From NCBI RefSeq assembly GCF_000715075.1, contig NC_134101.1:148899084-148963083 (forward strand): a DNA stretch of 64,000 nt. The letters run 5' to 3'. Positions 1 to 64,000 of this stretch are shown here, piece by piece. A program made the position numbers and the translations under genes. Numbering within the stretch: position 1 is the stretch's first letter; every line of letters begins with the position of its first letter. The notes below the pieces were generated by a model. It did no database searches and was not told the origin of the DNA. It saw only the letters and a list, made by a program, of their open reading frames with translations. This stretch comes from Nicotiana tabacum. Lineage: Eukaryota > Streptophyta > Magnoliopsida > Solanales > Solanaceae.

Positions 1-390
1 AGTATCGAATGAAGAACTTCAGTATACCTATAGATGCCCAGAGAGGCATCCTATTAAGCCTTGTATATATTTACAAAGTAAGGCCTAGAAATTGACTAAA
101 AGCTAAAAGGAAAAAGGAAAGATGAATCGTATAAGCGCACTTACAAAACCAGGGTCATACAGGCTGCATGACAAGAGGTAGAAACAGTTGTGAGATTAGA
201 AAGATTTCGACCACAAGTCATGATATGAACAAAAAGACTAAAAGGGGAATACTCTAGACTTTGGATTTATTCACAGAGCAACTGCTTAAATGGCAAGGAT
301 AGTATTAAGATATTCACAAGAGCTATAAGTTATGAAAATGATAAGAGCATCAGTCAACATTCGAGGACGAATGTTCCAAGGGGGGAATGA
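1..390 (+). mobile_element. 3-prime internal tail of a Ty3/gypsy element
   Basis: No coding frame of useful length is visible. The segment ends in a purine-rich run at about 378-387 directly before a TGTTACACCCC LTR start at 391, preceded by a TTCGAGGACGAATGTT motif that commonly sits at the 3-prime end of plant gypsy elements. This identifies it as the end of an internal region whose body lies left of the window. The lineage is probably chromovirus (Tekay/Del-like), which is inference. Confidence 0.6.
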
Positions 391-401
391 TGTTACACCC
401 C

Positions 402-596
402 GCAATATTACGATGATATCATGTCCAGCAATATTATATTACGATAATGTTATGCCTTGCAGTATTACATTATGATGGTGTTATGCTTCGCAGTATTAAG
501 TTATGACAATGTTGCACCCTGCAGTATTACATTATAGTGATGTTACGCTTTGCAGTATTAAGTTACGACGATGTTGCATCCTGTAGTATTGTACGT
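402..596 (+). repeat. 31-bp degenerate tandem repeat at LTR start
   Basis: About six units begin with GCARTATTA at 402, 428, 459, 490, 521, 552 and 583, with an exact 31-bp period from 428 on. Units alternate between two subtypes (ATTACATTATG and ATTAAGTTACG), suggesting a 62-bp higher-order repeat. It lies inside the LTR beginning at 391. Confidence 0.85.
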
Positions 597-1669
597 TGAA
601 TTTGTCGTAAGGTAATTAACATCAGTCCAAGTAAAAGATTATTTGGAGATTATAAGGATTATGCTATTTCAAACAAGTGGCGAGTAAATTCGTGAAGGTG
701 AAAGGGGAAGCAAGTCAAAGAAAATGAATTTTCGTCAAAGTTTGGCCTTTTGGGGTAAAATACGGCCCGAGCTAAAAAACCTGGTATTTATGGACTAGTG
801 CCATTCAAGGTAAGACATGACCATAAGGTGTACAACGTCTGCTAAAAAGGAGTTGTATTTTAAGTAATTCGAGATAATTCTTAATTATGTGAATAATTGA
901 TTAATTATTGGATTAGTGGAGAATTACCAAGTTAATTAAAGAAGTTGATAATTAATAATGATTTGGATTAATTATTAAGCATGATGTGGCATCCATATAA
1001 ATCCCACATGATGACTATTCACTTACATACCATGTGGCATGTGTAGAGGAGTTGGTGGCTTACAAGGATGATTATGAGAAAAGTGCATAAATTTGCCAAA
1101 AAAAGATTACGGATGAAGCTTGGCATTCAAATATTTTCTATATCAAATACTACAATCAGAAGTTAGCCATTCTTATAAGCTTTCAATATATTTCATTCTC
1201 AAAACACTTCACTCAAAATTCTAAACATTACATTGATAATGTGATTTCTTCAACCAATATCCAACGAGGTTCTTAGCACAATTAGCAACGTGATATTTTG
1301 CAACTCTTAAAGAGTACGGTGCAACCTTTTCCAAGAATATCATACAGATTTTTCCCTACTTTAGGTATGTTAAGGCAATCCCTTCTTTCTTATGGCATGA
1401 TCTATACGACACAAACGAGACGAGCAAATGCACAAAATCCATAAATGCTCTATTCATAGAAGTATTAGAGATATCTATGTTCTTGAATTCCCATATATTA
1501 TAATATTCTATCATATGTTCATGGGTCTCAGAAAAATACGAAAGTTGAAAGAGTTTACTTTATGGTATTACTCAAAGGCAGAATGGTCTTATGACATTCC
1601 GAAAGATTTTATTAAGGTTTCATGCATTGCATTCATGTACATTGACCCATGACTAGATGGCATTATATA

Positions 1670-1672
<3 letters not shown>

Positions 1673-1720
<48 letters not shown>
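1673..1720. repeat. (AT)n microsatellite
   Basis: An uninterrupted run of alternating A and T, about 24 repeats, within the gypsy LTR. Confidence 0.98.
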
Positions 1721-1722
<2 letters not shown>

Positions 1723-2490
1723 GATATGGAAAAGGTTATGGCGCTATATACGCACCACCACCTGATCAGCTGGTATGCGTTGATGATTTTACCCATAGTG
1801 GCCGAGATGATATGATGGGACGCCCTTAGAGGCTATTGATGTTATGAAACATGTACCTATGCACGACATGACATTCACACGCATATGCATGACACTATAA
1901 TTATTTCATGATTTACAAAGTTATCCAGACTTACAGGTGGAGTCATTTATTATCCATTTCCTCCATGTCTGTTATGTACTTATTTATGTGCCTTACATAC
2001 TCGGTACATTATTCGTACTGACGTCCCTTTTCCCTAGGGATGCTGTGTTCATGCTCGCAGGTCCTTGATAGACAGGTCGAGAGTCCTCCAAGTAGGCGAT
2101 CAGCTCAGCAGAAGATGTTGGTGCACTCCAATTGCTCCAGAGTTGCTTGTTTGGTCAGTATGATTTAGATATATTATTTGGTATGGCGGGGCTCTGTCCC
2201 GACCTTTATGACAATTATGTATCCTTAGAGGCTTTTAGGCAGATGTCATGTACGTAAAAGACTATATGGCCTTGTCGGCCTATGTTCAGTATACGAGTGG
2301 ATAATTTGGTCTTAGAGGCCCATATGTATTATGTATAAGGTTGTATTACATGTTGTATTCTACCTATTTCATGGCAGCCTTTCCAGCTCAGTTATCTATA
2401 ATAGTATGATACGAAAAGATATGTTATATTGGTACTCGATTGAGTAAGGTACCGGGTGCCCGTCACGGCCCATCGGTTTGGGTCATGACA

Positions 2491-3369
2491 GTTGCCCGTC
2501 GCAACGGTATCATGTGTGGATCGGTTGCATGCCACAACAGTTTGATGTTGAGTACAATTCCCCATATCTATCCCTGTGTGTTTTGTTTCTCATTTTCTGA
2601 GGAAGGTTCATAACATCTTTTTGGTTGTTTAATTAGTTATGTGGGTTGAGTAGTTCTTTCCAGAGTTCGTTTTCCTTATGTATCACATTCGAGTTTGTAT
2701 CTTGTTGGCACATTGTGGCGTCATATGAGACTTTTGGCAGTGTTTGAGGTGGCTTATTGCCTGAGAAGCTTGTACTGGGTGAGACAAGATTTTTAGACCT
2801 ATGATCAGTGCAATCGGATTTATATAAGGCATATTAAAGAGCAAATATCGTTATTCAGTTTAGAATGAGGTAATGGTTCTTATTAGGAGTAGAGACTCCA
2901 TAATTTGTGATTCGACAGGTGGTTATAAGTTTCTATACATCTCTTCCGTCGTGGCAGTATTGCAGGAGTTGAAACAAGGCTTATATTTGTATGAGGTATA
3001 CCACGGGCTTCAGGTTAGTGAAAAATTCAGTTGTTGTGTTTGGGGAACATTGCCTTGGGAAATGAGTTCCGCGGTGCATGGTATGAATTCAGTAAAGGTA
3101 TACAATCATGGTTGGTACAGTGTGTAGTGATTGATACGGTGTTCGCTATTGGAAATAGGCCTGGTAGAGGATTTCGAATGTTGGAATTTGGCTCTAAGGC
3201 TTATTTGACTAAATAAAAAGGAGGATTCTTCAGACTGGCTCGGGCCAATATGCTCAACTAGGTTATGGTAGCACCAGTTGGCGCTCAAGGCATTAAACAA
3301 TGATTTTGGACAACTCCAGAGCAGTTCTTAGCACGTTCGAGGATGAACGTATGTTTAAGTGTGAGAGAA
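2491..3369 (+). mobile_element. decayed gypsy 3-prime internal region
   Basis: This stretch runs directly into a TGTAACGACC LTR start at 3370, and shortly before that carries a TTCGAGGATGAACGT motif like the one at 362-376 before the first LTR. It therefore reads as post-integrase 3-prime sequence of a second gypsy copy. Its polypurine tract (about 3359-3369) is eroded. At 2491-2550 are GGTTGCATGCCACAAC-like motifs related to the minisatellite at 63150-63480. Short frames here show no recognisable domain. Confidence 0.5.
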
Positions 3370-6017
3370 TGTAACGACCCGACTGGTCATTTTGAGATCT
3401 AGCATGACGTTTATCGGTTTGAGGCTAGGAGTAGCTTTACTTCAGGTATTATGACTTGTACGTGCGGTCGGAATTGAATTTCGAGAAGTTCGGAGTTAAT
3501 TTGGAAAGAAAATCCTAATTTCGGAAGCTTAAAGTTGAAGGAATTGACTAATGTTTGACTTTTGAGTAAACGACCTCGGAAGTGGGATTTGAAGGTTCAA
3601 TAAGTTTGTATGATGATTTTGGACTTAGGCGCATATCCGGATCGGGTTTTGGATGACCGGGAGCATTTCGAAACCTATTGTGGAAAATTGGCATTTTGGA
3701 AGGATTTCATAAATTTGGGTTGAAGGGCATTTCAATGTTATTTATGTCCGTTTGAGATTCTAAGTCTAGGAATAGCTTCGTATGGTGATTCTGGTCTCAC
3801 GAGCGCGTCCGAATATGGATTTGGAGGTCTGTAGGTCATTTCGGGGTCATTTGGCAAAAGTTAGAAATTTGAAGGTTTTGGGAAAGTTTGACCAAGAGTG
3901 GAATTTTTGATATAGGGGTCGGATTATGATTTTGGAAGTTGTAATAGGTCCGTAATGTCAAATGTGACTTGTGTGCAAAATTTGAGATCAATCGGACATG
4001 ATTTGATAGGTTTCGCCATCGAATGTATAAGTTTGAAGTTCTAAAGTTCATTAAGCTTGAATTGGGGTGTCATTCTTAATTTCGACGTTGTTTAATGTGA
4101 TTTGAGGTCTTGAGTAGGTCCGTGTTATGTTTTAGAACTGGTTGGTGTTATTGGTTGAGGTCCCGAGGGCCTCGGGTAGATTCCGGATGGTAAACAAATC
4201 AAGTTTGGGCTTGGAGGAATGCCGGAGCTGCTATCATCTGGTTTTGGCCGCAGGTACGGATCGACAGAAGCGGCCAAGAGGGGAGCAGGTGCATATTTTC
4301 ATTGGGTAGTACTTAGACCGCAGATGCAGTCATCTTGCCACAAAAGCGAGACCACACTTGCGGGGTGGGTGGCACAAAAGTGTGGGCGCAGATGCGCATG
4401 AGAATCGCAGAAGCGGCCAGCGACCTTGCTTGATTCCTCGCAGGTTTGAGACTTGGAGCCGTAGAAGCGACCTTGTCACCGCAAAAGCGGAATTCGTGCT
4501 GGGCAGTGAGGTTTCTTTAAAAACGAGGGTCTGGCCCATTTTCAGCTCATTTCGTCCATGGGAGCCGATTTTAGAGCACTTTTGGAGTGTCATCTTCATC
4601 AACTATAATGGGGTAAGTGATTTCTTCACATTGTGATTTAAATATATGGTTTTAACATGGATTCAAGCATGAAAATTGGTAGAAATTGTGAGATTTTGAA
4701 AGAAACATAGAAATTGATAGTTCTTTATTTTGATCATGAAATTGGACATGAAATTAAGAATAATTTATATATTTGAGTTAGTAATGTTATGGGTATTGGT
4801 TATCTTTGAAAATTTACGAAACCCGGGCACATGGGCCCGAAGATTGCTTTATCGACTTTTTGAACGGAGTTGGGAAATTGTTTAAATCGATTTGTTATGA
4901 ATTTTAGAGTGTATTTTCATTGGTTTGCATATTGTTTGACTAGTTTTGGAGCGACGAACACTGGTTTGAGGTTTTTGAGAGGCGTTGGAGCCGATTATGG
5001 AACTTTGGAGCTAGGTAAGTCTCCTGTCTAACTCTGTGAGGGGGAAACTACCCCTAGGTGATATATTTAGTATTTGTAACTTGTTGCGGGGGCAATGTAC
5101 ACATGAGGTGACGAGAGTCTGTATGCAGTTAGATTCATGTTATTGTCCCGGTAAACTTAGGTTCACACCATGCCATACCTCTTTAATTTTTTATAATAAA
5201 TTCATTTGACCCGTAATCTCTTTCTTTATCTTGCCTAATTATAATCCATGTAGTCTTATGTTCGATTGGGACCCACAGAGTGCCTAACACCTTCTCTTTA
5301 AGGTAATTTGAGCCCTTACCCGATCTTTGGTGGCGTTGACTATTCAAATAGAGTTATTGGCAAATAGGTGCCTTAACGTACCTTAAAAATCGTTAGGTGA
5401 TAACTCTTCTTCTTTTAACACTCTATCTCCCTTCCAAAAGAGTTGTCACAACATCGAAACCCACTTCCGCGAGAAAATGGGGCGCGACAACCACTAGTAA
5501 GTTTTGATGTCGTCGCCTCGCTACTACTCCTCCGGGGTTAGGCTAGAAACTTACTGGGTACATGTTAATTTACGTACTCATACTACACTTGCTAAACATT
5601 TTTGTGTAGGTACATTTATATCTAGTGGTCCTTTGGGCGCGGAGGTGCGGATGATGCAGGACTTACCGTGAGTTGCATTTCATGTTACGATCCATAGCCA
5701 GCAGTGTCTCCTTCAGAGTTATTTATATTTTTCCTGTATAATTTGTATTCCGGACGGATGCTATATTTTATTTTACTTTCTAGTTGATGCTCATGCACTT
5801 GTGACACCGGGTTTTGAGGGTGCTTACAGGTTATTCATTAATGTAGTTGCGAAAATATATTCTTTCACATTTGTAAATCCCATTTTATACTGTGTAATTA
5901 AAGAAAATTATGATTTCAAATACTAATATGAGTAATTAAGATAATCATTTATTGTTGGCTTGCCAGACAGCGGTGTTAGGCACCATCACGACCTTTAATG
6001 GATTTTAGGTAGTGACA
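3370..6017 (+). mobile_element. gypsy LTR, TGTAACGACC type, with a nested fragment
   Basis: The LTR starts TGTAACGACCCGACTGG and ends TTTAGGTAGTGACA. The same start class appears at 47157 (+), and in reverse complement at 17045 and, as the LTR 3-prime end, at 20570. A CpG-rich stretch at about 4240-4500 with repeated GCAGAAGCGG / GCAAAAGCGG motifs is followed by a TTTAAAAA TATA-like site near 4513. A Tat-type LTR fragment interrupts it at about 5190-5489. Confidence 0.65.
5190..5489 (+). mobile_element. Tat-lineage LTR 3-prime fragment
   Basis: The sequence shares GTGCCTAACACCTTC (5280-5294), a GAGCCCTTACCC block, a TAACGTACC block and a GGGGCGCGACA terminus with the 3-prime end of the Tat-type solo LTR at 10264-14871. 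Only about 300 bp remain and the left boundary is approximate. Confidence 0.7.
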
Positions 6018-6655
6018 ATTAATTTAGTACTTGTTTATGATTGGGTGTTAATTATTTAGCTTAGTTCATGCTTAAATAGTAGAATTAATAGTTGCAAACA
6101 TTGATTCATGCCTATTTGACTTAGTCTCTACTTGAGAAAGAGGGACCTAGTCTAGGATAACTTAGCTAACAAGGAATTGGGTCAGTTGAGATATTGGTTA
6201 ACCCAATTAAAAAGTTCAACCTAGAGATAGTAATAACCCAACTTGAGCTATTATCAACTGTTTTGGTTGATACACATTTGGTCTTGAGAAAGCCAAATTG
6301 GGCAAAACCACTCTCTGACCGAGAGGTATTGAGTGGGTAAAGTAGAGTTGTGAGTTATAATACACCCTAATCAATAACACAAGCACTAACGTCTTTATCC
6401 CATTAGGCAAATACCTAGGTTATGGTCACAGCCCTAGGCCTTTAATCTAATTGGAAAAACCTCAAAAATAGTTATCTATAATCTATTTTCTTTAGTTTTC
6501 ATACATTAGAGCAACAATATAAATAGAAAACAAAACCTTTTTGTAGAAGTGCAATCTAGATAACCCACTTGCTCATTTCAAATATATACCCCTAACTCTC
6601 ATCCTAACTCTCAGTGGATTTGATCCCGCCTCCTAGTTGGGTATTTATTATTGCA
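6018..6655 (+). mobile_element. Athila-type LTR fragment (3-prime part)
   Basis: It aligns by eye with the 3-prime halves of the Athila LTRs at 49740-50330 and 62140-62730. Shared blocks include TTGAGAAAGAG, CAACAAGGAATTGGG, AACCTAGAGATAGTAATA and GATCCCG. Divergence and indels are clearly greater than between the two Athila LTRs, so this is a separate, older copy. The 5-prime half is missing. Confidence 0.75.
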
Positions 6656-6794
6656 TATGATCATTTCATATCTCTATTGAGGTGTTCTTTGGACATGATC
6701 AGAGGCATGCATAGACGGTGTAGAGGGGGGATCAGAGCTACGGTCTCGCAGGCAAAGTCTTAAAATGGAAGGAGTAGATGATGAAGATGGTTGT

Positions 6795-6935
6795 GATCCC
6801 TATTACTGCGACATAGCTAGATGTGATCCATGTAGTTATGATACAAATAGTTGTGACCCATGTGGCTATTATATGGATGGCTACGATCCATGTGACTGTG
6901 ATATAGATGGTTGCGATCCAAGTGGATGTGAGGCA
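6795..6935. repeat. 30-bp degenerate tandem repeat
   Basis: Five units start with GATCC(C/A) or GACCC at 6795, 6825, 6855, 6885 and 6915, an exact 30-bp period. The repeat overlaps the downstream part of the CACTA second gene remnant, so it could be a codon-phased repeat (ten residues per unit) in that protein. Confidence 0.8.
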
Positions 6936-7209
6936 ACTGGACTGTATGACAGACGTATAGTCCTATGGCCCTGTGATGAAGACTCGGTCTCTGCATGAAA
7001 GTATAAGTCTGGTGCTGCTGTAATAGCTCAGTATATCCCTGTGGTGGAGAAAAAGGCATAGATATTTGTGAAGAGGCTAGAAATGAGGGAATAGTATTAT
7101 CCCAAGATTCTACCCTCCTCATTGCCTTCATAGCCTTTTCTCGACCCCGAGAACTAGTAGGGTCATTGTTACCTTGACCCTTTCCTACCATCTGCATAAT
7201 ATAATACAT
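6817..7209 (-). pseudogene. CACTA second-gene (TNP1-like) N-terminal remnant
   Basis: A 130-residue open frame lies directly downstream of the TNP2 transposase remnant on the same strand, where CACTA elements carry a second protein gene. After a short leader (MYYIMQ) an internal Met begins MVGKGQG, followed by a basic stretch (RGREKAMKAMRR) and a Gln/His-rich region. From about residue 90 it is a ten-residue repeat rich in His, Tyr and Asn, encoded by the 30-bp tandem repeat. It breaks off near 6760. Identification rests mainly on position; no catalytic motif is expected in this family. Confidence 0.45.
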
Positions 7210-7229
7210 ATTTAGAATGACAAAATAAG

Positions 7230-9721
<2,492 letters not shown>

Positions 9722-9726
9722 CATAT
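9722..9726. repeat. left target-site duplication CATAT of outer solo LTR
   Basis: CATAT precedes the TG end at 9727 and recurs at 17046-17050 directly after the CA end at 17045. The duplication lies in the TNP2 coding sequence. Confidence 0.85.
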
Positions 9727-10263
9727 TGTTATGACCCAATTCTATTATAGGTTGTGATGGTGTCCAATATTGTTGCTAGGAAAGCCAACACTGAACAACC
9801 TAGTGATTTTCCGTTTTTAATAAGTTTACTAAGTAAATAACTTTACTCATTTTAAAAGATTTAGGAAATGACAGATGTAAAATACTTAAACGAAAGCAAC
9901 TGAGTGCAAATCAAAATAAAAAAAAAGTGAACTCAAAATCATAAGTCTACTAGTATATGCCAAGACCTGGTATCACAAGTATATGAGTATTCTAGTAGAA
10001 TATACAAAAGAATACTAGTCCACTGTCTGAAATGAAATAGACAAAAAAATATAACAAAAGAAAGACTCCAGCTGCTGCAGAACGGTTCGGAAGGCAGCTC
10101 ATCGTGAAGCCTTGAGTGTAAGTCAAGCGTGTGCGTTAGACTAATATCCAGATGCACATACCTCAGAATCTGCACATTTAAGTGCAGAAGTGTAGCGTGA
10201 GTATATAAACAACATGTACCTAGTAAGTATCTAGTCAATCCTCGAAGAAGAAGTGACGAGGGG

Positions 10264-13200
10264 TGTTGATACCCAATTTTTCCCTATATATTTTTTCAAA
10301 TATGCATAAATACCTTCAATAAGTATATATATGCATGTATAAGCATGCACAAGGTTTTTATAATTTTTCCATAATTTTAAGGATTTAAATTGCTTTATTC
10401 TCTCCCTTTTATTCATAAAATCCCCAATAATTATTTCTCAAATTATATTTATGATGATTTATTCATTTAATTTCTATACTTATGCCAAAATATGTCTAAT
10501 ATATTTTTCATGCATTTTATAATTACATTTAGTATTTTTAAGCTAAATTGCATATAATTGCAATGTTAGCCCATTTTAATGTATAATTATATTTTATATG
10601 CGTAAAATTGGTTCGTATATTTTTAAAATGATAATTACACATTTTAAATCATTTTTGTATAGAAATTATTTTCAAAAAACTATTTATTATTTATTATAAA
10701 TTAAATAGGGAAATGTGGCTATTTAAATCATAGCCAGATTTGGCTTTCAATTTTAGCCTAATTTTAACCCAATCCCAGCCTAATTCCTAATCAGATTACC
10801 CGACCCAGGCCTCAATTACCCCTACCCGACTCAAATCCATCTTAAATCTTGGCCGTTGATCTTTTAGATCAACTGCCCTCATCCATTCTTTCCTTTTTAA
10901 TTCTAAACGACCCCCTAACCCTAATCACTTTTCCATACCCGCTGCCTTCAAATGCTCTCGTCCTCTTTCTTCTTTCAACCTAACCCTAATCATTCTTCAA
11001 CCGCTGCCTCCCTCTCCGGCGACCACCTTTCAACCCCAAGCCTCTAATGGTTCCTCCATCGCCTTGCTCATCATCTCTAAGGCCTTCAAGGGCCCTGGGC
11101 CATGCCGACTTGTATCTAGGTTTACTATTTTGGTTGTTCATGGTTTCTCCGGAGTGATTTTGGGCAAAATCACACCATACTTGTTACGATCTATGAAGTT
11201 CTAAGCAGGTTCTTCTATCTTTACCTGGGTTTCCTTTGAAACCCTATTTTTCGTTTGTATTCTTAGATATGGGCCATTTTTAAACGCTTCAAGCCTGTTT
11301 ATTTTATGTTCTACACTGTTCTCAAACCTCTCTTGAAAAATCTTCAACTTTAAGCTGTTTTACTCTCTTTTTAAAAAAATTAGCGTTTTTCGGAACTTCT
11401 TCTACACTTTGTTTAAACTGATTCTTTATGTTTAAACCTCTTTCCTTGCATATCTTGATTGATTCTATGTTCTTACTTCTTTTTCAACTCACCTATGTTA
11501 AAAGCCCTAATTTTTAGATCTTCTTTGTTTTGGTTCTGTGCGTTAGCATGACTACGCGATTCATGTTAAGTTTTGTGATTACCGTGCTTCGAATGGGTTT
11601 TACTGAGTCCTTAGCCTACTTATATCACCTCTATGTGATTGTATTCATCTTTATTGTTCAAAACTTGCCTCTTTCTATTGATATTGTTGACCTTGCCTGT
11701 TTGCTACGTCTGTTTGTTCTTCTCTATTTATATGTTGAAGTATTGAATCATGACTCCCTCTTGATTGATCCTGATTTCCTTATTTGATGGTTTGATTAAA
11801 ATATTTTCTTTTAAAACCCTAAAATTCTACCTCGTCTGTTTAAATTGAATGATTCCATTACCTTATTTGTTGTGGTACTTTATTCTTACTGAATCATTCC
11901 TTAGTTGGAGTTTTCTGAACTTAGTCCTAATTGGCTACCCTATGCTTACTGAACCTTGATTCTTTCCTTATTAGTCATGTACTAATTTTTTTTGCCTTAT
12001 ATGATACTGGTTCTTACCGTTTGAATTGATTCCCTTAACATAAGGGAGTAATTGCCTTGATTTTCTCACTGACTGATTATGAGTTCCTTAATTACCATGC
12101 TACTATGATTCTTACCTTATTTACTACCTGTTTTCAAACTATAAATACTCTAGTCTTTCATTAACACAGACACACGGACACTTGGGTTCAAAAACTACCT
12201 CTCTTACTAAAAATCTCTGATTTCTCTCTAGTGTTATTTGCTACTGTTAGCCGACTGCAAGCCAAGGCTAACCATTTGTTCTCTCTTGTTCTTTCATTCT
12301 GCTTACTCTCCTCTTCACTGGTATGTCCTAGTTTCAATTCAAAGTTCCAACAACAACATGTTTCTCCTATTGTTTCAGTTTCTCTTATTCCGGTTTGCTT
12401 CTATTTATGGTTTTGTTGTGAAATTTGTAGTTAATAGTTACATTATTAGCATGTTATTTTGTCTTCCACTTCCTTTAGATCAGTATATTCCCTTTTATGT
12501 GTGTTTCTGAGCATGTCTTATCTCTTACTTGCTGTGTATTTACCATCCTATATCCCATGAATCCCCATATCCCTATCACCCCTCTATGTGGTTGTGTTCT
12601 TCATGTCTAGTTTTGTGACTATGTCAGTGTCAACTGTTTCTGAGCATGTCTCAACCAGTCCTAGACCTTTACTGGGTTATGTGTTTGTAGTCAAATGTTC
12701 TATGTGTCCCAAACCCCTTTACCCCTATATGTGACTACTGAATTTACTTGGTTCTGTGAACTAGCTGTGTATGATTCTATCCTAAGGTGTTTGAACTTTG
12801 TTAACTACCCCAACCTCTTTTTCAAACAATATCAGGTGCTTTACTGAACTACTTTCAAAAGGGATTTGGTTAAATACAGTTTCTTACTAAACTTTTTCAA
12901 CTTGTGTTCATCACTTCTCACTCTACTCTTAGTCAATGAGTTCTGCCCCCTCTAGTGTGTGTACTACCTTGGGATCCTTTTGAGAACCCTCTAAACTCTG
13001 GCATACCGAGGCTGGACATTCCACACTGCACTTGTTCAATCTTTGGTTACTAAGTCTAGGTGTAAGCACTGCCCGGGATCCTTGAGATCCTTAGAGAACT
13101 TTAATGCACTTAGACTGTGATTTGTCTATGGAACTAAGGCATATGAGACCATTGGAGGCTTTGGGAAACCTGGGCCTAATTGAAGGCTCCCTATAGAATA

Positions 13201-14871
13201 GCTTCTTGATTTTCTATTTTACTTATGTAATTCATTCATTGGCCTGTAATATTTTGTAAACAGATATTGGGTATTTAGTAAAAAGGGTGGGTAGATGCAT
13301 ACTCTATGGGGTAATACGGGTAGAAATCCTGCTCTTAGGACCTTACTTTTAAAGTCTGATTGCTTCCCTAAATAGAAAACATGCTCATAGGACTTTACTC
13401 TTTAATCTGTTTGCTTTGCCTAATAGAAATCATGTCCATAAGGCTTTACTTTTAAGTTGTTTGCTCATCAAGTAGAAACCATGTCTATAAGGTTTAACAT
13501 TATGTCACATTTAGAAACCATGCTTATAGGTCCCAAACAATCGTGTCTTAAATCAGTTCAATAATAGATGCCATACCTATAGGACTTAATTCCGATTCAG
13601 TTATAATGGGTGTTTCTGTATGTTGCTACAAATCGATTAAAATTAGTAATACGCCTAGATATCATGCCTATAGGGAGCTCTACTTGCAATTCTGTCTATT
13701 AATCCAATTTAGTCTAATAAATCAACTTGATTACGCCTAGTTTATTTTAAATTGGTATTAAGTATTTCCTGAAACAAGTTCCTTCAAACTGTCTCTATTA
13801 GAATCATGCCTATAAGTATTAAAGGAGTCTATTTCAAAATCTATTTGTTTCTGCATTAATATAGACATTAGTACTTCTACGTATAGGCAAGCCTTTAGGG
13901 CGTTTTTCAAAACTGCATTCTTTGAAACTGTCTCCATTGTTTAACGTTTTCTGATCCTAACAGGCTTTTTTAAAAGAGTCCCTAGGCAACTACTAGGGTG
14001 TAATTTCTTGGTATAAAGAAAAGGGTTGTCTGTTTCTGCATATTCACTTAGATATCCTGCTTTAGGACATTGTCTAATAAAAGACCTTAACTGTGCTTGA
14101 GTCGTGCTGCTTATGTGTTTGTTTGAGGAGGAAACTCTGAGCCTCTTAATTATTCCCATTATGTGTGAATGTCCTAAATGCTTTTGACTGTTGCCTTAGA
14201 ATTTTTGCCTTTTAAAACCTTAGGGGTGCGTCTAGAACCACCTATAGGCAGAGGTCCTAACTCTCTTCAGGGCCATTAAGAAAGGACGGGTAGCATCATG
14301 CAATAGGAATCATTGCCCAAACACTCGCTTTGCATGACCAATAGGGGGATGGGAAGGGTAGACATGGGATATGATGACTACGCATTAATGTCACATGTAG
14401 CCCCTCATCGAGGAGTGTTTACCGGACATTGCGTGGGGTGATCCTATAGGATAACCAACCTAGGACCCCTCTTTACTAAATCCTTTGTTTATTTAAACCT
14501 TTATTTTGCAACTTGTTCAAAACTTTATCTTACTACTTGAGTTATCCAACGTGCTTTATTTGCAACTTATTTGATTCAATTATTTATATGGACTAATTTG
14601 TGATAATAGGTTTGGTCGGGACCCACAGTTGTGGACTAAGAGGGGTGCCTAACACCTTCCCCTCAAGGTTACTTCGAGCCCTTACCCTAATCTCTGGTAA
14701 TGCAAGCCAACACAAGAGTTAATCGCTCTAGGTGACCTAACGTACCAAAATCCGTTAGGTAGTGACTCTTCAAATACCCAAATCCAAAAGGAAATGAGTC
14801 ATTACACCCCGTGAATGTCGAAAACCCTGACCTCTCCCCGTCAAAAAGGGAGGGAAAAAGGGGGCGCGACA
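10264..14871 (+). mobile_element. Tat-lineage solo LTR, 4.6 kb
   Basis: Starts TGTTGATACCC and ends GGGGCGCGACA, with imperfect 5-bp duplications (AGGGG before, AGAGG after). Flanking sequence is continuous: 10230-10263 plus 14872-14890 reconstitutes a block like 21065-21095 of the related minus LTR. The 3-prime end carries GTGCCTAACACCTTC (14645-14659), shared with the Ogre LTRs. There is no internal region or coding frame of interest, only short frames. The left half contains a TATA box at 12139. Confidence 0.8.
12139..12148 (+). promoter_or_regulatory. candidate TATA box of the Tat solo LTR
   Basis: CTATAAATAC is followed by an A/C-rich start region (TTCATTAACACAGACAC). It lies about 1.9 kb into the LTR, a reasonable U3/R boundary. 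The CpG palindromes seen in the other LTRs are not present here. Confidence 0.55.
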
Positions 14872-17045
14872 AGAGGTCGACTCCGACACTTATTAAGGGC
14901 CAACAATAATATGAAATTCTAATTGAACATGATATATAGAGATGGCAATAAAACTCAGAATAAGAAATAAGTAAACAACCTTTTCAACATATTTAAGAAC
15001 CGAATCTTTTCCTTCATTTTAAACAGGTAATCTATCAAACAAATGAATTTATATCAAATATAAAGGGACTTCCAGTTCTTATTATCACGCACGAATTACG
15101 CCGAGGTCTTACGACCCGATCTAAATATACATATACATATATGTGTGCACTACCGAGGGTCGAACAGCCCGAATCATAGATGCATCTATTAACCTGCCAA
15201 GGTGAATGACCCGCTCCATGAGAGTAGTTGAAAAGTCACCCCGCTCGCGGAATATACTTGTGATGCGGTTAAATATAAATTTATCAACTTAATCATAACA
15301 TCCCTCGATTCTTTTCAAAATAAAGAAATTCAAGTTGAAACTTTTGAAATCTTAAAATCATCAACTTAGACCCATTCAATACAATTAATAACTATAATCA
15401 AATAAAGATGTCCACAAAGTATGGTATAATCCTAAAACTACCCGGACACAAGCATGAATAATAGCTACGTACGGACTCTCGTCACCTCGTGCGTACGTAG
15501 ACCCCACAATTAGCAACACATATTAATTTAGTTCACTTATCGGGTTGGTGCCCTCTTACAAGGTTAGAAAAGAGAGTGACCTCATCTGAAGGCTTACTTT
15601 CCGGGCCAAGATTGCGCCCAAATCCTCAATTTGGTGCCAAACGACTTGCAACTAGTCAATTGTTATATAAAACAATTAATACATGCTTAAAAGTTCATAA
15701 CCTAATTATCAAAGTGATTTCCCAAGCCTATTTGCAAAAATTCCTAATGTTTACCCCCCGGGCTCACGTGTCCGGATTCCGGAAATATTTAAAGAAAGTT
15801 GTTACCCATAATCTCATGAACTCAAATATATAATTTTTACTAAATTCCATAATAAATTTCGTGGTTAAATCTCATTTTTATCAAAAACCTATGTTTTCAC
15901 CTAAACCCATAATTTTCACTAATTTACATGTTATAATCAACCCATAAACTATGTATTTAACATACATTGTATAGAAATTACTTACCTCAAAGTGCTAGGT
16001 GAAATCTCCTCTCTAAGAGCTCCAAAAATCGCCCAACAATGGAAATAAATTAGCCAAAATGACTAAGTCCCATTTTAAACGAGATCTCACTGCCTCCAGC
16101 GATCTCGCGCCTATGGATGCAGGGTCGCACCTGTGTTGTTGCTTCTACGGACAAAAGTCCGCTTCTACGAAAGTGACCAGGCAGGCTGGCTCTGCTTCTG
16201 CGGGCGGGGTCCCACTTCTGCGGAGGTTGGGGCGCACCTGCGGATCCTGGGCTGCCCTTCTTTGGCCGCTTTTACGAGGCCTAGCTCACTTCTGCGAGCT
16301 TGCACCTGCGGCTGGCCAAGTGCATGTGCGATTATGACAGCAGCTGGGAGCTTCAGTTGCTGCTCCCAATTTTGAACTTGGTCCGAGCCTCGTCCGATTG
16401 ACACTCGGGGCCCCGCTTGAAATACCAACAATTTTGGAATCATAAAATAGACTCGCTCGAACTCTCGAAATGCCCGAAACAATATTAAAACTAAGAATCA
16501 CACCCCAAAACCAGTTGAATCAAACTTATGAACTTCAAGTTCTTCAATTTACTCCCAATGCGCCGAAACGTACTTAAACTACTTGGAATGACACCAAATT
16601 TTGTGTGCAAGTCTTAAATGACATTACGAAACTATTCCCAGTCTTGGAATTCCATTTGGACCTCGATATCATCAAAAACTGCTCCAAACCAAATTTTAAG
16701 AACTTCGAAAACCTTCAAAGAACCAACTTTCACTATTAGGCACCAAAACGCTCCCGGGTCATCCAAAACCCGATCTGAACATACGCCTAAGTCCGAAATA
16801 ATCATACAAACCCGCTGGAACCGTTAAATCTTGATTCCGAGGTCGTTTACTCAAAATGTTGACCGAAGTTAAACTTAGCCTTTTAAGGCCAACTTAAGGA
16901 ACCAAGTATTCCGATTTTAACCTGAACCCTTCCAAATTCCGAACTAACCATCCCTGGAAGTCATAAAATAGTAAAAGCACGTACGGGAAGTCATATTTAG
17001 GGGAACAAGGTTCTAGAAAGTAAAACGACTAGTCGGGTTGCTACA

Positions 17046-17050
17046 CATAT
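17046..17050. repeat. right target-site duplication CATAT of outer solo LTR
   Basis: Matches 9722-9726 exactly. Confidence 0.85.
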
Positions 17051-18259
17051 ATTTCAACACCATCATACCTCAATTGTTTTAGCTCATCAATCAAAGGTTG
17101 CAAGTACACATCAATTAAACTTTTCGTATTATATAGACCGGGGATAATACAATTTAAAAATATATATGGACTAGTCATACACAACTCAGACGGTAGATTA
17201 TAAGGTGTAAGAAAGATAGGTTATCATGAATATGGTGTCACGGATATAGAAAAAGACATGAAGCCATCAGCGCAAACATAACCGAATGTTCCTTGGTTCA
17301 CTAGCATAATCTAGATATGCCCTATCAAAGTGCTTCCAAGCCTCCCCATCTAAAGGATCACACATAACACCAGGTGTTCTTCTGTTTTCAAAGTGCAATC
17401 TCTTATGAGGAGCATAACTCATTGACACATATAACCTCTTTAACCTATGTATAAGAGGAAAATAATGCATCACATTCACAGCAACCATATTACCACTGGA
17501 AAGCCTCTCGAAACAAGGCTTTTCACATAATTTACACCTTTCTAAATTTGCAACATCTTTATAATATAACATGCAACCATCTTCACAACAATCAATTCTC
17601 ATCGACGAAAGTCCTAACTTAGAAACTAATCTCTTTGCCTTATAAAAATCACCAGGTAAGTTGATATCTGGGTCAACTAGTTCACTCATAAGGTTAATGA
17701 AAGAGTCCATAGCCGCTTGAGAAATATTCCAATCAGATTTGATACTGAGTAATCTAACCGCAACAGAAAACTCAAAGTGCAAACTTTCTTCATGCAGTGG
17801 ACGACTAGTTTCCTCTAACTGTTCATAAAAATATTTTGCATTAACATTCAGAGTCTGTTCAATATTTTCATCGGGCTCAACCCCGAAGTGCATCCCAAAA
17901 GCATCTGCAATCATATCATGAATTCTAGAATCTTGATTCCTAGTCTCCACCGACCTACTACTTTTACCAATAACCATGTTATGAAATATTCCACATCTAC
18001 TACCGATCTCTCTATGATTAGTCCACACAAAGTAATTCTCTATAAACTCCCTACTATAAAAATGCATCTTAATTTTCTCCGATTTTTTAAACTTCACACA
18101 ATCACACATGATACAAGGACACCTAATTACTACTTCAATTTGGTATGATAAAAGTAACATTGCATGTCTAATAAAGTTATCAACCCCTTCTACAAAATCC
18201 TCCTTCAATCCCTGCCAATTTAGATAATTTCTATTGTACATCCAAGTATGATGTTCCAT
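17051..18259 (-). pseudogene. CACTA TNP2 transposase, N-terminal half
   Basis: The open part (17267-18259, 330 residues) starts MEHHTWMYNRNYLNWQGL, a typical N-terminus of the transposase-associated domain. It has a Cys cluster CPCIMCDC near residue 48 and a second one, CCEDGCMLYYKD...CKLCEKPC, at about 225-250. It then enters the TNP2 domain (YLDYASEPRNIRLCLR), where an indel shifts the frame and a stop follows. Downstream, at 17051-17240 in another frame, conserved TNP2 blocks resume (YNLPSELCM, YLQPLIDELKQL) up to the LTR insertion at 17045. TNP2 is the catalytic transposase of En/Spm elements; this copy is dead. Confidence 0.9.
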
Positions 18260-19430
18260 TTATACAAAAAAAAATATATTTTTATAAGTATTAGAACTAT
18301 TTTTATTCTACAATTATAAATTAATTAATAAATTTTTAGTTAATTAAGACAATTAATGTTTATTAATTAAACAAAAATTAAATTATATTAAATATAATTA
18401 ATTATAATTAATTCGATTTAAACATAAACTATAAGTTCTTCATATCCAAAAAGTTCAACACTTACCCCTAGAAGTTCAATTCATATCCAAAACGTTCAAC
18501 ACTTACCCTTAAAAGTTCAATTCATATCCTAAAAGTTCAACCCATACCCTAAATAATTCAATTAATACCCTAAATAATTCAATTAACCTCACAAAATATA
18601 AGCTTTATCCAAAAGGTTCAACACTTACCCCTAAAAGTTCAATTCATATCCTAAAAGCTTAACCCATACCCTAAATCAATTCAATTCATACCTTAAAAAA
18701 TTCAATTAACCTCACAAAACATAAGACCTTAACAGTTCAATTCATATCCTAAACGTTCAATTCATATCCTAAATATTCAATTTATACCCTACACAATTCA
18801 AGTAACCTCACAAAATAGCAACTCTTAACAATTTAATTCATATCCTAAAAGTTCCATTCACAAGAACTACCCCCGAAAAACTCAATTCAATTCAAAGTTA
18901 AACATTCAATTCCTAAATAAACTATTCAATACAAACTTAAACATTCAATTTACACCTTAGGTAATCAATTCAATTCAAAGTTAAGAAGACCTAAACCCTA
19001 AAATTTCAATAAAATTCAAGTTAAACATTCAATTTAAACACTAATTAAATAATTCATAACTAATTAGAAAAACATTAAAATTATACAAACAATGTAATAC
19101 GAATTAAAACCTGAAATATTTAAGAGGTAGAAGGGGAGGGGTAATGGCGGCAGTAGCAGCGTTAATGCCGGAACGGAGGCAGCTAGGATGGCAACGAAGG
19201 AGTGGGGAAGGGAATGTGTGTGAGGGAGAAGAGAAGAGTGGGGGAAGGGACTCTATGTGTGAGGGAGAAGAGAGGGGAAGAGTTAGAAAAAAAATGAGAA
19301 GAGAGGAAGAAATGAGGGAGAAACCTGATTTCAGATCTGGAATTAAAAGGTACCGATCGACTTTGGATGGTAAAGTCGGTCTATACAATTAAGTGACCGT
19401 TGATTGTATTTGACCATAGGTAACTAACTG
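18260..19430 (-). mobile_element. CACTA 5-prime flank: A-rich repeats and subterminal region
   Basis: Upstream of the transposase start the sequence is AT-rich. At about 18430-19060 it consists of many imperfect copies of AAAAGTTCAATTCATATCC and TACCCTAAATAATTCAATTAA. A purine-rich block (19117-19330) follows, then GACTTTGGATGGTAAAGTCGG (about 19358-19378), an imperfect inverted repeat resembling CACTA subterminal repeats. I could not find a CACTA terminal inverted repeat, so the right boundary is uncertain. Confidence 0.5.
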
Positions 19431-19824
19431 ATAATATCCAATATGAATTCCATTTCATTATTATTTCTTAAAAAATTATAAAATTTAAAAAATAATTATA
19501 AACTATAAGCATATATTTTATTCACATATATATTTACTATACATAATTATAAACTATATAATAAACAAATAAACGTACAAATAAATGTATATATATATAT
19601 ATATGAGACATTTATTTTATTCTAATTAGATGTTTCATTTTATATATTCAATCATTTTATAATTAATTATAAATCACATAGATTAATAAATATCAGTCAA
19701 GACGTTTTACCTTTTGTATTCATTTATCTAAGTTAATTTTCTAAGTTATAATTAAGTATATGAGTCATTTCATACACACGCACACGCACAAACACAAACA
19801 CAAACACACACAACCTTACATTAT
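19431..19824. other. AT-rich interval without a recognisable gene
   Basis: Very AT-rich sequence with short (AT)n and (CA)n-like runs (19588-19604, 19776-19812). No gene or element boundary is seen. Confidence 0.7.
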
Positions 19825-20569
19825 ATTATAAGTAAAATGTTTCATTTTCTTTCCAGATAGCATGTGTGAAATACCTCTCTATGCCCATTTATCAATATGT
19901 GTGAGAAATCATGAATGACGTGATACCATATAGCATGAGAAAAATGCATCTCTATGCATGTATGTCATGCGTGCATGTCAATGCCATGTATCTCAGAGAT
20001 GAACTCATGTACTCACACTCTCAGATTACTCAAACTCATTGTCTCACATATTCTGCTCATCATGCTCAATCACACAGTACTGTATATGGCCAATTCGGCC
20101 CAGGGAAGATCCATTTTGGAATATATACATCAACCGACCGACAATAGCTCAGTACTGAGTAGGTCTAATCCAGCCCGTGGAGAGGACCCATCTCCAAAAA
20201 TGCAAAAATGGCCGAAAACCTCAAAATAGAGTACTTTATAATCTGCCCAGGCATCCTCTTATGCGAACGCGGGAAACCATCTTGTTCACAATGAACAAAA
20301 TGCACTGCCACAAGAAGGCCCCATGTGAACACAGACAAGACACCGCTGACGCGAAGAACAAATGCAGCCATCTCCCAGAATATACTACGCGATCGCAAAA
20401 CAGATCATGCAAACGCGAGCAACACTACCTCATGTCTTCGCGAACGCGTCTCACCTTATACAAACATGCTGAAGAATTACTCTAGTCCCAGCTCAGTCCA
20501 AACCGCTATGCGAATGCGTGCTCACCAACGTAGATGCGATGCTCAATCTGCCACAACATATGTGAACAC
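19825..20569 (-). mobile_element. gypsy LTR fragment (minus)
   Basis: The reverse complement resembles the plus LTR at 63500-63720: matching blocks are GAGTGTGAGTACATGA, the ATGCATAGAGATGCAT block and ATGCTATCTGAAA. Past 20190 it carries GCGAACGCGGG-type CpG motifs like those in the other gypsy LTRs. It is truncated at both ends and abuts a fresh TGTTACGACCC LTR end at 20570. Confidence 0.6.
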
Positions 20570-21301
20570 TGTTACGACCCAGATTTCCCGCCCTTGAGAG
20601 TCGTGATGGCGCCTACTAGTGAAAGCTAGGCAAGCCAACCAACTAAACTATTTGTCTTGTTTCAATTTTTAATCCGATAACAGTTAAGAGCCAACAATTA
20701 GATAACAACAGAATTGAATAAGCGGAAGGCTGCATTGTAAAGTTTTAATAATACTGCTAATACCAATCCATAACAAATCTACCCAAGACTGGTGTCACAA
20801 CTTCAGAAACTGTCTAGGAGTAGTACAAATAAAGGTCTAAAAGAAATAAATACAACATTGTCGCTGGAAATACATGAAAGAAACAGGAATAGTAGATAGA
20901 AGGAGACGCCAAGGCCTGCAGATGCCTGCAGGACTACCTCGAGTCGCCTGATGAACAAGAAACAACAATCTCAATGCAGTCTGAAATTTACAGCACTGGG
21001 ATTTGTACAAAAGAGTGCAGAGTGTAGTATCAGCACAACCAACCCCATGTGCTAGTAAGTGCCTAGCCTAACCTCGGCTAAGTAGTGATGAGGCTAGGAC
21101 CAGACTACCAAATAAATCTGTACAGTTAAATCATATACAGCGGAAATAGAAGCAGATAATTACGACTAAAGTTGGGCGGGGAAAACATGCTGCGGGGAGT
21201 AACAGATAACAACAGAAAAACGGTAGAGAAATGTAAGGAATGTTATAAATCAATTACCAGCAAAGATAAGGAAATAAGAAGAACAAGTACACATGTAATA
21301 T

Positions 21302-21612
21302 CGTTGCAGGCGTGCAACCCGATCCCATCTCATATAGTACCGTTGCAGGCGTGCAACCCGCTCCCATTTCATATTGTACCGTTGCAGGCATGCAACCCGC
21401 TCCCATTTCATATATTACCATTGCAGGCGTGCAACCCGCTCCCATTTCATATAATTACCATTGCAGGCGTGCAACCCGCTCCCATTTCATATATTTCCGT
21501 TGCAGTCGTGCAACCCGCTCCCTTTTCATATGTTACTGTTGTAAGCGTGCAACCCGCTCCCATTTCATATGTTACCGTTGCAGGCATGAAACCTGCTCCC
21601 TTTTCATTTGTC
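21302..21612 (-). repeat. 39-bp minisatellite with a GTTGC/GCAAC hairpin core
   Basis: Eight units begin (C/A)(G/A)TTGCAGG or a variant at 21302, 21341, 21380, 21419, 21459, 21498, 21536 and 21576. Each has the core GTTGCAGGCGTGCAAC, a perfect 6-bp inverted repeat with a 4-nt loop, followed by CCGCTCCCATTTCATAT. A related core recurs in the plus LTR at 63150-63480. Confidence 0.9.
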
Positions 21613-21624
21613 AATACCAATCAT

Positions 21625-21790
21625 AACAGAATCCCGGCAAAAGAACAATAATATAACAACCACATCCCGGCAAGGGAACAATAATATAACAATAACATCC
21701 CGACAAGGGAACAATAATATAACAACAACATCCCGGCAAGGAACAACAATATGATAACAACATTCCGGCAAGGGAACAATAATGATAAAC
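21625..21790 (-). repeat. about 37-bp minisatellite, second array
   Basis: Five imperfect units of CATCCCGGCAAGGGAACAAT followed by AATATAACAA. It is adjacent to the 39-bp array in the same LTR. Confidence 0.85.
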
Positions 21791-22549
21791 CTCATATGAA
21801 GCACAATAAATCACAACGGAGTCATAACGATTACGATACAAGACTCACGGGCATGCTTGACACCGACGTATAGATACTCGTCACCATGCCTATACGTCGC
21901 ACTCCACACTTAGCACATAGCAGATAAGACACAACTCCTAATCCCTCAAGCTAAGGTTAGACCAAACACTTACCTCGATGCCAGGAACACAATTCAAGCC
22001 TCAACTATCGCTTTACCTCTTGATTCCAACACCAACTCGCTCGTATATAGCCACAAGTTACTTAATAATATTAATAAGTGCTAAGTGAAACATTTCTAAT
22101 GCACGAAAATAAGTTTTCTAAAGTTTTTCCCAAAAAGTCAAAAATCGACCCCGGGTCTGCTTGGTCCAAACCCGAAATTCGGACCAAAACTCGATTACCC
22201 ATTCACCCCGAGCCCCGATATATAATTGGTTTTGGAATCCGACCTCAATTTGAGGTCTAAATCCCCAAATTTCAATATTATTAAGTTTTACCCAAAATTC
22301 CCAATTCCACCATGAAACCCCTAGATTCTAGGATGAAATATTGTAAAAAGAAGTTAAGGAGTAAAGAAAATGAGTTAAAAATTACTTACTAATGTTTTGG
22401 AGGAGAAAGGTTGTTCGAAAAATCGCCTCTTATGTTTTTGGGGTTTTGAAAAATGAAAAATAACTGAAAATCACGTTTAAATATACCCCTCTCAAACCCC
22501 CTGTGCGGACTGCACAAAAAGGAGTGCGGCCGCAAAGCTTACAATGTTG

Positions 22550-22554
22550 ACTGC
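22550..22554. repeat. left target-site duplication ACTGC of the Ogre
   Basis: ACTGC directly precedes the TG end at 22555 and is repeated at 45552-45556 directly after the terminal CA (45550-45551). Confidence 0.93.
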
Positions 22555-25500
22555 TGTCACACCTCCTTTTTCCGCGCCCGAGGGGGCGTAGGGGAGTTTT
22601 TTCCAATTAAAGGACAGTCGAAACGGGATTGGTTTAATTATTTCAGAGTCGCCACTTGGGAGATTTAGGGTGTCCCAAGTCACCAATTTTAATCCCGAAT
22701 CGAGGAAAAGAATGACTCTATATTACAGTCTGCGTACCAGAAATCCGGATAAGGAATTCTGTTAACCCGGGAGAAGGTGTTAGGCATTCCCGAGTTCCGT
22801 GGTTCTAGCACGGTCGCTCAACTGTTATATTCGGCTTATTTATCTGATTTTTAATACAATTATGAACCATGTGCAAATTTTATCTTTTACCGCTTTATTA
22901 TTATAATTATTATTTTTTAGGAATGTGAACATCGCTTAAAACATATCTTTGGATTGTGTCACATGAAATGCACCCACAATACGAAACATATTTTATTTGA
23001 TGTTTTAGGATTTAGATTTGGGTCGCATGAAATGCGCCTCCGAGTTTAAGAAGGTAAAATTAATTAAATCGCGCCTAAAGAGTCTAACGCGTCATTATCT
23101 TTGGGGAAGGAAGTCAAATTCACTAAACAATCCATCCCAAATTCTAAGTAATTTTTTTTAAAATAATTAAATAAATAAATGAGATTGGAGAATCCTATAC
23201 ATTTGTATTATTTACGTCTATTTATTTTTAGCGAAATCCTTTAATAATATCCTTTAATGACTACCTTTTTATTATTACCAAATTTTTATAAATATAAAAT
23301 CAATATCTACATTCTTGAAAATGACATATTAAATAGAAGAGAAAAACAAATATTAACAGAAAGTAATAAAATTATAATCATAAATACAACATGGAATTAT
23401 CGAAAAGTAAAAAAATAAAAAAAACTAATTATCCCATAGTTGGATTAAAATTCAAATTATTAGTAAGACTTAAGCTTATTGAAACTAATTATTTACAAAT
23501 ACTGAAAATTGAAAGAAATAAAAATAAAAACTTGAGTACTAAATCATATTTCTAAAAATTTAAACAATTTAACATTAACTAACTTTGTTTTAATTCATCA
23601 TGTCCTAATACTTGTTTGCAAACTAATTCATGTTATAACTGAAATTGACTACATGATTCGGATTAACTTATCGTTGACGAAAAACCTTATGAATAAGGAA
23701 CTTAGTTAATTTTTGCCAAACTGATTCAATAACGCCATTTTTACGTTATTTCTTCTATATTTTTTTTTTATTTAAACAATTTTAATTAATAATCAGGTTT
23801 AAATATATTTCTTAATAATCTGGTAAAGACGTTATTTAATATGTCGCTATAATATGCCTAGTTATGCCAATGACAGTGATTTACGGAATAATAATACATG
23901 AATAACCTAAATACAATACAAAAAATTAAATTAAACTAAATTAAAAATTTAACACTCCATTCTTCATTTCAGCTTACAAAATGCCAAAATTACAGTTGTG
24001 TACCTGATATTGTCAATATAAGAAGAAGAAAGTCAGCAACGTAATACGTAACACAGCAGCAGCAACAATAACCAGCAATAGCCAGTCAACGAAAATCCCA
24101 GTGACAGCTTTGAAAAATTCAAAATAAAATCCAGGAATGCCGAAAATAACGGACAGAAACCAAGGGAAATTTTCAGATTTTTGAAAGACTAGTTAATCTT
24201 CAACCCTTAATTTCTACACCTGTATACCAGAATATTTATCAGGTGTGTACTACTTTCTCTTCTAATTTTCAAATTTTTTTTTCTTTGTATGTTTTTCTTT
24301 TCTTGAGAGTTTCAAATTTTTTTTTCGGAATAAATGTTCAGCTTTTTTTTCAATCTCTTTTTTTTTTCTGTCTGTATTTCTTCTCCTTCTTGTGTCCAGA
24401 CTTCACATATATATATCCCATCCCTTTAATCAATTAAAATCAATCCCTTTCTCTACCAAACCCATTATCTTCTCACTCATCCCCATTACATTAAATAAAT
24501 ATATCACACCACCCCATTATATTTTGTCCCCCATGCTTTATTTAAAATAATGCAAGATTCCCCTTTAATTTAAATCTTGTCCCCCCTTTATATTAAATAA
24601 TCATATCACAACCCACCCCATTTCATTTTGTCCCCCATGCTTCAAATAAACAATTACAAAATGTACAATTCCTAAACTACCCCTTCCGACCTTACTGAAA
24701 TTACCAAACTACCCCTGAACGTATTACAAATTTACCAAACTACCCATCAGCTATAACACATCAATTAATCAAACTTAACTAAAATATAGACAATATGATC
24801 AATTTCTAACAATGTTCAAACAACAATATGAACACGGATGAACATCATAACAACAATATCATATGAACATGATTTTAACAACATTTCAACAACAAATCAC
24901 ATGAACACAAATTGAACAACCAAGAACAACTAAAATTTGATTGAACAATATTTTAGCAACAAACAATCCTATTTTCGGATTCAAACCAACAACAAACAAA
25001 GTATGAAGATTTCTAAATTCAATCATATTGAACTTAAAATCAACTCTAACAACATTATAACAAACAATTCTTATATTAAACTTTAAACAAGATTATGAGA
25101 CTAATTCAAGAAATAATCACAAATGGTAAACAAGAAATCAAACTATACACATTTCGGATTCAAAATCAAACAAACATAATATGAACATGAATTAAATCTA
25201 AAAATAAAAACGACGGATTCAAATGACTAAAACTAACATACTTCCCTTATTGCAACTAAATTCTTTTAAGCAAATGACAAAACAAAACTAAGAAGAAACA
25301 ATTATGAATTTAAACTTGAACTTTAACAATACTAACAATTTCCGGAAAATACATCAAATACATGAAACAAATTGAAGAAACAATTAATTAAATTTCAATT
25401 TGAATCTAACAAACATTAAACTAACAAATTCTTACTTAAACAATACAACAAACATGAAATAAACATGAAAACAACTAATTAAACTTCCATTTTAAAATCT

Positions 25501-26976
25501 GAAAATTGATTTAACAAATAATACATGAACATGAACTAAAAATTAATTCAAACGATAAACAAAACAAACATTTGTTGATTTTAGATTCGAAAATATCAAA
25601 ACAAAATATGGACAAAATAAAACTCAAAAACTACTAACCGGATCGAAAGACGAACAACGACCAAACAAACAACGAACTTGACGATGAACTTACGACGTAT
25701 AGTATCTTCACTTGACGAAAAACCCTCGACCTTTGCCGGACTTTAACCGGACTGTCTTGTGTCGTCAACAACAGTACGAAGCGGCGAGCAGCAACACGAC
25801 GTCAAGACAGCGGTCACGGCGACAGGCAGTAGCAGTCCGGCGGCGACAGGCAGCAGCACATCGCGGACAGCCATGGACGACGACATGGTCGACGTCGAAG
25901 CTCGTCCATGGCTGTGTTCATTTGGTTGTTTGATTGAGACAGAAGCAGCAACAGCTGGTCGATCTTGGCAGCGGCAGTCCATCGAGGAGGATGACGGGAA
26001 GACGACGGGGAGCTGTCATGGCGGACAGCAGTAACTCGGAAATGACGCAAAAAACTGTACGTGCGTGTGGACTGCCGGACTAGTTTGGGTGGTGTCGAAA
26101 CAGCGGCAGCTACCATGTGAGAACATCGAAGCTCAGCCATGGTTGGGCATGGCGAAAGCTCGAAACGGGGACGATGAAGCTTGGTGAGGGAGGATGTGCT
26201 CGTGTGAAGGTGTTGACGCAGCTGTGTGTGCGTCGATGAGGAGCTTGGAGGTGGAGGATGATGAAGCTTGGTGAGGGAAGCAGCCATGGACGTTGGGTTT
26301 TTTGAGAGTGTTGGGGAAGATGAAGATAGAGGGGGCGGGTAGGCTAGTTTAGGTTTTTAGGGTTTTCTTACTATTTTTTTTTTGTTTTTCTTTGTTTTAT
26401 TTTTTTGAAATGCAAGATAATAGGGTGTTGGGTTATGGACCGGGTTGACCCAGTTCGAAATGGACTGGGTCGTAGGGAAGATTGGGCCATTTTTTGGGCC
26501 TGTGGCTTGAAGTTGAAGAAGAGGCCTAATTCCGACTTTCTTAATATTTTCGCTCTCTTTTCTTCTTTTATTTTTCTAAAACTAAATTATAAAAATACTT
26601 AAACTATTATTAAGAACTAAATTAAGCGCAAATTAACTCCCAATAACAATTAACGCACAATTAAGTATTAATTAAGCATAAAATTGTATATTTGGTCATT
26701 AAATGCTAAAAATGCAAACGATGCCTATTTTTGTAATTTTTTAATTTTTGTAAAACAATTTTAATTACTAACAATTGTAGAATTAAATCCTATATGCAAA
26801 ATGCGACATATTTTTTGTATTTTTTATTAATTTAGCAAATAAACATGCACAAACAAATACAAATAATTATTCAAAATGTCACAAAATATCACAAAAATGG
26901 CACACCAAGAAAAATTATTTTATTTTTGAATTTTTTGGGAGTAATTCTCATATAGGGAAAAAATCACGTGCTTACA
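22555..26976 (-). mobile_element. Ogre 3-prime LTR
   Basis: The - strand starts TGTAAGCACGTG (26976 leftward) and ends GGAGGTGTGACA at 22555. It contains GTGCCTAACACCTTC-like Tat U5 sequence (reverse complement, 22773-22787), long AT-rich stretches and a GC-rich island at 25740-26300. It is nearly identical to 41125-45551. A 157-codon frame in the island (25814-26287) is present in both LTRs but looks incidental. Confidence 0.93.
24405..24420 (-). promoter_or_regulatory. candidate TATA box of Ogre 3-prime LTR
   Basis: On the - strand GGGATATATATATGTGAAG lies about 2.55 kb into the LTR. The identical site occurs in the 5-prime LTR at about 42980-42993. A pyrimidine-rich + strand (purine-rich on the element strand) follows it. 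Confidence 0.4.
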
Positions 26977-26993
26977 GCTGCCCCTCTTTGCCC
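26977..26993 (-). promoter_or_regulatory. Ogre polypurine tract
   Basis: On the - strand GGGCAAAGAGGGGCAGC abuts the TGTAAGCACG start of the 3-prime LTR. This is the expected position of the plus-strand primer for reverse transcription. Confidence 0.85.
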
Positions 26994-27080
26994 GAAGACA
27001 CGAAGGGTTTTCGTGCAAAGATAAAGCGAGCGATTTTTGCCCATCCGAGTACTCCGTTGAAGCATTTTTTGAAAAAGATT

Positions 27081-27150
27081 TGACCGAACCTTTGCTTCAA
27101 AGGTTTCCTACATATCCTGGGCTAAACAGGAATCAGGTCAATGTAGTTCG
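27081..27150 (-). ncRNA. Ogre two-hairpin motif, copy 1
   Basis: Inner stem TCCTG (27115-27119) pairs with CAGGA (27127-27131). Outer stem CTACAT (27108-27113) pairs with ATGTAG (27141-27146). Adjacent hairpin AACCTTTG (27087-27094) pairs with CAAAGGTT (27098-27105). It shares the frame CCGA...CCTAC.TATC...GAATCAGGTC...GTAGTTC with three other copies. The function is unknown; calling it a structured RNA is inference from covariation. Confidence 0.6.
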
Positions 27151-27538
27151 AGAAATTTTGGTAGCTGGGACTACCGTTGGACTGCAATGTTACTGTTGTT
27201 GCAAGCTATTATTATTGCTTACCGATCTCCTTGTTACACCGTGCTTAAAAAAAACAAGAAGCTAGGCTAGAGTACAATTTGTTTTTGTTGCCTTGCTTCC
27301 TTGTCTGCTTGCATTTCTTTCGGTGCTTTTCTTCCGATGTTTTTCTTTCTTTTGACACATGGACTTGAGTTTATGCTGGGACCTCTTGTTGCAACCTTCT
27401 GCTTCCCGATGCTGGGGATTTTATTGTTTACTGCTGGGGATTCCTGTTGTAACCTTCCGCCTTCTGGTGGGGTTACTGATTCCAAACTCTGTAATACAAG
27501 ACTAAAAAGTTGCTTCAATGTAAAATTATGAAATGTAT

Positions 27539-28350
27539 GCCCGCATTATACTGGTGGACGACCTAGAACTGAAATGTATTCCCGCATTTTACTGGTGGGC
27601 GACCTAGAACAGAAAAGTATTCCCGCATTATACTGGTGGGTGACCTAGAACTTAAAAGTATTCCCGCATTATACTGGTGGGCGACCTAGAACCTAAATGT
27701 ATTCCCGCATTATACTGGTGGGCGACCTAGAACTGAAATGTATTCCCGCATTATACTGGTGGGCGACCTAGAACATGAAATGAAAAGATAAATGCATACC
27801 CGCATTATACTGGCGGGCGACCTAGAACATGAAATGAAAACATAAATGTATACCCGCATTATACTGGTGGGTGACCTAGAAATGGAAAACTGAAATGTAT
27901 GCCCGCATTATACTGGTGGGCGACCTAGAATATGGAATGAACAGACAAAATGTATTCCCTCATTATACTAGTGGGCGACCTAGAACTGAAATGTATTCCC
28001 GCATTATACTGGTGGGCGACCTAGAACTTAAATGTATTCCCGCATTATACTGGTGGGCGACCTAGAACTTAAATGTATTCCCGCATTATACTGGTGGGCG
28101 ACCTAGAACTTAAATGTATTCCCGCATTATACTGGTGGGCGACCTAGAACTTAAATATATTCCCGTATTTTACTGGTGGGCGACCTAGAGCATGAAATGA
28201 AAACATAAATGCATACCCGCATTATACTGGTGGGTGACCTAGAGCATGAAATGAAAACATAAATGCATACCCGCATTATACTGGTGGGTGACCTAGAACA
28301 TGAAATGAAAAGACAGAAATGTATTCCCGCATTATACTGGTGGGCGCCTA
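27539..28350 (-). repeat. 41/54-bp minisatellite in Ogre 3-prime region
   Basis: Eighteen tandem units share the core CCCGCATTATACTGGTGGGC and then GACCTAGAAC. Units are of two lengths: 41 bp (for example 27663 to 27704) and 54 bp (for example 27799 to 27853), the longer having an extra 13 bp (roughly TGAAATGAAAACA). Units are grouped by type rather than strictly alternating. It lies between the polypurine tract and the integrase end, where Ogre elements are known to generate tandem repeats. Confidence 0.95.
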
Positions 28351-29265
28351 ATTGGTAAAGAATAATTTGAATTTGTTTCCTCGATTCTCCGAGAAAATTT
28401 CCACTTGTGGCAGAAAATTTTATGCCCCAATTCTGGCGATCTTTCTTATGGCGTATCTTTAGGCCATCATCAACACTTTATTTTCCTGTTCAAATCAAAG
28501 AAAATTTAGTTAGTTTTTTTTTTTTTTTTTTTTTTTGAAATATGGCGAATGGTCATGTCACTCCTGATGGGGATGATTGTTCCCTTTCCCTTATTCTTGT
28601 TCGGCGTTCTCAAAACTTGTTGGGGATGATGTTATTTGCTGGGGATAACATTCTGCTGGGGATGGTTTTTCCATTTATCCCTTCACCATTTTGTATCTCA
28701 AAAATTTCTGGAGGTTATTTTGCCGAAGATGAATTTTCCTTTCTTCCCTTCCCCTTCTGTGTTGTCCGACCACCTCGTAACTTGGTCGATATTCGGTCGG
28801 AGTACTCTGGGGATCGTCTTGGAACTTGGCTTACAATTTCCTCAACATGTTTTTTTTTTCGGCTCTTCCCCGTACTTTCCTTGCCATTTTAGGACAGTAT
28901 TATTCGGCCTAGCAACCAACGTCTTTTGCCTTATTGCCTTGTCTCTTGCCTGCCCTTTTCACTTTTTATGTTGTACCATTTTGGCAACTGGTAGTAAGCT
29001 CTGAAAGACCTTCCTTAAAACATAAATTTCTAGAAAATTCTTTTAAAAAACGAAATGAAAAGATAGAAAAATGAGAAAATCTTTCTGAACAAAAAAAATG
29101 AACTTATCTGGGTGATACAACCGATTCCAATGATCATGTTGTGCATTCCGGGTTAATCAACCCAGTCTATTTGTGTCGATCAAACTTTCTGATGTCTTCA
29201 CTTGCTGGGGATAAATAGGTGCCCAATTCTTCGCAAAATACGGATCTTTTCCGTCAATCTATCTT

Positions 29266-29462
29266 GTCGCCTTATAGTGCCCTTCGCGGGGTTTTCACTA
29301 ACAAGGCTCTCTCATTTCTCACAACTCCCGTCGCCTTATGGTGCCTGTGAAGGTTTTCACCGATAAGACTCTCTCATTTTGTATTTCTCAGCTTACGTCG
29401 CCTTATGGCGCCTGTGAAGGTTTTCGCCAATAAGACTCTCTCATCTTATTTTCTCAGCTTGG
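29266..29462 (-). repeat. about 65-bp triplicated repeat in Ogre 3-prime region
   Basis: Three units start with GTCGCCTTAT at 29266, 29330 and 29397, each continuing with GAAGGTTTTC or a variant and ending AAGACTCTCTCAT. Spacings are 64 and 67 bp. Confidence 0.85.
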
Positions 29463-29809
29463 GATTGGAGTGTTGCCGATAAGATTTATCTCTGCCGGGA
29501 ATTCTTTTGGCTATAAATTCTTTCAATTCATGATCCTCATTCAGTCAGGGACCGATGTTTTATTCTTGGTTTTCATTTGCTTATCTTAACACCTCTCGGA
29601 TACTGATCGGGAGGTCTTTTTGGATATCAATATAGGTTTTAGAAGAAAAGGATATAAAATTCAAAATAACTTTGATGTGTAAAGTATTACAACTCTTGGA
29701 ATCAAACTCTTTTTTTTTCTTTTTTTTTCAAAATTTAGAAACATAATTTCTGCCCCAGTTTTCTTACTTGGGGATTTTTCTTTTGATTTTTTTTCTTTTT
29801 TTTATTACC

Positions 29810-29872
29810 TTATGACCGAGCCGTGAGGCGCCTACGTATCCTCTTTGAGGAATCAGGTCGAACGTAGTTCAC
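29810..29872 (-). ncRNA. Ogre two-hairpin motif, copy 2
   Basis: Inner stem TCCTC (29839-29843) and GAGGA (29847-29851) with loop TTT. Outer stem CTACGT (29832-29837) and ACGTAG (29862-29867). The adjacent short hairpin is GCC/GGC near 29820-29829. The constant blocks are the same as in copy 1, but the stem sequences differ and stay complementary. Confidence 0.6.
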
Positions 29873-30083
29873 TGACTCCTTTGTTTTCTTGCGACCTTCA
29901 AAAAGTTTTTTTTTTTTTACATTTTTTCATTAATGATTCCAAGAGAGGGGTATAAAAAGATAAGTATGGCTCAAAGGGGTAAAGCAAAGGTTAAAAGTGT
30001 TTGGATAGAAGAAAGAATTGCCTCCGTCATTTCATTATCTGATAAGCACTAAGTACAAACAAACAAATAAACAACAAAAGAAA

Positions 30084-32231
30084 TTACACATAATATCTTT
30101 TGACTGCATCAGAATTGATAGCCATGTCGACGCATCTTCCTTCAACATCCGTCAGACGTAAAGCGCCATTGGATAATACTCTGGTCACAATATACGGCCC
30201 TTGCCAATTCGGGGCGAACTTGCCTTTTGCCTCAATCTGATGTGGGAGGATCCGTTTCAATACTTGTTGCCCTACTTCAAATTTTCTGGGGCGCACCTTC
30301 TTATTGTATGCTCTTGCCATTCTCTTTTGATACAACTGGCCATGACATACTGCTGCCAATATTTTTTCATCCATTAAACTCAGCTGCTCTAGTCGGGTTT
30401 TGACCCATTCATCATCGTCAATCCCGGCCTCAGCGATAATTCGAAGGGAAGGAATTTCAACTTCCGCTGGTATTACTGCTTCGGTTCCGTATACCAACAA
30501 ATAAGGAGTCACACCTATTGAAGTACGAACAGTAGTGCGGTATCCTAACAACGCAAATGGTAGCTTTTCATGCCATTGTCTGGATCCTTCAATCATTTTC
30601 CTCAATATCTTCTTTATATTTTTGTTGGCTGCCTCAACTGCTCCATTCGCCTTGGGCCGATACGGGGTGGAATTACGGTGTGTAATCTTAAACTGTTCAC
30701 ATACTTCTCTCATCAAGTTGCTATTAAGATTAGCACCATTATCCGTGATTATTATATTTGGGATTCCAAATCTACAAATGATATGGGAATGGACGAAATC
30801 CACCACCGCCTTCTTGGTTACAGACTTAAAAGTTTTGGCTTCAACCCACTTAGTGAAATAATCGATGGCTACCAGAATGAACCTGTGACCGTTCGAAGCT
30901 GCCGGCTCGATAGGCCCAATGACATCCATGCCCCATGCTACAAATGGCCATGGTGCGGACATTGTGTGCAATTCCATTGGTGGAGAATGAATCAGATCTC
31001 CGTGTATCTGACACTGATGGCATTTTCGTACGAAACTGATACAATCATGCTCCATAGTGAGCCAATAATATCCCGCTCGCAGAATCTTCTTTGCCAACAC
31101 ATATCCGCTCATATGGGGCCCACAAACTCCAGCATGTACCTCTGTCATCACTATCGCGGCTTGACCTGCATCAATACATCTCAGCAATCCCAGATCTGGG
31201 GTTCTTTTGTACAACATTCCTCCACTGAGGAAAAATCCATTTGCCAGTCGTCGAATGGCTCTCTTTTGATCTCCGGTTGCCTGCTCCGGGTATATCCCCA
31301 TCCTGAGGTATTCCTTGATATCATAAAACCATGGCTCGCCATCCATTTCTTCTTCTATTATGTTGCAGTAGGCATGCTGATCACGAACCTGAATATACAA
31401 TGGGTCAACATGGATTTTGTCTGGATGGTGCAACATCGATGCTAAAGTGGCCAAAGCATCGGCAACCTCATTGTGAACTCTCGGGATGTGTCTGAACTCC
31501 ACTGATCGAAATCGCTTGCTCAGATCGTGCAAACATTGTCGATATGGTATAAGCTTCAAATCCCGTGTTTCCCATTCACCCTGGATTTGATGTACTAGGA
31601 GGTCCGAGTCTCCCAAGACCAAGACGTCCTGAACATCCATGTCTGCAGCCAATCGTAGGCCCAAAATACATGCCTCATATTCAGCCATGTTGTTAGTACA
31701 ATAGAAACGTAGCTGAGCTGTAACAGGATAGTGATGTCCTGTTTCTGAAATAAGTACTGCTCCTACTCCAACTCCTTTTGCATTAGCAGCCCCGTCAAAG
31801 AAAAGCTTCCACCCTGGCTCCTCATTCAGTTCTAACTCCTCTATATGTATCACTTCTTCATCAGGAAAATACGTCCTCAAAGGATCGTATTCTTCATCAA
31901 TAGGATTCTCAGCCAAGTGATCGGCCAATGCTTGAGATTTCATGGCCGTCCTCGTCACATAGACAATGTCGAACTCTGTGAGTAATATCTGCCATTTTGC
32001 CAATCTTCCTGTGGGCATAGGCTTCTGGAAAATATACTTTAATGGATCCAGACGTGAAATAAGGTAAGTAGTATGTGACGACAGATAATGCTTAAACTTC
32101 TGTGCTACCCAAGTTAGAGCACAACATGTCTTCTCAAGTTGAGTGTACTTATTCTCATAGACTGTAAACTTCTTGCTGAGATAATAGATGGCTTGCTCTT
32201 TTCTTCCTGTGATGTCGTGTTGACCCAACAC
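30084..32231 (-). CDS. Ogre pol: RNase H, archaeal-type RNase H, integrase
   Basis: An open frame of 715 residues. Residues 1-110 are the retrotransposon RNase H (KEQAIYYLSKKFTVYE, ALADHLAENP). Residues 141-265 form a second, archaeal-type RNase H with acidic residues D146, E184, D208 and D258 (HNEVADALA), diagnostic of the Tat lineage. The integrase has an HHCC zinc site (H366, H373, C404, C407) and a catalytic triad D436, D497, E533 (D-X60-D-X35-E). The tail has the PRKFEVGQQVLKR and WQGPYIV blocks usual after the core. The Met at 32231 is not a true start: the frame continues from RT upstream, separated by a one-base insertion near 32252. All catalytic residues are intact. Confidence 0.93.
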   Translation of the reverse strand: MLGQHDITGRKEQAIYYLSKKFTVYENKYTQLEKTCCALTWVAQKFKHYLSSHTTYLISRLDPLKYIFQKPMPTGRLAKWQILLTEFDIVYVTRTAMKSQALADHLAENPIDEEYDPLRTYFPDEEVIHIEELELNEEPGWKLFFDGAANAKGVGVGAVLISETGHHYPVTAQLRFYCTNNMAEYEACILGLRLAADMDVQDVLVLGDSDLLVHQIQGEWETRDLKLIPYRQCLHDLSKRFRSVEFRHIPRVHNEVADALATLASMLHHPDKIHVDPLYIQVRDQHAYCNIIEEEMDGEPWFYDIKEYLRMGIYPEQATGDQKRAIRRLANGFFLSGGMLYKRTPDLGLLRCIDAGQAAIVMTEVHAGVCGPHMSGYVLAKKILRAGYYWLTMEHDCISFVRKCHQCQIHGDLIHSPPMELHTMSAPWPFVAWGMDVIGPIEPAASNGHRFILVAIDYFTKWVEAKTFKSVTKKAVVDFVHSHIICRFGIPNIIITDNGANLNSNLMREVCEQFKITHRNSTPYRPKANGAVEAANKNIKKILRKMIEGSRQWHEKLPFALLGYRTTVRTSIGVTPYLLVYGTEAVIPAEVEIPSLRIIAEAGIDDDEWVKTRLEQLSLMDEKILAAVCHGQLYQKRMARAYNKKVRPRKFEVGQQVLKRILPHQIEAKGKFAPNWQGPYIVTRVLSNGALRLTDVEGRCVDMAINSDAVKRYYV

Positions 32232-33556
32232 GCAACCAAACGAATGATCCAGAGACCGTTAGATAAAGGATTAATGGCCTCCCCGACTCAGGTGGAACCA
32301 ATACAGGTGGATTGGATAAATAACCTTTGATCTGGTCAAATGCCTCCTGACATTCTGCCGTCCATTCTATCGCGGTATCTTTCCTCAGCAATCGAAAGAT
32401 GGGTTCACAAGTTGTTGTGAGCTGAGCGATGAATCTGCTGATATAGTTCAACCTTCCCAACAGACTCATTACTTCTGTTTTGTTCCTCGGTGGCGGCAAT
32501 TCCTGGATGGATTTGATCTTTGACGGATCCAAATCAATGCCTCGCCGACTGACGATAAATCCTAACAGCTTTCCAGATGGAACACCAAATGCACATTTGG
32601 CTGGGTTGAGCTTAATGTCGTACCTTCGAAGTCTTTGGAAAAACTTCCTAAGGTCTGCTACGTGGTCTTCCTGACGCTTGGATTTGATGATCACATCATC
32701 TACGTACACTTCGATCTCTTTGTGTATCATATCATGGAACACAGTAGTCATTGCTCTCATGTACGTTGCCCCAACGTTCTTCAAACCGAATGGCATTACC
32801 CGATAACAATAACTCCCCCATGGCGTAATGAAAGTTGTTTTCTCCGCATCTTCTTCATCCATCAAAATCTGATGATACCCAGCGTAGCAATCGACAAAGG
32901 AGCCGATTTCTCGCCCGGCGCAATTGTCGATCAAGATATGGATATTGGGCAATGGAAAGTTATCCTTTGGGCTTGCCCTGTTCAGATTACGGTAGTCGAC
33001 GCATACCCTGATCTTCCCATCTTTCTTTGGTACTGGCACCACATTAGCCAACCAATCAGGATATCGAGAGACCCGAATAACCTTTGCTTGCAGCTGCTTG
33101 GTTACTTCTTCTTTAATCTTCACACTCATATCTGTCTTGAACTTCCTCAGTTTCTGCTTGACGGGAAGACAGGCCGGGTCAATGGGCAATTTGTGAACCA
33201 CTAGCTTGGTGCTTAAACCCGGCATGTCGTCATATGACCATGCAAAAATATCTTTAAACTCAATGAGTGCTTTGATTAATTCTTCCCTGATGCCAGGCTC
33301 AATGTGGATGCTGATTTTGGTTTCTCAAACATTATCCGCATCCTCTAGATTTACAGCCTCGGTGTCATTCAGATTAGGCTTGGGTTTCTCTTCAAATTGG
33401 CATAGTTCTCGGTTTATTTCTTCGAAGGCTTTATCCTCATCATATTCAGACTCATAATCGATCTCTTGTATCATTAAATCAGAGTCAGATTGATTTATTA
33501 GACTAGGTCGAAGATCCGTCGTGCAGACCATGTCATTAGAACCAGTAAAAAGAGAA
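32155..33556 (-). pseudogene. Ogre pol N-terminus and reverse transcriptase
   Basis: This frame begins after the predicted intron at 33556 with SLFTGSNDMVC. It runs through an acidic linker to a TGA at 33325-33327, where related elements have Arg (CGA), then continues in the same frame into RT. The RT part has CVDYRNLN, DCYAGYHQI, MPFGLKN and the catalytic YVDD (residues 174-177 counted from the Met at 33225). Near 32252 one extra base after GTC moves the frame, so the last 25 or so residues are out of phase and the RNase H continues in the frame ending at 30084. RT copies element RNA into cDNA. Two lesions in this piece inactivate the polyprotein. Confidence 0.9.
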
Positions 33557-33720
33557 CTGTTCAGAAAGAGAAAAGAATAAAACAAAATTAAAATGAGACA
33601 AGAAAAGAATTTTATTAAAATGCGGGATAACAGGGTTCACACTTTTACAAGATAAAATAAGATTTGGATTACACCCTGAATAATCCGAAAAATAAGAAAG
33701 CAAAAATCAAAGCCTACTAC
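33557..33720 (-). other. predicted Ogre intron between protease and RT frames
   Basis: On the - strand, a GTAGTAGG donor at 33720 overlaps the protease frame stop (TAG 33719-33717). The acceptor TTTCTCTTTCTGAACAG ends at 33557 after a pyrimidine- and T-rich stretch. Removing the 164 nt joins the two frames in phase (TG + T codon). Introns separating protease and RT frames are known from Ogre elements. Unspliced RNA would give Gag-Pro only, and spliced RNA Gag-Pro-Pol. The exact sites are predicted. Confidence 0.7.
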
Positions 33721-35594
33721 CAGGACTCTCCCCGAGTAGGAAGAGGAGTAACCGTCCAATTGTTGGTTTTGGCCTCAGGCCCCATAAACTGTATGTCTGT
33801 TCCGCTGGAACCCTCTCCGACTTCTACCATATTGACATTAGTGAACAATCTTTCGAAGCTCTGATTCAGATCCCCGTCAATCCCAATCAATGGCCCGAGA
33901 ACTTTCGGGAGTGGTGACCCCTTGGCGCTTGCTCTAACAAAAGATCTTGAGAGACGTGGCACAGGTTTGGGAAGAAACCAAACTTTCTTCTTCATTTTCC
34001 GAGCTCGTTTTACATCTGCCGCAGTCGGTTTGAACCCCAACCCAAAGGTCTCCAAATTCTTGGGCAAGGAAACAGGTTGAACAATTCCCTGAAGTTCAGC
34101 TCCCAAGCCTTTTCCTGGCATAAACCCATTACCCAGCATTTCTAAAACCATCATAACCGTTGCGGAAGCTATCCTAGGATGCTGAATGATTTCACCCTCG
34201 GGGATCTTGTTTGCCGACACTGCATCAAAAATCTGATAGACCCAGGGACCTTTGTCATCATTGGTCTCTATGAAGGGCACAATGGCGCCTCCTACGGTGC
34301 ACGTAGTGTCCTCGCCGTGCAACACGACCTCTTGTCTATCCCACTCAAACTTGACCATCTGATGCAAGGTGGATGGCACTGCTTTGGCTGCATGGATCCA
34401 CGGTCGTCCCAACAGAAAGTTATAAGATACCGTAGCATCTAATACCTGGAATTCCATGGTAAACTGGACTGGACCGATGGTCAACTCAAGTACAATATCC
34501 CCCACGGTGGCTGTTCCATTTCCGTCAAATCCTCGGACGCAAATGCTATTCTTTTGGATTCTTCCGTGGTCGATCTTCAATTGGTTCAGGGTGGATAATG
34601 GACAAATATTGGCACTTGACCCGTTATCCACTAATGCCCGAGTAACTGCCGAATCTTCACATTTGACAGTTAGGTAGAGAGCTTTATTATGCTCCGTGCC
34701 CTCCACTGGCAGATCATCATCTGAAAATGTTACCCTGTTCACCTCGAAAATTTTGTTGGCAATCGTTTCCAGGTGATTTACAGAAATCTCATTGGGCACA
34801 TGAGCTTCATTCAGTATCTTCATCAGGGCCCGACGATGTTCATCCGAATGGATTAATAATGATAGCAGTGAGATCTGGGCCGGTGTTTTCTTCAACTGTT
34901 CGACCACGGAGTAATCCTGCACTTTCATCTTCTTTAAGAAATCCTCAGCTTCTTCTTCTGACACAGGTTTCTTTATTGCAGCTGGATTGGGTCTTCTCAA
35001 CTCCGCCGGAGCAAAACACCGTCCTGATCGAGTGAGTCTCTGCGCCTCACAACTATTCTCCTCCACTTGTTGTCCCTTGTACATCACCACTGCCTTCTCA
35101 TACTTCCAAGTCACGACCTTGCTATCAATCACTAGTGTTTGGACTACTGGCTTTATGATGACCGGTTGCCTACAGACCCCCTTTACAACAACCACGGGTG
35201 CAGATGATGCTCCCGTTATTACCAACTTGGCTGGTTCTGGTTTCCTTGTAGCGGCAGATGGATTCTTCCCCAATATCACCACTGGCTTGACATCTTCCCC
35301 CTTCAACTGTACCCCTGCTTCCTCATTGATCGATTTTTCTTTTGGAGTGGCACGGATCATCATCACTGTCTGTGGGGGTTTCTTCGGCTCCCCTCCTTCG
35401 TGCACAAGCTCGATCATGTGGGCTTCAGGGTGCTTTGGCAATGGGTTCTGGTTAATGTTGGGTGCCTCCGGTGCCTGTACCTCGATCTTGTTGGTATCAA
35501 TAAGATCTTGTATTGCATGTTTCAGCCTCCAACATTTCTCGGTATCATGTCCGGGAGCTCCCGAACAATATTCACATCTTACCGAGTGATCCAT
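33717..35594 (-). CDS. Ogre gag C-terminus (zinc knuckle) and protease
   Basis: A 625-residue frame. It opens with a zinc knuckle, C7-X2-C10-X5-H16-X4-C21, which belongs to Gag, so the Met at 35594 is not the natural start. The frame is the same as that of gag and is separated from it by TAA at 35598-35600. A long linker leads to an aspartic protease with active site LVDNGSS (D323) in place of the usual D-T/S-G, and the partner motif LLGRPWIH near 395. A glycine-rich segment near 490-520 (GNGFMPGKGLG) resembles the G-patch found after proteases of some retroelements. The frame ends in the predicted intron donor. Confidence 0.88.
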   Translation of the reverse strand: MDHSVRCEYCSGAPGHDTEKCWRLKHAIQDLIDTNKIEVQAPEAPNINQNPLPKHPEAHMIELVHEGGEPKKPPQTVMMIRATPKEKSINEEAGVQLKGEDVKPVVILGKNPSAATRKPEPAKLVITGASSAPVVVVKGVCRQPVIIKPVVQTLVIDSKVVTWKYEKAVVMYKGQQVEENSCEAQRLTRSGRCFAPAELRRPNPAAIKKPVSEEEAEDFLKKMKVQDYSVVEQLKKTPAQISLLSLLIHSDEHRRALMKILNEAHVPNEISVNHLETIANKIFEVNRVTFSDDDLPVEGTEHNKALYLTVKCEDSAVTRALVDNGSSANICPLSTLNQLKIDHGRIQKNSICVRGFDGNGTATVGDIVLELTIGPVQFTMEFQVLDATVSYNFLLGRPWIHAAKAVPSTLHQMVKFEWDRQEVVLHGEDTTCTVGGAIVPFIETNDDKGPWVYQIFDAVSANKIPEGEIIQHPRIASATVMMVLEMLGNGFMPGKGLGAELQGIVQPVSLPKNLETFGLGFKPTAADVKRARKMKKKVWFLPKPVPRLSRSFVRASAKGSPLPKVLGPLIGIDGDLNQSFERLFTNVNMVEVGEGSSGTDIQFMGPEAKTNNWTVTPLPTRGESW

Positions 35595-35597
35595 ATT

Positions 35598-36986
35598 TTA
35601 GGGTAAGGGATTTGGTAATCTAGGCTCAACAGGATTTAATAAACCCAACTGCCTCAATTTGTGGAACAAGGCAATATAAGTTTCCCCCAACTCAGTAAAA
35701 GTTCTTTGCCTCTGCAATCTTTCATTTCTGGCGGCCGGATTTCCCCTGAAACCCATCCCTGGAGGGTTCCTGTAGGCTCTTGGTGGTGGATAGGTGTTTT
35801 GTGGTGGTGGATATGTGTTATGTGGAGGTGGGTATGTATTGTGGGGAACCGGCGCACGCCATTGTGGGCGAACCGGAGGTTGGGTGTATGTCTGGGCTTG
35901 GTGGACGGTGAAATGTTGTTCTTGTGGTTGGTAGTAGGGTTGTGGAGGGTAATTTGGAATGTGTGGGTAGTTTAGACGATGGGGTCTGGGTTGGTAATGA
36001 GGGGAAGGACCTCTAGATCTGGACCAATTGTCGGCCTCTAATGTCGTGACCTCCTCTCTCCTTTTCTTCCCTAGCGCACCTCCCGTGCCGCTCTGAATGG
36101 CCTGAGTTGTTGCCTTAATTGCCGAATAACTCAGGATCTTATTGGACTTAAGTCCCTCTTCTATCATACCTCCCATTTTCACAACTTCATTAAATGATTT
36201 GCCAACTGACGTCACCAAGTGACCAAAGTAAGTTGGCTCGAGAGTTTGTAAGAAGTAATCCACCATTTCTCCTTCTCTCATTGGGGGATCAACTCTGGCT
36301 GCCTGTTCTCTCCATCGGAACCCAAATTCCCGGAAGCTCTCTCCGGGTTTCTTCTCGAGCTTTAGCAATGTGAGACGGTCTGGGACTATCTCAAGGTTGT
36401 ATTGGAAATGTCCTGCGAAAGCCTGTGACAAGTCATCCCAGGTGTACCACCTGCTCGGATCTTGTCTTGTATACCACTCTAACGCCGACCCGCTCAAACT
36501 CTGGCCAAAGTAAGTTATTAATAGCTCATCTTTGCCCCCTGCTCCCCTCATTTTGCTACAAAAACCTCGTAGATGTGCCATAGGATCACCATGCCCTTCG
36601 TATAAATCGAACTTGGGCATTTTGAACCCTGCTGGTAATTGAACGTCAGGGAAAGGGCATAGATCCTTGTAAGCCACGCTGACTTGGTTACCTAACCCGT
36701 GTATGTTCCTGAAGGATTGCTCCAGGCTTTTAAATTTCCGCATCACCTCGTCCTGATCTGGGCTCTTAGCCGGCTTTTCAATCTCCGCAGGGACCTCAAA
36801 GTGGGGATTATAGGTATGTGGCTCGGGTGCTTTGAATGTGAGTTCAGGGGGGGTAGTATTGTGTATCGTGAGCCTGAAACAGTGGCTCACTAGATGATAT
36901 GTGCAATGGGGCTGGGGAAGGTGCCACAAAGACGGGAACATTTGGTGGAGGAGGGTTTTGAGTGGGTGGTGGAGCTTGGGAATCAT
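35598..36986 (-). pseudogene. Ogre gag, capsid part
   Basis: About 415 meaningful residues follow the frameshift near 36850. The first 45 or so residues of the open frame are out of phase. It contains the retrotransposon gag domain (DLYEGHGDPMAHLRGF, ALEWYTRQDPSRWYTWDDL, FRWREQAARVDPPM) and a Pro/Tyr-rich repeat region near residues 370-415 (HNTYPPP, QNTYPPP). It ends at TAA 35598-35600 (PLP stop NMDH), just before the zinc knuckle, which continues in the same frame. Gag forms the virus-like particle. The stop and the upstream frameshift prevent a normal Gag product from this copy. Confidence 0.88.
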
Positions 36987-37233
36987 AAGCCTCTCTTCCC
37001 TGATAATAGTGATGGCTTGGGAAACTTGTTGAAGGACCGGGAGAGGGGTATTCTGGCGTGTGTGTTGGTTGAAGGGTAGGAGTAACGGGTAATTCTTGCC
37101 CCTTCTGGGCTCTAGCTAAGGCTATCTGCATTTCATTCATTTCTAGCCTCATTTTCTCCATTTTCTCCAGGGCTTCTTTCAGCATCTGATTGGCCGTTTT
37201 TTCTGACTCAACGCTGTTGTCTGACCCAGTCAT
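36844..37233 (-). pseudogene. Ogre gag N-terminus
   Basis: Starts MTGSDNSVESEK at 37233, a good natural gag start, with a short coiled-coil-like helix (residues 15-45, LKEALEKMEKMRLEMNEMQ) and then a Pro/Ser-rich linker. At about 36848-36854 a run of seven C on the - strand shifts the frame; six C would read straight into the capsid frame. The homopolymer length change may be a real lesion or a sequencing error. Confidence 0.85.
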
Positions 37234-37773
37234 GCTTTCTGGTATAGGACCTTTTGATCTTGTCTGATAATGGTACGGTGCCAGTACGCTCTAACAACTA
37301 ACTGATATTGATTGGAAAAACAACAAACTTGTCATTGTTAGAGTCTTAACAGATATTGTAATTGCACGTTAGGGGGATGCAATGCTCCTAGGCAGTTAAT
37401 CATTTCTAACATGCTTTTGCTCTGACCGCATGCATCATCCCGGCTTATTTTTGCTCTGACAAATATATATTCTTCCTCTTTTTTTTTCTTTTTCTTTTTT
37501 TTTTTCTTTTTAATTACGGCCGAATCCTATAGAGATTGCCTACGTATCGTGACCCCGCACGAATCAGACCAAGCGTAGTTCGTGCCATAAGACCAAATTT
37601 TTTTTTATTACTCAAAATAATGCTATTACAAGCCATCACAAAAAAAAACAAAAAATACAGACTTTATATATATAGATAGATATATATATATATTTTTTTT
37701 TTTGAGAATGTTTGAAGAAAAAAAAAATATAGGTAGACAACAGACTCGAAAAACAAACAAATGCAAGATTGAA
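37234..37773 (-). other. Ogre ORF1-gag intergenic region
   Basis: Non-coding interval between ORF1 and gag. It contains a long T/C-rich tract (37474-37512), structured-motif copy 3 (37519-37584) and poly-A/T-rich sequence with a short (TA)n at 37676-37694. Confidence 0.7.
37519..37584 (-). ncRNA. Ogre two-hairpin motif, copy 3
   Basis: Inner stem TCGTG (37547-37551) and CACGA (37558-37562). Outer stem CTACG (37540-37544) and CGTAG (37574-37578). Adjacent hairpin AATC/GATT at about 37523-37537. Compared with copy 2, the inner stem changed on both arms with pairing kept. Confidence 0.6.
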
Positions 37774-39831
37774 CTAGGGATACATTAAAGCTTTGAATTT
37801 TGGTGCCCGCGAGGCATCATTCGGCCTTTCCGCGGGCTTGGGGGCCAGGCTTCTTTGCAAGCTTTTTAGTTCCTCCATGATCTGATGGACATAACCCATG
37901 ATTGAGGCAAATAGGACATCACGAGGCATCTCTTCACATGTTAGGCACTTTGTGGTGATATAGCGCCCTATATCATTGATCCTACCCCTGATTCTATCCC
38001 TCTCTATGCACAGCTGTTCTATCCGTTGATTCTTTAGTCCCAATATTCGAGTATTGTCAATGAGCTGCTCTTGGAACCTCTCCATTTGTTCTTCCATCCG
38101 GGCTATCGACTCATGGCAGTGTTCTCTATATGTTCTAGCATCCTGGGCTTGTTTGAGGACCCGATTATTGAGAATGGAGTTTATCTCTCTCAATGTCGCA
38201 ACACTCATTTCGTAGTCCCTTTTTACTTGCCATAGGTGCTCTCTCCGTGATGTTGTAACTGTAGCCCACCTGACCCGCATTCTTGTTATACAAGCCTGGG
38301 ATCTCTCCAAGTCTTCTCGGCTTTGGCTGACTTGATTTCTCAATTCCGCTATCAACCTTTCATCAGATAGACGTTTCTGTCGGTCGCTATCACTCTTACT
38401 GACTCGGCGAATTCGGGCTTTCAGTGCCTGGTTTTCTTTGGCTAATTTGTTCTTCTCACCCTGCTCTGAGGCTACTTGAACGTTGTTTTCAAACTTAAGC
38501 CTTTCAATTTGTCGCTTCAGCTTCCCGATTTCAACCCGGTAGCCTTCCTCTCTCCCTAACCAGCCCCACTGTTCCTGCGAATCATCCGTAAATTGTTGGA
38601 CGTGAGCTCTTTTGGCAGGCCTCTGATGAATCTGGAACCTTTTCCCGAACCAAACATCGTATTTTGGGTCTACCTCACCCTTAGCCAGCTCTCGAACCAT
38701 AGTCTTGGGTTCAAGGAATCTACATTCGTGCCACAGCTTTCTAATTTTTCCTTCGGGGAACACGACTCCTGGACTCAACTCAATGGCGTGCTTGCTTAGA
38801 TCCTCATCAGTGGGAATTACCTGAAATCTTCCTAGTTGGCGCAGTACCCGATGAGGAGCATATGGTTGGATGCTACGAAGTCCCATCAAAAGAACATGAC
38901 ATTCCTCGGCCGCCATGTATATTACCTCAGTATCATTCAACCACCCAAATGCCCATTCAACTTGGTCGGCTGTTGTTGACCTCAATTGTGCAAGCCATGC
39001 TTCGACGCCTTCGGGAAATATGACGCCTGTCATTCGTTTCTCAAAGCCGCTAATGCAGTTTTTCTCAATCAACCCGTGGTTCATGTATCCCACTCGGTGA
39101 TGGAGGTGTTCTTGCATCCACAGCTGGAGTAACAGATTGCATCCCTGAAAGAACTTGCCTCCTTCTCGGCATATAGTTAAAGCTCGGTAGATTTCAGACA
39201 AAATCAAAGGAACCACAGTACTGTCGGTTCTTTTGATTGCAACATCGGCCATCCCTACAAGGCCTATCTCTATTTTTTTATCTTTGCGGGGACAGACCAC
39301 AACTCCCAGAAATGCTGTGATAAATGCCAAAGTACGTCTTGCTTCCCACTTGATTCTGTTCCCAGTGTGAATTAATCCGAGGTTTGGTTCTTCCAAACCC
39401 TGAGGAATTCCGTACCGTTGATACAAGAATTGGAGAGTACAACATCCCTTCGACAAATCATCATTCTGTACCTTCCGACTAATGCTTAGCAAATCCAAGA
39501 ACGCGTGCGGAGATACTGGTCTTGGTGAAAGTAAATACTGCCCTCTTAGTTTCCCATTCAACCCCGCATATTCGGAGACTTCCTCTAGTGTAGGTGAAAG
39601 TTCAAAGTCAGCAAAACGAAACACGTTGCGTGTTGGGTCCCAGAACGGTATTAGAGCCTCGATGATATCTGTCCTTGGCTTGATATTCAACAGATCGACA
39701 AAACCTCCCAAAACTCTTTCCACTATCTTTATACTATCCTTTCCCATATCATTCCACCACATGTGGAGTTGCGAAGGGACCTCGCTACACACTGAGAATG
39801 GTTCATTTTGACTTGTGCTCATCCTGCACAT
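37774..39831 (-). CDS. Ogre ORF1 protein, 685 aa
   Basis: The extra 5-prime ORF that distinguishes Ogre from other gypsy elements; fully open. MSTSQNEPF at 39822 is an equally plausible start. Residues of about 25-330 form a globular domain (WWNDMGKDS, LIPFWDPTRNVFRFADFELSPTLEEVSEYAGL) that resembles the plant-mobile-domain/DUF7745 class common in Solanaceae annotations. Residues of about 430-620 are strongly heptad-like (KLKRQIERLKFENN, KENQALKARI, ARMEEQMERFQEQL), predicting a long coiled coil. No catalytic motif is seen. Its role in the element is not established. It being intact while gag and pol carry lesions is notable but could be chance. Confidence 0.85.
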   Translation of the reverse strand: MCRMSTSQNEPFSVCSEVPSQLHMWWNDMGKDSIKIVERVLGGFVDLLNIKPRTDIIEALIPFWDPTRNVFRFADFELSPTLEEVSEYAGLNGKLRGQYLLSPRPVSPHAFLDLLSISRKVQNDDLSKGCCTLQFLYQRYGIPQGLEEPNLGLIHTGNRIKWEARRTLAFITAFLGVVVCPRKDKKIEIGLVGMADVAIKRTDSTVVPLILSEIYRALTICREGGKFFQGCNLLLQLWMQEHLHHRVGYMNHGLIEKNCISGFEKRMTGVIFPEGVEAWLAQLRSTTADQVEWAFGWLNDTEVIYMAAEECHVLLMGLRSIQPYAPHRVLRQLGRFQVIPTDEDLSKHAIELSPGVVFPEGKIRKLWHECRFLEPKTMVRELAKGEVDPKYDVWFGKRFQIHQRPAKRAHVQQFTDDSQEQWGWLGREEGYRVEIGKLKRQIERLKFENNVQVASEQGEKNKLAKENQALKARIRRVSKSDSDRQKRLSDERLIAELRNQVSQSREDLERSQACITRMRVRWATVTTSRREHLWQVKRDYEMSVATLREINSILNNRVLKQAQDARTYREHCHESIARMEEQMERFQEQLIDNTRILGLKNQRIEQLCIERDRIRGRINDIGRYITTKCLTCEEMPRDVLFASIMGYVHQIMEELKSLQRSLAPKPAERPNDASRAPKFKALMYP

Positions 39832-41102
39832 TTATTATAGTGATTAAAGAAGGAAAAACTTTTATTTGACTTAAAAACTATCTATATTCTAAAGAAATAT
39901 TTTTGAACCAATATTTTTTTTTTCTTGAAAAAAACTTTTAAGGAGAAAGGAAATATTTTTGAACCAATATTCTGAATTTATGAAAGAAATACTACAGAAA
40001 AAATATTTTTGAATTTTATTTTGAATATCTTTTAAACAAATAATTGGGATTTTAAGATTAAAAGGAAATATATTTTTTTTTTAAAAAAAATTTGAGGTCT
40101 AAAAGAAAAACTTTCTAAAGAAGTGAGTAATGTTAAATATTTTTGGATTTTTTTTTGAATATGGTGAGCCGAAACCAAAGAGGTTTGCCTCTGATCTCAC
40201 ATCCGGTGAGAATCATACCCGCGTAGTTCAGGCTATAAACTAACTAATTTTTTTTTTTGAAAACAAACAAATTTTTCCTTTTTCTTTTATATCAAAAAAA
40301 AACTATTTTCCTTTTTCATTTTTTTTTAAAATAAAGCAAATTAAAATAAAAGACTTATTCCTACACACTTTCTGCTTTCTAGGCAAACCAACAATTCTAA
40401 AAGTAAAAATATATATGTTTTTTTTTTAAAAAAATTCGGCAGCACTTCGACAGTACTTGGACACTGATTTTTCTAAATTAATCAAATAACTTTTCACTTG
40501 CTATTTTTATTTTATTTTATTTTTTACACTCCCGAGACTCAGAAGCCGGTCAACATGCAAGACCGAGCGAATAAATGCACATAAAACAAATAAGATGCAT
40601 CAGGATGGTCATTTTCATTTTTGGTGCACCTGTCCTAGACAGACCCAACCCCTGTGTTGAGCCTCCAAAGTCAGATGCACGTGATGCAAACAAACGTTCC
40701 TACTAGGGATCCGACATGTGGTTTTGTTATACTAGGTTCAGAACCTGGGTGTTTGTTCTAGACCTGGCTTACCCGAGCGGACAGCTCGAGCCGAGGGGGG
40801 TAGCGTACCGGGAATACAGAAGCTTCACCGGCTTAGCAACTTGTCCGAACCTCGTTCTAAATTGGGATTTTTACACTATACAGAAAAGAAGTCGTACGAA
40901 GTACACCCTTCTTCATGATTTAGAAGACTCAGAGAGGAGATGGGTTTCGGCACAGTTTATACACAGTTCATGTAATATCAAAGCGGTAAAAGCAGCATTT
41001 AGCACATTAGGCTCAAACATGTAAAAATCAGATAAAACCAAATATAACAATTTATATGAGCTCGAATTTCTAACCCTGAACCACTGATTCTGGGTTAAGA
41101 TT
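39832..41102 (-). other. Ogre 5-prime untranslated leader
   Basis: Leader between the primer-binding site and ORF1. It is A/T-rich with many oligo-T and oligo-A tracts (39900-40440), structured-motif copy 4 (40164-40232) and a more mixed-composition part at 40540-41000. No coding frame is supported. Confidence 0.75.
40164..40232 (-). ncRNA. Ogre two-hairpin motif, copy 4 (diverged)
   Basis: Inner stem TCTCAC (40195-40200) and GTGAGA (40206-40211), six pairs. Adjacent hairpin AAACC/GGTTT at about 40172-40186. CCGA, AATCA and CGTAGTTC blocks are kept, but the outer stem is lost because CTACG is replaced by CTCTG. Confidence 0.5.
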
Positions 41103-41120
41103 CCCCAACAGAGTCGCCAG
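41103..41120 (-). promoter_or_regulatory. Ogre primer-binding site
   Basis: On the - strand TGGCGACTCTGTTGGGGA begins four bases after the 5-prime LTR end. It starts with the TGG complementary to a tRNA CCA tail. TGGCGACTC fits the 3-prime end of a plant tRNA-Arg, the primer reported for Ogre; the match beyond nine bases is weaker from memory. Confidence 0.7.
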
Positions 41121-41124
41121 AGCT

Positions 41125-44100
41125 GGCGACACCTCCTTTTTCCGACCCCGCGAAGGGCGAAGGGGAGTTTTTTCCAATTAAAGGACAGTCGAAACGGGAT
41201 TGGTTTAATTATTTCAGAGTCGCCACTTGGGAGATTTAGGGTGTCCCAAGTCACCAATTTTAATCCCGAATCGAGGAAAAGAATGACTCTATATTACAGT
41301 CTGCGTACCAGAAATCCGGATAAGGAATTCTGTTAACCCGGGAGAAGGTGTTAGGCATTCCCGAGTTCCGTGGTTCTAGCACGGTCGCTCAACTGTTATA
41401 TTCGGCTTATTTATCTAATTTTTAATACAATTATGAACCATGTGCAAATTTTATCTTTTACCGCTTTATTATTATAATTATTATTTTTTAGGAATGTGAA
41501 CATCGCTTAAAACATATCTTTGGATTGTGTCACATGAAATGCACCCACAATACGAAACATATTTTATTTGATGTTTTAGGATTTAGATTTGGGTCGCATG
41601 AAATGCGCCTCCGAGTTTAAGAAGGTAAAATTAATTAAATCGCGCCTAAAGAGTCTAACGCGTCATTATCTTTGGGGAAGGAAGTGAAATTCACTAAACA
41701 ATCCATGCCAAATTCTAAGTAATTTTTTTTTTAAAATAATTAAATAAATAAATGAGATTGGAGAATCCTATACATTTGTATTATTTACATCTATTTATTT
41801 TTAGCGAAATCCTTTAATAATATCCTTTAATGACTACCTTTTTATTATTACTAAATTTTTATAAATATAAAATCAATATCTACATTCTTGAAAATGACAT
41901 ATTAAATAGAAGAGAAAAACAAATATTAGCAGAAAAATAATAAAATTATAATCATAAATACAACATGGAATTATCGAAAAGTAAAAAAATAAAAAAAAAA
42001 CTAATTATCCCATAGTTGGATTAAAATTCAAATTATTAGTAAGACTTAAGCTTATTGAAACTAATTATTTACAAATACTGAAAATTGAAAGAAATAAAAA
42101 TAAAACTTGAGTACTAAATCATATTTCTAAAAATTTAAACAATTTAACATTAACTAACTTTGTTTTAATTCATCATGTCCTAATACTTGTTTGCAAACTA
42201 ATTCATGTTATAACTGAAATTGACTACATGATTCGGATTAACTTATCGTTGACGAAAAACCTTATGAATAAGGAACTTAGTTAATTTTTGCCAAACTGAT
42301 TCAATAACGCCATTTTTACGTTATTTCTTCTATATTTTTTTATTTAAACAATTTTAATTAATAATCAGGTTTAAATATATTTCCTAATAATCTGGTAAAG
42401 ACGTTATTTAATATGTCGCTATAATATGCCTAGTTATGCCAATGACAGTGATTTACGGAATAATAATACATGAATAACCTAAATACAATACAAAAAATTA
42501 AATTAAACTAAATTAAAAATTTAACACTCCATTCTTCATTTCAGCTTACAAAATGCCAAAATTACAGTTGTGTACCTGATATTGTCAATATAAGAAGAAG
42601 AAAGTCAGCAACGTAATACGTAACACAGCAGCAGCAACAATAACCAGCAATAGCCAGTCAACGAAAATCCCAGTGACAGCTTTGAAAAATTCAAAATAAA
42701 ATCCAGGAATGCCGAAAATAACGGACAGAAACCAAGGGAAATTTTCAGATTTTTGAAAGGCTAGTTAATCTTCAACCCTTAATTTCTACACCTGTATACC
42801 AGAATATTTATCAGGTGTGTACTACTTTCTCTTCTAATTTTCAAAATTTTTTTTTTCTTTGTATGTTTTTCTTTTCTTGAGAGTTTCAATTTTTTTTTTC
42901 GGAATAAATGTTCAGCTTTTTTTTTTAATCTCTTTTTTTTTTCTGTCTGTATTTCTTCTCCCCTCTTGTGTCCAGACTTCACATATATATATCCCATCCC
43001 TTTAATCAATTAAAATCAATCCCTTTCTCTACCAAACCCATTATCTTCCCACTCATCCCCATTACATTAAATAAATATATCACACCACCCCATTATATTT
43101 TGTCCCCCATGCTTTATTTAAAATAATGCAAGATTCCCCTTTAATTTAAATCTTGTCCCCCCTTTATATTAAATAATCATATCACAACCCACCCCATTTC
43201 ATTTTGTCCCTCATGCTTCAAATAAACAATTACAAAATGTACAATTCCTAAACTACCCCTTCCGACCTTACTGAAATTACCAAACTACCCCTGAACGTAT
43301 TACAAATTTACCAAACTACCCATCAGCTATAACACATCAATTAATCAAACTTAACCAAAATATAGACAATATGATCAATTTCTAACAATGTTCAAACAAC
43401 AATATGAACACGGATGAACATCATAACAACAATATCATATGAACATGATTTTAACAACATTTCAACAACAAATCACATGAACACAAATTGAACAACCAAG
43501 AACAACTAAAATTTGATTGAACAATATTTTAGCAACAAACAATCCTATTTTCGGATTCAAACCAACAACAAACAAAGTATGAAGATTTCTAAATTCAATC
43601 ATATTGAACTTAAAATCAACTCTAACAACATTATAACAAACAATTCTTATATTAAACTTTAAACAAGATTATGAGACTAATTCAAGAAATAATCACAAAT
43701 GGTAAACAAGAAATCAAACTATACACATTTCGGATTCAAAATCAAACAAACATAATATGAACATGAATTAAATCTAAAAATAAAAACGACGGATTCAAAT
43801 GACTAAAACTAACATACTTCCCTTATTGCAACTAAATTCTTTTAAGCAAATGACAAAACAAAACTAAGAAGAAACAATTATGAATTTAAACTTGAACTTT
43901 AACAATACTAACAATTTCCGGAAAATACATCAAATACATGAAACAAATTGAAGAAACAATTAATTAAATTTCAATTTGAATCTAACAAACATTAAACTAA
44001 CAAATTCTTACTTAAACAATACAACAAACATGAAATAAACATGAAAACAACTAATTAAACTTCCATTTTAAAATCTGAAAATTGATTTAACAAATAACAC

Positions 44101-45551
44101 ATGAACATGAACTAAAAATTAATTCAAACGATAAACAAAACAAACATTTGTTGATTTTAGATTCGAAAATATCAAAACAAAATATGGACAAAATAAAACT
44201 CAAAAACTACTAACTGGATCGAAAGACGAACAACGACCAAACAAACAACGAACTTGACGATGAACTTACGACGTATAGTATCTTCACTTGACGAAAAACC
44301 CTCGACCTTTGCCGGACTTTAACCGGACTGTCTTGTGTCGTCAACAACAGTACGAAGCGGCGAGCAGCAACACGACGTCAAGACAGCGGTCACGGCGACA
44401 GGCAGTAGCAGTCCGGCGGCGACAGGCAGCAGCACATCGCGGACAGCCATGGACGACGACATGGTCGACGTCGAAGCTCGTCCATGGCTGTGTTCATTTG
44501 GTTGTTTGATTGAGACAGAAGCAGCAACAGCTGGTCGATCTTGGCAGCGGCAGTCCATCGAGGAGGATGACGGGAAGACGACGGGGAGCTGTCATGGCGG
44601 ACAGCAGTAACTCGGAAATGACGCAGAAAACTGTACGTGCGTGTGGACTGCCGGACTAGTTTGGGTGGTGTCGAAACAGCGGCAGCTACCATGTGAGAAC
44701 ATCGAAGCTCAGCCATGGTTGGGCATGGCGAAAGCTCGAAACGGGGACGATGAAGCTTGGTGAGGGAGGATGTGCTCGTGTGAAGGTGTTGACGCAGCTG
44801 TGTGTGCGTCGATGAGGAGCTTGGAGGTGGAGGATGATGAAGCTTGGTGAGGGAAGCAGCCATGGACGTTGGGTTTTTTGAGAGTGTTGGGGAAGATGAA
44901 GATGGAGGGGGCGGGTAGGCTAGTTTAGGTTTTTAGGGTTTTCTTACTATTTTTTTTTGTTTTTCTTTGTTTTATTTTTTTGAAATGCAAGATAATAGGG
45001 TGTTGGGTTATGGACCGGGTTGACCCAGTTCGAAATGGACTGGGTCGTAGGGAAGATTGGGCCATTTTTTGGGCCTGTGGCTTGAAGTTGAAGAAGAGGC
45101 CTAATTCCGACTTTCTTAATATTTTCGCTCTCTTTTCTTCTTTTATTTTTCTAAAACTAAATTATAAAAATACTTAAACTATTATTAAGAACTAAATTAA
45201 GCGCAAATTAACTCCCAATAACAATTAACGCACAATTAAGTATTAATTAAGCATAAAATTGTATATTTGGTCATTAAATGCTAAAAATGCAAACGATGCC
45301 TATTTTTGTAATTTTTTAATTTTTGTAAAACAATTTTAATTACTAACAATTGTAGAATTAAATCCTATATGCAAAATGCGACATATTTTTTGTATTTTTT
45401 ATTAATTTAGCAAATAAACATGCACAAACAAATACAAATAATTATTCAAAATGTCACAAAATATCACAAAAATGGCACACCAAGAAAAATTATTTTATTT
45501 TTGAATTTTTTGGGAGTAATTCTCATATAGGGCAAAAATCACGTGCTTACA
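41125..45551 (-). mobile_element. Ogre 5-prime LTR
   Basis: Nearly identical to 22555-26976, with about two dozen substitutions and a few homopolymer indels by eye. It starts TGTAAGCACGTG at 45551 and ends GGTGTCGCCA at 41125. The candidate TATA is at about 42980-42993 and the GC-rich island at 44315-44880. Confidence 0.93.
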
Positions 45552-45556
45552 ACTGC
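45552..45556. repeat. right target-site duplication ACTGC of the Ogre
   Basis: Exact repeat of 22550-22554. Confidence 0.93.
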
Positions 45557-47156
45557 AGTGACATGATTTAGTATTTTGGTCATAACTTTCTTTACAGATG
45601 TCCAAATTGTGAGTTCTTTATATTTCTGGAAACTCGACACGAAGGGCTACAACTTTTATTTTTGAATCATCTCCAAATTACTTGTAGATCAAAAGATATA
45701 GGCTTCCGAAGTTAGACTAGTGAAATTCTTCCTCACCGTGGACCGCACAAAAAGGAGTGCAGCCACAAAGGCCCCTCCGCATTCAGCACTGGCGGGTTCA
45801 GAGATCTGCAACATCTCTGGACCTGCAACAGCTATGTTTTAAGCCTAAAACATCCTCGAACCTACCCAAAACTCACCCGAGCCCTCGGGACTTACGTGCA
45901 TACTAGTTCAAAAACATCATATGGACCTACTCGTGCGATCACATCATCAAAATAACAAGTAAAATCATGAATTAAGCCTCAAAACTAAACATTTTCATCA
46001 AGAACTCTTAAAGTTCATAAGTCTTCAACCGGAAGTCCAACTCACGTCAAATAAATTCAGTTTTCACCAAATTCACAGTTATCTTTTAAATACTATAACA
46101 AGTTTGTACTGGGCTCCGGAACCAAAATACGGGCCTGATACCATTTGTTTCAAACATTAATTCTTTTCTTCATTTCTTAGAAAATTCTGCAAAATAATTT
46201 CTTTCAAAAATTGATTTCTAAGTCTTGGGACCTCGAAATTCATTTCCAGGCATACGCCAAAGTCCCATATTTTACTGCGGACCTCCCGGGATCGTCGGAA
46301 TACGGGTCTGGGTCCGTTTGCTCAAAATATTGACCAAAGTCAATCAAAAATCAAATTTTTAACTATAGAAATTTTTATTTGTCATCTTTTCACATAGAAG
46401 GCTTTCTGGATATGGGTCCGGACTACGCACGCAAATCAAGGTGAGGTAAAAAAGAGGTTTTTAGGCCTCGGAACACTGAATTTACATGCAACACAAGTGA
46501 TGACCTTTGGTCATCACAAACACGGACCCATGTTCACAAACGCGAAGGAGAAACACTCAGACTCAGATTTTTCCCTTACGTGTCGCATTCCTCATTCCGT
46601 GGTCACGATGAACAAAAATGACACCACACATTAGAATACACCAACACTGAAAACATGAAGAAATAGAGCCTGAAATTAATCTGAAACCCGCCCAAGCCCC
46701 TCGGGACCACGTCCGAACATCACAACAAGTTCCATAACATAAAACGTACCTACTCAAAGCCTCAAACACACATAACAACATCGAAATGTCAAATCACCTC
46801 AATTCAAAACTAATGAACTTTGAAACTTCAAACTTCCACAACCGATGCCGGAACCTATCAAATCACGACCAATTGACCTCAAATTTTGCACACAAGTCAC
46901 ATTTGACATTATGGACCTACTCCCACTTCCGGAATCGAAATCTGATCCCGATATCAAAAATTCCACCTCCGGTAAAACTTTTCAAAATTTCAACTTTTGC
47001 CATTTAAAGCCTAATTCAACTACGAACCTCCAAATCACAATCCGGGTGCGCTCCTAAGTCCAAAATCACCCAATAGAGCTAACGAAACCATCAAAAATCC
47101 AATTCGATGTCAAATACTAAAAAGTCAAACTTGGTCAACTCTTTCAAATTTAAAGA
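45557..47156 (-). mobile_element. gypsy LTR (minus), right part
   Basis: Continuation of the LTR that starts at 20570, after the Ogre insertion. It carries a CpG palindrome pair near 45742-45782 and the block ACACAAGTCACATTTGACAT, also seen in reverse complement at 3956-3975. Its own right end (expected to finish in CGTTACA) is missing; it stops where a plus-oriented TGTAACGACC LTR begins at 47157. Confidence 0.65.
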
Positions 47157-48257
47157 TGTAACGACCCGATCGATCGTTTTGAGCATTTGCACTCCGCTCA
47201 GTTGTTTGATGGAATGAATAGCTCCTTATGATATATTATGACTTATGTGAATCATTGGTTTTGGTTTTCAGGTTATTCGAAATCAATTTGGGAAATGATT
47301 CTTAATTAGAAGCTTTAAATTTATAAGGGTTGATCAAGTTTGACTTTTTAGTATTTGACCTCGGATTGGATTTGGCTCCATTAGCTCCATTAGGTAATTT
47401 TGGAATTAGGAGCATGTTCGAAAAATTATTTGGAAGTCTGTAGTTTAATTAGGCTTGAAATGGCTAAAACGGAAATTTAAGTTTGGAAGTTTGATCGGGA
47501 AGTTGACTTTTTGATATCTGGATCAAAATCTGATTCTGTAAAGTGAAATAGCTCCATTATATCATTTATAACTTGTATGAAATATTTGAGGTTAATCGGA
47601 CGTGCTTTGATGAGTTTCGACATCAAATGCTGAATTTAGAAGTTCATAAGTTCTTCGGCTTAAATCGACAGGTAATTTGTGTTTTATCCTTGTTAGTGTG
47701 ATTTAAGACCCTGAATAAGTCCGTATTATGTTACAAGACTTGTTGGCATAATTGAACGGGATCCCAAATGGCTCAGGTGAGTTTCGGGGTGAATTTTGAG
47801 CAAGTCTGGGCATTTCTACACTCTGAAATTGTTTCGGAACGTTGGAAGTGCGGACCACACAATTCCATGTGCTGAGGCACATTTTTGAGTGTTTTAGCAG
47901 ATTAAAAAGTGTTGAAGAAGATGAAAATGTGTGGACCGCACAATTTTGTCTGCGGCCGCACTTCAGGGTGTTCTGCAGGTTCGCTAGTCTGAATTCGGAA
48001 GCTTATATCTTTCTATCCAATAGGAATTTAGAGATGATTCAAAAATAAAAGTTGTAGCTCTTCATGTCTAGTTTCAAGAAAAGTAAAGAAATTGTCTTTT
48101 AGACATTTGTACATAAAGGCACAGTTATTTTACTAAAGACTAGTAGGGTAGAAACTGATGAAGTGTGGTCGCAAAATTTGGATTGCGGCCACAGGACCTG
48201 GGATGTGCAACCACACTTGAAAACGTACATTCAACACTTTGGAAGGCAGCTTGGTAC

Positions 48258-48266
48258 TATATAAAT
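48258..48266 (+). promoter_or_regulatory. candidate TATA box of the plus gypsy LTR
   Basis: TATATAAAT, about 1.1 kb into the LTR and just downstream of CpG-rich GCGGCC/GTGTGGTCGC motifs. Confidence 0.5.
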
Positions 48267-48884
48267 GATGGTTAGGGTATTATTTCACATTTTGGACTTT
48301 GGGAGCTCGGTTTGTGACTATTTTTCGTGGGTTTTTCAAGAAACTCATCGGGGTAAGTGATTCTAAATTGGATTTGGTTAATATAGATGAACATATCACT
48401 GATTTCATCATTTAATTAGTACCTTGAGATGGAAATTTGGGAAAATAGTAGAAATTTCATAAACTATAAATTGGGGATTTGAAGGTCGAGTTGCGATCGG
48501 AATTGGCTAATTTTGATATGGTTGGACTTGGGAGTGAATGGATGTTCATATTTTGTGACTTTTGTTGGATTCCGAGGCGTGGGCCCGGGTGTGATTTTTG
48601 TCCGGTTTTGGGTTTTGACTAAGGATTTGATCTTTATCATTTGGAATTGTTTCCTTTGGCTTTATTTGATGTATTTGAGTTGCTTTTAGCTTGTTTTGAG
48701 CCGTACGGAGGTCGGTACGTGGGAGATGGCATTTTCAGAGCATTGCTTGGCTTGCTCGGCATTGGAATTAGTTTGTTCGAGGTATGTAAGTCTTATAAAG
48801 TTAGTTCTAAGGGTATGAAACCCCGAATAACGTGTTGTGTGACTGGTATTGAGGTGACGCACATGCTAGGTGACAGGTGTGTGG

Positions 48885-48889
48885 GCGTG
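48885..48889. repeat. left target-site duplication GCGTG of the Athila
   Basis: GCGTG precedes the TG end at 48890 and recurs at 62793-62797. Confidence 0.9.
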
Positions 48890-49059
48890 TGATAACTAGG
48901 GATTTTGATACATTTTATACTTCTTCTTGCTTAAGTTTTGATTAGAAATGTGTACAAAATAGTCCCAAAGGCTCACAAGTTGTGCTTTCAAAGATCAGCT
49001 CAAAAAGGAGTGAAACTTGCACAAGTACCAAAATAAGACAAAGCTCAGGAAAAACAAGG

Positions 49060-49410
49060 CCAATGCGACCGCACACCATTCTGTGCAGTCCGCACAAGTG
49101 AGGTTCAGAGAGTATGCAACTTAGGAAAAATAGGCAATACGGCTGCATGTTATTTACTTCGGTCCGCATTGGAGTCACTGCGGCCGCACTTGATTTAGTG
49201 CGGTCCGCGGAGCCAAGAATCAGAGAAGCGCCAGTTTGGAGTTTGAAGCCCAATGCGGTCCACGCTCCATTTTATGCGGGCCGCACTAGAAGCCACCACG
49301 GCCGCACTCCATTCTGTGCGGTCCACATTGCCCGAGTTTAGAGAGTTAGATTTTTATGTCAAGAGCCTTAGTGCGGCTGCACGTGATTTTGTGCGATCCG
49401 CACTAGCCCC
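49060..49410 (+). repeat. CpG palindrome array in Athila U3
   Basis: Six diverged units of the form TGCGGCCGCAC - about 10 nt A/T-rich - GTGCGGTCCGCA begin near 49067, 49137, 49177, 49253, 49298 and 49371. Each arm is itself a near palindrome, and the two arms of a unit are complementary, so each unit can form a hairpin with an ATTTTGT-like loop. The array ends 38 bp before the TATA box. Confidence 0.85.
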
Positions 49411-49444
49411 GCAGGGGTATTATTGTCCAAAATTTTTAGCTTAG

Positions 49445-49452
49445 TATAAATA
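49445..49452 (+). promoter_or_regulatory. TATA box of Athila 5-prime LTR
   Basis: TATAAATA; identical site at 61847-61854 in the 3-prime LTR. Confidence 0.75.
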
Positions 49453-50396
49453 GCTTTTTTTCCCATTTTTAGGTCATCAGATAGTTTATGTACTGATCTA
49501 TGCTCGTGACTTCGATAGTTTTAGCTATTTTGAGAAATTTTAGCTTCATTTCAACATTGAATCTTCTAATTTATCTTAGCAATTAATTAATATGAGTTTT
49601 TCTTCATCTATTTCTTTGTTTTCTTCTCTATTATGAGTAGCTAGACCCATAAGCTAGGGTTGTGGCTCAACCCTAGTGTGGGTAATTGATGGGTCTTGTG
49701 TTTTAGGGCTAGGTTGACTATGGGTATTTGATATTTGGGCTAATTTCATGTTTAATTGCTGAATTGGTGGTTGCAAACACTAGTTTATGTTTAGCTGACT
49801 TTGGTTCTTCTTGAGAAAGAGAGCCAAAGTCTCTGAAATTGGTCCAACAAGGAATTGGGGCGTACTCAAGAGATTGATAGCCCCAATTAAAGGATTAAAC
49901 CTAGAGATAGTAATACCCGACTTGAACCTTGATTGCTTGTGCAAATTTGCGTACCCAATTGGTCTTGAGAAAGTCAATTCGGGCAAAATCACTCGAACCA
50001 CCGAGAGGTGTAGAATGGGTAGAATCGTGCAACGGTTATATCATACTCCCCAAATATGTCAATCATGCCTTAGACTCAAGTATCTATCAATTGACCACCT
50101 AGGTGAAAGTCACTAGCCTAGTGCCTTTTAATCATTTGAACAGCTCGCAATAGTTTAATCTTAGCTTACTTTAGTTTAATTTAGCATTGTAGTTTTATAT
50201 AATTAGAAGTAAATCAAAAACCCAAAAATATTAAGAAGTGCAATTTGGAACACTTACACAACTCTCAAATAGATAGACACCCGACTCCAACTTCTAGCTC
50301 CCTGTGGAAATCGATCCCGACCTTAATTGGGTAAAAGCTACTTTGACCCTCTCTCGCTACTCAATAGTTGTGCAGGGTTGGCTTCGATCAACCTTT

Positions 50397-50414
50397 TGGT
50401 GCCGTTGCCGGGGA
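50397..50414 (+). promoter_or_regulatory. Athila primer-binding site (tRNA-Asp)
   Basis: TGGTGCCGTTGCCGGGGA lies six bases after the LTR end. It matches the complement of plant tRNA-Asp 3-prime end (TGGCGCCGTTGCCGGGGA) with one C to T change. tRNA-Asp priming is usual for Athila. Confidence 0.9.
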
Positions 50415-50510
50415 GCTAACGGTTTTGGCTATCTATCTAAATAGTTTTGTGTATTGTTCTTCTTTCTTTCTTTGTTATTAATTCGTGTGTGTCACAACTT
50501 CAGGTACCAA

Positions 50511-52437
50511 ATGGCAGTTAGCAATACCAATGACCCTCCTGGAAATATGATTGCGGGGGAGGAGGTGGATGATGTCAGAGATGATGAGGTGCCTCTTGTA
50601 CCTCAAGGACAACGTAGAGGCCTCCAGGCCAATGCTAATGTTAATGACAATATTCCAGACCCTCCTCTGACACCTCCAAGAATGGCTCCTAGAGTGCTTC
50701 TGAACCAAGGCTATGCAAGTGCTATTGTCCCACCCCGAATTCGGGCGGGCAATTTTCAAATAACCAATGTGATGTTGACCCTACTAGAGCAGCGTAGGTA
50801 TTTTACGGGCGCTGCAAATAAAAATGCTTACAAACATCTCAAGGGGTTCGTGGATACATGTTGGGGGAGCAAGCAAACTAATTTGTCCGAGGATGCTCTT
50901 AGGTTGAGACTCTTCCCATTCTCACTTAGAGGTAAGGCATTGGATTGGCTCGAGTGACTTCCCAACCATTCCATCACTACTTGGGATGAGTTAGCGGACA
51001 AGTTCATTGCAAAATCTTTCTCACCGGGGCATATGGCTCCATTGAGAGATGAGATATTGGCCTTCAAGCAAGAGCCCACAGAACCTTTGCATGAGATTTG
51101 GGAGCGTTATAGAACAATGGTGAAAGAATGCCACGACAATGATCCAACAAACCTTCTACGGGGGCATTAATACAACAAACCAATGCATAGTGAACCAACT
51201 TGCTGGGGGCAACTTTATGAAGCTGTCGTATGATGAGGCATTTGATATTCTTGACGAGATATCTGACACTTCTTCTGTGTGGCAAAGTAGAGCCAATGTA
51301 TCCCAGGGTGACCCCACAGTTACTCATTTTCACAAGGAGTTACATGATCATGGGCAGGCTATAGCTGAGTTGACAACTACAATAACCCAACTAGCAAAGA
51401 CACAGTTGCAACAAGTTCAAAATCCTCGCCAAGTGAATGCCATGGAGGGTGTCAACATGCTTGTCAACAAAAAAAGACAAAGAGGGCAACAAAATCAAGG
51501 GAATTCGGAGCAATTTGACAATGATTGTGGTGGATTTCAAAATAATGGTTATGACGAACAACATGAGGAGGTTCAATATGTGAATAATTATCAAGGCCAA
51601 AGGGGCAATTCTTCCAACCAACAACAATGGAGACCCCAAGGCAACTGGGGCAATCAACAACAAGTTAATGGTAATTGGGGGAACAACAACCAAAACAACA
51701 ACTTGGGCAATTAGAACAACAATCAAAACAACCAAGGAAATTGGAATGGTAATAACAACAATTGGGGTGGTAATAATAATCAAGGTGGATGGAACAATGG
51801 AAACCAAGAAAACCGGGGGCAAGGCTTTCAAAGGCCCCCAATGTACCAACAACCGAACAATCCACCCCCATTTCCATCTCAAGGTCCTAGTTCTTCTAGC
51901 AATGATATGAGTAGAATTGAAATGATGTTCGAACAGATGATGAAGAAGAATGCGAACTCGGATGCTCAGTTGGCTTCCCAAAATACATCTATCAGAAACT
52001 TGGAGGTGCAGTTAGGCCAAATCTCACAGTTTTTAAATATTCGCCCAAAGGGTGCTCTACCAAGTGATACGGTAGTGAACCTGAAGGGTTGGAACAATCA
52101 TGTTATCGCAGTAACAACAAGAAGTGGGAGAGGCGGTGATGTGCATGCCTCCAAACAAAAGCAAATTGTGGATGATGATGTTGAGTTGCAAGAATATGAA
52201 GTTCTTTTGGTGGTTGAAAATGTGATTGATGAAAATGTGAATGAAGAAGTGAGGATTGATATTCAAGATGTCGAGGTGGAAACCCAAAATGATGTCAACC
52301 CGTCTAGGGAACACATAATAGACATGTCGGAGCCAGTTGTGCCTAAAGCCAAGGATCCTTTGCCAAGGCCACCTCCACCTTATCCTCAAAGGCTCGCGAA
52401 GCAGAAAAATGAGAATCAGTATAAAAAAGTTTATTGA
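50511..52437 (+). pseudogene. Athila gag
   Basis: The natural start is probably ATG 50511 (MAVSNTND). The gag domain (QRRYFTGAANKNAYKHLKGF, LRLFPFSLRGKALDWLE) is stopped at 50955-50957 where TGG has become TGA. It resumes in the same frame, shifts near 51140, and continues from MIQQTFYGGINTTNQ. The next part is rich in Asn and Gln (about 51480-51840) with a TAG at 51712-51714, probably from CAG. It ends with a segment MYQQPNNPPPFPSQ...QLGQISQFLNIRPKGALPSDT before a further shift at about 52430. Gag would package element RNA. The copy cannot make it. Confidence 0.88.
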
Positions 52438-52540
52438 CATGATGAAGAGCTTATCCATCAATGTGCCTTTGGTGGAGGCTCTTGAACAAATGCCGAGCTA
52501 TGCAAAATTCATATAGGACTTCGTAACAAAGAAGTAGTCT

Positions 52541-53171
52541 ATGGATTGTGAAACTATAAATATGACTCACCAAGTTAGTGCAATAGTGCATTCAATGGCC
52601 CCGAAGCTTGAAAATCTCGGTGCTTTCACCATTCCTTGCACCATTAGGACTGTGGATTTTGCTAAAGCTCTATGTGACTTGGGGACTAGTATCAATTTGA
52701 TGCCCTACTCGGTTTTTAAGACTTTGGGTATTAGGCAGCCGAGGCCGACTTCCATGAGATTACAAATGGCAGATAGAACGATGAAGAGACCATTGGGTAT
52801 TATTGATGATGTACTTGTCTGGGTGGACAAATTTATCTTGCCAGCTGACTTTGTGATCTTGGATTGTGAGATGGATTATGAAGTTCCTTTTGGGGAGACC
52901 TTTCCTTGATACGGGGAAGGCCTTAGTTGATGTGGAAGCAGGGGAACTCACCTTCTGGGTGGGTGATGAAAAAGTGGTCTTTTATGTTTGCAAATCAATG
53001 AAGCAGCCCAACAATACGGAGGTGTGCTCTTTTGTGGACCTTGTCACAGCAATGATAGTTGATGACACCAGTGCAATGATCAATGTGGAGGATCCATTGG
53101 AGGTCGTATTGCTGAATCTTGATGTCAATGATGATGAGGGCCGAGTAGAGTGCGTGAACGCTTTACATTGA
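52541..53171 (+). pseudogene. Athila protease
   Basis: The frame 52541-52909 contains the aspartic-protease-like segment ALCDLGTSINLMPYSVFKTLG (about residues 44-64), where D-L-G-T-S replaces the usual D-T/S-G, as in other Athila copies. The partner part LLGRPFLDTGKALVDVEAGEL is in another frame (52866-53171), so a frameshift lies near 52890. The linker to RT (53172-53376) is broken by several stops. Confidence 0.8.
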
Positions 53172-53376
53172 ATGATCTTTTACTCTTATGAGCCTAGGAA
53201 ATTATTTGAACCTTGAAAATAGGAAGACTCTACCAACAAAACCTTCAATTAAGGAGCCTCCGGTGTTGGAGTTGAAATCGTTGCCTCCACACCTCAGGTA
53301 TGAGTTCTTAGGCTCAAACTCTACATTGCCAGTTATTCTTTCTTCTTGTCTTACTAACATGTAGGTTGATGCCATA

Positions 53377-54885
53377 TTGGCGGTGCTTCAAAAGTGGAAA
53401 AAGGTAATTGGATGGACTTTAGCTGATATTCGGGGGATAAGCCCCGCATTCTGTATGCACAAGATTATTCTGGAAGATGATGCAAAGCCCTCCTTGGAAC
53501 ATCAAAGGAGGTTGAACGAAGCAATGCAAGAGGTTGTGAAAAAGGAGGTGATCAAGTGGTTGGATGTCGGGGTTGTGTACCCCATCTCTGATAGCTCTTG
53601 GACTTCACCGGTGCAATGTGTACCAAAGAAAGGTGGCATGATCGTGGTTGCAAATTCACAAAATAAGTTGATTCCTACCAGAACCGTCACCGGTTGGACG
53701 GTATGCATGGACTACCACAAGTTGAATAAAGTTACCCGCAAGGATGACTTTCCTTTGCCTTTCCTTGATCAGATGTTAGACCGACTTGCTGGGCGTGCCT
53801 TCTACTGTTTCTTGGATGGGTATTCTGGGTACAACTAAATCTTGATTGCTCTGGAAGATCAGGAGAAGAACACATTCACTTGTCCATATGACACCTTTGC
53901 TTTCTCTAGGATGCCTTTTGGATTGTGTAATGCACCGACTATATTTCAGCGGTGTATGATGGCCATTTTCACTGATATGGTGGAAGACATTTTGGAGGTG
54001 TTTATGGACGACTTTAGTGTTGTGGGAGACTCATTTGATGAATGCTTGAAGAATCTTGATAGAGTTTTGACCCATTGTGAAGAAACTAATCTTGTTCTCA
54101 GTTGGGAGAAATGCCACTTTATGGTGGAAGAGGGCATAGTTCTTGGGCATAAAATTTCAAAGCATGGTATTGAGGTAGATAAAGCAAAAATTGATGTGAT
54201 TTCAAGGCTACCTCTCCCTGCATCTGTCAAGGGAGTTCGAAGTTTTCTTGGGCATGCGGGGTTCTACCGGAGATTTATCAAAGACTTTTCGAAGGTAGTG
54301 AATCCCTTGTGCAAGTTGTTGGAAAAAGATGCCAAGTTTGTGTTTGATGAAAAATGTATGCAAGCCTTTGAATTTCTCAAGCATAAGCTGACCACCACTC
54401 TTTTCATTACCGCACCTAATTGGAGCTTACCCTTTGAGCTCATGTGTGATGCAAGCGATGTTGCGATTGGGGCGGTTTTGGGTCAAAGAGTGAACAAAAT
54501 ATTTCATCCGGTGTACTATGCGAGCAAGACAATGAATGATGCTCAAGTAAACTACACGGTGACCGAGAAAGAACTTTTGGCTATTGTGTTCGCAATGGAG
54601 AAATTTCGGTCATATATCATGGGTGCCAAGGTCATAATCCATACCGACCATGTCGCACTCCGGTACTTGATGACGAAAAAGGACTCCAAAGCTAGACTGA
54701 TGCGGTGGGTCTTGTTACATCAAGAGTTCGATTTGGAGATTGTGGATCGGAAGGGTAGTGAGAACCAAGTGGCGGACCACTTGTCCTGCTTGGAGGAGGA
54801 GGGGAAGCCTCGTGATGGCCTAGAGATCAATGATTTATTTCCCGACAAACAACTCCTTTCGGTATCAATGAATGGTATGCCATAG
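53377..54885 (+). pseudogene. Athila reverse transcriptase and RNase H
   Basis: One continuous frame with stops. Recognisable blocks are RISPAFCMHKI-type linker, SSWTSPVQCVPKKGG, CMDYHKLNKVTRKDDFPLPF, FLDGYSGYN, then a TAA at 53836-53838 (probably CAA before), [16 protein letters not shown], catalytic FMDD (54004-54015) and [16 protein letters not shown]. RNase H blocks are [34 protein letters not shown] and [10 protein letters not shown]. It stops at TAG 54883-54885, where TGG is expected, and continues into integrase in phase. Apart from the stops the catalytic residues are preserved. Confidence 0.9.
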
Positions 54886-56160
54886 TTTGCGGATGTTGCT
54901 AATTTCCTTGTGACTGGTATAATCCCGTATGAGCTCTCTTCTAACCAAAGGAAGAAGCTCAAGTGGGATAGTTTGGATTTCTATTGGGATGAGTCGTACT
55001 TCTTTAAGATTTGCACGGATGGTGTGATCCAAAGGTGTGTCCAGGAGGAAGAGCAATTGAGTATCTTGGAGGCTTGTCATTCCGCTCCCTATGGTGGCCA
55101 TCATGGCGGGGCGTGGACGGCTTCCAAAGTTCTTAGTTGTGGGTATTATTGGCCAACTTTGTGCAAAGATGCAAGTGAACTTGTGAAGAGGTGTGATGAA
55201 TGTCAAAGAGTGGGCGAAATTTCGAAGAAAGATAAGATGACTCTCAATACCATCCTCGAGGTTGATATTTTTGATGTATGGGGCATTGATTTTATGGGCT
55301 CGTTTGTTAGCTCGTGTGGGAACACATACATTCTTATGGCGGTGGACTATGTTTCAAAGTGGGTTGAAGCCGTGGCTTTGCCCAACAATGAGGCCCGGAG
55401 TATTGTTGCATTTCTCAAGAAGAGCATCTTTACAAGGTTTGGTACTCCTCATGCAATCATAAGTGATGGGGGGTCTCATTTTTGCAATAGATCTTTCGAC
55501 ACTTTGCTTGCAAAGTATGGTGTCAATCACAAAGTTTCTAATCCCTATCATCCTCAAGCAAGTGGTCAAGTTGAAGTCTCCAATAGAGAAATCAAAAGCA
55601 TATTGTCAAAGACGGTCAATGCAAATAGGACCGATTGGTCAAAGAAATTGGATGACGCTCTATGGGCTTATAGGACTGCTTACAAGACTCCGATTGGTAT
55701 GTCTCCGTATCGGTTGGTGTTTGGGAAAGCTTGCCATCTACCGGTTGAGTTAGAGCACAAGGCCATGTGGTCTTTGAGGAAGCTAAATCTTGAATGGGAT
55801 ATTGCAGCCAATCTTCGTGTGGAGCAGCTTAATGAACTTGATGAATTCTGATTCCATGCCTACTCCAGTTCTTCCCTGTACAAGGACAAGATGAAGTACC
55901 TTCATGATAAATATGCTCGTAGCAAGGAGTTCAAAGTGGGTAATTTGGTTCTCTTGTTCAACTCTCGATTACGTCTGCTTCCGGAAAAGCTTAAGTCAAA
56001 ATGGAGTGGACCTTTTGAAGTGGTGTGTGTGACCCCGTTTGGTGCACTTGATTTAAAGAATAAAAATGGGAAAGTTTTCAGAGTGAATGGGCATAGGGTC
56101 AAGCACTACTTGGGAAAAATTGATGACAGCCACGTGGTGGCACTTCTTCACCTCAAATAA
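54886..56160 (+). pseudogene. Athila integrase
   Basis: Same frame as RT. Counting from the Met at 54910, the zinc site is H57, H64 (or H65), C95, C98, and the catalytic triad is D127 (GIDFMG), D186 (ISDGGSHF), E222 (ASGQVEV), giving D-X58-D-X35-E. A TGA at 55849-55851 replaces an expected Arg (CGA). The C-terminal part (55891-56160) has FKVGNLVLLFNSRL and WSGPFEVV, then HRVKHYLG. Integrase would insert the cDNA; this one is truncated by stops. Confidence 0.9.
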
Positions 56161-56359
56161 TTTGATGGTAACCTGTGTCGTGCCACGATGTTAAATCAGG
56201 CACTTCTTGGGAGGCAACCCATGTGTTTTTCTTCTTGTTTTTCTTTGTTTTTCATTGTAGGATAGGATCTATTTTTGGACTGACTGGTTGTGAGATGTTA
56301 CTAGTTTGTGTTGATGAAGTGCAGGACACAGTGAAAAAATTGTCAAGTCTCTGAAGTTT

Positions 56360-56625
56360 TCAATATGGACCGCATTACATTGTGTGCGACTGCAAAGAAC
56401 TCAGCACGCGGGGCACTAAAATCAGTGCGACCGCACTGATGATTGATGAAATAAACAGCTCTCTGAAGTTTACCACCGCGGCCGCATTGCATTTTGTGCG
56501 GTCCGTGGTGGTCCACTGCGGCCGCAGTGCATTTAGTGCAGACTGTAGTGACTGCCTTGGCCTGTACCTCATGACTTTGAGCAATACGGACCACATTGCC
56601 ATTTTGTGCGGTCCGCATTGGGGTG
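56360..56625 (+). repeat. internal CpG palindrome array 1 of the Athila
   Basis: About five units of the same TGCGGNCCGCA - spacer - GTGCGGTCCGCA type as in the LTR U3, with the clearest at 56478-56507 and 56584-56621. It ends about 30 bp before an internal TATAAATA at 56651. Confidence 0.85.
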
Positions 56626-56650
56626 GTAAGCTGGACCCCAGGTCCTTTTC

Positions 56651-56658
56651 TATAAATA
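56651..56658 (+). promoter_or_regulatory. internal TATA box upstream of Athila third ORF
   Basis: TATAAATA in the context CTATAAATAGG, a strong plant TATA match. The order of CpG palindromes, a gap of about 30-40 bp and TATAAATA copies that of the LTR promoter (49060-49452). It could drive a separate mRNA for the third ORF; this is inference. Confidence 0.5.
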
Positions 56659-57035
56659 GGTCTTGAGGGCCTCTTTTTACACTTTTCGACCTTTTGCTCT
56701 CAAAACCGTAAAAAAATCATTGTTCATCACAAGAATTGCACGATTTCATCGGTAAAATCTTAATTAATCATCAGCATCTCACATCTGGTAAACTTTTACT
56801 TCTTGTTAATTGTTTAAGTTTATTATTTTCATTTAATTTTTGTCTTCTTAGCTTCCCTTCTGTTCTTCCCGTACTTCTTTTGATTTGGTAAAATTAGGTT
56901 AGTTAATTTCTTGATTAAAGTAGAATTAGGTAGTTAATAACACTGGGCAAACACATAGGGACCTTTCTTAGGTGTGAAATTGGACTTAAAATCAAAATAC
57001 ATTGAACCCTAAGTTAATGCTGCTTCTGGGCACTT

Positions 57036-57340
57036 AGTACGGACCGCGATTGATTCTGTGCGGTCCGCGGTGCCCTTGTGCGGTCCGCAATGGAATTTTG
57101 TACGGACCACATTGCTAAAAGTCTTGAAACTTGATCTTCGAGGACCACAGCCGCATTGCATTTTGTGCGGTCCGCGGTACCTCAATGCGGACCGCATTGC
57201 TATTTTGTGTGGTCCGCGGAGCAATTGTTCAGAGAGTGGGTAGTCTGAACCCCACCTCTGTGCGAACCGCATTGGCATTTTGTGCGGTCCGCACTGACCT
57301 CTGTGCAGCCGCACTACATTTTATGCGGTCCGCACTTTGT
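57036..57340 (+). repeat. internal CpG palindrome array 2 of the Athila
   Basis: About six units; the best read TGCGGACCGCATTG then about 5 nt then TTTGTGTGGTCCGCGG (57185-57222) and TGCAGCCGCACTACATTT then TATGCGGTCCGCAC (57303-57334). It lies between the internal TATA box and the third ORF. Confidence 0.85.
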
Positions 57341-57429
57341 AATATCTGCAACTATCTGCAACTCTTTCTTTTCTGCAACTCTGATATTAATTACTTCTAC
57401 TGAGACTAACAAGCATAATGGATGTTGTT

Positions 57430-59403
57430 TGCAGACATTGGTAAAACAAAGAGGCAAGGGTTCTAAACAAGCTGATCGAGGTGAGTCATCCTGGGGAGGG
57501 AAACAGAAAATGATAAGACTGATTCCTCATGCCCGGCAAAATATTAAAAACATGAGGAAGATGATTAAAGCTGCTGATAGGGCCATTGACCAGTCTGGAA
57601 GAAAATACGAGCCCTCCCAGGATATATCTTCAGACTCAATCCCAGAATACATCCCTGACTGGCCGGAGAGAAACAGACTAAGAGACACTGCTCCCACTTC
57701 CCCCCCTGCCCAAGCGTCAGTAAATGTATCTTTTGGGTCGTCTGAGGGCTCTGCTAAAGGTAGTGGGGGATGAATACTCCACCTCTCCCACAACTTCATT
57801 ATCCGGAGAGGGTGCAGTAGGAGAAGAAGAGGTAGTAGGAGAAGGGGGTGAGCCCCAGGTTGGCGGGGTAGAACGAACTAGAAACCTAGAGGTGTGGCAA
57901 AACCGCTTTGTGAGCGAGGTAGCCAACCATAAATTCAGAGAATGGTGGCTTGTGAGGAAATTAATTCCGGAGAGAAGTTTTGTAGATAGAGACCTTTTGG
58001 CTCACAACCCCAATGTGAGAAGGCAGTTTAGAGAGAGAATGGGCTTGGAGTATTTTTTAAACAACTGTGAGGATGCAAACGAGCACCTGGTCAAGGAATT
58101 CTACACCAATGTTGCCCACATCAATAAAGGCACCAAAGTGACCAAGGTGCACAATTTGAAAGTGTTGTTCGATGGGAAAACCATAAATGACTACTTGGGC
58201 TTTGATAAGGAGGATGAGTCGTTGTATTTGTCGAAGATGGAATTAGGTGAAGAGGTCCGTCCTTGGTTGGCACAGTATCTAGCAATCCCAGGTATCACCC
58301 CCGATTGGTTGAATGCGGGAGTGAAAATTTTGAGAAGTTTGAATTTCGAGGCCAAGGGGTGGGAAACATTCGTGTGCAACAGACTCTTCACCGGGAGTAT
58401 TGGTAGCATCAATCATGGCGGGGTACCCGATTAACGTTGGGAGGTGATGTCTCGAGTGATTACATAGGTCGGCAAAGAAGGTGACAGAAACTACCCCTTC
58501 CCCATCTTCTTAACCATGTACTTCACAGACTTAAAGGTAGAAAAGTGGTCGTTTGATATCAAAGTGAAAGCAAAGGCCCCATTCTCATGGTACAACATGC
58601 AAGGGGATGACAACCCAAAAAGCAAGAACTTCAAGGGTACAACTACTGCTCCAATTGGCCAATCTAAAGAGCCAGTTGTGGTAGTGACTCCTATTCAGCC
58701 TGCCTCCACCACAACGGACATTCCCCCAGGTCCATCCACTTTAGCAGATCCAGATATACCCTCTACCCAAGCCTACCCAGTGACTACACACCGACTGAGC
58801 CAGGCTCTTCTCAGCATCAACAACTGGATGCAGATAACTTCATCCAAGTTGTCTGTCCTCACATCTACCGTAGCAGCTCAGTCGGCACCTCCACCCACAG
58901 GTCCCACAATTTATTGAGGACGCCCTCAAGAATATTCGGGACAACTAGAAAAAAATCCTAGACACACGAAAGGTTCTTACGGACGCTGTAGAGTTTCATG
59001 GGAAAGCTCTCAAGGAGCTTGCTAGGGAGGCCAAGAAGATGAGAAAGACGCGTGCTTCCAAGGAGTCCGTAAAGGAGTTGAGGTTGACAAGATGAAGGCA
59101 GATCATCTACATTTGGACTTATTGCTACAGGACCTGGTGCCAGCAGCTCACCCCAGCCAGAGCAGTCCTAGAGGCCTCCCAAGAGAAGGATGATGATTCC
59201 CCGAGCAGATGATGTAGTTATCTAGTTGGAAGACCCACCGGAGACCTCCTCCAGTCAGCCACAGAATGCACATTAGGATCATGTCCAGGTCCAGGCCCAG
59301 GTCCTAGCAGCAGAGCAACAGGCTATAGGGAACCAATCTGAGGTTCTCGAGCATATTGAAGACCTAGGGACCACTCAGGAGCCCATGCAGATAGACGAGC
59401 CAT
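57430..59403 (+). pseudogene. Athila third ORF (env position, plant transposon-protein domain)
   Basis: Reading begins around TTGTTTGCAG (57428-57437), a good 3-prime splice acceptor. No in-frame ATG precedes TLVKQRGKGSKQ, so a spliced subgenomic mRNA is plausible. A frameshift near 57760 leads to the conserved part, NRFVSEVANHKFREWWLVRKLIPERSF...FLNNCEDANEHLVKEFYTNV, resembling the putative plant transposon protein domain (PF20167-like) of Athila third ORFs. Two stops near 58432 and 58465 precede MYFTDLKVEKWSF. The Pro/Thr-rich tail shifts frame again near 58917 and fades at about 59403. No signal peptide or membrane segment is visible. Confidence 0.75.
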
Positions 59404-61243
59404 AGGGAGTCTCTATATCCTTTTCCCTTTTATTTTTGGTGCTTATTTGGCTTAGTTGGCATTGAGGACAATGCCATCTTTCATTTGAGGGGGTAGGCCC
59501 TACATTGATTTGTTGGATGATTGTATATATTTGACAGTTTTTATGCTTTCTTAATTTTTTCATCTTTGGTATGTATATAATTTTAGTATTTCATTACATT
59601 TTTCGTACTTTTCATTTTGGGTCTGTGTATAAAGTTTATGTTACATTGTATATATTCATCCCCTCTATTGTATATTCGATTAAATCATCTCTTGTAAATA
59701 TTTATTTCACTTTCCGCATTTTTCTTTTCCGTAGCTTCTTATTCAAGTTCGTAGCTTCTTGTTTTGAATGTTTGCAATATGCCTTTGGTTTTCTTAATGC
59801 CACGATTCTTTCCAAAGGTGGAGTTTGTGTGAAGCGGATGGCTCTTCCCAATGATGGATGGAGTGACAACCTTCTTAAGGATTTGAGTCTGTTTTTCTTT
59901 TTGCTTTTTAGTAGTTAGGGGTAAGGGTGTCTCAAGCAAAGCTTCAGTTGGGCCTAGCACATTTGCCTTTGATCTCATGGTCAAAAATAAATTATTGTGT
60001 TTAGGATGGTGAAAGTCGTGACTTTGAGACTCTTGTGTTGACCGAAAATCATCAAGTAATTTTTCGGGACCATTGTGTGCTCAAATATTATCTAAGGTCG
60101 TTATGGGCCTCTGACTCTATGTCTTTAGTGATCCCATAGTTTGTGTGGTGAGAAATTGCGTTGCAAGTCCAAGTCCCGAGCCATTGGTCTAGAACTTGCC
60201 TTGAATATTTGTTGAGGCAAAATCCTAAGTAAATTTTGACTTGAGACATGATTATAGGCTCTCTTTGGTCCAAAGGATAGCTTGGACACTTCCATAACCT
60301 ACCGATGATAAGATCCTTAGTCAACCCTTTTGAGCCTTAGACCTTTTTCTTTCAAAGAACCATGATACAAGCCTTTACCTATTCTAAAAGATACCCTCTC
60401 TTGGCACCCGATCTTTCCTTTAGCACATGGCAAAAGTATAAGTTTGGGGGAGAGACAAGGATGACAACAAAGTGGTAAAAAGGTACAAAATGAAGAAAAG
60501 GAAAGGAAATGAAATAGAAAGAAAAGCAAAAAGACAAAAAGAATGTTCAATGTGCAAGAGAATAAAAAGGGATTCAAGAAAAACAAAGAATGAAAGGTGT
60601 GGAAAGTTGAGAAAGGAGAAAAGATTTGAAATAAACAAGAAAGCATGACAGTGTGTCTCTCTAACTCCTTGGAAAGAAGTGAAATGACTCAAAGAGTCAA
60701 GTGAATGTGTGCCAAATGAAACAAAAGAAGTGCTTAAGGAAGATGGAACCTACTTAGACCAAACATTACCTACCCTAAACCAAAAGCCTTCACTATGTCT
60801 CCACAAAAGCCCTATATGATCTTGAGTTGAATGAAACTTACATTAGTGGTGACTCACATAAGGGGCAAGCATATGATACTTAGAGCCGGACTTGTGACTT
60901 TTCCTTGAGAGAGATGAGTGATTTTCCATTAACCTCCTTCTGAGTGCCACTATTCTAAAGGTGAAGTTTGCTTAGGGAGAGCTGAGGATGTGTGAGTCTG
61001 GGTTCCACAATGACCAAAGTAATAGAAAGAGTTCTTTGATGCATTGAGTCAACTCTTGATGCTCTTGTGTCGCACTTAATTCATGGTGTTTAAAAGAGTA
61101 AATGTTATTAATGATCCATTTGTATTGAGGGCAATTGTTAATCCCAATTAAGGCTAGATGAGGTCACTTTAGGACAACTGAATTTTCTTGGATTTTCTCT
61201 TAAGGGGTGGGTCTTATTTTGTTTACTTGAGGACAAGCAAAAG
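59404..61243 (+). other. Athila 3-prime non-coding region
   Basis: No coding frame is supported. It contains a GGACAATGCC...TTGAGGGGGT block (59466-59495), an internal polypurine-like AAGTTTGGGGGAGAG at 60439-60453, purine-rich sequence (60470-60660) and stretches typical of the 3-prime end of Athila elements. Confidence 0.75.
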
Positions 61244-61260
61244 CTTAAGTTTGGGGGAGT
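61244..61260 (+). promoter_or_regulatory. Athila polypurine tract
   Basis: TTAAGTTTGGGGGAGT abuts the TGATAAC start of the 3-prime LTR, the expected plus-strand primer site. Confidence 0.88.
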
Positions 61261-62792
61261 TGATAACTAGGGATTTTGATACATTTTATACTCCTTCTTG
61301 CTTAAGTTTTGATTAGAAATGTGTACAAAATAGTCCCAAAGTCTCACAAGTTGTGCTTGATTGTAGATTTGATCAACAAGGTGACAAGATGTCAAAGATC
61401 AGCTCAAAAAGGAGTGAAACTTGCCCAAGTACCAAGACAAGTAAGCTCAGGAAAAACAAGGCCAATGCGGCCGCACACCATTCTATGCGGTCCGCACAAG
61501 TGAGGTTCAGAGAGTATGCAACTCAGGCAAAACAGGCAATGCGGCCACATGGGATTTACTGCGGTCCGCATTGGAGTCACTGCGGCCGCACTCGATTTAG
61601 TGCAGTCCACGGAGCCAAGAACCAAAGAATTGCCAGTTTGGAGTTTGAAGCCCAATGTGGTTCACGCTCCATTTCATGCGGACTGCACTAGAAGCCACCG
61701 CGGCCGCACTCCATTCTGTGCGGTCAGCATTGCCCGACTTCAGAGATCTGGATTTTTATGTCAAGAGCCTTAGTGCGACCGCACGTGATTTTGTGCGATC
61801 TGCACTAGCCCCGAAGGGGTAGTTTTGTCCAAAATTTTCAGCTTAGTATAAATAGCTTCTTTTCCCATTTTTAGGTCATCAGATAGTTTATGTACTGAGC
61901 TGCGCTCGTGACTTCGATAGTTTTAGTATTTTGAGCAATTTTAGCTTCATTTCAACATTGAATCCTTTAATTTATCTTAGCAATTAATTAATATGAGTTT
62001 TTCTTCATCTATTTCTTTGTTTTCTTCTCTAATTATGAGTAGCTAGACCCATAAGCTAGGGTTGTGGCTCAATCCTAGTGTGGGTAATTGATGGGTCTTG
62101 TGTTTTAGGGCTAGGTTGACTATGGGTATTTGATATTTGGGCTAATTTCATGTTTAATTGCTGAATTGGTGGTTGCAAACACTAGTTTATGTTTAGTTGA
62201 CTTTGGTTCTTCTTGAGAAAGAGAGCCTAAGTCTCTGAAATTGGTCCAACAAGGAATTGGGGTGTACTCAAGAGATTGATAGCCCCAATTAAAGGGTTAA
62301 ACCTAGAGATAGTAATACCCGACTTGAACCTTGATTGCTTGTGCAAATTTGCATACCCAATTGGTCTTGAGAAAGTCAATTCGAGCAAAATCATTCGAAC
62401 CACCGAGAAGTGTAGAGGGTGTAGAATCGTGCAACGGTTATATCATACTCTCCAAATATGTCAATCATGCCTTAGACTCAAGTATCCGTCAATTGACCAC
62501 CTATGTGAAATTCACTACCCTAGTGCCTTTTAATCATTAGAACTACTCGCAATAGTTTAATCTTAGCTTACTTTAGTTTAATTTAGCATTATAGTTTTAT
62601 ATAATTAGAAGTAAATCAAAAACCCATAAATGTTAAGAAGTGCAATTTGGAACACATAAACAACTCTCAATTATATAGACACTCGACTCCAACTTCTAGC
62701 TCCCTGTAGAAATCGATCCCGACCTTAATCGGGTAAAATCTTCTTCGACCCTCTTTCGCTACTCAATAGTAGTGCAGGGTTGGCTTCGATTA
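61261..62792 (+). mobile_element. Athila 3-prime LTR
   Basis: Starts TGATAACTAGGG; ends GGCTTCGATTA, the terminal CA having become TA. It has the CpG palindrome array (61464-61808) and TATAAATA (61847-61854) at the same places as the 5-prime LTR, and keeps a segment of about 30 bp near 61360 that the 5-prime LTR lacks. Confidence 0.92.
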
Positions 62793-62797
62793 GCGTG
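62793..62797. repeat. right target-site duplication GCGTG of the Athila
   Basis: Exact repeat of 48885-48889. Confidence 0.9.
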
Positions 62798-64000
62798 CAC
62801 CCTGTGAATTGTGACTCTGTTGTTTCCATGGCACTGTGTAGTGATCCTATTTTGTTGATATCTGTATTTTCACCATGTGATAAAGTAACTGAACTGTCAA
62901 TCATGCTATATATCATGTTTAGGCTTTATGCTGATATTGTTAGGACCCATAGTGGTCATTTTTTGCGGTCATCTTACTGATTTCATTGTTATTTTGTACT
63001 CAGTCATATTCATGCATTCATATCATTTCTCAATCTCAATTGTTGTTTATTGATACATCAATCATTATTGTCAGGCTGGTTTCATAACATTGTGAGCCCA
63101 TGAATGAGACTGGAGAGATTGATGATTGTGTGAGGCCGAGGGCATGAGTGAGAGTGATACTATAGGATCGGGCTACACGCCACAGCATGATATATTGATT
63201 ATATTTTATGGGATCGGGCTGCATGCCACAGCGATATAGTGCTTGGGCTAAAGGAGCCCCACTAAAGTCTGCACACCCACAGTGAGCGCAGTTGATTATA
63301 TATTTATATATAGATCGGGTTGCACGCCGCAACGAGTATTATGGCTATTTATATATATGGATTGGGTTGCACGTCGGCAACGAGCCTTATGGCTATATAC
63401 ATGTGGATTGGGTTGCACGCCGCAACAAGCCTTATGACTATATATATGTGTGGATCGGGTTGCACGCCGCAACGAGTATTGTATAGTGTTGAGTGATTGA
63501 GTGTGCTGAGTGTTGACCACGGTAAGAGAGAAATACAAGATAGTGAGATTGAGTACTCTGAGAGTGTGAGTACATGATCTTATCACTGAGAGGCATTGCA
63601 TTTGCCACGCATACTTGAGATACATGCATAGAGATGCATTTCCTTTTATTGCCCATTTTTGGTGACGTTCATGATTTTACCTGTATCTTGACATGTAGGC
63701 ATAGAGATTTACTTTCTTCATGCTATCTGAAATTGAAACATTTACCTGATGAAAGGTTTTTGGGAAAAATTACAGTTTTCAAACTCACTCATATTTTTGA
63801 CGATTTCGGTAAAGGATTTGGGTTTTCACTGATATACTTGACAAGCTGAACTATTTTTGGAAAACTATGAAAAGGCTGAGCATTTTATCTCTGAGTTACT
63901 TCTTTATTTAGTTTCTTTACACTGTTATGATCTACTATTGGTTATTAGTGTTGGATCGGACCCATATTTTAGCTCGTCACTACTTTCAACCTAAGGTTTG
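62798..64000 (+). mobile_element. gypsy LTR (plus), right part, runs off the window
   Basis: Continuation of the LTR that starts at 47157. It contains the hairpin-core minisatellite (63150-63480) and blocks also seen, inverted, at 19825-20150. The 3-prime end is beyond position 64000. No coding frame. Confidence 0.65.
63150..63480 (+). repeat. minisatellite with GTTGC/GCAAC hairpin core (plus LTR)
   Basis: Units of about 45-50 bp with core GATCGGGTTGCACGCCGCAACGAG occur near 63313, 63359, 63408 and 63452. Diverged units (GGGCTACACGCCACAGC, GGGCTGCATGCCACAGC) lie near 63170 and 63215. The core is an inverted repeat GTTGC - 5 nt - GCAAC, related to the minus-LTR array at 21302-21612. Confidence 0.85.

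Follow-up and report, generated by a model that had tools for sequence, protein, structure and literature searches.

Why does a single plant retrotransposon carry the same short motif four times in its non-coding parts, and which role could this motif have? Ogre-type elements belong to the very large and abundant retrotransposons of plants, and they have to export, package and translate RNAs in which an additional ORF precedes gag and an intron is spliced only in part. The window, by which we mean the whole 64-kb stretch of DNA that was analysed, contains an LTR retrotransposon of the Ogre type, which occupies the minus strand (22553-45556) and is recognized by its paired LTRs and Pfam domains. 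The 3' LTR (22553-26981) and the 5' LTR (41122-45556), both on the minus strand, are 99.03% identical over 4440 columns and enclose the internal region. All coding features are on the same strand and comprise ORF1 with its plant mobile domain/DUF7745 (37774-39831; PF10536 with 8.3e-17, PF24924 with 3e-24), gag (35598-37115; PF03732 with 1.8e-7, and Nicotiana gag relatives) and a region from 30084 to 33324, which is composed of the RT frame (32155-33324) and an ORF for RNase H, a second RNase H-like domain and integrase (30084-32258; PF00078, PF17917, PF13456 and PF00665 for the region). PF17917 and PF13456 match separate places of the latter ORF, indicating the second RNase H-like domain, aRH, which is described as a hallmark of Tat when present in the polyprotein (PMC6317226). 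ORF1 with its plant mobile domain lies upstream of gag, and according to the same source 57% of Ogre elements carry this domain (PMC6317226). A gap of about 390 bases, a putative intron, separates the frame at 33717-35597 on the GAG-PROT side from the RT frame. With all three features present, the element is, judged by its sequence, a minus-strand member of the Ogre lineage of Tat (Ty3/gypsy).

The motif was searched for with the covariance model R1, which was built from 51 sequences and applied to the window at E<=1. R1 finds four copies with 51.6 to 78.8 bits, all on the minus strand and thus in element sense, and thereby recovers the four equally oriented copies of about 65 bp that the original prediction had placed in non-coding parts of the element; three of the four are among the 51 training sequences, so that the match is largely by construction, and the remaining copy was left out of training only for its likeness of more than 93% to an included sequence. 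Copy D (40165-40229, 51.6 bits) is located in the leader upstream of ORF1. Copy C (37516-37581, 78.8 bits) is found in the space that separates ORF1 from gag, at a distance of 193 nt from the lower end of the ORF1 frame. Copy B (29812-29870, 52.8 bits), the one outside training, follows the integrase frame after 214 nt, and copy A (27080-27149, 59.6 bits) precedes the 3' LTR by about 100 nt. Of the roles that had been suggested for the motif, splicing control seems the least likely, because none of the copies in the window is close to the stretch that separates the protease-region ORF from RT.

The motif is about 66 nt long and forms four stems, which are an outer stem P1 (CUACGY/ACGUAG), a stem P2 (GACC/GGUC and variants) and the hairpins P3 and P4. 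P2 crosses P1, resulting in a pseudoknot with two inserted hairpins, P3 being located inside and P4 between the 3' arms of P1 and P2, so that the strands follow each other as P1 5', P2 5', P3, P1 3', P4, P2 3'. In copy B (minus strand), the P1 5' arm CTACGT (29862-29867) faces the 3' arm ACGTAG (29832-29837), as seen in the sequence and the pairing counts, and the pseudoknot arms of P2 are GACC (29856-29859) and GGTC (29814-29817), corresponding to columns 14-17 and 73-76 in RNAalifold. P3 is the hairpin TCCTC-AAA-GAGGA (29839-29851), supported by sequence, RNAalifold and pairing counts, and P4 is the hairpin GCC-TCAC-GGC (29820-29829), which sits one column off in the alignment used for its pairing counts. 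The stems listed originally are thus present, although the RNA is the reverse complement of the letters written there, since the element is on the minus strand, and parts of the blocks described as constant are in fact the two arms of P2, the covarying fourth stem that had been missed. P2 of copy C reads GGUC/GGCC with one U.G pair. Copy D retains P3, P4 and a P2 with one mismatch (GGUA/GGCU), and has lost P1, its arms being CTACGC and T-CAGA where TACGTA is expected as 3' arm; this loss was counted against the pseudoknot reading. Near-invariant unpaired nucleotides are GAA ahead of P1 (in 105, 110 and 108 of 110 copies, nucleotide by nucleotide), UGAU between P2 and P3, GC, and a C that precedes the 3' arm of P2 (102/110). 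The UACGUA core of P1 is an almost invariant, self-complementary palindrome, the P3 loops differ in sequence and length among copies, and conservation sets in sharply at the 5' G when the copy listing is inspected by eye.

When RNAalifold was given 110 copies and no structure, it returned P2 and P3, and three of the four P2 pairs had 51, 42 and 36 double-sided changes. The named structure leaves 92.7% of the pair cells of these copies paired, compared with at most 42.4% when it is slid, and 325 double-change cells were observed against a shuffled mean of 116. A tree-based null within one genome, which covers the 2,926 column pairs with a spacing of at least three columns, places P2, P2, P3, P3, P4 and P2 at ranks 1 to 6, all within the structure, with E<0.05 for only one pair, so that for single pairs the evidence is borderline. 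For P1 this test gives no significant covariation (best E = 185), and the conservation of P1 is partly an effect of how the copies were fetched. The only double-sided change of P1, G-C to A-U, occurs in 4 of 110 copies. Three of these are placed next to the 3' LTR by their context, and one (L016, 1793-1862) has no context assigned. Copy A carries this change (CUACAU/AUGUAG) relative to the other position classes; the outer-stem exchange that had been noticed is real, but it is an exception in a nearly invariant stem. P2, by comparison, occurs in 22 combinations, 7 of them fully Watson-Crick, among 93 distinct copies, and each of the four position classes has its own P2 replacement. In a thinned set of 51 copies two measures were unremarkable, being reached by 25 and 107 of 500 shuffles. 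Outside the training set, R1 reached two relatives from beyond this genome, whose scores rose by 15-19 bits once the structure was added, from 27.3 to 46.5 bits (L002) and from 17.7 to 32.6 bits (L001).

In element sense, G.U pairs outnumber A.C combinations by 86 to 29, which favours the sense RNA over DNA as the form probably under selection. Plain folding of the four window copies, with pseudoknots left unmodelled, does not favour the sense strand (z of -1.3, -0.1, -0.2 and -2.1 in sense, -2.2, -0.3, -1.1 and -1.5 in antisense). Taken together, a pseudoknot fold of the sense RNA appears well supported, and the earlier suggestion that compensatory changes reflect selection on RNA structure is borne out by the 110 aligned copies, the two relatives outside training and the G.U excess. 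Known families did not account for the motif. Rfam 15 gave no match in the window at or above the gathering score, and 18 of 60 short loci, searched at E<=10, gave two sub-threshold matches only, RF01690 (20.9 of 35 bits), which overlaps a motif but is on the other strand, and RF02849 (12 of 167 bits), which shares 6 bases with a motif. The two relatives from outside the genome also gave two sub-threshold matches, both away from the motif. These searches agree with the initial impression that the motif is no known ribozyme.

The exact core of the motif occurs at least 53,740 times in the genome and the reversed pattern not at all, therefore its abundance is beyond chance. With mean pairwise identities of 0.80, 0.68 and 0.78 (6, 6 and 5 elements) against 0.10-0.42 in 100 columns on each side, the motif is a conservation island. 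The nearest relatives of all 23 copies compared are found by position and not by element, indicating position-specific lineages. In 19 of 20 10-kb loci, 46 matches from the own genome share the strand of the Ogre ORF matches or LTR pieces of their locus, the strand being set by LTR pieces rather than ORF matches in L020, L024 and L030, and copies in these loci follow ORF1 at 158-233 nt and the integrase homology at 34-284 nt. An arrangement of several copies per element at non-coding borders of coding blocks, as lineages of their own, is thus supported by the sequence comparisons. Two derivatives, L020 and L024, have retained D-, C- and B-type copies and show no tblastn match to the five ORFs of the window within their 10 kb; one of their four inter-copy intervals contains an ORF of 85 aa, which slightly exceeds the 95th percentile of the shuffles (80 aa). 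It could be argued that a duplicated DNA element in a very abundant repeat family needs no function as RNA and owes its likeness to recent copying. We give this hardly any credence in view of the conservation island, the position-specific lineages, the covariation against the tree null and the G.U bias; recent DNA copying only, with random stem mismatches, is on this evidence already contradicted, as most cells pair and the nearest relatives follow position.

We propose, with slightly less than even confidence, that the motif is a cis-acting Ogre RNA element, the pseudoknot of which docks a protein, and that the dispersed copies jointly mark the genomic RNA for export or packaging. The fold would serve as docking site for the Gag of the element, or for a host export or decay factor; the copies would act together in tagging the very long, partly unspliced genomic RNA, which would then be handled for export and/or packaging. 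Because D, C and B types persist in derivatives in which neither ORF1 nor gag-pol is detectable, a role in the fate of the RNA, needed in cis, seems favoured over a role in translation of the ORFs, and the same derivatives lend indirect support to a transport or packaging signal. The evidence does not separate export or packaging from RNA stability. The many invariant unpaired nucleotides would be excessive for a simple protein-binding hairpin, and they would fit a ribozyme or an exonuclease block as well.

Such a block is a rather unlikely alternative. In this reading a three-way junction would take up a strand from further upstream by base pairing, the resulting knot would stop a 5'-3' exonuclease of the XRN4 type, and decay could leave stable subgenomic pieces starting at each coding border, or protected 3' RNA. 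Rfam contains xrRNA families, and no Rfam 15 family was matched at the gathering score, which speaks against this reading. In its favour, P2 closes a loop in which the P1 3' arm is flanked by P3 and P4, so that the upstream strand pairs into a three-way junction, and the order of upstream arm, closing stem, hairpin, partner of the upstream arm, hairpin and closing stem resembles the flaviviral xrRNA, in which nucleotides of the 5' end pair with those of a three-way junction (PMC5760640). The positions just past ORF1 and integrase also fit, and Ty1 packaging is reported to need Xrn1 (PMC12786077). However, the crossing pairing comprises two nucleotides in the flaviviral case as described in PMC5760640 and five or six in the motif, where this longer helix P1 lacks significant covariation, and the copies are kept in derivatives that have no detectable Ogre ORF to express; resistance is a candidate property. 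Similarly, the strand order of the motif is also that of HDV-like ribozymes, since P1 crosses P2 and P3 and P4 follow as in HDV (P2 and P3 from RNAalifold, all four helices counted), and the sharp conservation from the 5' G and the conserved C before the P2 3' arm could suit self-cleavage at or near this first G. Such cleavage is putative and quite improbable. The stacking of the helices and the cleavage site are described in PMC4908430, and according to this source the HDV fold is a double pseudoknot through helix P1.1, whereas the pseudoknot here is single and no counterpart of P1.1 was noticed. In the 110 copies the conserved sequence begins with the unpaired GAA and not at the first nucleotide of P1, UGAU is near-invariant, the P3 loops vary, no ribozyme is among the Rfam matches, and the genomic RNA would be cut to pieces if several copies were active.

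Pairing between copies, on two RNAs or within one, through the palindromic UACGUA would make the motif a dimerization or kissing element. P1 is nearly invariant while P2, P3 and P4 vary, as expected if P1 must match other copies; yet both P1 arms changed together in the class near the 3' LTR, as expected for pairing within a copy, and we regard such an element as improbable. Pseudoknotted IRESs exist, and copies D and C are upstream of ORF1 and gag, where an IRES or cap-independent enhancer could serve both on the long RNA. Copies B and A, however, lie downstream of the last ORF found, and D-, C- and B-type copies persist in L020 and L024 without detectable Ogre ORFs, so we think that a translation element has little chance of being correct.

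This 66-nt covarying pseudoknot, with its tens of thousands of copies and its retention in derivatives in which no genes are detectable, is a concrete target for assays of export, packaging, exonuclease resistance and cleavage. The results point to a probable RNA family unmatched by Rfam 15, and with the training set A2 and model R1 two relatives outside the genome have been reached. More speculatively, and with rather low probability, the motif may represent a class of RNA with a native knot that has yet to be described, its fold being a new one that blocks exonucleases or cleaves itself. In Ogre-type elements of more than one plant lineage this RNA would stand at each border of a coding block, each site with its own lineage, and would divide the one long transcript into modules that are protected.

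For Sireviruses, a lineage of plant LTR retrotransposons, conserved motifs outside the coding sequence have been described, among them an inverted repeat at the PPT (PMC2829016). These are Ty1/copia elements, and the available part of that report describes DNA-type motifs and the inverted repeat and no repeated pseudoknot RNA (PMC2829016). Retrozymes show that non-autonomous retrotransposons of plants can carry structured functional RNA (PMC4918200). Theirs are hammerhead ribozymes, whereas the window has no hammerhead match at the gathering score. BARE and BARE2 are plant LTR elements of the Ty1/copia type, and they are likened to Ogre as carriers of cis-acting RNA signals. BARE2, which makes no Gag, conserves its cis-acting RNA dimerization and packaging signals (PMC3735527). 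Parallels to the proposed mark are the MusD MTE, the IAP RTE and constitutive transport elements, likened to the motif as structured cis-acting RNAs and with export putative for the motif; they are elements of animal LTR retrotransposons, while here several copies per element stand at coding borders. As in the proposal for Ogre, structured cis-acting RNA is found on LTR-element RNA that is exported unspliced, with pseudoknotted MTE and RTE export elements in mouse and a kissing loop in addition to the pseudoknot in the MTE (PMC12786077).

In RNA sense, the motif consists of GAA, the 5' arm of helix P1 (CUACGY), a linker, the 5' arm of P2 (e.g. GACC), UGAU, the P3 hairpin, a U, the 3' arm of P1 (ACGUAG), GCA, the P4 hairpin, a C and the 3' arm of P2 (e.g. 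GGUC). As P2 crosses P1, this roughly 66-nt element is a pseudoknot with two inserted hairpins, and it is one pseudoknot, not a double one. The original prediction had recognized P1, P3 and P4 but missed P2, the helix that RNAalifold returned together with P3, and without P1 and P4, from a MAFFT alignment of 110 copies for which no structure was supplied. In this analysis, the P2 pairs 15-75, 16-74 and 17-73 are changed on both sides in 51, 42 and 36 copies and broken in 3, 1 and 4, respectively, and pair 14-76 shows 4 double-sided changes and 6 broken pairs. A further RNAalifold pairing joins UG (18-19) to CG (46-47); it competes with P1, and no double change is seen there.

The window contains a minus-strand LTR element, and all four motif copies share its sense: D in the leader, C in the gap between ORF1 and gag, B past integrase and A before the 3' LTR. 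The LTRs (4.43 kb) are 99.03% identical, and the element encodes ORF1 with a plant mobile domain, gag, a 626-codon ORF, RT, and RNase H with a second RNase H-like domain and integrase. The arrangement of ORF1, gag, RT, RNase H, second RNase H-like domain and integrase corresponds to the Ogre lineage layout in PMC6317226. The 626-codon ORF lies at the expected place of the protease and has only a weak G-patch match. Nicotiana supplies the best relatives of gag, and Lycium and Capsicum appear lower among the 120 matches listed, which makes a Nicotiana host very probable. Each LTR also carries a 180-codon stop-to-stop frame on the element strand (25814-26356 and 44390-44932) that matches no Pfam family at E<=0.001. 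The 3' non-coding part of the element holds, between motif copies B and A, a unit of about 41 bp in head-to-tail copies (27529-28350), as revealed by self-comparison offsets. Outside the Ogre, two 1.4-kb stretches in direct orientation (48988-50388 and 61392-62790) are 93.6% alike, possibly as LTRs of another element or as a repeat pair.

In the 4.0-Gb genome that contains the window, the 10-mer CCTACGTATC occurs 74,253 times, compared with 4,591 times for the reversed control, and the longer core GAACTACGN{3,8}TGATTCN{6,25}ACGTAGG occurs 53,740 times, compared with none for its reverse. The exact 10-mer served to fetch copies from 96 of 100 listed places: 36 of these fell within 20 loci of 10 kb, and the other 60 were taken as 161-base loci. 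In addition, 8 loci of 3 kb were retrieved around the eight places listed first, which also lie inside L011-L015; extra copies came within the 10-kb loci. Because the 10-mer contains the 3' arm of P1, the conservation of P1 is inflated in the fetched set. A single chance match to the regular expression, L004, was discarded manually. The thinned set of 51 copies omits 59 of the 110, namely L001 and L002, which come from outside assemblies, and 57 that were redundant above 93%.

Over the 110 copies, 92.7% of 2,013 cells are paired in the named structure, compared with 19.7-42.4% in slid versions, and 325 cells carry double changes, against a shuffled mean of 116. The thinned set gave 92.4% and 154 against 47, but here neither the number of double-change pairs (reached by 25 of 500 shuffles) nor that of additional pair types (reached by 107 of 500) stands out. 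Since such shuffles ignore relatedness, a null that takes the tree into account, modelled on R-scape, was added, with FastTree, parsimony changes assigned to random columns, 200 simulations and an APC-corrected G statistic; pairs were ranked over the 2,926 that lie at least three columns apart within 79 columns, and E was computed for 3,081. With a tree built from the motif itself and a structure already seen before the test, the top six pairs were P2 17-73 (E 0.035), P2 15-75 (0.055), P3 24-41 (0.055), P3 25-40 (0.08), P4 55-69 (0.095) and P2 16-74 (5). Of the 19 structure pairs, the remaining 13, among them every P1 pair (best E 185), were not significant under this null. Pair by pair, the all-pairs test is thus borderline; that all six leading pairs fall within the 19 proposed ones is not expected by chance. 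For 17-73, the last P2 pair, the genome contains 3,986 occurrences of U-A (GACU..AGUC) and 531 of the C.A mismatch (GACC..AGUC), which are two of the four combinations, so that no association is drawn from them. For P1 the genome-wide count covers one of four combinations, and no association is drawn there either.

Plain folding energy does not tell the two strands apart, with single-sequence z values of -2.2 to -0.1 over both. A structure on the opposite strand would be expected to leave more A.C mismatches than G.U pairs in the element sense, but the count shows the reverse, with 86 G.U pairs and 29 A.C mismatches over the four helices (17 pairs, in cells that are not independent). This holds for P2 (18/5), P3 (14/5), P4 (42/11) and P1 (12/8, excluding its sixth position, at which most copies have C.A). 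The count covers 93 distinct copies, obtained by collapsing 15 identical ones among the 108 strings that remain without L001 and L002.

The position of a copy could be assigned by context for 26 of 50 matches in the window and the loci of the same genome, and for 23 after three identical strings were dropped, two of which represent one genomic copy in overlapping loci. In all 23, the nearest relative in another locus belongs to the same position class (expectation 5.6), from which the four classes appear to be old lineages that have been kept separately. Each class has its own P2 replacement: GACC/GGUC and GACU/AGUC in B; GGUC/GACC, GGUC/GGCC, GGUC/GAUC, GAUC/GGUC and GAUC/GAUC, with G.U intermediates, in C; GGUU/AACC, GGUU/AACU and AGUU/AACU in D; and GACC/GGUC and GGCC/GGCC in A. 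One P2 mismatch is found in 3 of the 23, an A copy (GACC/GGCC), a D copy of L011 (AGGU/AACU) and the D copy of the window (GGUA/GGCU). The latter (40165-40229) has also lost the 3' arm of P1 and keeps P3 and P4. The motif forms an island of conservation, with identities of 0.80 against 0.41/0.36 in the flanks for C (6 elements), 0.68 against 0.25/0.10 for B (6) and 0.78 against 0.31/0.42 for D (5).

Two models were built from the same 51 own-genome copies, the covariance model R1 with P2, P3 and P4 and its sequence-only counterpart R2. R1 matches occur in 19 of the 20 10-kb loci, all except L018; they number 46 and represent 44 distinct places, as overlapping loci show two of them twice. Each of the 68 short loci, 60 with 161 bases and 8 with 3 kb, also has a match, and many of these are training copies. 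The 46 matches in the 10-kb loci share the strand of the Ogre ORF matches in their locus or, in L020, L024 and L030, which have no ORF matches, that of the LTR pieces; LTR pieces on the opposite strand are also present in L012 and L013, as is a 21%-identity fragment in L019. As reckoned with the window's frames, C starts 158-233 nt beyond the point where homology to ORF1 ends (7 elements), and B starts 34-284 nt beyond the one where homology to the integrase ORF ends (8 elements). L020 and L024 have D-, C- and B-type copies, as judged by sequence, at distances of 1.0-1.5 kb, and tblastn with the window's five ORFs gave no match at E<=1e-8 across the whole 10 kb. The longest ORFs in the four intervals have 21, 45, 85 and 61 aa, compared with shuffled 95th percentiles of 76, 68, 80 and 65. 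This type is apparently a repeated non-autonomous derivative. L077-L079 and L080-L083 resemble it in spacing and motif type, on which alone they were judged.

L001 and L002 were located by pattern in public assemblies labelled bacterial. R1 scored L002 at 46.5 bits (R2, 27.3) and L001 at 32.6 (R2, 17.7), and training copies gain similarly. Their P2 differs and is longer (GGCCUU/AAGGCC in L002, GGACUU/AAGUCC in L001). L001 is a scaffold of 35% GC under a Solirubrobacter label, and L002 belongs to a Bacilli MAG from roe deer gut, in which the motif lies on an AT-rich piece that adjoins a putative, truncated ssb gene of an otherwise bacterial contig; this points to a chimera. We take both as non-bacterial contamination or chimeras, probably of plant origin. 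No clear Ogre coding sequence was found beside either motif, the best tblastn match being to RT in L001 (E 0.047, 26% identity), and the non-bacterial part of L002 amounts to only about 300 bases. Strict motif patterns had no match in IMG/VR. A looser 18-base 5' pattern hit 22 contigs there, which we take as chance: in 2 of them, the 60 bases that follow include an 8-mer that differs from the downstream arm at no more than two positions, and R1, with these stretches as negative control, reached at most 17.2 bits. The integrase-ORF protein as query gave one pattern match and no relative.

No Rfam 15 family reached its gathering score in the window, and 18 of the 60 short copies, searched at E<=10, gave two sub-threshold matches only. 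In titles and abstract starts of open-licence literature on Ogre, plant LTR elements, xrRNA, HDV-like ribozymes and pseudoknots, a description of the motif was not found among the matches listed, and none of the literature matches to motif strings was on retrotransposons by title. The motif is thus apparently an undescribed RNA family within the cis-acting structured RNAs of LTR elements.

Selected pairing in the sense-strand RNA, several copies per element, the location at non-coding borders and the presence without Ogre genes together lead us to infer that the motif acts in cis on the fate of the genomic RNA. Splicing control, an IRES and a DNA-level element were set aside as roles. We rank first a docking site that would serve export or packaging of this RNA. 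Ogre RNA is spliced, according to PMC6317226, and long, partly unspliced RNA must leave the nucleus; animal LTR elements export such RNA via structured RNA elements (PMC12786077), and BARE2, which lacks Gag production, retains its packaging signals (PMC3735527). An exonuclease block, whose topology is similar (PMC5760640) and whose use at coding borders is plausible, appears rather unlikely to us. That the motif is a self-cleaving, HDV-like ribozyme is highly improbable; it has the strand order common to these RNAs, but its 5' end is unlike theirs (PMC4908430).

Compared with known systems, the preferred docking site would have a parallel in the export elements of animal LTR elements, which are structured and in one case pseudoknotted like the motif (PMC12786077). 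The HDV ribozyme has the same helix order, but it is a double pseudoknot because of its extra helix P1.1 (PMC4908430), whereas the motif is a single one.
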